DNA from: Polymyxa betae
Taxonomy: Eukaryota; Endomyxa; Phytomyxea; Plasmodiophorida; Plasmodiophoridae
Direction of reading: 5' to 3'
DNA: 42,314 bases
Assembly: GCA_003693705.1 (NCBI GenBank)
Contig: RBZT01000854.1
Location: 1 to 42,314, forward strand
Shown: piece after piece, positions 1-42,314 of the stretch
Position numbering within the stretch: position 1 is the first letter of the stretch
Layout: every line of letters starts with the position of its first letter
Notes under the pieces: generated by a model
Seen by the model: the letters and a program-made list of their open reading frames with translations, nothing else
Database searches by the model: none
What the model was told of the DNA's origin: nothing
Made by a program: the position numbers and the translations under genes

Positions 1-324
1 TTTATTGGGATTCAATATCAGGCCTCAAACCTCGTTCAGGCCCGTCAAGAGTAGTTCCGGACTTTCCGGACTCCGCGAGCGACTCACGCAGTCTCTGCCG
101 CCACTGGGACACCAGAGGCGAGAGTCGGCTCTCACAGTGGCAATTCGGACTCCGTGGATACTTCCATAGGATCAGTCCGCAGGATCAATCCGCATCGTGG
201 ATTGACCCAGTTTCGTAATTGTCTCAGATTTGAGACAGCTATACTACACAGTCCATACTGGTAGTAATTACTGGTCTTATCGTTTATATAATCAGATAGT
301 ACGCACCATACTGCGTACGGAGGT

Positions 325-1527
325 TTAGAGAACCTCAAATCTGATACAGTTCCGGCCAAAACGCTGCAAGTCAATTCGACTCGCTGCCTTCTTTGTTCGA
401 CGTGGTTGCAATTTCATTACACCCACAAGAATGTCTTGAAGGTTCACAACCAGTTTATTATATTCAGGTATGGAGCGAGCCATCCATTGTGATGTCATCA
501 AAATTTGCTGCAATTCATTAGCCTTTTTTGGAATAGGCATATTTGTTTATGCTGCAATTCGCTGCGGATCATGTCTAACTCCCGTAGAACTAAATGTTCG
601 TCCACAATATTTAACTTCTTTTAAATAAAATTGACATTTCTCAATATTGAACTTCAAATTAAAGTTCTCAGCTAATTTCAAACTTCGACTGAGTATTTCG
701 AACCATGTTTGCTCACTATCAGCATAACCCATCAATCATCAATCCAAATGATTAGAGATTTATCTAGCATATCAGCGAATATTTCAGCCATTCGAGCCTG
801 AAATTGGGGAACCGAAATTTGAGCACCCTGAATGGATTGTGTTGGGGCAAATACAGCCCGATCTGTCATGAATGAAAATATATCTCGACACTTTTCATGT
901 AAAGGCATAATCCAAAAGCCTTTAAAAGCGTCAAGTATAAACCAAAATTTTGATCCCGAAAAAAATTGAACTATTGATTCAAGAAAAGGCATTGGCCATG
1001 CAGTAGATTCACATTGAGCGTTAACATCTCCAAGATCTACTACCATCCTGAATCCCTTCTCTTTTTTTACAACTTGAACAGGACTTGCCCTTCTGCATTA
1101 TAATTCTCGTTTATAAGTCCATATTTCAGAAGTGAGTCTGTGAATTCTTTCCATTAATCAATCTGCTCTTTAGTATATTGGCGAGCTTTGCAACGAATTG
1201 CCTTGGCAGAAGGTGGAAATTTGTTCAAAACGGAATAACAGATGCTGGTGCATCAGGCCCTAGCTTTATATGAAAAACAATTTGTCGAAGCAATAAAAGC
1301 TCCAGCAATTTATCCTCATAATTCGCATCCAATTGATGTCTTCGATAGGTTCGAGGATCCTGAACTTTGCCATTGCATCGATGTGTGATGCAATAACAAA
1401 ACATTTGCATGCCATTACGTGTACGTTTAGGCCTGGACTTGGGAAGCGTGGAGGTTAAAATCAAAGCTATATTAACGGCGTCAAGGAAAAAGTACAGTAT
1501 GTGATCTGGGGAAGACCTTAAAACCAA
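325..1527 (-). pseudogene. Ty3/gypsy reverse transcriptase region, decayed
   Basis: Remnant of an LTR retrotransposon polyprotein that copied element RNA into DNA. Reading leftwards, 1527-1225 ends in a linker with LGPDAPASVIP, the kind of segment found between protease and RT. The 1046-732 segment carries RT motifs (MVVDLGDVNA, AWPMPF, then IWIDD in place of the usual YxDD-like catalytic box). The 735-547 segment continues with GYADS and the KCQFYLKEVKYCGR block, and 540-325 gives the post-RT segment with MPIPKKANELQQ. At least three frame changes separate these pieces, near 1050-1220, 735 and 545. No RNase H, integrase or LTR is recognisable. The gypsy assignment rests on motif order and wording from memory of the family; breakage is visible directly. 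Confidence 0.75.
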
Positions 1528-2080
1528 CTGATTATTTAGAATGACTGGATGCTTTCAGAATTCTGACAGGTTTTATTGGCAAAGATTGGATGATTTCTGA
1601 GCACATTTCTTTAGCCAATTAATCTGAGCTCGTAACTTCTGTCCAGCTGTAGTCCAGCTGTAATTTCTAAATCAAATACTAAGTTGGCAAAAAGCTCCCG
1701 GCTTGTGCGAGCTCGTGATAAACGGATTCGAGCAATTGCGAGAGGCAGTCGTTCCCAAGTGTACTTCCGCTTGTACCCGGATTGCCTTGGGCTTCTTTTT
1801 TGTGTTTATAAGAAGCTTTACTCTTGTCGTCGGTGAGTTTCTCCAATAGATCTAAATTGTGTGATCATCCAAATTGCAATGAAAGTCGTTCAAAACGTCT
1901 CTAACCAGCGCGCACGATTTCAATTGTTGCTTGAGCATTAGGAAAATGCTGATTAATAGCGTTCAATCTCTGAATCCGCAACCAAATATTTCTTGTCCAT
2001 GCTAGATTGGTACTAGTCAGTTCAAATAGGATGCAATTTCGAGATTTTTACTTGAATTTTCGGATTTGTTCCCTCATCAG

Positions 2081-2690
2081 TCATCGTAAGGCATTTCTTT
2101 CATTGGATTTGCTATTAGGCGTGTCTAATTTTAATTTTTCGACGTGCGCTGCTGTCATCGGGCCTGTTTTCGGATGGTCTCTCCACATGTACCTTGGCCA
2201 GTATGCATCACGTTCATCCAAGAGGTGCTCATTCACAGTCTTTGCTCGTTTAGCTAGAGAAGTATTAACATCATTGCAAACTTGTACGACTCTATTTCTT
2301 ACCAGCTTTAGGCACATTTGCCTGGAGATTCTCAATTTCAGTAATGAAACGTAAATCCTTGTCTAATGTTTCTTCGATTTCTCCATCAGTTGCGACAATC
2401 TGGCTAGAATCGTTTGCTAGCAGTTGGCAGACCCGTACACAACGCTGAAGTTCCAAATCTATTTCTCGGTTATAGATCCCTCGCCGATGTTGACGCCTGT
2501 CATCCTCTTCCGTCAATAACTGGACTTTGGCAGCCGGTTTGCCATTCACGAAATAGATGACGATTGACCCTGGCGCGGCTGTTTCCATTTGTAATGTGCC
2601 TATAACCACAACTTTCGCGCGCAGTTCCACCCCTATAACTTCAAAGCTTACACCATCTGGACGAAAGCAATACTTTTGACGACCCAACAA
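2081..2690 (-). pseudogene. Unassigned coding remnant upstream of the gypsy pol
   Basis: Two minus-strand reading frames, 2690-2292 (132 aa) and 2335-2081 (84 aa), overlap and look like one protein broken by a frameshift. The first contains VIGTLQME and an acidic stretch with ITEIENLQANVP; the second is rich in charged residues and has WRDHPKTGPM. Their position and strand, 5' of the RT remnant, would suit the gag or gag-pol junction of the same element, but I see no zinc knuckle and no aspartic protease DTG/DSG. The function is therefore not assigned, and the link to the gypsy element is inferred from position only. Confidence 0.35.
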
Positions 2691-2935
2691 TAATCAACCA
2701 TAAAATCCCTGAAAGGAAAAACTGATCTGATAGTTAAAATAAATAGTAAGTTTCCATCAATCGCGACGCCTTATGCAGAAGCTGCTCTCAGTGCAAGTAC
2801 CGTGTTTGATTTCTGATGACGTTTTTGGTTGTTACACAGCGGACTACGCAATTTTTCTCATTGAGTTGGTATCCGTTTTGCTGACGTTCTTGAAACCGGT
2901 GGTGATCAGAGTTTCGAAACTGGTTTGGCAAAAGT

Positions 2936-3188
2936 GAGTGCACGGCGACATCCTGTCTCTTGAAATATCGCTTGTCCCTCATCCTGCCAGATACCCAAGA
3001 TCGACATAAACGTAGATGGGCGATGAGAAGCGTGCAGCTGACTTCGATGTAAAAGGAATCCTGTCCATACGGCCCGTTTCAGGGTGCTTAATACCGGTGG
3101 ATACTTTCCAATTACATCGAAGCCAGCTGCATAGTATCCAACCGAGTGAACGGCGACAGCCTGTCTCCTGAAACAACGGATGACCCTC
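2936..3188. repeat. Imperfect 45-bp direct repeat pair
   Basis: The copies at 2936-2980 and 3144-3188 both begin GAGTG(C/A)ACGGCGACA and match at about 37 of 45 positions by eye. They lie about 160 bp apart in a stretch without a convincing gene, and probably come from an old local duplication. Confidence 0.6.
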
Positions 3189-3189
3189 G

Positions 3190-4224
3190 GTTCGGTATAC
3201 GTGCTAATTGTGTCCCTGCCGAGCAGCAAGATGTGCATCACTTCACAAAACATGGATTGATCCTGGCGTGAAAAACTTCTAAATTCTGAATATTTCAGCA
3301 GTATGGTATTGTATAGATAACCTTGGATTTCATTTGCATAAATATATGTAATACAAGACTGTATTGTTTAAAAGTTGTCTGTATCGATTATTGGATAGAA
3401 ACCGAGGAGCAATCAATCGCTATTATATATCTGCTAAAGTCTACAAAAAACCACTGCATAAACATGCAAATCAGAACCCTGCTGGACCGCGTATTACTGC
3501 CTAATTCAGCTTTTATCTAAGAAAAAATGTGCAGAACTCCGCAGACGGAAATCTGCAATTACATGCCTTCAGTCTACGTATTCCTGCAAACATACCCGTA
3601 AAACATTGCGTGGCCAAACCTGCATATTTTGTGGAGGAATTTGCAGCCTGGATGCATGTAAAAGCAGCCTACGGCGTTCCGGTGATTAGATCTCCATTGA
3701 TTATGCATTAATTTCGTCGAGTAGGCTGGCTACATTCCACATGGGTTACAGGTGTTTTATGTTCTGGCTTTGACGGCTGTTTGATATGGGGAAGGCACAG
3801 CTTTCCTGGTTCGTAGAACGACGCTGAGATGAGCAGAGGATTACAGGAAAAGCTTCTGGATCCAGTCAAGACTTTGCAAGAAGGCTGTATTGCCACAGAC
3901 TCTGCATTTCCTGTTTCAAAAGATTTTTAAGGAAAAATTATCACTCCAATGAAAGATGGCGACCTAGAACGGGCGTCTCCTCAATGCCGCCTGGCCATGA
4001 TCGCGCTCAGCAACGCTATTACAGCAATCCGGCAGGCAGGTGAATGGGGAATGGGATCGGTTCCCAAAGTTTATAGGCAGCTGAACCAGCCCCTCCCCTA
4101 CTCTCCTGCAGCTAGAGAGCTGCAGTTGGCGAATATTTTTCGTCTCTACAATTTTCGAGTACGAAGGACTGGCATTAGCCAGATTAGATCCGTTCATTCC
4201 ATGTAAACAATTAACTGTTCAAAT
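3190..4224. other. No gene recognised
   Basis: Only short open frames without family resemblance occur here, on both strands (for example 3529-3711 plus and 3949-4206 plus, with a mirror frame at 3964-4197 minus). Several CTGCA/CTGCAAA-type words recur between 3480 and 3700. I see no RNA gene or element end. Confidence 0.4.
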
Positions 4225-7200
4225 TCATTGTTTTTCGACAGAGACTCCGAAGACTTTGGCCATCATCCTCATCATCATCTGTTGATTATTCGCGTCGCGG
4301 GTTGCCATCCTCTCTTCACGTTCTTCTCGAAGCTTCCGTCCTTCTGCTCGCGCTTCTTGTCGAATGGCTTCAGCGCATGCCATAGCTTCGTCGCGCTCTC
4401 GACGATACTCCAAACTTCTCGCCGCCTGACGCTCGTCTAGCATAATCATCATCTCCATCATATTGGATCCGTCATCAGACGATGTCATTTTTTCAATTGC
4501 CAAGTCGAGCTTTGATCGCCGGCTAGCAGTATGGCTCATGGTCACCGGTGAGGGCGTCTTCAAGTCTCCCATAGCTTTGACAGGGCGGTATTAGGCAACC
4601 CGCAGCGTGGAGAAGCAGCCCGAGGGGGGCTGAGTGCTGCTTTGGGGCGGGAAGGTTTTGCTGATGGGGCGGCAGATCCTTTTTTTGGCACAGCCATAAC
4701 AGCTGGCGGAGGCAAATGGGTGATTTGTGGTAACTGCTCTAGATCCGTCGAATCCTTGGTGAGATCAATGCCCAAATCGGATAATCTGAGTCGTGGTGAA
4801 TGACCGCAATGCCTTAGAGCATGTTAACCGGGCGCAGTTATCGTTATCGTTATCGGTATATTTGAGGATAACGATAACGAAATTGCGCACCGCGACATTA
4901 GGGGGTATCAAAGTTGGCTTCTCGCAAAAAATTAAAGCGCTCTAATTTTTTTAAAGCACCTGCCAATGTGCTTTAAAAATCTGCTTTAATGGCTTGCTTT
5001 AATTGGTCTTTTCAAGCCTCGGAATGCGCAAGTTTGATACCCCCTATTGTTTTGTTTTAATAGAGGCAATTACATTTAACGAATCGTAATATCGCGCATT
5101 AAATCTGAGGTTCTGTCTGACGATTTCGTTTATCACGGTAGGAGAGGCTAGAATCCAATCCCAGGAAAGGCAGAAGGGGCCGGGCAAGGTTTCTGAAACA
5201 AAAGACTTTCAGCCTGTGGGAGATAGCAATATCGCCAAAGCTTAGAAATAGGTCACTCTTGATGCTGCTGTAGGCACTGTCAAGATAGCAATGCTTATTA
5301 CAATCGAATTAGCGAAAGATTCTCAGCGTTGATGGGCGAAGCAAATCTGCAAGATCGTACCGCCGATGCGATAAAGAACCGATGGCTGAATTCAATTCAG
5401 AAGGCTTTACTGAAATTTACTGCTTGTGTGAACAAAACTGTCTCAGAGAATCATTCTGGATGGCAGATAGAGAATTACGTTAGTCTGGCGAAGCAGAAGT
5501 TTCAAGGTGAAACGGGAAAGCCCTTTATCCAGAGCTCTGCTGGCTGGAAGTCAAAAATCTGCCAAAATTCTGTATATCTACCGATTGGACGAGTCTGAAC
5601 AGGATGAAGACGATAGCTGCAATGAAAACGTGCCAGCAGAAGTTAAGCTTCCAGGATCGGTGTCGTCCAAACGCTCTTTGAAAATGACCCCTAGACCAGC
5701 ACTAGGTAAGAAAGCTGCGAAGAAGTTGAAATATGAAACTTCTGGGACGGCCAGTGCTGAGAAAGCCGCTTATTATAAGCGAATGGCCGTCAACGCAGAC
5801 GAGCGTACTGCTTTCCAAAATGAACGCTTCACTTCGTCGCTGTTTGCTTTGAATCTAGAATCTGAAGAAGACCGACGGTACCTCAAAATCAAACAGGAAG
5901 AGGCTCTGATTGATGCCGAACTAAACTTAGCTCGTAAGAAGCGGGCGTTGGCTGAGCTCCAGGCAGCAGGCGCAGGCAGCCATGATGAGGACGAAGATGA
6001 TGCTTGATTTATTATCATTAAATAATAAATCATGCTTAGGGTTCCGATCGGTGCCGTTCGGGTCGGGTACCGCCCTTCTACCGAAGCACATAATAGCTGA
6101 AAGTCTCAGAAAATCCCAAGATTCCTTATAGCAATTCATCTGCCGTTTCAACGATTTAAACGCATTCTTCAATCATCAAGGCACGTAAAGTGTCACGGTT
6201 GAGTCGATGACTGTGAAGATCAATAAAAATCACAATCACGACCGCGTTCATAAACAGCTCCACTGAGACCGATGAACCTGGGATAGAGAGAATAGATTTC
6301 CCAACTTCACTAAAACCCGATTGGATCGACCTAGGTGCCGTTGCAATGAAGGATGAGATACTTATCAACTTCGTCCATGATCTCACCGTTTAAGAAGAAA
6401 AGGTGTTGGTCCCATCTGTGTTTGTTTTGCTTATCTGATTATAAAACTGTCCCCTTGGGTTTATCGGCTGTTGAGCAATTCCCATTCGATCCGATCAACC
6501 TCGGTTCCAATTGCTGAATCAGGTGGTAATACTTTTGACCAAAGGCTACTGCCGGAGCTTTCACTCCGCAAAATGGGCTCGTAATGAGGTAATCGCTCTC
6601 GACAGGATCGAAAACTCCAATCCCCAGATTAGCGCGAAGGAAAGGTGCATTTACGGGGCACACTAGCATCAGCCCTTCGCTTACAAGTATGAAACATGAT
6701 TACAAGAAGGGTTTCAAAGTCGGCCACGCAGATTTCCAGCACTCACTATTCCTAGGCCGGTAGTGTCGGTAGTCGGGTCGGGTACCACCCATCTACCCGT
6801 ATCCGACCGGGAAACTACCGGAGCGCCGGTAGTCGGGTAGTACCGGTATCGATCGGAACCCTAATCATGCTTCTTCATTGCCAGCATGGTTCCATAAGTG
6901 CTCCCGAAGCTTCCGATGCATTGCAGCATCTTGTGTTCGGGTACATTTCGATCCCTGCTTCACTTTCAGTGAACACGAATCCTGACCTCCTAGCAGAAAG
7001 AGTAAATGGATGTTTCAGAGCATACCTACTGTGATTGATGTAATTGGAATCCAAAGCGTTCTGCTTCTCATAGTCCAGAATCATATTGTGAAGAATAACA
7101 CATGTCTTCTTGACTGAATACATGGCATCACGACACCACAGCATACATGGAGTCGTCAAAATATGGAATCGCGCTTGCAGCATTCCGAATGCTCTCTCGA

Positions 7201-8841
7201 TATCCTTCCGCTTGCCCTCCTGCATAGATGAAAATTTCTTCTCCTTTAGGGTTTTCGGATTGCTGATTGTTTTGACGAAGCAGTGATGGTTAGGATAAAT
7301 CCCATCGGCTAGACAGTATGGGATGGTGTATGTAGTCCCGTTTACCTGATTAGCAGTCATTGATTGAACAATCATAGGAAACAGGAAACCTTGTAGTTAA
7401 CAATCGGCGATCGGCCATTAATAGCATCGTGCAGAGGAGTTGACCGATCCAGGACGTTACTGTCGTTCAGCGAGCCTGGCATTCCAAAAAAAAGTGCCAA
7501 AACCGGCAAGAACGGTCAGCGACCGCCTCAAATACCACTGTTGACGTCCCGTCTTTGCCTGTGAACATTCCCGCCCAAGCAGAAGGGCCGTTTTCCAGGT
7601 CCAATGCATGCAGTCAATGGAACCAATGCATCCAGACCATCCTTGTCCATAGCTCTGATCTAGTAGTTTGTTTAGGTCTTGGAAAGTTGGTTTACGAAGA
7701 GCATGATCGCCATAGATTACCTCGATTGCAGCACAGAAGCGCATCATGGATTGTCGGGTCGTGACTTTGGACATTCGAAATTTGTCATCTTGCTGTTCTG
7801 CCGAAACCCCAGAAGCAAATATACGAACGACATTGCTAATCTTTTGTCGTGCACTGAGGCCTAATTGTTTACAGGCGTCCCGTTTCGGGATAAAATAATT
7901 GTCGTACTCATGCACTTTTTCAACGATCGTGTCACACAGGCCAATCGGAAGGCGAAACCGAGCTTTAAAATCTTCGGCATCATAAACTGGATTAGGACCC
8001 CAGTAATCCTCATGAAGAAGCAGATCGTAAAGGACTCCCCGACGATCTTTATTTGGAGATCGGCGTTTTCGGGTATTGCTGGCCTCTTCCTCGCTGGACG
8101 AATCATCCATAAGTTCCTGCATGATCATCTCGAGATCGCTACAATCCTCGCTGTCAGAATCATCTTGATTAGGACGAGATTGCTCCCAGAATGCATTTAG
8201 ATCCATTCTATCGCTCGATCGCCAGATTTAACGATTCGTCGATTTTTGAATACCGGTGCGAAACCCGCGCGAAATCGTTAAGCGTAGTCATTGATTTATT
8301 AAAACTATCGATAACGATACTTGCGCCCGGTAAACATGCTCTTACAAACCCAGATTACTGTTGGTTAGTGGTTGGGCTGTTTTCGTGGTAGGGAGGGGAG
8401 CATTTAGCGCTTGGCGCCAGAATATTGTTTTGAGAGTCGTCATCGAGATCGGCAACAGAGCACTCCCGATCGATGTCTCTGAACAATTGTTTCGCCCTAT
8501 TGATCTCAGGCGGACAGAACACGACGCCTGGATATCAGTGAATTGATTATACAGACAAATGGATGCTAAAAACTTTACCTGTCGGTTTTCTTATGTTTTT
8601 TAAGCTTGCAGCTTGCGATTGATTGTATCCCTTCACGAGGGGTCCACCCAGCAGGCAAGTTCCGATTGTACTCATGCGCTAAATTTGCCCATTTATTAGC
8701 ACCGAAAGGGAGCATCGCTTCGGCCAGAGTAAACGCCCCTGAACTCGGTGAGTATCAATCAACACTCCTGGAATGACGACACACACGATCAAGCTGTTCA
8801 GAGGACCAACCGGGTCCCCGTCCTGCCTTTGACTGCGACAT
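4225..8841 (-). CDS. Myb-like DNA-binding protein of the KPTG..CPPE type, spliced
   Basis: Probable DNA-binding protein. The ATG is at 8841. Exon 1 (8841-8787) gives GRGPGWSSEQLD. Exon 2 (8738-8579) gives LPFGANKWANLAHEYN, NLPAGW and the KPTG motif. Exon 3 (8527-8359) gives VVFCPPEINRAKQLFRDID and an acidic patch. Exon 4 starts at 4785 and ends in a Pro-rich stretch plus a long charged coiled coil (SRRSKLDLAIEKM, then RQAARSLEYRRERDEA). The introns are 48, 51 and, without the transposon, 45 nt. Intron 3 carries element A; its in-frame TAA at 8355-8357 lies inside the intron, so splicing 8359 to 4785 keeps the frame (codon CAA). Two single-base shifts remain, in the T6 run at 8596-8601 and near 4576. 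Similar W..YN..KPTG..CPPE..RAK proteins occur in fungi and oomycetes as far as I recall. It could be a host gene or a transposon-borne regulator. Confidence 0.6.
4835..4884. repeat. Subterminal hairpin of TTATCG repeats
   Basis: Just inside the left terminal repeat of element A, GCAGTTATCGTTATCGTTATC is followed after about 13 nt by GATAACGATAACGAAATTGC, forming a near-perfect hairpin. It could be a transposase or partner binding site. Only a shorter TATCGTTATCG version is present at the right end. Confidence 0.6.
5230..6007 (+). pseudogene. Myb/SANT-like partner protein of element A (broken)
   Basis: Probable DNA-binding partner of the element A transposase. Reading rightwards: DSNIAKA, stop, K, stop, VTLDAAVGT at about 5225-5285, then a frame change into QDSNAYYNRISERFSAL (about 5284-5335). 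Next comes RTADAIKNRWLNSI and the SGW..ENYVSLA block, then GKPF..SSAGWKS. This order (VSxDA..G..Q, YY.RI, RT..xxKNRW, GKPF..W) is that of plant-type SANT proteins with a NAM-associated C-terminus. The tail from 5558 is acidic and ends in a charged helix (RYLKIKQEEALIDAELNLAR). Lesions seen: two TAG codons, one of them probably replacing the conserved Trp of AKAW; a shift near 5284; and a shift that one fewer A in the A5 run at 5553-5557 would repair. It converges with the transposase, as in the other Harbinger elements here. Confidence 0.65.
6037..6863. mobile_element. Non-autonomous hAT derivative (827 bp)
   Basis: The ends are TAGGGTTCCGATCGGTGCCG (6037 on) and, reversed, TAGGGTTCCGATCGATACCG (6863 back), 18 of 20 matching. 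They are flanked by the 8-bp duplication ATCATGCT at 6029-6036 and 6864-6871, the hAT signature length. Inside, the minus frame 6386-6156 reads ILSIPGSSVSVE and later RLNRDTLRALM, a decayed hAT C-terminal dimerisation segment, so this is probably an internal-deletion derivative of a full hAT. The right half has several GGTAGTCGGGTCGGGTACC-like inverted words near 6750-6850. It lies in element A just past the transposase stop codon. Confidence 0.88.
6875..8206 (-). CDS. PIF/Harbinger DDE transposase of element A
   Basis: Nuclease of the DDE_Tnp_4/ALP1-like type that would cut and rejoin element A. The ATG at 8206 opens an acidic N-terminus (DSDSEDCSDLEM), followed by a helical region (LGLSARQKISNVVRIFASG). 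The first catalytic Asp is in GSIDCMHW, the second in CLADGIYP and the Glu in IERAFGMLQARF, then LHNMIL. Pieces in between (AWAGMFTGKDG, GMPGSLNDSNVLDRS) are found by changing frame at the T4 run 7591-7594 and the A8 run 7486-7493. An intron with GT at the end of VNYK and acceptor TAATCAG (about 7394-7345) rejoins VNYK to VNGTTY. All three catalytic residues are present, so with the two homopolymer shifts resolved this could be active. The stop is a few bases before the hAT derivative's duplication. Confidence 0.82.
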
Positions 8842-9137
8842 TTGTTAACGGGGAGTCGATTTAGCAAGCAGCTCCAGCGCGAGGACGTTCAGACAGACAG
8901 AAAACCCTAGCCTAACACTGTAAATGCCGCAAGAAAGTCCGAGCGTGGCCTCCAAAATGCGACGCGCAGCCCGCCGCATTTTATTGAATTTGTCGAGACC
9001 TGTATTTAGTCTCAACAAATATATGTAATGTTTGTTTGCGAGAGGCTGCGCGACCGTTTTGCAGCGCTTTTGGGCATCGCGCATTTTTCCAAATACGCGA
9101 TTTCTGGAGGTCTTCCATAGGGGTGTCAGATTCGACA

Positions 9138-9256
9138 ATATAGTCGACTACAGTCGACTACAGTCGTCTCAGTCAGCTGAGTTTCAGTCGACAGTGCCCA
9201 GTCGACTTCTAGTCAGCATATCTTCTAGTTGACTCAAGTCGACTAAAGTCGACTAA
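9138..9256. repeat. GTCGAC subterminal cluster, left end of hAT 1
   Basis: Six GTCGAC (palindromic AGTCGACT-type) words lie within about 120 bp, plus degenerate copies. Clusters of short repeats just inside hAT ends commonly bind the transposase. Confidence 0.75.
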
Positions 9257-9290
9257 AAATGAGTAAGCAAAAGTTCATTTTATTTAAAAT

Positions 9291-11430
9291 CTACTTCAAA
9301 AAACTGAGAAATGACTTCATTTCGCAAATTGCTTGCACAGCATCGTCGCCCAACCGTGCACGTGTTTTGCTGACAACCGTTCCAGCGCGTGCAAAAAACC
9401 ACCTCACTCGGAACTGAAGTGGCTGTTACTCCTAGATATTCCCTTGCCATAAACGCCACCCTGGGAAATAAGGCCGAATTGAGCTTAAACCACATTAAAA
9501 CATCGTGGGAGCTTTGATCCAATTTCATTCGGGCATAAGAGAACCAACGTTCTAGTTCGTTTTGCAATGGTTCAGGCGACTGAGCATCACCACTGCTTCC
9601 TTCATCTTCGTCGAATATATCCATAAAACTATCCATTAAGGTGCAGGCATATTCCCACTTTGGGCCTCGGCAGTCTCAGCAGCTTGCTTTCTTGCGGAAT
9701 AACACTCGTATTGAGCTGTGTAAAAGGCATCATATTCGCGTAAGACCAGAAATATAACAGTTGATTGGGACAGGCCCATTTTGTTGAGATATCCTTTGAT
9801 GCGCGGATCTAGCACTGCTGCGATCTGAACATGGCTCTGGTTGATCTTATCATAGTAATTCTCCATTTTTTATCCTGAATGGCTTTCGCCAATTTGATGG
9901 TCAATGTAGATTTAAAGCCATGCGCAGCTTGAATTGACTTTTTGACTTGCTGGAGAATGGTAAAGAATACAGGAAGTGACATTCCCGAAGTCGGATAATG
10001 TGATGCAGACAGGAGAACAGTGGCGTCTTTGAATGGTTGAAGAAAATTGCAAAAAAAGTCTTGAACAGCATACCAGCTTTCAGCAGGAATTTCAGAAGCC
10101 AGAGTATCAGTAGGTGCAATGGTAAATTAACAGTAACCTACATGGCGCTCTCCAATTCTTCTAAGATGCTCTTCAATTGATGTTCGTAGCAGGACAAAGG
10201 AATTCAGCATAGACCATGTACTGTTCCATCGAGTTTCGACGTCCAACTCGAGGATTCGCCAAGTTATATTGAGAGAGGTACATAACGCCTTCAAAGCCTC
10301 CAACAGCTTTGGTGAGTCGGAAATTTTTTTGATGGTATACCGAAAATGACCGAGAGCAACATCAAGATTTCGACTGCACAACATTCCATGTTTGATGCCA
10401 AGCTGCAAAGTAGGGGCCATACAGGACAGAAGAAAAGCTGTATTCGCAACCCCCGATCCACCACCCATTGTGTACATCGTAGTTTGATGGTGATCTGCTG
10501 ATGCCTCGTCAGGGATTGCGAAGATATTTGCTTCATCAATGAGGTCTTGTAGTCGGCTGTTAATCCGCTGACACATTGTCTCGTTGTTGGAGGCGTTATC
10601 TGTAATCAGAGCCCAAACCGAGCTCAGTAGTCTGGAATCCATGTCCACAACTGCAGCTAGCAGATGGTCACCGAGTCTTTCACCAGTGTGGGGATACAGA
10701 ACCCTGACGAATCCGATTGAAACAGATTTCATTTCCCATGCATGATCGACATGGTGGGCGGTGACTACCATGTACCCTCGTTTAGCTGCTGATGTCCACA
10801 TATCCGTTGTTAGTCCCAATCTACGACCAGCAAGATCCTTTAGTAATTGTGCTCTCACGGACGACTTCAAATCAGCCCATCTCTTCATGACGCGATCTCG
10901 TACAGCGCTGCGTTTAGGTAGCACATATTCTTCTCTCAGGGCCTCACAGAATTCGATGAAATCACTCTGCTCTACTACGTTAAATGGTTGGGAATGGTTT
11001 ACAATCCAGTCGCAAAGCTTTCTGTCTGCATACTCTTTTTCGGCAGAAGACATGCTCGAGGAATTGAATTTACGTTTCAGAGGATTTGTAGACTTAGAAA
11101 AGTGCTTCATGCTTGCTTGATTGTTTTGCGCAGGTTGAAATATCTCGGAATGCTTTTGGCGCAGGTACAGGCCGAAATTCCCTGTATTCTTGATCTTCCA
11201 TTTTTGATCCAGCTTGTTTTGCTTGCAAATGGTGCAGAGCCATGGCTTGTCACTGTCTAATGGATCTTTGTGGATGAGAAGACATCGGATTGTCTGGAGC
11301 TTTTTCGAGATGGGGTTTGCGAGGGCGAAGACACCCTGGCAGTGTTATCGTCGTTTTCATCTTCGGTAATGCAGCTCAGATCGACCGGCTCGCTACAAGT
11401 GTCTGACGGCGCCGCAGACGATGACGACAT
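9291..11430 (-). CDS. hAT transposase 1 with BED finger
   Basis: hAT-superfamily transposase. The ATG at 11430 (MSSSSAAPSDTC) starts a Ser/acidic leader. One base short near 11270 it continues into a BED zinc finger, WLCTICKQNK..TGNFGLYLRQKH, where the first zinc His of the T.N.xxxHL block is Tyr (TAC for CAC). The catalytic half (11110-10127) has DFIEFC, LGLTTDMWTS, the ALITDNASNN block, then LDVETRWNSTW. A likely intron starts GTAGGT near 10143. The C-terminal RNase H part follows (AAVLDPRIKGYLNKMG), then the dimerisation domain (DVLMWFKLNSALFPRVAFMA). Two frame changes fall in T6 runs at 9866-9871 and 9393-9398. With one base fewer in the second, the frame reads SEVVFARAGTVVSK, the usual hAT ending, to the stop at 9291-9293. 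Nearly full length for the family. Confidence 0.85.
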
Positions 11431-11549
11431 GGCTTGACAAGAGCAGCTCGTCGGTCGACCAAAGACGGGACTGTGGACTGTCTCATTTTGCCAATTCCAA
11501 GCTTCCAAGGCCGCAATCCCGTGACGGATATTCTGTACGTAAAATTCCT

Positions 11550-11640
11550 CTCAGTCGACTTGTAGTGACTAATCATTTGCTTTAGTCGACTTGTAGTCAC
11601 TAGACATCTCTCTCGTCGACTTGAGCCAACTTAATCGACA
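11550..11640. repeat. GTCGAC subterminal cluster, right end of hAT 1
   Basis: Three GTCGACTTG words and a diverged ATCGAC copy alternate with TAGTSACTA words. This is the counterpart of the 9138-9256 cluster and brackets the transposase gene. Confidence 0.65.
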
Positions 11641-12039
11641 AATCACCTTTAGTCTTGAAGAGTCGGCAGGCAATGCAGACACGCCTTGCACAGTGCTTGA
11701 ACATCTCCACGGAGATTTTCCACCAAAAAATGTCCGTTATTCTTTCAGTGTAGCATGATACCCAAATGCCCACAATTTCCTCCATTGTGTGCTATCACGC
11801 ATAACCTCATCTGAAGATCTTTCGCTTCAGCTGGAAAAATTATTTTTTTTCATTCTTATTAANNNNNNCTCTGAACTTGTTGAATTTCCTCATGACCAAG
11901 GTCAGACAAAATCTGGTTACAGAGATAGCAATGAAGATCAATATGTCATCATGGCTCTGACCTCGGTCTATTTACTGATGAAGAATCGGAGATATGATGA
12001 TGAGCTTATGCTGATGACGGATCCGAGTTAAGATGATTA
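11641..12039. other. Scaffold gap and unassigned sequence
   Basis: Six Ns at 11863-11868 mark an assembly gap. A 61-aa minus frame (11785-11600) and an 80-aa plus frame running across the Ns have no family resemblance. I see no gene I can support. Confidence 0.5.
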
Positions 12040-12610
12040 GAATGAATGAATGATGATGATGGTGATGAAGGAGGAAGTGTTGGCATCTATGTCATCGACG
12101 ATAGAGAAAAATCATCATCTCCACACTTTCATCGTCATATCATCTTATTTCCAGCATCAGCATCAACATTATTTCATCCTCCTCATCACCATCATCATTT
12201 ATCTCATCATCATCATCGACATTACTTCATCGTTCTTATCATCACCACCATCTTATCTCATCATCATCCTCAAAAAAACTTCATCTTCCTCATCAGCATC
12301 ATCATCAATATAGCATATTTTCTTCATCATCAGCATCATAATCTTATTTCCATCATCATTATCATCAACAACATTACTTCATTTTCCTCACCACCATATA
12401 TCATCACTATCCTCATTGTTTCTTCATGATTCATCAACATCAACATTACTTCATCTTCCTCCTCCTGATCATCATCTCCCCACATTCATTATCAACATCA
12501 TCGTCTTATCTCCACCATCAGCATCAACTTTATACTTCATGCTCCTAAACACAATCGTTATCTCGTTATCATCATCATCATCGTTTCATCACTATCACCA
12601 TCAATTACAA
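12040..12610. repeat. Long imperfect CAT/ATC simple repeat
   Basis: About 570 bp dominated by CATCATCATC and CATCATCACC words interrupted by TTACTTCAT, CTTCCTCATCAGCATC and similar variants. A higher-order repeat of the type 'TCATCTTCCTCATCAGCATCATCA' recurs. The open frames across it, on either strand, are low-complexity by-products (runs of His/Ser/Ile). Confidence 0.9.
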
Positions 12611-13725
12611 TCTTCTCTCCAGAACCGTCGAGGTCCTCTTCCCATCGCCTTCCTTCGTTGAAGGTGCCAAAAATTGACATTTCCACTGCCACCATCGGTG
12701 CTACATCTTGCCTGGCGTTGCAGTCGTCGAAGTCAAACAGGCTATGCCAGGCTGACATAGGGAGCAAATACAGGACATTCTCACGGTTAAATGTGAATGG
12801 CAGTCGCTGTGCAGATCGCCATCTTTCGAAACGATAAACACTGTGTTCCTTTTATCAATATTCTCATCAGAATCTTCCGACATCTCGGCTCAATGAAGAA
12901 CACCGCCATTTTCGGAGCTTTGCTAAATTTCTAACATGGAAAGATTCACTCACAATGTGCATTATGTTACGTTAAGCTCCCGTTCCTGTTGCTGTAACCA
13001 GGAAGTCATAACGAAACATTAGTTTGCAGAAAATCCTGCGAGACCGCTACAGAGCTGAAACAGTATACACGCATGGAAATTGCTGCAACGAAAATCCCTG
13101 CCATTTCCATTCAGCCAACATGTAAAATGGAAAAAGGGTGCATATCTCGAATATTGCGATTGAATCTCATGATGGCTCTGATATGGTAAGCTACGTTTAC
13201 CAGCAAACCCGCCATAATCCAGCAGATCTGCGCGAATAGAAGCATCTAGGTCTGTCGGCTTGTTATTCGATAGAGATCACAAAGGGCTTATTGAGTCGGG
13301 TTGATGAAAAGCCTTCGTTCGTTCCATTAATCAATCTCTCTGAAACCTCCGTGAGTGTTTGTCCAGGTAATTCTACATCGTGAGTTAAACTTGGAAGTCA
13401 GGATTCATTCCGGAACGGATGGGTTTCAATAAAGGAAGTTACAAATCTAAAGGTTAGATTACAAGGACTTGGAAACGATGCCATTCGAACGGATATATAC
13501 CGGATGGCCACGAAGGAAAAAAATATAATCTTATCCTTGCCTACATGAGGAAGCCCCGCAAAAAGAGCTCGAGGTTGTTGACATTGCACTAGCTGCTGGT
13601 ATAACCGACACTACAGATTAAACCCTCTATCAACAAGTAGATGCGTTGAAGAAAGTGTTACTGGAGAATTATGGAATGAGATGGAATTTAGTAACTGATT
13701 GTCCTGATACAGTAGCTGTTCAACG
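12611..13725. other. No gene recognised
   Basis: A minus frame from an ATG at 12883 reads MSEDSDENIDKRNTVFIVSK and then loses credibility; it may be a short exon. The remainder, up to the copia remnant, holds only short frames without resemblance. The expected copia gag, protease and integrase zinc-binding segment are absent. Confidence 0.4.
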
Positions 13726-15085
13726 GTGGAGAGTGAAATCTTTTTTCAAAGACGCGCCTCAATGACGGGAATCGAAGGACATCGATACTTCGTAACATAT
13801 ATCGACCACTTTACTAGATTCCGCACGGTCGCTCTGATGAAACACAAATCGGAGCAACTCGAGAACCTCAAAGCATTTGAAGCGATGTTCTCCAATAGAC
13901 ATGGGGTGTCAATCAAAGAGTTTCAAACTGACGATGGAGGCGAATATTTATCCATTGAAGGAAAGAAATGGATGCAGTTGAAAGGCATCCCCAATCGTAC
14001 AAGCAGTTGAAAGGCATCCCCAATCGTACAACTGTTCCTGGAGACTCCGAGTCGAATGGGCTTGCCGAACGGATGAGTCGGACACTGACAGACATGGCCC
14101 TGAGCATGATTGCACAAACTGGTCTTCCTCAATCATACTTTCCATGGGCTATCAACGCTGCTGCACACATCTACAACCGCCTGCCCCATTCATCACTTCC
14201 AAAACGCATTACACCATAACAAGCGCTGATGAAGCAAGTCCCAAATCTTCAATTTACCTGCGTACATTCGGATGCAATGCATATCGTCACATTCATGACC
14301 ATCAACGGAAGAAGCTGGATTTCCGGGCTCATAATGTTGTCGATATCGGATACGCAAACTCCCAAAAGGCATATCTGTTATACGACCCGGGGTCGAAGAA
14401 GAAATTTGTTGGCAGGGATGTCGTGTTCGACGAAGACCACTTTGATTTTGCACGTGGCGAAAAAGCCCTGGATCCACATTCAGCGGACAATTAAAACCTC
14501 ACATTCCCCTCCATATTCACCGGCACACCTGATACCTCTAACCTCCAGCAGTTGGTGGAGCCTGAAGAAGGAGACTCTCGTTCAACCCCAGATTCCGCAG
14601 TTTGCGAGGAACGATCCGATGTAATCTCACCTAATCAGCTGGCTATAACAGAGCATCAACCAAATCTTCGCAGGAGTCAGACGGAGCGCCGTCCCCCACA
14701 AGAGTTTTGGAAAGCTACAAGTACAAATCAAGCCAATCTAGCATGCTCAATCAGCAAAGACCAACTGTCAAGGCCCGACATTCAGACGCTCACAATTTCG
14801 CAAGTTAAAGTGCCTTCGTCTGTCCCAAAAGTTTTATCATCAGCATGCGCTGGCCATTGGTATGATGCTATGGCTAAAGAAATGCAGCAATTAGAGGCCT
14901 TCAACACATGGAGCCTCGAACAACTACCCCCAGGAAGAAAAGCAATATCGTGCAAACGGGTTTTTAATATCAAGCCGAACCAGACCGGAGACGGATCAAT
15001 ACGAAAATTCAAGGCCAGGCTGGTGGTCAAAATGGGGCATCATGCATTATCGTCCGTCATCATCGCTTGGGAGTGCTTTGAGGTT
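13726..15085 (+). pseudogene. Ty1/copia integrase-RT fragment
   Basis: Remnant of a copia polyprotein. The integrase core is clear: GHRYFVTYIDHFTRF with the first catalytic Asp, EFQTDDGGEYLS with the second, and SNGLAERMSRTLTDMA with the Glu. Next come the post-core FGCNAYRHIHDHQRKKLDFR and GRDVVFDEDHF blocks. The RT begins at WYDAMAKEMQQLEAFNTWSL and continues ISCKRVFNIKPNQTG to RKFKARLVVKMG, then stops before the YVDD box. There is no 5' portion (gag, protease, HHCC) and no RT palm, RNase H or LTR, so it is truncated at both ends. Frames change at the 29-bp duplication, near 14210 and near 14490-14550. The family call rests on motif order. Confidence 0.85.
13974..14031 (+). repeat. 29-bp perfect tandem duplication in copia integrase
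   Basis: The 29 bases starting GCAGTTGAAAGGCATCCCCA occur twice back to back (13974-14002 and 14003-14031) without a mismatch. As 29 is not a multiple of three, the duplication itself breaks the integrase frame. Confidence 0.95.
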
Positions 15086-15384
15086 AGGCGATCAGGAGTT
15101 CGAAAGATAGATCATACCACATTGCCGTCTTTGATTAATTCCTCGTGGATCATTGTACCTAAGAACAACATAATGATGACATTTGTACGTCCTGGTCCGG
15201 CCTGATGATTTTTGAACTGCATAAGATTTTAAACTCTCAAACTGTTCTTGCTTGCAATTGAAACAGGGCCGCATGATGACTGCGACTGCTGAGTATTAGG
15301 GTTTAAGGGTGAATTTGTAAATTTTTTGTAATATAAAGGCCCGGACAGGCCACGTTTTGGTGATCTGACATTGTCAGGCGCCCA
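15086..15384. other. Junction between copia and LINE remnants
   Basis: No gene is seen. The sequence turns AT-rich (TAAATTTTTTGTAATATAAAGG near 15320), possibly the 3' end region of the minus-strand LINE's neighbour or of the copia fragment. Confidence 0.35.
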
Positions 15385-17540
15385 TTAGACCGGGTAGCGA
15401 TGATGTGGCTGCGGGGGGATGTAGGGGTTGAGATTACTGCTGTGAACTTGGACTGGGGCACAACTCCTGGATGATGTCGGCCATTGACCAAAAGGGCGGC
15501 CTTCAAAGACTGCATCTGCCGCGCGCTTTCTGAGCACTTGGAGCGGGATCCGGAGGCGCCGTTCAAGCCGATCGGACATCGTCGCGCCAGTCGGGCGAAG
15601 AACGGTATGGGTCAAACTGGACGATACGATGTGGGAGTGGCCGTACTGGCAGACCTGGTTCGCGCAGTGTGCAGGTCCATGAGAAAGGCGAGCTGGGTCT
15701 CGATGTCGGCGACCTCTGGAGCGCAGCGTATCAGAGGTGAGAGGATGGCCGGTGAGCGGCCATGGGCTCCCGTCGGTAGCGGGTGGGCACCGGGAACATG
15801 GCGGGTGGCCGGGGGCAGGTGGTTGGCCTTGGGATCGGCGATCCGTAGCTGGCAGTGCGTGTGCCCAGGGTGGTTGGTGAGTTCGGCAACGGTCGGGGAG
15901 CGACGGAGGGGGGTCCATGCTTCAAGGATGGTCACAAGATCCGAAAGTCGTCAAAGTTCAGCGAAACATTCGGCTCGCTCATTATCGTCGACCGCTCGGA
16001 GTATAGAGCGGTCGCGATCGACTGTCCGGAATGTTTGCTGACGAGTCTGCTCGTCCATCAGGGTGCAGCTGGTGGTGCACCAGCGTTGGAAACGATCGTA
16101 ATGGACCCTGAAACAGTGGTGACGGGTCCGGCGGCTAGCTGTGCGACGGAAAAGAGTGACGATGAGCTGGCGGTGCCAACTATTGTAGAGGTCAATGGCA
16201 ATGGCTCGGAACTGAGCAAAGAGCACCCGCAGACATAATGGGTGACCACGCCGATCGTACCGACAGCTGTATTGAGGTCTTTCGAGACCTGTGGCTTTCA
16301 TTGGTAGAATCGAGAGGCCGTAGTCGAGGTTTGATCTTGCGAAGCCCTTGGCGAAATAGCACTTTCAGGTGTAAAGTTAGATCTGAGCGTAGCACACCTG
16401 CAAACGTCATGAGATTGGCCGCCTTTTTTGATCGATCGATGAGATCGGCTACATGCAATTCCGGAGCCAGGACGGCTACTCGAAATTTTATACCTAGCAG
16501 GTCGACGTCGTGACTGTATGGGATCAATTGGCCGTGAAGAAGGAGGCAGAATAATACGGTGGCATGGGATCTCGACCCAGTGATAGTGCATTTGGCAGTG
16601 TTGTAACGCAATCCTAGGCAAATCGCGAATTGTTCGCATTCTGTTTGTTGGAGTTGGAATCTGCGAATACAAAACGCATGGGCCTTGCCCAGCAAAGTAT
16701 TATCATCGGCATAAGCAACAGATAAGGTGGCAGTACCGCACAGTGTAGTCGCACGGTCCCGGAATTCAGCGATTCGTCGTAATAGGGGGTCGATGAACAG
16801 GTTGAAGAGTAAGATTGAGTCAACAGCGCCTTGATGGAGGCCCACTATGAGTTCAATGGGATCTAAGTATGTGCCGCGGAGACGGATGATGGCATAGGTC
16901 TTTTCTAACAGAGATATTAGAACATGCACACATTTAAGAGCAAGTCGGGACTGTAGCAGGTCAGAGAAAAGCAAGGAGCGGTGCACCGCGTGATGAGATT
17001 TTGGTTTGTCGAGCAGGAAGGCAGCTGGCCGTGGTTTAGTCACCAGTAGGGCTTCAGCAACGAGAGCTGCAGCGTCGGCTACACCGACATCTGCCTGAAA
17101 CCCGCATTGCAATGGGTGGCGTACGAGGTCAGGATCCTTGAGGAGGTACTTGCGGAGAATCTGTTCAAACAGCTTCTTTGGGTGTGATCAGCCCAATCGA
17201 ACGGTAGTTGGCGGGGTTGTTTTTTTGTTAGCTTCTTTTGAATCAGAATGATTTCGGTCGCTTTTTCCTCCGTTCTTGTGAATAAGAATGATTTGTGATG
17301 TGCGCCACGGTGTCGGGGTTGTAGAATCTTCGAAGCATTCTGAGAAAAGTGCCTTCAGCTTGAGCGCAGTGTCGCGAGGTGCGCATGCGAACAAAGGTAG
17401 CGGAATTTGGTCGAGTCCGAGCGATTTACTTTTGGGACATTCCTCAATCGCGTCGAGAGTTGGAGTTTAGCGGCGTCGTGATTGAAGGGGTACCGAGTTG
17501 TGGAATCTTGGATTCTTGACGAGATAAGCTGTCCCATATC
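15385..17540 (-). pseudogene. LINE (non-LTR retrotransposon) reverse transcriptase
   Basis: Reading leftwards, 17394-17188 gives the RT start (DTALKLKALFSECFED, TPTPWRTSQIILIHKNGG). The 17112-16192 frame (306 aa) runs from FQADVGVADAAALVAEALL through VGLHQGAVDSILLFNLFID to the catalytic SVAYADDNTLL, then the thumb region. The second catalytic box normally reads QGxxxSPLLFN; here SP is replaced by SI. The region from about 16190 to 15385 is GC-rich and holds a continuing minus-strand frame (15935-15612, ELTNHPGHTHCQLR) that may be the C-terminal part; this portion is uncertain. Frame breaks occur near 17190, 17400 and 16200. No endonuclease domain or poly-A tail was identified. The long plus frame 15484-16041 is its shadow. 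Confidence 0.75.
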
Positions 17541-18010
17541 CTGGATGGGGTCTGATAATACGGTGTCGGCGGGAGTAGATCAAGGTGTAGTAGTCTAGAA
17601 ATCCATCCGGAGTTGGTTCAAAGGCTGCATTAGATCTCAAAGTAAACATTTGCGAGACATTTTGGCGTGTCGCCATCATCATGTCAGGGATCAGTAGGTG
17701 TCCAGTAGCGGAATTTAGTGCTCAGCAGTTATAATATAATGCGCCAGTGAGTGTGGAAAGTTTGCGTGCAAATGCAACAATCAGCTAATATATCTATTCT
17801 GCTGTCATCAATACAATTGCAATTTTCAAGTATACATTGCTACAAGGTTAAAAAATTGCGTTGGGGACGAGTGGGCATACAAAACTTAAGAATACACATG
17901 TACGTCCTCTTGCGACTGCGCCCCATTATTGAAGTCGTCATTTTAAGGTGATGGACAAAACTGCATCCTGTAGTAGGTCTCGGCGTTGCCGATGACAACT
18001 TTCATGTGCT
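17541..18010. other. No gene recognised
   Basis: AT-rich sequence with only short frames. It may be the 5' region of the LINE, but no ORF1 or endonuclease motif could be seen. Confidence 0.35.
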
Positions 18011-18446
18011 CTAACAAAATTCGCGGATCGACCCAAAACCTTTGACAAGCATATGATCTGCAAGATCATTCTGCCCGAACTCGTTCAGTTCCTGGCTCAG
18101 AGCCACGGGATCTGCCACCGGCGGATCGTCTTCATCAGGTGCATCCAACCCGCAGGAGCAGTGGCATTTGTAATTCCAGTTGATTTTCCGATTTTCGACT
18201 GCGTTCTTGTAAAGCGATAACTGCCGAGGCATCCCGCTTAGCCTTTTGTAGTGCTCGTGCGGCCTTGGCCCGGACTCGCTCTCCTTGGGATGTTTCTCCG
18301 GGATCAACCGCAGCCGTTCTGGCTCGACGCCATCGGCGCTGGTTGGAATCGCTTGCCGCGGCATGCCTGATCGCTCTATGCTGTTTTGTCGTTCCGTGAC
18401 AATAAAAAGGTGCGTTTATCGATGATGCTATCTCATGTCTATCCAT
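18011..18446 (-). CDS. Hypothetical charged protein, two overlapping frames
   Basis: Not recognised. The frames 18446-18135 and 18364-18011 overlap; read together they give a basic helical segment (ARALQKAKRDASAVIALQE) followed by a different frame ending KCHCSCGLDAPDEDD and a short acidic tail. The switch of frame near 18200 suggests a short intron or a shift. There are no neighbours in an obvious unit. It could be the tail of an unknown transposon gene. Confidence 0.3.
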
Positions 18447-19317
18447 GCCTACAAAATCTTTGGTTTTGAATCGGTTTGATCCACAGCATCGGGAACAAAA
18501 CGATTATCAAAAAATTCATAGTTTTTATAAAAATCATCAAAGCCAAACGTATCGTATTCAGAAATTCAAAATAATCTTCAGGTAGAGAATCCTAAGTTCT
18601 GCAGTGCTCATGTCGAGAAAGATAGAGTTTTCAAACTGTGATTCGTTTCTCGCAATTGGCAGTCGAGTTATCTTGAAACTCTTCACACTCAGGGAGATCA
18701 TTGAGATGCTGGAAGAAGATCGATTCAGGTTATTTTTCGGTTTGCTAACTGGATTCCCGTCCTCTCGGAGATTCCGCCAGGAAATTGAGGCATCCGAACC
18801 CTGAATAACTAGCCGTTCGACGTCTTTCCGCCAGCAGAAAGTTCTCAGACGCTGTCAAGCAAACGGCAGATATTGGTGTTCGGGAGAAATCGGCAAACAA
18901 AGCGAGAAATTGTCTTGATCTCGGAAAGAATACGCTTGCTTTTCTTGCAGTGATTTGCCCCATCGCCAAGAACACTTTCGTGGTCGAACCATGCTGAGAC
19001 TAACGCGTGGATTTTATTGCCGTCGAGAAACAAGACACGCTGTGGAAACTCAAGCGGATTCTGCTGGCCAGACTGTTATTCTCCTGATATGACGACTGCT
19101 GAAATCGGACCTCCGATCGAGACCATGGCACCCGGAATTTTGGGACCATTCCAGAGCGCCGCTTTCCGTGAGATTACGGTCTTCAGTTCGCGAATTTTGT
19201 AGAGATCGTCTGACGTCGCTCCAAAGGTTCCAAATCAATAAACGTGTTCTTAGATTTATCGAATCAGCAATTGGGAATTCTAAAAGAAACAATTTCCAAA
19301 ACAAACAATATCACATA
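18447..19317. other. No gene recognised upstream of Harbinger E1
   Basis: Open minus-strand frames at 19304-19050, 19033-18845 and 18975-18745 line up roughly end to end and could be a decayed protein, but none resembles a family I know. A possible splice acceptor TTTCTTTTAG lies on the minus strand near 19280. Confidence 0.3.
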
Positions 19318-19468
19318 AAAGGAATCCGTTAAAGAAACAGAACTTTGAACGTCACAGTTGAGGCAAAGCCAAACTTGTATACTATCCGCCAAAGATATCA
19401 AAAGATGGTCACATCATAATATAGCTTCCAAAGCTTGGTGGGATCTTTTATTGCATTTAGTTGAAGAT

Positions 19469-20499
19469 ATGAATTCACAAACTAACGAGCTTGACGACTT
19501 TGAACTGCTTGACAGTCTCATTAACCAGCGAGCGATGATATTGACTGTCGCTGCTACTGCAGCAGTAAATTCTGATGTTTATTTTGTCGCTCAAAAGATC
19601 GTAGTAGAAAACCAGCAAAATGCTGATCCTTCTCAAGGTGTTAAGGATCAGTTGGCAGTGTTAATCAGGAACCCATCCTGGTTTCATGTTATAACAAATT
19701 TCAAATGGGACGAGTTCGAAGAGTTATCAGCATTGGTTTGCCCAACAATTGCTTTGAACGCAAGAACAACGGGACAGCTGAGAGGAGTTCTTGGTCGTCA
19801 ACCAAAGCTATCTCCTCAGCAACGTTTGCTTCATTTTGTTCTTTATATGAAGCACGACAACACCGTTATTTTTGATACGCATGGCTGGAATTGGTCGAAA
19901 TCGTCTGCTTGTGACGACGCACTCTTCTTCGCCTCATGTATCAACAGCTCGTTTGCAGACGAACTTCGTTGTCCTACGGAGCTCGAGAGACGGAATTTGG
20001 CAACGAGGACAATTTTCCACAGGTGTCTAGTTTTATCGATCGTACTTTGGTTGATCTTCGCCGACCATCAGCAAGAAATTGTCTGATCGCCACCTGATGT
20101 GGTATAATGGTCGAAAATCCCATGTACTACGTTAACAATACTGTTATTGTGGACCACGATGGATTGTTTATTTATATTGATCCTGCGTATCCAGGCTCGA
20201 TTCACGATGTTAATTGTTTACGCCGGTCAGATCTATTTCAGAATTGGCGTGAGTATTTCGCTCACACAGACGAATATTTCGAGTATGTACTCGGAGATCC
20301 GGGTTACATAGGAGAGGAAATGTTCATCATGCATCGTATTCGTCCTAGCGCGTTGCTACCAGGGCAACAAATTGATGCTGTTGACGCATTTAATACAGTC
20401 CATGGTGTAATGCGCGTTCGTGTAGAATGGGGCATAGGAGGGATGAAACGGAAGTGGAAGAAGTTGATGAAAAAAATCGACGTAACTCTTCCGAAATGA
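19469..20499 (+). pseudogene. HARBI1-like transposase of E1, C-terminus lost
   Basis: DDE nuclease of the HARBI1 (DDE_Tnp_4) type. From MNSQTNELDDFELLDSL, an Ala-rich helix (ILTVAATAAV) is followed by FKWDEFEELSALVCPTI, QQRLLHFVLYMKHDNTV and HGWNWSKSSACDDALFF. The catalytic residues are visible as Asp in SFIDRTLVDLRRP (about 20040), Asp in LGDPGYIGEEMFI and Glu in RVEWGIGGMKRKWK. Frame changes near 20025 and 20085-20110, plus a TGA, separate D1 from the long 20107-20499 frame. After KKIDVTLPK the protein stops, where relatives continue with an LF.A..LTNF.HRRR tail. That tail is missing, replaced by foreign GC-rich sequence. Confidence 0.82.
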
Positions 20500-21540
20500 A
20501 ACGGAGAAGGCGTCACGTTTCCTGTCCACCAAATGTAATCAAAAATTCATTTTCGATCGCCTGCGCAATGTGGTAGCCCGTCTCGACTCCGGGCGCACGG
20601 CTGTAACGCTAGACAGCTATATGGGCCAACTCATCATGCTATTGATCGGAATGGGTATTACAGGCACCCGGTCGGGGCCTTTGGAACATCTTACGGCCCG
20701 AGTAACGGAGACGGTACACTCATCGGTAGCTCATCCGGTTATTCGTCTTACGTCTGTCTCTTTAGATCAGTACATGGCTTGAATGAGGCACCTTGACAAC
20801 AATGCTGAAAGAGATGGTCGAACTGACCCCTGGTTTGGAGTCTGATGATTCCGAAGATGACATCAATGGGCCACATCAGGGCGACGACGACATCGAAGAG
20901 GACCATCAATCCCAGATCGCAAAGTCACCTGCCAAGGAGTCACATCAGGGCGCCGCCCTCAAAGAGGACGATCAATCCCAGACCGCAAAGTCACCTGCCA
21001 AGGTCTCAGATGGCGAAGGGCATAGCGATCGCGAAGGCGATGACGCTAATGCTCACCCAGAGGACGAGCCATCGAGCATCGCCTACTCACCCTCGGACAG
21101 CTATCAGGAACAATCGCGTAGCATTGGGCCTGACAGCGATGTCGAACCTGACAAAATTGACATCAACAAGGATCAGGGAGTGCTTGCAGAGGAATTCAAC
21201 ACACGCCTGCACAGTCTAGGTTTATACAAGGATACGTTGACCAGGTCGAGCGTCAAAGACCTCCAGCGAGGCATCACGTGTTGGGTGGAATGGCGCCAAG
21301 CGCTCGAAGATCACTTTAGTTTTCGCCACTGGGGCGACGCCCTTGTGGAGGAAGTGCGCAAGCGCCGCCAAGAGATTACGACTGCTCTGGGCAAGCGCAA
21401 GCGCAAAAGCATGACACCAGCCCTGTCCCAGCTGAACAAACTGCCAGAGAGTAAACAGCCCAAGACGAGAGTGGTGTGCGCGGAGGAGTTTGTCAGGTTG
21501 GTGTGTGAACAACCGGAGGTCGGCGGCCCGCTTCTGCTGC
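20500..21540. other. GC-rich foreign block inside E1 with one open frame
   Basis: About 1 kb, clearly richer in G and C than its surroundings, lies exactly where the 3' ends of the E1 transposase and partner genes should be. It holds a 283-aa plus frame (20793-21644). The N-terminal half is acidic and repetitive (SQIAKSPAKESHQG), then WVEWRQALEDHFSFRHWGDA, a basic KRKRKS patch and VVCAEEFVRLVCEQPEVGG. Beyond about 21540 the frame runs into antisense partner sequence, so the real protein, if any, ends or ended before that. A second frame at 20570-20782 precedes it. I do not recognise either. It may be a captured host gene piece or another insertion; no terminal repeats or duplication were found. 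Confidence 0.5.
20872..21006 (+). repeat. Two tandem 66-69-bp units coding an acidic repeat
   Basis: Units starting CACATCAGGGCG at 20872 and 20941 share AAGAGGAC.ATCAATCCCAGA.CGCAAAGTCACCTGCCAAGG and keep the frame, giving two copies of a QSQ(I/T)AKSPAK peptide motif. Confidence 0.85.
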
Positions 21541-22273
21541 AGTGTCTATCGAACTCTTCTTGTGAGAGTAGATTTAGCTCTAAAGCTGCTTTGAGTTTAT
21601 CCAAGCGTGCTAAGTCTGAGCGATGGCGTAACAATTCCTCCTGACCTCGGCTCAAACTCGAAAACCTCTCGCTCATCGTTGCCAACGAGCTTGATTGTAT
21701 ATCAAGCATTCGACTTTTGGTCTTCTGGACCTTCTTCTCTATGCTCTCTTTTGCAAGGATTCTGGTCAGCCTTGGGCGTAATGTTTTCTTTTGCCACGGC
21801 AACTTTTGCCATAATCTCATCTTGTCGGGCAAGAATGTTTCGTTTGGCATGGTTGTCTGTTTTCTTGATCTGCTGAAGAAAATCGTCTGGCTGTAAGCAT
21901 ATTTTACCAGATTTATCATCTGCATCTCCAGTTTTCAGTTCCGGTTTTTTCGGAGATGTTTTAATTGGTCTTCAGAAATTCTACAATTTGGAAGTTCCTT
22001 TTTGTGTTCTTGGTAGATCTAGACGGCCACCGGCATCAACAAAACATGCTACTTTCTTACTCAATTTACCTTGGGCCAGATTTCTTTCGGAATCAGCTGT
22101 TTGCCCGCCTTCTTACGGCCGTTGGACCATTCGTTATAGCGCCTTCCGTGTGCTGCAAGGAGAATACTCAGCTTCACTGAGTTCATTGTATCGCGGAACT
22201 CTGTTCTCAAGCGTTTCGGCCCGGGCGTGGATGCTGTTGAAGGCAGAGTGACAGTGTCGAAGCTGCAAGCCAT
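21540..22273 (-). pseudogene. Conserved Harbinger partner protein (non-Myb), E1 copy
   Basis: Second gene of E1. Exon 1 from the ATG at 22273 to 22070 reads ILLAAHGRRYNEWSNGRK, KAGKQLIPKEIWPK. A 51-nt intron (22069-22019, GTAAAT..TCTAG) follows. Exon 2 starts IYQEHKKELPNCRISEDQLK. After a shift it continues KTGDADDKSGKICLQPDDFL and HAKRNILARQDEI. After another shift it ends SSLATMSERFSSL, QEELLRHRSDLARLDKLK and LLSQEEFD, then breaks into the GC-rich block near 21540, so the stop is lost. The same blocks occur in the same order in the E2, E3 and E4 partners. It converges with the transposase. Function inferred only: probably helps DNA binding or nuclear entry of the transposase, as Myb-like proteins do in other Harbinger elements. 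Confidence 0.75.
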
Positions 22274-22369
22274 GCTAAAAACATAAGATCTAGAGCAGAA
22301 TAGAATTCCTTTAAGCGAAAGAAGAATAAAACTGTATTATAACGGACGAAGTAAGGCAACGTGGGGTCC

Positions 22370-22505
22370 CAGGATTCAGTGAAATCTGGGTTCAAAGTTT
22401 TGCACCCAGCTTTGAGTGGCCCTGAAACTTTGAGCACAACTTTGACTATGACTGAAAGCAGGATGCCACACCCGCCCAACTTTGACCTTCAAAGATTGTG
22501 ACTGA
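22370..22505. repeat. CAAAG subterminal repeats at the E1 right end
   Basis: Words such as CAAAGTTTTG, CTTTGAGTGG, AACTTTGAGC, AACTTTGACT and AACTTTGACCTTCAAAG recur in both orientations between the terminal repeat and the partner ATG. The left end of E3 (38640-38790) has the same kind of array, so these are probable binding sites shared by the family. Confidence 0.65.
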
Positions 22506-22539
22506 TTAGACTTAATGCCTTTAACGGATTCCTTTATAG

Positions 22540-23941
22540 TTGAGAAAATTTCGAATCCATCCAAAATCTCAATCCTACTCATCAACCAGAAAGAACACCA
22601 TCGAACGTCCATAATCTCCTGGTGTCGCCGTTCAGCATCCAGTTGGATTTGCATTTGGAATCTCTGCATTTCTCCCCGAAATCAAGGTTCCGAAATCGCT
22701 TTGTCTCCGCCTAAAACTGCTCTGCCTCAGCACGATTTCGTTCTTAGCGCTTTCTCCGACCAAACTTTTGTCATTGAGAGTAGTGAATTCTAATCGAAGG
22801 CGTAAAACCTCAACAAGTAGGGCTTGGACATTCGAAACTGTCTGTTGTTGCATGTGGGCCCAGACTTCTTCACATAATTGAAGTATAGCGAAAAGAGCAT
22901 TCGGATAACTTTCTTTCGGAAACCGTTTCAACCTGAATCATATTTGCACGAGTCAGCACTCGCTCTTTGATGATTGCAAATTCATCCGGATTTATCATTG
23001 ACTCGACCAGAGCCCGACTGAAATTGCCCACCACATGTGGGAATCTCCAAGTTCTGACACCATATCGACGAACGCGATGATAGCTGCAGCGGTCATGCAT
23101 TCAGCGAAAATGGGTGGAGACGATCGATGTTCGAATGGAATATGGCCGACACCAATGCATAGGCTTTGTGTTCCGGATCATCAGCGGCCAGAGTGATAGC
23201 TGCGCGGAGCCAGGCGTGGACAGGCACTTCCAGATTCGACTGTTTCGGACCTGAGCGGAACCCGCGCCATTTTATGCAAAGCAACGAGGCCCTCTTTAAC
23301 TCGTTGTTTCTCTGGGCACCGGTTTGTTGCGGATCTTGATTCCCCCACCCATTGTACAAGGCATTTGCGTGGCGAGGAGTATTTAGGTGATTGAGAGCTC
23401 CCAAGAACATGATGCTCCTCAGCGAATGGGATGTGATGTTTGAATTCACATTCGTCTCGTTGCCTTTCATAGCGTTAAGTAGCTCTTGAGGATGTCGGTC
23501 AAATACTGTGACGCCTGCTCGCTTGTCGCGGCTTTTGGAAAAAGGAACGAGTTGCTCTGAAAAAAGTTCTGCTTGCAGAAACATTGATAAAAAACACAAA
23601 CCTCGGACTCGGATGTTAACGGGCCGCAAAACGATAGATGACGGAAGTACAGATAAAGCGGATCAAGAATCCAGTCGTTGATGCTGTATGCAATTGGAGG
23701 AATGTCCGTATGTGTCGAGGTTTGTTTCTCCAAAATTTAACGGAAATGAGCCCTGATTACATTTTATCCATATCTGGGCGCCAGCACAAACTTTTATCGA
23801 GTCGCTAAACCATAACAGAAACCCGGTCGATAACGGGAGAGTGCGGGTAGATAGTGTCGGCGCAAATGTCGCTGGCGCGGCCTCCTTTGATTGCTTGAAG
23901 TCCAAAGGGAGATGAGCTCTCGATCTTCCCAAGGCGATCAT
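22540..23941 (-). CDS. Unrecognised multi-piece gene ending at E1
   Basis: Not recognised. Reading leftwards, 23629-23093 is a 178-aa frame without low complexity (SLRSIMFLGALNHLNTPRH, VPVHAWLRAAITLAADDP). In a shifted frame it is followed by MTAAAIIAFVDMVSELGD, then 23100-22870 and 22931-22632 (CEEVWAHMQQQTVSNVQALL) and a charged helix at 22669-22540 (FQMQIQLDAERRHQEIMD). The frames 23941-23663 and 23733-23467 may be 5' exons. The piecewise structure suggests introns or decay. Harbinger E1 lies directly downstream at 22535, possibly inside its 3' part. It could be a host gene or the remnant of an unknown element. Confidence 0.4.
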
Positions 23942-24894
23942 CGCATTAGAACGATTTGGCGAGCTTATTTAAATGAGGACGCAGGCGCATTATTTGGTCA
24001 GGGGCAGACCCTTCTCCTGGCGACGCTGGCTATTCAGTTTAGCTGCCTTGCTTAATCAGGTCGAAAAGAAGTCGCCCAACAGAGATTGAAGTTGTGACGT
24101 CTGAACTGCAAATTTCTCCAGAAAGAACGTTTTAATCGATGACAAATATGCTTTTAGAGCAATAGAGAAATGCTGAAAGGAATCTAAGTTTTAAAGACTC
24201 AAAACATCCTGGAGGTTTTCAAATGTAGCTCATTAATGAGCCAATACATGAACTGTCCCACCAGCTGTACACCGTCTTTTCCTTTCAACTATTCTATCCT
24301 TATATCATCATCTTTTCAGATTTTTTTCCCGGAAACTGAATTTTGAATGGTTAGAATGGTTTCAAATTAGGGTTTAGGGTTTGCAAATGTCAAACCTGCT
24401 TGACTGAGGAAATGAATTTCAATGAATGCCGGCTGTGTGCAGCTGAGCAGTGGACGATTTTTTCTTCAGCAAATGAATTGACAGTGTGCCGTTTTCGTTG
24501 TCACCCCCTTCATGACCATCCTGAGGCCTCCCGCTGCAAAAATTTCAACATCCTGGAAAAGGCTGGTATATGCTGATTACCGCTCGTTTTGAACGGGTCT
24601 ACCGACGCGGCATTCGGATTGCATATTTAACAAGCAAGACCAGCGACATCGGCCAGGAATGAGCAGGACAAAATGACAATGGGAATCCTCGATCACTGTG
24701 AAGGTCCCGCCAAAGAATGTTCACGACTGTGAGGAGTCCGCGCCGCAGACTGTCTACCGTGGAGAGTCTCCGCATTCAATCCAATGACCAGTTTCCCTCT
24801 ATTGATGACCCAGTGAGTGTGACGGTCAGCGAAGATGGTTCGGCATATTAGGTCTGGCCGATCCGGTTTATTGAACAATAATACTTATTATTCT
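23942..24894. other. No gene recognised
   Basis: Mixed-composition sequence. Two plant-telomere-like TTAGGGTTTAGGG words at about 24369-24380 are too few to be meaningful. Only short frames occur (for example 24878-24693 minus). Confidence 0.4.
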
Positions 24895-25311
24895 CTGTAC
24901 AAAGATCAGCAGGAGTATTTTCCGCTGGTCGACAGCAACCTGAGTTCGATCTTCCCAAACATGGTCTGCCGCAGTAGGTAATTGCTTCCCTTCATCCCAT
25001 CAGATTCCAGAGCTTTCATTCAAAGACTTGAAGTCTTTCCAATCCTTCTTTAGCTGTTTTTGTAGAGTTAGAATAACGAATTTTGATAGAAGGAAATTTC
25101 GAGTACATTTCAAGCTTGATTTTCAGCTAACCATTTTTTGTACGTGACAGAGGACTTTTGATTGAACTTGTCCATAACTGCTTTCCAAGCTTCTTTTTTG
25201 AACCCGTTTCCACCCACTTGACTGCTTGGTCTGATTCAACATTGCCCTGGCGAGATAGGTTTCCATCGTGGGGTTGAAGGCTGCCTTGGCGCTAGACGCT
25301 GAAGCTGGCAT
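24895..25311 (-). pseudogene. Myb/SANT-like protein (Myb_DNA-bind_3 type)
   Basis: Broken DNA-binding protein. From the ATG at 25311 it reads AAFNPTMETYLARAMLNQ. One frame over it continues GGNGFKKEAWKAVMDKFN and SSVTYKKW. After a probable short intron (acceptor ACAAAAACAG) it reads LKKDWKDFKSLNESSG, stop, WDEGKQLPTAADHVWED. This nP..E.yL...ML.Q, GFkkeaW..v...Fn, lk.d...l..ssG..WDe..k...a...vW order is that of Myb/SANT-like proteins of the L10-interacting type. Lesions: a shift near 25220 and a TGA where GF is expected. It is divergent from, and only about 20 bp away from, the truncated E2 partner, so it probably belongs to another, now missing, element. Confidence 0.65.
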
Positions 25312-25333
25312 GGTCGTTCAAGCAATGATCCAG

Positions 25334-25935
25334 CAGCAATGAAATGTAAGGTTGCTGAGGTCATCCCAAAAGACATCTGGCACAAGGTTTCCAATTGCAA
25401 CCGGGTTTCATGCGAATCTCGTTTAGCAGTTAATGACGATCGATATAGGCTGAATACAAGAAGGAGTGTCCCAATGCAAAATCGGCGACAAAGTTCAGAA
25501 GGCGCATACTCGTGCCGAAAAACTTGGTCTCCAAACTGGAGATTCCGACGATGCATCAGGTAAGGTCTCCCTTCAGACATCAGAAATGCTGAAAAATTTC
25601 ATGGCTGGGAATCCTCATGATAAACGCAACCTTCTCGTCGAACAAAAACAAAATTATGAGTGGATTCGCTTCCAACAACGAGAATCAGCCTGAAAGCAAA
25701 GGCACTCATCCCACTCCAACAAAAAAGTCCGAAAAATAAAGCGCAAACACTAACCGAGCAGGCCTAATCCATTGCCAAAATCAGCGAGAATTTCACACAG
25801 ACTCGTCAGTCGCAGGAGAACTTGATCAAACGTTAAACTGATCTGGTCCAATTGCAAAAATTAAAGCAGGCGCTTGAGCTTATTTTGCTCTTACAGGAGG
25901 AGTTCAACGTCAAGGCAAGAGCTTTGCTGTTGTGA
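25334..25935 (+). pseudogene. Conserved Harbinger partner (non-Myb), E2 copy, N-terminus lost
   Basis: The sequence starts abruptly with EVIPKDIWHK (25334-25386); the HYNSW/RKKAGKQ block seen in E1 and E3 is missing. The intron at the conserved position begins GTTTCC at 25387, but the next exon reads ATA TAG GCT where E3 has ATA TAT GCT, a Tyr-to-stop change. Downstream come AEYKKECPN, LQTGDSDDASGKVSLQTSEM and NPHDKRN, then after a gap SIAKISENFTQTRQSQENLI, stop, TDLVQLQKLKQALELI and LLQEEFNVKARALLL to the stop at 25933-25935. Clearly homologous in order to the E1 and E3 partners. It faces the E2 transposase. Confidence 0.72.
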
Positions 25936-26078
25936 CCAATATATCTACTAAGCATTCGTTTGTCGATATGGAAATTTACGGATATATTCTGAAACGTCCC
26001 AACCAGTATTCAGCAAACTAGCCTCTTCCAGCTAAGCAGTCATATCAACTCAACGACGTTGTAGAAGGTTTGTTAAAA

Positions 26079-27094
26079 TTACTGCACTACGGAAAAGATG
26101 AGGAAAAATCGGTCGCGGGAGGATTCAAATGTCCGCATGAAAATCTTCCATTTGCGTTTGAGGAGCAATGCCCCATTCGACGCGATCAGATATCCTGCAT
26201 GCATTGCATTGAATGCATCGATGATATCTACATCGCCGTTTTCGGGTATTTCCCTGCGTCCACTCCGGATCATTATAAACATCTCCTCGCCGAAATAGCC
26301 AGGATCGCCAAATATATATTCAAAGTAGTCACAGTGGTGAGCGAAAAATTGTCGCCAATTTCTGTACAGATCAGACTTTCGCAGGCAACTTACGAAATGA
26401 AACGATCCTGGATACCCGGGATCTATATGATAACTAGTCCACGATGATCAATAACCACGGTGTTGATTAGGCAGTACATAGATTTTTTGAAGATGGTGGG
26501 CCGCGTGCGACCTCCCATTGACGGGCCTCCACACGAGGCCGGCGGCCGCGTGCGGGCGAGCACGTGACCGGCCCTGGAGTACCAGATGATCTATGATACT
26601 AAATTCACTTTTGTTTTGACCACTTATCGTTGGCTCTGAGTTCTGAGTAGCTGGATGGCGAACGCTCGTGATGCATCATCTTGGGCAAGAGGGAGCGCGA
26701 ACGGTTCGGCGGACAATCAAAGTCCGGACTCCGCGACAGAGAATATGCCGCAGCCGAGCCGCACTGAACCTTCCCAGAACCAGTCAACTTCTCAAGATTT
26801 ACGCCGATTGAACCAAAACTTGTAGCTCTCGTCGCTGGAAGGGCGCCGTATAGGAATCAGGGTGCCATCAACAAATCCTAGGCAGCCGTCGAATCCAAGA
26901 ATGGTTTTGGCGAAGAATCTTCGTTTTGATTCCGAGTGCCAACGAAGCTCATCACCCAGGACTGCATTGATGCAGGTGGATACGAAGAGTACGTCATCAC
27001 ATATCGATGGTTCGGCCCAGTTCCAAGTAAAGGCATTCAGACACACAGTGTTATCGTGCATCAAATACAGAACCAACAGCAGAAGGCGTTGTCG
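26079..27094 (-). pseudogene. HARBI1-like transposase of E2, N-terminus lost, with insertion
   Basis: DDE transposase fragment beginning at a junction with hAT 2 near 27094: RRQRLLLLVLYLMHDNTV, then TWNWAEPSICDDVLFVS and GCLGFVDGTLIPIRRP with the first Asp, and KFWFNRRKS at 26795. A 309-bp insert follows. It resumes MYCLINTVVIDHRGLVIYID, then HCDYFEYIFGDPGYFGEEMF with the second Asp. The expected VEWGIGG Glu block is not readable: the frame 26282-26079 goes AMHAGYLIASNGALLLKRKW, so the Glu is lost or shifted. About 100 N-terminal residues present in E1 and E3 are absent. Both ends of E2 are gone, and no terminal repeats could be found. Confidence 0.75.
26486..26794. mobile_element. 309-bp insertion in the E2 transposase
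   Basis: Flanked by AGATTT at 26480-26485 and 26795-26800. Removing it and one AGATTT joins NRRKS to MYCLINT in frame, so the boundaries are right to within a base or two. The left half is very GC-rich (GGCCGGCGGCCGCGTGCGGG); the right half is not. No inverted ends, poly-A tail or tRNA-like boxes were seen, so the class is unknown (SINE-like or MITE-like). Confidence 0.75.
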
Positions 27095-28151
27095 ACGCAT
27101 CTTTACAACTTGAAGCGAGCCTGAGCACATACTCGAAAGGGTAGCCGTTTGGATAGTAGGCAACAGCTTTCCGAGCTTTGCTTTGGTGGCAGCAAAAATA
27201 TTCTTCACGAGCAAATGCATCATACCATGGCTCGCACACCCTGAAGAACATTCCTGGATATTTTGATTGCTACAATTTCCAGGCTAGATTGTTGGTGGCA
27301 GTATCATCGGTAACTTCACCACAGATATTGAGACCAAGAGCGGTTTGGCTATCAATGACACGGCTCAGATCGTCAGCGATGAACTGAGCCGTGTGACCTC
27401 TCTTTTTCGATGTTGGCACCAATTAACATGTATTTCCGAATCGTTTCGTTCTTGATATTCGACCAGCCGTCGGTACTCAAACAATAAAACGTCTTAGAAA
27501 TATGCTATTGATCCTGAACTTGCTTCTGGACCATTGCAAAACATTTTTGCAATAGAGTGCCAGCCAGTTTCTTGCAGTCAGGGAGTCCGAAATCTGGACG
27601 ACATAGCTCAAAATGCTTTCGTAAATTTTCTTCTTCGACACGTTGGAAAGACTTCCCAGTGACGTAATAGTGCATGGCGATAAAAGGATTGATTTTGTAT
27701 TAAATCCTTTTTGTGAGGGCCGGGAGCATGAAGCTTTGAATGGAGGACATCTCTCCGCCTCGCGAGTGACTCGAAATTGGTTCACACTGTTTTCTCTTAG
27801 AGAACAAGGAGACAAACCATTCAGGACGTGTGTTAGCCTCCAGCAACATCATGAACTTCACAAACGGTTTACATTATTAAGATGAGCTTTAACACGTTCC
27901 GATTTACGACGGTAGGTGACACAAGTTTTGCAGTATTTACAGGTAGCAGATTGTGATTCCTGTGGTTCCATGCAGTCAGTAAATAACGTCCAAACATCGG
28001 CGGTTTTCCGTTGTCCTCGTTTAGGCTCTGGGACGACGGTAATTTCAGCGTGTTCTTCATCATGATCAACAGCGCTGTCGTGCGTAATATCGATGGAGGC
28101 AGCTTGGGCTTGGTCCGTCATTGGCATTAATGGTGTGCCAGAAGCGATCAA
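27094..28151 (-). pseudogene. hAT transposase 2, N-terminal half
   Basis: From the ATG at 28151, an acidic leader is followed by a BED finger (VWTLFTDC, ATCKYCKTCVTY, RVKAHLNN). One missing base there restores the zinc Cys as HLNNC and continues KPFVKFMMLLEANTRPEWF. Downstream frames give YYVTGKSFQRVEEENLRK, LCRPDFGLPDCKKLAGTLL, LSTDGWSNIKNETIRKYM and GEVTDDTATNNLAW, then CASHGMMHLLVKNIFAATKA and YPFEYVLRLASSCKDA. All are hAT blocks in family order. It then ends at a sharp junction with the E2 Harbinger transposase near 27094. The RNase H C-terminal part and dimerisation domain are missing from the window. Several shifts and stops make it non-functional. Confidence 0.82.
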
Positions 28152-30520
28152 ACCGACAGCGAAAACGGAAGCGCCCTATCTTCGTCGCGGACTTTTGGCA
28201 ACAACCCAAAAAAACCGATTCTCCTAGCAATTGAGAAATGGGTTTTATTAATAAATCCCAAAAAATCCCAACAAAACACCCAAGCTCTGCCAGCCTTTAA
28301 GCATACCGACATTCCACGCTGTGCATTTTCTGTCAGAAGTCTTATATCGTCGTTGTCTGTTGGGGAAAAAGGAATTCAGCACAGAATTTGGCATTAACGG
28401 CACCGCAGAAGCGCTGAGTGCTTTCCGAAATAGTTGATTTATCAACTCTTCCCCAGCATCCGTTTCGTCTAGAAACTGAAGTATCCAACTCTCAGGAAAT
28501 GCAACCAGATTATGAGTTCGGTTCATTCCGCGATCCCTGCAGCTGGTTGGATTTCGAAGTGACCGCTAGGAGAAAACGCTCCTGTTACGGGTATTTTAAA
28601 CCTCGCGGGGTTTATTACTGCCATATTTAGCGTTAGAAACAGCTCCACCGGTGGAGATGCTCTTAAAACCGGTGTCCGTGCCAAAATCACAGAGTTCTAG
28701 TGTTCCCAGAGATGGGATGTGCGGCTTTGGGGCACCGGGGCCGGTCACCTGAAATAATGGTTGATCTCGCATTTCTTTCTGTCGCTGATTTTCGGGCTGT
28801 GGCCGGGTTTAAAGCCAGCTTGTCATTGCCGCCTGTGGACAATAAGAGGGTGCAGCTGGTAATCCGATGTCTGTAAGCTCAAGGTTAAAATCTATAGGGC
28901 CCGAATGACAGGCTTAATACTGGTGGATCTTTGGTGCTGTCGGAAAACAGCTGCATTGTAACATATTGCCCGGTGTACGGCTCGAGCATTGCGAAGGCCT
29001 GCCTCTTAAACTAATGGATGACCCCGGGTAATGGTTATGTCCTGATTATGTCTCACTCGTGCCAGATTCAGGTATCACCCCGAAGTATTCCAGTTGGATT
29101 AACCGGCTGTACTCAGACTTATTGTCATTCTGGATTCTTATTATTTTTTGTGCAGATTAAGTAGTGTGCTTCCATTCAATCACAGTTGGTGAATTGAGGG
29201 CAAATTGGGATAGATACCGAGATGAAGCATTTGCTTCTGTAATTAACATTATATTAATTAGTTTATATTGTCAAAAATAATACGTAATGTACAGAAATGG
29301 TTACAAACTCGAATACAGTTCACATCCTTTTCAAGAGATTCACATTCGTTCTACCTGCTTAAATCCTTATCCTGCCATTCCATGCGACTTTTGAAACCTG
29401 CGAATTTAGGCATTGCAGTGCTTTTGCAAGCGAATTGAATCTGCAAATACGTGCACAGCCTTTACAGGCATGCGGAATCTGCGAATCAACGCACTTGTTT
29501 CCTGCGAAATTATGCGTCGTTAGGCTTTTGTATGCGGATTCAATCTGCCAAAGCACGAAATGTTTCCTGCGAAAGTATGAATTGCCTGCTGTTCCGACCG
29601 TGGGACTATCGGTTTATTATAAACTATCCCTCCATTCCTAATAATCTAAATCAGCGTCCCAACGTTTTCCGTTGATATAGCGTGAGATAGAGACAGCATA
29701 TTAATCTGGTGGTTGAAATGTAACTGCGTGCTATTAACAGCTGATAAAGCTGATGGTTTGAAAAATTCTCATAAGTCGCCGCAATCATACCATAATCGCC
29801 AGAAGTCCCGGAAATGGAAAATTTCAGTCTTAATACGGCATCCTTGATTAGCTCACAACTATCAGTTTTTTACGATGAAGGATAATTTATTGGATGTCTG
29901 CGGGGCACAATAATTAGCCTGGTCTCTGCAGTTTTATTGGGTGTGGGAATTTTGGCTTTATGGGAGTGGAATTTTGATTTTGATTTTTTTGAGAAGTTTG
30001 TTTTGTCATTTTTTGCTTTTGAAATTCGCCGAAGAATCCCATCGGGTCGCACTACTGCTACCGATATTATTTTCTTTTAGATTTGGTGTTAGGAGCACTT
30101 CTTTCAACTCAAGCTGTCCAGTAGTTCCGACTATATCCTTGTCTCCAATCCCGGTCCATTTCTCTTCAGAAACATTACGCATTATGGTTGTCTGTCCATT
30201 AGAGTTTTAAAGTTGTGAACTGAGGCCGGCTCGCTGTCCATGCTAAGAGCATCCGCTATAAACTATCCCATCATCTTAATTTGTCTGTGCGGTTGTAGCC
30301 GAATGTGCAATTCCCTAGTTTGGAGCAAGAGCGTATGCATTATTCGTCTGGATTTTGATTTAGATGTTTTTTTGCTGTCTTCGATTTCATGATAAGTATT
30401 TCGAGCCTTGTTTGGATATCTACAATTTTCGTTTATAGGCTGTCCAAAGGGGTGGGCCACTCATTTTTTCATTCATTCCAAGTGCCCATGCGCTCCTGTC
30501 GGGTGTAATTTACACATTAT
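28152..30520. other. No gene recognised; repeats only
   Basis: The region holds the upstream side of hAT 2 and then about 2.2 kb without a supportable gene. A 13-bp word TATAAACTATCCC occurs at 29618-29630 and again at 30257-30269 in the same orientation. CTGCGAA/CTGCAAA-type words recur at 29395-29590. CTCCACCGGTGGAG at 28644-28657 is a perfect palindrome, followed by ATGCTCTTA, which resembles a Harbinger-like end (GAGCAT next to TTA), but no partner end was found. Confidence 0.4.
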
Positions 30521-30802
30521 TCAAAATGTGTTCGCATATGCCAAGATCATGTTTAGATTTGTCTGTCTCAGCCGCTTGTCTTCTTGAGCAAGAATAGCGG
30601 TCATCTTTTGTAAATCTTGTGACTTATTTTCATCTCCTCGAACATTCAGAGCGCTGATGGTGGTAAAGTAATTAACTGTTATTTTTTTCATCATCACTAC
30701 CATCGCCGTCAACTCATCGTTAAATTTTTCAAAATCCTTACGTCTATCACCGATTGTAATCTGTTGGCGACGCCTGTTAATCAGGCTCTGAAAGAATCGA
30801 TG
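30521..30802 (-). pseudogene. Coiled-coil C-terminal fragment of an unknown partner-type protein
   Basis: The minus frame, open without a start from about 30802, reads QSLINRRRQQITIGDRRKDF, EKFNDELTAMVVMMKK, SQDLQKMTAILAQEDKRLRQ and ends NLNMILAYANTF. Strongly helical and not low complexity, so probably real coding sequence cut off at its 5' side. It resembles the tails of SANT-type partner proteins in general character only. It belongs to no bounded element here. Confidence 0.45.
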
Positions 30803-30901
30803 TTGTCGTCATCAGCATTGCTTTTTATGCTGAAGAACACTTCCAAAATTTACTCAGCGATGGCTCGGCATCTTGGCTTGGAAGACTAGTAAAGTTTTTC
30901 C

Positions 30902-30986
30902 ATGCAGGGACGGATGCCTCCCTAGTATGAGGATTGAAACAATTATGCAGGGACGGACGCATCCCAGGTATGCAGATTGAAACAAT
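30902..30986 (+). repeat. Two 42-bp direct repeats next to E4
   Basis: ATGCAGGGACGGA..ATTGAAACAAT occurs at 30902-30943 and 30945-30986 with a few mismatches, ending 10 bp before the E4 left end. Confidence 0.85.
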
Positions 30987-31232
30987 ATTGGATATTAAAG
31001 AAATCCGTTTATTGGTGGAACTAAAGGTTTTCGCCCGGGGTTTTTCCTAATCTCAGCATGAAAGTTTTGCGCTGCGCAGTCCGTGAAGAACTAAGCATGG
31101 AAGTCTGGCTACCTCCAAAATCCTGCATGAGAGAGTTTGATACTGAATTTTGTATTGGATCGTTGAAGTCTACAATCTGACTCCTTCCAACATAGTTGTT
31201 TGTTTTTTCTCGGTCAGCCCAAGTTATCATCT

Positions 31233-31924
31233 ATGTCGCTCTCATCAGATGACGGCTCCGTCAAGGTTGTTGCAAGCTTCGAACAGGCTTCGAAGCGCTC
31301 CAAGCGCCAGATAGTCGAGAGTTTACATTTAAGCACCTTGCTGGCTTCCTATTACAGCCACTTCGCCAAGTACTCAGAGAAAAAAACATCACACAGTTGA
31401 TCCCAAAATCTGTTTGGACCGGCGTCTATAAAGATTTCGTCGAGGTTCACCCGAATTCTGGCTTTCAAGAAGAAACGCTAAAAGTTCGAGTTCGCGATGA
31501 GCTGAAAGCCCAGAAAAGCGGGCGGTCTGATGAAGCTAACGGGAAAGCCGAACTACAGGCCGGTTCAGTGCTTGAGCAGTTGAAGATGACACCGGGTCAT
31601 GCCAAGAGGAATGTCATTAAGGAGCGAGCCGCGATCGTGTCAGGTCAAAGCCTGCAGGCAGTCCCAGCTGAAGAGGTTACTGAGGAACAGGAAAACAAAG
31701 AATCTATGAAGGCACCGGGAAAGGACCAGATCACAAAAGCTCAGATGCTCGCCACACAATCTTCTTCGATTGAAAAAATTTCTCAAGAACGTACTGCGAT
31801 GCGAGAAGAGCGTCAAACCCTGAACCGCGAGAAGTTTATCAAAACCAAACTCGCTAACCTTCAGACAAGGTTGAAGATGGGTGCCATAACACCTGAAGAA
31901 ATGAAAGCTGAGGTGAAAAGTTGA
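31233..31924 (+). CDS. Conserved Harbinger partner (non-Myb), E4 copy, intronless
   Basis: From MSLSSDDGSVKVV, a basic segment (SKRSKRQIVESLHLSTLL) and YYSHFAKYSEK lead to an A7 run at 31380-31386. There a one-base change continues the frame as ITQLIPKSVWTGVYKDFVEV. The rest is open: RVRDELKAQKSGRSDEANGK, PGHAKRNVIKE, DQITKAQMLATQSSSIEKIS and a C-terminal helix ending EEMKAEVKS. The block order equals that of the E1-E3 partners, but the intron found after PK in E1 and E3 is absent here (PKSVWTGVYKDF is continuous). With the homopolymer resolved it is a complete protein of about 230 residues. No known domain could be assigned. Confidence 0.75.
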
Positions 31925-31956
31925 TCGAATAAATCGAACTGACAGCATTACAAAGC

Positions 31957-33114
31957 TTAGAAATCCCCATCCCATCCGTAATCATCTTCACCGCCTCCCC
32001 TAATGTCTTCATAGGCCATATCCATTCTTCGTCTGTGAATGAAATTGGTCAGGATACAGCCCGCTTTGAATAGATACTGCTATTTCTCTTTTGTAGAATC
32101 AAACCGCTTCATGAATCATTTCCATTTACGTTTCAGTCCTCCTATACCCCATTCAACTCGAATTCGCACGCCAGCGTGCATCTTGTTGTACTGATGGATG
32201 GCTTCTAATTCTTCAGGATCATCTGGGAGCTCTCTTTGGCCAATCCGGCGCATTATGAACATGTCCTCTCCTACATAGCCAGGATCGCCTAAAAGATATT
32301 CAAAATGTTCATCTGTGTGCGTAAATAATCTCTCCAGGATCGGTCCAGTTCCGATGATCGCAGAATGTTAACATCATGTAATTTGCCAGGATATCCCGAA
32401 TCAATATAACTGAAAAGGCCATGATGATCGACGACAACTGTATTATTGAAACAGTATATCTTCTTGCGTCCGTTAAACCAAGTTACGATGATCAGGGTTG
32501 CCGTAAGGTCTGCGAATTTCACAAAGCGTTCCATCAATGAAACCGATGCAGCCAGGAAGGGCATTGATCTTCTGGGCTAATAGTAGTCTTTCGTTATTGT
32601 TTGGCCATCTTATTTCATTCGATGCCGACATACAGATACAACTGGCTATAAATATAGAATCGTCGTTGACAGAACTTCGAGACCAATTCCATAGAGAAGA
32701 CTCCAATGCAGCCGAATTGTCATGTTTTAAAAACATGACGAAATTGAGAAGACGCTGCTGAGGCGTCAGTTTCGGAGGCCTGCCGGCGTTTGAACGAATT
32801 GTACCCGTTGCGGGCGAACATTACGATTGTAGGGCAAGCTATTTGACAGAGCTCCTCAAATTCGGAAGCAGAGAAATTGGTAACGGTTCGGAACAGATAG
32901 GGGTGGCAGCGATGGTTTTTAAATAGTCGCGAACTCCAGATCCGTGATCCACACATCGCTGGCCGGAATCATCAAGTTCCTGGGAAATAAAAAAATTTAA
33001 CGAAGTTGACGCAGCCAGAGCAGCCGCTTGAGCAGCTAGCATTATCAGTTCTTCTTCATATTCGCTATCAGAACCGCTATCAGATCCGCTATCGCTCGAG
33101 TCGGAAGACTCCAT
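31957..33114 (-). pseudogene. HARBI1-like transposase of E4
   Basis: From MESSDSSDSGSDSGSDSEY, an Ala-rich helix and VTNFSASEFEELCQIACPTI are followed by MFLKHDNSAALESSLWNWSR. GCIGFIDGTLCEIRRP carries the first Asp, then VVVDHHGLFSYIDSGYPG, LLGDPGYVGEDMFIM with the second Asp and RVEWGIGGLKRKWK with the Glu. The tail reads FMKRFDSTKEK, LFKAGCILTNFIHRRR and GWDGDF to the stop at 31957-31959, the full family ending that E1 and E3 lack. Lesions: a shift near 32950, one near 32740, one near 32490, one near 32290, and TGA and TAG codons in the tail after KRKWK and after TKEK. The full DDE triad is present. Start chosen at the Met before the acidic run. Confidence 0.8.
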
Positions 33115-33283
33115 TCCAGCCAGAATGATTATCACGATACACACGAATCACTACGGATGGAGAGGCTGCGTGGAAATTTCAGCATCACTCATGCTGATAT
33201 TTAATAATTTGCGGATACCCTATAAACTCAGCAAGAGCAAGAAATCTGCGTGCCAAACTCCGTACGAATTAACGGTTTTCTTT

Positions 33284-35338
33284 ATTCTATGGCTCTAATT
33301 TAGGCATATCTGGCTATTAATCAACTCCGATGAATTTCTGGATTATTAAGGGCTTGAATACGCAGATAACTAAATCACACGAATCTTCGTTATATCTTTA
33401 TGCAATCGTCTCAAGCTTGAACAACAGAAAAGCTTTTGATGATTCTTTGCTTACAAATGTGCTTACGGTAAGTACTCTTGCTTACCAATCAAGTTGTCGC
33501 TTGGCATCATTGCCAATGATAGGCTCCGATGAATGAGGTGGCCATCGTCATTTTTGGCAATTATGTTTCCAACTTGGTCGTTTCTGGTACATAACTGCGA
33601 TACTGAACCAAAAATGAATCGTCATTTCTCTCCCTTGAATTCCTGAATTTCAATCTTGCTGTGAATGGGACATTCATAATTGTCTTTTGAATTCGCTATC
33701 GGTGATTGATTTTGTTTTCTAGTTTTGAGGAGTCGAATCTTTTGTCGCGTTGTTCTCTTAATTTCCTAATCCAATACGTCATCATGCACTGACTCAAGTG
33801 GTCTCTCAGTTTCGATTGAATGGCTCGGATCCGAAGATGACATGAGGGGACTCTTAATATGTCAAAAGAGATACGAACGATGGTGAGAACTCAAGCAACA
33901 AAAGATGACGTTGTGTAATACAACGAATAGTGGGACTTGCCTCCGTGACTGTCGGCTATGAGTGAAGGGGCTGCGGAGGCTGTTCTTTGATATCTGCTTT
34001 AACAATGTTGAAGGCCAACGATGCATTCATGATCGTGCCTGTAAATACTATGCCAATTCTGGCCACATCGTGAGAGGCTGCTCGATATCCAGTCACTAAT
34101 CGCGACGCGTCGTCACTGACATGGTCATCGGCGTTCGGCGACAACTGGTAATAAAGGCAAGCCATAACAAATCCACTAAAAGGTACACCATTCTTAGATA
34201 GCTTGTCTATGGGCTCAAGCGAGCGCGCGTCACACCCATCAGTCGGAGATCACATCTTCTTGGCAGTGCCCTGTAAATGCAGGAGAGTGCAGGAAGCCAG
34301 GAACCCACCAAGTTTTGATTGACTCCAGAATCCGGGCGAACTTTATCGTCAACAACTTTACAATCACCAAACAAATCGTATTAGAGCAATTAAAAGCGCC
34401 CATCCCTGCTCGGGATGAGGACAGATTGCTAATTTTCAGAGTCTCTTGAGAACTCAGATGGTAACTGTCAGGGCCAGCGGAAACCGGGCATCGTTATATG
34501 GCACCATGTTCGTGATCGATTCATCAATGAATTCTGTTAACTTGGGTATGAAAAGGCTTCGCTCAGTCAACAAGGACATGTTCTAGAAAATGGAACAGGT
34601 GCTTTCCCATCCCAACTCGTGAGCCGGCGGTCCATGAGGTCTATCCACCCTTTGGAAGTCCCCGAAAAGAGTGATGGAACTCTTCTACGACTTCAAGTGT
34701 TTGCGCTGGTGCTCGAGAGAGGACACGCCGACAATCAGCCAAAGCATCGCTCCTTGACTGCCCGAGAATTCTGAGAATTGGATCCGATACAACTTCCAAT
34801 CTCATGATTAACAGCCTATCGGTTAAAGAGGGCCCCGCTTTAACAAATTACAATAACGCAATGCCTTACAATGATTTTTCGCCACTCCTGCTCACCATGT
34901 GGTGGCTACGCCTACGAACAAGGGAGGGAGACCGAGGATAAGCGGCAGTAAAAGCAATGATCTGTATTAGATCGGGTTCGGTTGGATATTGGAAAGACTG
35001 GGAAAGAAAGAAGCAATAAAATAAAAAATAGTGGAAATATGAGTGCTAGATGTCGGTCCCGACACAACACTAGGTGCCTCGGTCCGGTTTGTAGAGTAGG
35101 ACGGTTGCCTGAAACCTTGTATGGTTATAGTGTGTTGCAAATTATTTCTTTAATAGAAAGAATTATCAGAGCTTGGAAAGAGCTTGGTTGAAGTGCGTGG
35201 CGTCTACGTTTTGGGCGTCTCCTTATTGAGTAGCTTTGACTGTGGAGCGCATTTTCCGTCCCCTTAACTTTCAGGAGGTCGCCGATCTCCTTTTCAAAAA
35301 GGAGATAAAACGCCGTCATTTCGGAACGCAAAAAGGAG
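33284..35338. other. No gene recognised
   Basis: About 2 kb with only short frames. A 69-aa minus frame (34165-33956, with VARIGIVFTGTIMNASLAFN) is the least unlikely but has no neighbour or motif support. A clear boundary for the Harbinger-type element that starts its transposase at 35339 was not found on this side. Confidence 0.4.
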
Positions 35339-36576
35339 ATGGTTCTCTTTGAAGAAGTCGACGATGTTTTGTCATCGGATTCGGAAGATGACGTTGTTAT
35401 TTTCCACGTTATTCTTGGTAGTCTCCAAGCGCCAATGACCATACTCCTGGCAGATGGACGACGATCGAAAAGGGCTAGAAACGAGCGATTGACTTTCCGG
35501 AACTGAATATGGGAGCAAGTTTATTCTTCCAGTGGTGATGGCTGGTTTCATGCTAATCTGCGAGTGAATCGTTTCTCGTTTCAATATTTTGCTGCCGATA
35601 GAATCAGTACCATCCGAACTCGGCATCAGCTTGATTACAGCTACGAACGCTCGCGTAGATTACCAAATGAAGCTTGCAATGACATTGGCCTACCTTGCAC
35701 AGTCTTCTGGGTTTCAGACGACTGTTAGCCTCTTCGGAGTGGCGAAAGCACAGCTGTTGTCCTGATTAACAACATAATGGATGTCTTAGAACGATCGCGG
35801 GCAGTATTATTAAAGTGAGAGCGAATTCGGTCGCATTCCCTAATATTCCACTAATAAATGATACTGTAGATGCCCATGGCTGAATGGACAGCTGTAGCTG
35901 ACGGTTTCGACAAAATAAAAGGTTATCCCGAAGTAGCTGGTGCAATTGATGGGGCTCTAATAGAGGTTGAACGTCCCCAAAACGTTGAAGTTTACGTACG
36001 ATTTGCAAAGACAAAGGCTGATATCTGGACCCAAAATGCTTTGCTGTTCAATAGATGGTATTGCAGGAAAAATGTTCCTGCAATCAATATGCAGGCGATA
36101 GTCGATAGCCAGGCAAGATTTTTGGACTATTCAATGCGACCAGTATCCTGTAGCGACAAGAACCTATGGAATGTGTCAGCGGTCGGCCAGAACATCGCAC
36201 AGATTATTCCTCGAGGAATGCATCTTGTAGCCGACGCAGGTTATACTTTATCTGATGTAATGATGGTTCCATACAGCATTACAGAAGAAATGCCCAAAGA
36301 TGAATTTAGGTTCAATTACCGTTGACTCTCTCGTAATTGATAGGGTCGGGAGAAAGGGAATTTATCAACTATGAGGGAGTATCAAATATTCCAATAAAAA
36401 TGCGGACGCATTTATTAGAATGCGTTCCCACAAATTTGTTTTGGCATATGGAGTTTCGCTATTGAGCCGGTGCAAAAGCTACGGACGGAATTTGCGGAAG
36501 AGTTGCTAGGGTTTCGGGTCAATAGGCTACGTCTCTCGCTCTCTGCTGCTGAATCTGCTTGAATCACGCCTTTGAA

Positions 36577-36905
36577 ATGGACTCATGCGCTGTCTGTCGT
36601 AACGCCATGCAATCATCTCATAGGTGACGTCTTAGAGAACGGCATTGGGATATGTTATCACAATTGATTCGAGTACTAGATGTCCGGACTGTCGACGTTC
36701 TGTCCATGCTTTTTGCGGACTTCCAGTCGGAGAGGAAGGTCATGGGCAACAAGTTTGGTGCTCAAAAGAAGGCACATGTGATTTAGCTTGCAGCGATTCC
36801 ACTGATTTCGAAATGTCTACTACGTCAGTGGATTCCAGTGATGTCTTTCCTGAAAACAACCGGAGCTTATCTATTCTGTCGCTGACACCACAGCATGCCA
36901 TCTGA
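36577..36905 (+). pseudogene. Cys-rich zinc-finger frame in the pogo element
   Basis: MDSCAVCRNAMQSSHR from the ATG at 36577 is followed, in a second frame from about 36645, by GYVITIDSSTRCPDCRRSVH and AFCGLPVGEEGHG, then VWCSKEGTC and a Ser-rich tail. The pattern C-x2-C..C-x2-C..H-x2-C..C..C looks like a PHD/RING-like zinc-binding module. It lies 5' of the transposase on the same strand and may be a leader exon of it or a separate small protein. A shift or intron near 36630 is needed. The role is unknown. Confidence 0.5.
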
Positions 36906-38639
36906 AATCCGGTTCTGGGCTTACGGAACAAATTCGTTTGAGCATTTGGCGTTATCATAAAGAGAACAAACAGATGAAGCAACAGGAAATTGTTGAAAGA
37001 ACGCCACGGAGTTTCAGATTCGCTCTTTATCTAAATCTGCCGTATCGCGGATTATAAAATAAAGTTGAAGTCTGAATCTGCGAAGTCTGGGAACTTAACC
37101 TATGAGCAAGTGCAAAAAAATTTACGAACGCTCTCAACAAAAGCCGAAGTTGACGCAAACTGGTTTAGCAAAATGGGCGAGAGACACATTTAACCTGTCA
37201 AACGCACCAAGTCAATCGACAGTTTCCAGCATTGTAAGCCAGAAACGCTCCCCTGGCGCTGGATTGCCGAAAAAGGATCTGAAAAGAAAACGTGCTGTGA
37301 AGTATCCGGAACTTGATCAAGCTCTGTATGAGAGGATTCTTCGATGTCAGGAGAGCCGAGTCTGTCTCTCGTGGCAGTTGATTCGAAACAAGCCCGGAGA
37401 TTTGCGGATTTACTGGACATTCCTGAATCAAAGAAAATTTCGTTTTCTGATGGCTGGGTGGAGAAATTTCTTTCAAGAAATGGTCTCAAGAGCGTGCTCT
37501 AAAACTCCGCGGAGAAAGTGGATCGGCTGATGTTGAAGCCATTGAAGATGCCATGATAGAATTGCTCGCTACTGTACGTCATTACAATCCGGCTGACGTT
37601 TTCAATCAGAATGAGACCGGACTTTTTTACGTATGGCTCCTGATAAGACAATTGCTTCTAGACAATTGGAAGGAATGAGAAAGAACCAAACCCGGATGAC
37701 TGTTGCGCTTTGTGCAAATGATGATGGCACTAAAATCATGGACTTGTTTTTCATCGGGCATAACCAAGAGCGTTTCAAAACAAGACACGAGAACGATTAA
37801 GCCTGTATTACCGAGCGAATGGCAAGGCCTGGATGACCGCAACTTTGTTCCAAGAGTGGCTTCAAATATTTGATAAGAAAATGAGGCTGAAAGGTCGTCG
37901 GATACTTCGGTTGTTGGAAAAAGCTCCTTCTCGTGTGATCAAGAACATCTCGATGGCCAATAGTCCTCCAAACGCCACCTCACGGTTTCAGCCGATGGAC
38001 CAAGGATTATTGCAGCTGTCAAGAAAAGGTTTCGGTCGTTTCAATTGGATCATTGCTTGGTCCGATTCCATGCTGGCGAATGCGACATTAATAATGGTCG
38101 ACATCCTGCGGGCGATGAGATGGTGCAAGATCGCCTGGAGTATCATCACACCGACAACCATCAGAAACTGTTGGCATCATATCGGACTTATCGCGCGAAG
38201 TGGAGAAACGTTAATTATGCCAGTGGATGAAAACGGATCAACAATTGATGCAACACTTGTGGAAAAAACTGATCAGCTCAATGTCGACTCTCCGATCCCA
38301 TTGGACGAGTCGATCCAAATGGATGATCTCGCTGTCGATAAGTTTTTGGATGAGATTGACGATTATGACTTGGGGACGATGGTGTTTGTGGAAGGACATG
38401 AGCCCGAAGAGGATCACGTTGGGGCTGACGGCCCTGAATCAGCACAGCCTGTACCACGTATGGCATCCTACAGCTTTGATGAGAAGGTGAACGCTTGGAA
38501 AGAACTGTTCAGCGCCAATCCGGAGAAATATATTGAAGGAATGGAAGTTCTTCGACCAGCTCTGATTGATATTCAGTATGATGAGAAGCTGGACAAGCAG
38601 CAGACGCTTATACAAAGCACAATAAACCTATCAGTAAAA

Positions 38640-38795
38640 GGTGTCAAATCTTGGTGAGTCACACAGCTTTGGGGCCAAAGCTTGGCGAATCGGCCTCCTG
38701 CTGCCCGTCAGTGCCAAAGTTTGGTTCAAAGTTTAAACCCCAGTCAAAACCTGGGCCCCAACTTTGACCATGCTTTGACGTTTGGTATCACCTGT
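38640..38795. repeat. CAAAG subterminal repeats at the E3 left end
   Basis: CAGCTTTGGGG, CCAAAGCTTGG, CCAAAGTTTGG, TTCAAAGTTT, CAACTTTGACC and GCTTTGACG recur in both orientations between the terminal repeat and the partner ATG at 38851. The right end has CAAAGTTCGG and CAGCTTTGCTCGTCAAAG. This matches the E1 right end. Confidence 0.65.
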
Positions 38796-38850
38796 TTTGT
38801 AATAAACATATCATATTTCACTGTGCATATTATCGCCTGGCTTTGTAGTT

Positions 38851-39576
38851 ATGAGCGAGTCTACTGCAAGCATTGAAGAGGTATTGGTTTCGCCTCCGAT
38901 AAAGGCGAAAACCGCTGGTCGTGATACGATTACGTCCTTTAAGATCAGCGTGCTGATGTCGTCCCACGGAAACCACTATAATTCGTGGTGTTCGACCAGG
39001 AAAAAAGCTGGCAAACAAAATCCCCGAAGAGATCTGTCCTAAGGTATGAGTTCCCTGACGTGGTAATATTGGTATAGCATTTTGTAGATATATGCTGATT
39101 ACAAGAAAGACTGTCCTGATTGTACTCTATCTGAGGAGCAGCTTCGCCATTATATTCGCGTCGAAAAGTCCCAACTGCAGACCGGCAACGCGGACGATAA
39201 ATCTGGTAAGGTTGCTCTTCAGCCGGGAGACTATTTCCAAGAGGTGGTCAAGAAGTCAAACGGCCATGCGAAGCGAAATATTATAGCAGAACAAGATCGG
39301 ATTGCCAGCACGATTCCGGTGAAGAAACCGAAAGCGCAAACGCCGGTAAGCAAACCCACCAGCATTCAGCCCACAAAGGCACAGATGCTGCATACTCAAT
39401 TATTATCTATCGCCACTATGAGTGAGAATTACTCCTCGATACGCGATCCGCATCAGGAGCTTCTTCGCCACATGGCGGATTTAACTAAACTGGAGAAATT
39501 GAAACAAGTTCTCTCGTTGGGGCTGATCGAACAGGATGAATTCAACAAAAGAGCTGCTGCTCTTTTGGAAGTGTGA
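38851..39576 (+). CDS. Conserved Harbinger partner (non-Myb), E3 copy
   Basis: The best preserved copy with an intron. Exon 1 reads MSESTASIEEVLVSPP, then FKISVLMSSHGNHYNSW and CSTRKKAGKQ. One fewer A in the A4 run at 39017-39020 continues as IPEEICPK up to 39043. The intron is 44 nt (39044-39087, GTATGA..TGTAG). Exon 2: IYADYKKDCPDCTLSEEQLR, LQTGNADDKSGKVALQPGD, NGHAKRNIIAEQDRI, SIQPTKAQMLHTQLLSIATM, QELLRHMADLTKLEKLKQVL and EQDEFNKRAAALLEV, stop 39574-39576. The intron sits at the same place as in E1. The likely architecture is an N-terminal helical DNA-binding-like block, a middle DD.SGK.xLQ block, a basic HAKRN block and a C-terminal coiled coil. The function is inferred from its fixed pairing with the transposase. 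Confidence 0.8.
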
Positions 39577-39581
39577 CGCCT

Positions 39582-40232
39582 TCAATCAAATAAAACTTTT
39601 GTATTGAACCAAAGTTGGTGGCGGTCTCCAAAAGTGTCGCTCATCGGGCGACGAATCTGGACAAGTGTTCCATCGATAAACCCTATGCATCCATTGAAAC
39701 CTGTTCTCTGTGCTAGGGCTTGCCGTTCTGCTGCAGTTGGCCACCTTAACTCATCAGCCAGCGCGACGTTGATGACAGATACAACAAATATTGCATCGTC
39801 GCAGGCAGAAGACTTGGACCAATTCCAGCCATGCGCTCCAAACACGACTGTGTTATCGTGCTTTATATACAAAAGGAAGTGGAGAAGACGTTGCTGATGA
39901 TTAGGTTTCGGAATTCGCCCGAATATCCCCCTTGGCTGTCCGGTCGATCTTGCCGTTGTCGCCAAAATTGGGCATACTTTTGCGCTGAGCTCTTCAAATT
40001 CAGATGCAGTGAAATTTGTCATAACCTTGAAAAGCGATGGGTTCTTCATTAAAAGATAAAGTTGATCACGAACTCCTTCATCAGGATCGACGAATCGCTG
40101 GTCATCGTTCGTCATTTCTTCATCATCAAAGAAAACGCTAGAAGTAGCTGCTGCAGTCGATGCAGCTATCAGTACGAACATCTGCTGGTCGAGGATCTCG
40201 TTGATGGTGGAATCGCTGTCACTATCGATCAT
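39582..40232 (-). pseudogene. HARBI1-like transposase of E3, C-terminal half deleted
   Basis: From MIDSDSDSTINEILDQQMF, an Ala-rich helix, VMTNFTASEFEELSAKVC, QQRLLHFLLYIKHDNTVV and HGWNWSKSSACDDAIFVV lead to GCIGFIDGTLVQIRRP with the first Asp and HQLWFNTKVLFD, where it ends. The frame is uninterrupted and clean. The second Asp and the Glu segments (GDPGY, VEWGIGG) present in E1 and E4 are absent because the element lacks that DNA. It cannot catalyse by itself, but the N-terminal half might still bind DNA or the partner. A Met 12 codons upstream (40268) is an alternative start. Confidence 0.85.
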
Positions 40233-40964
40233 TGTTGCAATAAATAGCACCTTCAAAAACCTGGCCAAGCTTTATTATGATGTGACTGGCTGCATAGCAA
40301 AGTTCGGTCATTATAACGGAAAGCAGCAAACCTTGGTTGCCACACAGCTTTGCTCGTCAAAGATGGGTTCCTTTTACGGATAGGTTTAATGCATTCATAT
40401 TTCCACTCATAATTCAATTCCTGCGTTTCGGAACTCATAAATCAACATTTGACTGAACTCTCTCATAATTGATTTCCTGAAAAATATATTCAGATATGAG
40501 AGAATAATAATTATGTTCATACAAAATGCTCGGGAGAGAAAAAAGTATTACATATACGAGAGTATCAGTTATGAGAGAACCAGTTATGCGAGAGTCAACG
40601 GTATCTTCATTCTGTCACAAGTATTTGTGTTGAACGTGCCTTTGGGCTGCTGAAAGGGCGCTGGAGAATATTGAAACGACCCCTCAACATGAAAACGCCA
40701 GATAGAAATTAACTTACAATCGCCTCTTGCATGGTTTTACAAAATCTGGCACTTGAGGCAAAGGACTCCTTTGCTATTGAGAAGATTAGCCAACAAGACC
40801 CTTACCAAGGCTATCATATAAGATGGATCCAAGCTCGATGTGGACACCAGCAACGCGCTCTAATCAAACGAAACCAAATCAAGAGATATGTGACGGGCAT
40901 CAACACATCAGAACAATAGGCAAGCAAAAATATCAAACATTTTACTGACCGGATTTGTTAGGAC

Positions 40965-41204
40965 CTACTTTCCTAGTTTGTCTGCAATCGTATTAAGTGC
41001 AGCCAGCATCGAATGCAAAAGGATGGTCTGTTCGCTAGCTTTGGCCTGCTGATCGGACTGCAGACTTTTTATCTTCGCAAAGATTTGCCCTTCAACCGTA
41101 ACCTTGTTCGATTTTGCAGCACGAGCTGCTGCAAGCTTGGAAATTGAAGCAGCAAGGCTCGCAAATCCAGGGCCTGATGCTTTCTTTCCCTTTTGTTTTT
41201 CTTA
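40965..41204 (-). pseudogene. C-terminal part of a partner-type protein, convergent with the split transposase
   Basis: The minus frame from about 41204 has no start codon. It reads GPGFASLAASISKLAAARAA, then VTVEGQIFAKIKSLQSDQQA and SEQTILLHSMLAALNTIADK LGK, stop 40965-40967. Helical, Ala/Leu-rich and open throughout. It lies 44 bp beyond the stop of the split Harbinger transposase on the opposite strand, exactly where a partner gene is found in the other Harbinger elements. Upstream exons may be lost; a splice acceptor-like AAACAAAAG lies at its 5' edge. It does not show the E1-E4 partner blocks, so it would be a third partner type. Confidence 0.5.
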
Positions 41205-41641
41205 CATGAATTGGTTATTAGGAAACGATAATTGACCATAAGCAAAGGTCTATTTGAGGCGTCCCCCAAATATAAGCATATATAGGCGTCCCCATATTGC
41301 TTTTGACCGTTATGCTTTGGCAAAATGATTAAGATGATGGAAATGAAAACCGAAACCGACGACGAAACCGAAGACGAAATATGGGCGTGTGCCAAACGAT
41401 GACACAACTGACCTTTTCCAAATTTGATTATCTTAGAATATCTAGGCACGCGCCACCAATGCCTAAACCTAATAGATGTCATTAAAACCGCCATAGTTGA
41501 AAATTTGTGAAATTGCTTACTCTCTCTGTCTCTCTTGCTGATGGCGCATTTCAACACCTATGAAGACTTTTTGCGATTAAGAATGGATTGGATTGAATTT
41601 GGACGATAAAACTTGATGGAACGTATAATGCAAGGGTTGAA

Positions 41642-42305
41642 ATGAAAATATGGGAAATTGTCTGCCAAGAATACGTTAAAGACAAGGAGAATGCTGAAAA
41701 CACTTTACGAGAAGAACGACAAGCAAAAAGAACAATCCATGATGAATTGATGTCTAATGATGATGAAATACAAGAAATAAGAAAGCAAGTGAAAGAAATG
41801 ATGGACAAATTACCTAATGTTCCTATGAAAGGGATGACGAGACGCCAGAAAGAGATTGTCAATATGGAGATTGATAATGGAATTGATGAGATACGAAGAA
41901 AGCATCTGTATAATGTCAAGATTAATAATGAACTGAAGCAAGTGGAAAATCCAAAGAAAAGCGTGCTGAAGAAGATAGAAAAACCAAAGAAAGACTAGTT
42001 GAAGAAACTCATGGAAACGATTGTTGAAGAAGAAACCGACGATGATGATGATGATATATCTGAAAGCGAAGAAGAAGAAATACCACCAAGACGGATTACA
42101 CCAAAAAACCAGAAAAAAAACGAAATCAAAGGGAGATATTGCGCGTGAGAATAAGGAATTGAAAGACAGATTATACAATCTGGAAAAGATGATGGAGATT
42201 ATGACACTGAAATATAAAAACAAGAAGAAGAAGACAAAACAGAGTGAGAAGGTAATGAAACGTTTAAGTAATTTAATGCTAAAGGACGATAATGAAGATG
42301 ATTGA
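41642..42305 (+). pseudogene. A-rich charged coiled-coil gene of unknown kind
   Basis: Not recognised. From MKIWEIVCQEYVKDKENAEN it is a long charged helix (RKQVKEMMDKLPNVP, GMTRRQKEIVNMEIDNGIDE) to KPKKD and TAG at 41996-41998. The same frame continues LKKLMETIVEEETDDDDDD, ISESEEEEIPPRRITPK to an A8 run at 42113-42120. One fewer A moves into the frame SKGDIARENKELKDRLYNLE, then KKKKTKQSEKVMKRLSNLML and a stop at 42303-42305. Base composition is markedly A-rich on this strand, unlike the rest of the window. It could be a host protein, a viral-type insertion or a fragment of a large DNA transposon. The window ends just after it. Confidence 0.5.
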
Positions 42306-42314
42306 ATAATAAAA

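Follow-up and report, generated by a model that had tools for sequence, protein, structure and literature searches.

A second gene, probably a much-changed DNA-binding helper, accompanies one clade of Harbinger-like transposases in Polymyxa betae

Four two-gene elements in one window

The window, by which we mean the whole 42,314-base stretch of Polymyxa betae DNA analysed here (contig C356), is rich in mobile elements. Four element copies, E1 to E4, each comprise a DDE_Tnp_4-type transposase gene and a second gene, referred to here as the accessory gene, that runs tail-to-tail with it (Table 1). A preliminary description of this DNA had placed a protein opposite the transposase in E1, E2, E3 and E4, and it was indeed present in 4/4, always in convergent orientation. 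All four copies are damaged. The ends were readable in three of them (E1, E4 and E3), and a search for the ends of E2 gave none that was convincing. Both genes lie between the TIRs in E1 and E4 and also in E3, where the transposase is truncated; its C-terminal catalytic part was searched for within the element and was not found.

The gap between the two genes is unusually wide in E1 (0.8-1.0 kb). It holds a 285-aa open frame of unassigned kind (20787-21644, + strand), for which a Pfam match was absent at E 0.01 and whose end overlaps the E1 accessory gene in antisense. E3 was inserted into a pogo-like element (37099-38657; DDE_1 plus an ABP1-type N-terminal domain), which it split. A Myb_DNA-bind_3 gene remnant just left of E2 (24949-25125, - strand) probably belongs to another element, and a transposase of the Plant_tran family (PF04827; 6875-8227, - strand) presumably represents another Harbinger-related lineage.

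Table 1. Positions of the E1-E4 genes, element ends and candidate subterminal sites in the window.
Feature	Position	Strand	Remarks
Element E1	19318..22535		17-bp perfect TIRs; matching 3-bp flanks ATA/ATA
E1 transposase (DDE_Tnp_4)	19349..20499	+	open pieces 19349-20086 and 20098-20499
E1 accessory exon 2	21536..22018	-	broken frames
E1 accessory phase-0 intron	22019..22069	-	GT..AG
E1 accessory exon 1	22070..22336	-	holds helix 1 (predicted), RKKAGKQ, IPKEIWPK
E1 accessory-end CAAARYT cluster	22393..22484		six candidate sites, two overlapping; densest 250 bp of window
E2 accessory remnant	25330..25929	+	start approximate; broken frames; HDKRN replaces HAKRN
E2 transposase remnant	26118..27160	-	convergent with E2 accessory
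Element E4	30997..33283		imperfect TIRs; matching 3-bp flanks ATT/ATT
E4 accessory	31233..31924	+	intronless subfamily; single frame break ~31388
E4 transposase	32083..33009	-	frames broken; convergent with E4 accessory
Element E3	38624..40387		TIRs AAACCTATCMGTAAAAGG; matching 3-bp flanks AAT/AAT
E3 accessory-end CAAARYT cluster	38665..38766		five candidate sites
E3 accessory exon 1	38806..39043	+	frame change precedes IPEEICPK
E3 accessory phase-0 intron	39044..39087	+	
E3 accessory exon 2	39088..39576	+	open; 162 aa
E3 transposase	39585..40271	-	N-terminal part only

The accessory genes form a family with a conserved intron

With E3 exon 2 as the query, E1 (E = 9e-18), E4 (5e-15) and E2 (1.5e-10, the better of two pieces) were all recovered. 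The family marked by ordered blocks said to be common to E1-E4 is therefore real, but each block is missing from some copies when searched for as an exact pattern. RKKAGKQ and LLRH occur in E1 and E3, KK(D/E)CP in E2 and E3, TG(D/N).DD in E1, E2 and E3, HAKRN in E1, E3 and E4, TKAQML in E3 and E4, and IPKEIWP in E1 only, with variants of it in E2, E3 and E4.

Most accessory copies examined have two exons, the first coding for the start, with a basic PPxKKxK-like stretch (identified by eye), and for predicted helix 1 up to ..IWPK, and the second for the remainder. The phase-0 intron that separates them is conserved, falls between ..IWPK and (I/V)Y..YK and is 44-57 bp long where measured. In the 16 copies for which splice sites are shown, the donor is GT in 15 and GC in one, and the acceptor is AG in 16/16. 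The intron is absent from E4, which reads through the site, as do copies on contigs C355 and C145. The reading frames of the E1-E4 copies are broken, as had been noted earlier, but the apparent frame damage is in part this intron, and E4 is a member of a separate, intronless subfamily.

Among public proteins the family has 35 members, many of these incomplete; P0007, P0008 and P0009 read open. P0007-P0010, P0018-P0022 and P0024 appear to have no insert at the intron site, judging by their protein sequences. No relatives were confirmed in IMG/VR contigs and GTDB genomes with the intronless subfamily as the query. Chance or antisense open frames, considered as an explanation of the family, were ruled out by the 46 genome matches and the common intron.

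Accessory genes lie beside one clade of transposases

In the 24.4-Mb assembly (541 contigs), E3 exon 2 gave these 46 matches and the public relative P0007 gave 49, which merge into 50 distinct places. A convergent transposase lies within 2 kb of at least 32/50 and within 1 kb of at least 31/50 of these places; at 2 kb, one has a divergent transposase and 17 have none among the matches listed. The count used 134 merged Pfam places and five that tblastn or an HMM added from fetched loci. With the Pfam places alone, themselves a minimum (of 220 candidates 150 were scored, and of 151 matches 150 were used), the corresponding values are at least 27/50 and at least 26/50. Stretches within 1 kb of a Pfam match, among the matches listed, make up about 1.3% of the genome. 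Convergence within 2 kb of a DDE_Tnp_4 gene is thus frequent but not universal, and homologues with no transposase nearby exist. On contigs C320 and C535, a partial look at places lacking a transposase found accessory genes of incomplete or broken appearance.

Among the best 30 of the 46 matches, 26 distinct copies were available with 1.5-kb flanks, and 20 of these had a convergent transposase of the same clade. The gap between the two genes is 150-252 bp in 15/20, and 12, 474, 475, 476 and 818 bp in the remainder. In a tree of 35 transposase rows, from which duplicate loci and rows with <90 aligned residues (e.g. E3, L019, L024, L025, L028 and L032) were left out, all 18 accessory-linked transposases fall in a single clade (support 97/95). 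This clade also holds L063, located near a contig start, where an accessory gene was not found. Five of the six rows with a Myb-like neighbour are in the other clade, and the sixth, L069, groups with the accessory side on a very long branch; the Myb labels derive from a small HMM built here, and two are weak (E 0.004 and 0.001).

Element ends and target sites differ between the two clades in the elements read

Both ends were read in eight accessory-linked elements (E1, E3, E4 and copies on C380, C328, C213, C133 and C459). Matching 3-bp flanks were found in 8/8: AAT in five, ATT in two and ATA in E1. A TWA target-site duplication was seen in 0/8, so that the flanks, mostly AAT/ATT, differ from those of canonical PIF/Harbinger elements. 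The TIRs start with AAA in 7/8 elements; in one, the left end has GAA. An empty-site search with the joined flanks of the E3 and C213 copies gave no uninterrupted paralogue. Read as a gypsy-type reverse transcriptase, the C213 flanks keep an open frame with either one or two triplet copies. The spacing in many gypsy-type reverse transcriptases fits two triplet copies, which is mildly against a true duplication at C213. The evidence for target-site duplication is therefore the flank agreement itself, in 8/8 elements.

The other DDE_Tnp_4 clade of this genome likewise consists of DDE_Tnp_4 transposases, but it is distinct from the accessory-linked clade, its TIRs are like GAGACTGGTTCAAG and its Myb_DNA-bind_3 neighbours are recognised by Pfam, whereas the accessory family is not. 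Usable TIRs were present in 3/7 loci examined, with flanks TTA, TTA and TAA in these three (L055, L059 and L066) and a Myb match in L055 only. The 13 Myb_DNA-bind_3 matches have a transposase in convergent orientation (3), on the same strand (1), in divergent orientation (1) or none within 2.5 kb (8). These findings suggest that, within one genome, the type of accessory varies together with the transposase clade, the TIR and the target site. The window itself contains a piece of an other-clade transposase (35870-36325, + strand), whose neighbour in the tree is a Myb-linked row.

The accessory gene has been under purifying selection

Seven accessory copies were compared in 21 pairs. In 19/21, pS was 0.73-0.93, at or near saturation, and pN was 0.21-0.51; two close pairs gave dN/dS values of 0.48 and 0.52. 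Since pN is low where pS is near saturation, the gene has been kept by purifying selection over long times, in agreement with the earlier proposal of long selection as part of the element. Most accessory copies examined here are decaying.

A predicted trihelix-like domain and a probable DNA-binding role

The accessory family had been described as matching no named family, and the Pfam scans bear this out, since no family exceeded its cut-off. The scans returned weak matches to unrelated families, or SHOCT at a score under its threshold, and no Myb, SANT or MADF family up to E 10, a range in which HMMER filters discard most matches >0.1. A simple SHOCT protein (PF09851, at the C-terminal hairpin) was rejected, the best score being 23.1 bits (E 6e-5, P0024) against a cut-off of 27 bits. 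The only match in a PDB sequence search (E 0.86) is attributable to chance. Comparison with a profile of this genome's Myb set was in register, and the spacing of W, I, Y/F and LK matches that of Myb_DNA-bind_3, neither being significant. The first tryptophan that is usual in Myb domains may be lost.

The N-terminal domain is predicted to form a three-helix bundle. GT-1 trihelix is its best solved neighbour in both models (Z <8), further Myb domains are listed, and a Foldseek search gave nothing significant. The C-terminus, which is among the best-modelled parts, is predicted to form a coiled-coil hairpin of one long and one short helix. A hidden helix-turn-helix or SANT fold, for which structure prediction had been suggested, thus has a candidate in the predicted bundle, and the initial view that the protein is unlike a Myb-type accessory is probably wrong. 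The second gene is probably a much-changed version of the usual DNA-binding helper of Harbinger-like elements.

We put at about 0.68 the probability that the element moves by means of two proteins, of which the accessory is the DNA-binding one, with a diverged Myb/SANT/trihelix-type N-terminal domain made of the three predicted helices. The basic, NLS-like N-terminal stretch may direct nuclear import, and the C-terminal hairpin would probably mediate self-association or transposase contact. On the inner side of the TIRs, the protein would recognise the closely spaced CAAARYT repeats, and it would bring the convergently encoded DDE transposase into the nucleus and onto the element ends. The expected outcome is cut-and-paste movement, for which the accessory protein may be required, with a 3-bp duplication that is mostly AAT/ATT. 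The small intact proteins and the candidate binding sites allow a direct test of the second protein's role.

A new accessory of non-Myb type, whose three-helix domain is of another fold class or a protein-protein module and which acts through its coiled coil as a scaffold for a transposase that itself binds DNA, seems unlikely. It would account for the absence of a Myb profile match in all Pfam scans, the lack of significance in Foldseek and the good modelling of the C-terminal hairpin, but it leaves aside that GT-1 heads the N-terminal domain neighbours in both models and that the W, I, Y/F and LK spacing is as in Myb_DNA-bind_3, although not significantly so; the subterminal repeats, moreover, suggest a binding partner.

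A DNA-binding helper would agree with what is described for related elements. According to PMC2836001 and PMC9710019, Harbinger second proteins are Myb-like (also termed SANT/trihelix or MADF) and are needed for transposition. The zebrafish protein binds the element and carries the transposase into the nucleus; for rice Ping, on the other hand, localisation was unchanged by co-expression, which slightly weakens the reading proposed here. The second gene is described as fast-evolving and hard to detect by BLAST (PMC9710019). Harbinger-type elements need two proteins, of which the second is often missed because it changes fast, and the accessory family would add an unnamed branch to these second proteins. 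Like PIF/Harbinger ORF1, the accessory is a small second protein, one per element, beside a DDE_Tnp_4 transposase, with a probable (predicted) three-helix SANT/trihelix-type domain, a basic NLS-like stretch and fast sequence change. Unlike ORF1, it has no Myb/SANT/MADF profile match, has its own blocks (TGDxDD, HAKRN and TKAQML) and a predicted C-terminal coiled-coil hairpin, and in one subfamily has a conserved intron.

The Pangu group of PHIS transposons, said to be the Repbase Harbinger2 (PMC12730594), partly resembles the present elements as it is described in PMC4482050. It has ANT duplications, which 7/8 of the flanks here fit and from which E1 (ATA) departs, and its second ORF is without a known motif, as here; the discussion of the same paper nevertheless places Pangu among groups with Myb/SANT ORFs. 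Pangu TIRs usually start with AG or GG, a usual and not a defining feature, whereas those here start with AAA. In those parts of the literature that family names lead to, the accessory block set is not described, which is weak evidence.

Candidate binding sites cluster at the accessory ends of E1 and E3

In five E3-type elements, CAAAGCTTTG-like words abound in the subterminal 150-230 bp and are absent or rare inside; these five copies are related and the counts are not independent. Of the 66 CAAARYT sites in the whole window, six lie at the accessory end of E1 and five at that of E3, and no other 250-bp stretch is as dense as these two. The E1 and E3 accessory proteins are only ~33% identical, and the clusters common to these distant copies therefore reflect more than recent copying. 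Against this, E4 has two CAAARYT sites near its accessory end and E3 has two at its transposase end, three occur at ~17877-18025, away from any recognised element copy, and of three around the transposase-side end of E1 two are outside the element.

In E1 and E3 the clusters lie immediately before the start of the accessory gene, and the transposase ends have fewer sites. Such an arrangement would also be expected if the accessory mainly regulated its own element, as a repressor or titrating factor, with the repeats acting as promoter sites and not as sites for a cutting complex. We consider this improbable, since the accessory is tightly coupled to one transposase clade, and the studied Harbinger elements require both proteins (PMC2836001).

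Intact accessory-family genes without a nearby transposase

Three intact solo genes of the accessory family were found. Two are in tandem on contig C425 (532 kb) at 143-897 and 1231-1933 of locus L073 (C425:286900-288900), and the third, which encodes 339 aa after splicing, is on the minus strand of locus L074 (C204:214900-216300) of contig C204 (271 kb). All three resemble the element accessory in having its N-terminal domain and a coiled-coil-like end, and their phase-0 introns (50, 52 and 49 bp) fall where the intron of the element copies does; the HAKRN and TKAQML blocks are missing. Among the DDE_Tnp_4 matches listed (150/220 candidates scored), none is on C425 or C204. In the fetched 2.0 and 1.4 kb, nothing was found with a transposase HMM or with either of two TIR patterns (best E 0.18).

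Capture of a host gene as cargo dispensable for movement, with the solo genes as its source, is the least probable reading. In its favour, the three genes are intact, have the intron in one and the same position and sit on contigs 532 and 271 kb long; against it, they form long branches of uncertain place in the accessory protein tree, and one transposase clade has retained the accessory through divergence so deep that synonymous sites are saturated.

The solo genes on C425 and C204 have the appearance of selectively maintained host genes, and with them domestication of the accessory protein becomes testable. A wider scenario, which we raise tentatively and at rather less than even odds, is that the accessory family, and not the transposase, became host DNA-binding regulators (the C425 pair and C204), while the change of accessory in the elements accompanies a shift of target site from TWA to AAT/ATT. 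The C425 tandem genes are 38% identical, with pS 0.77 and pN 0.42. Apart from itself, the first C425 gene finds its tandem sister as the nearest match in the genome; for the C204 gene, the corresponding match is 35% identical.
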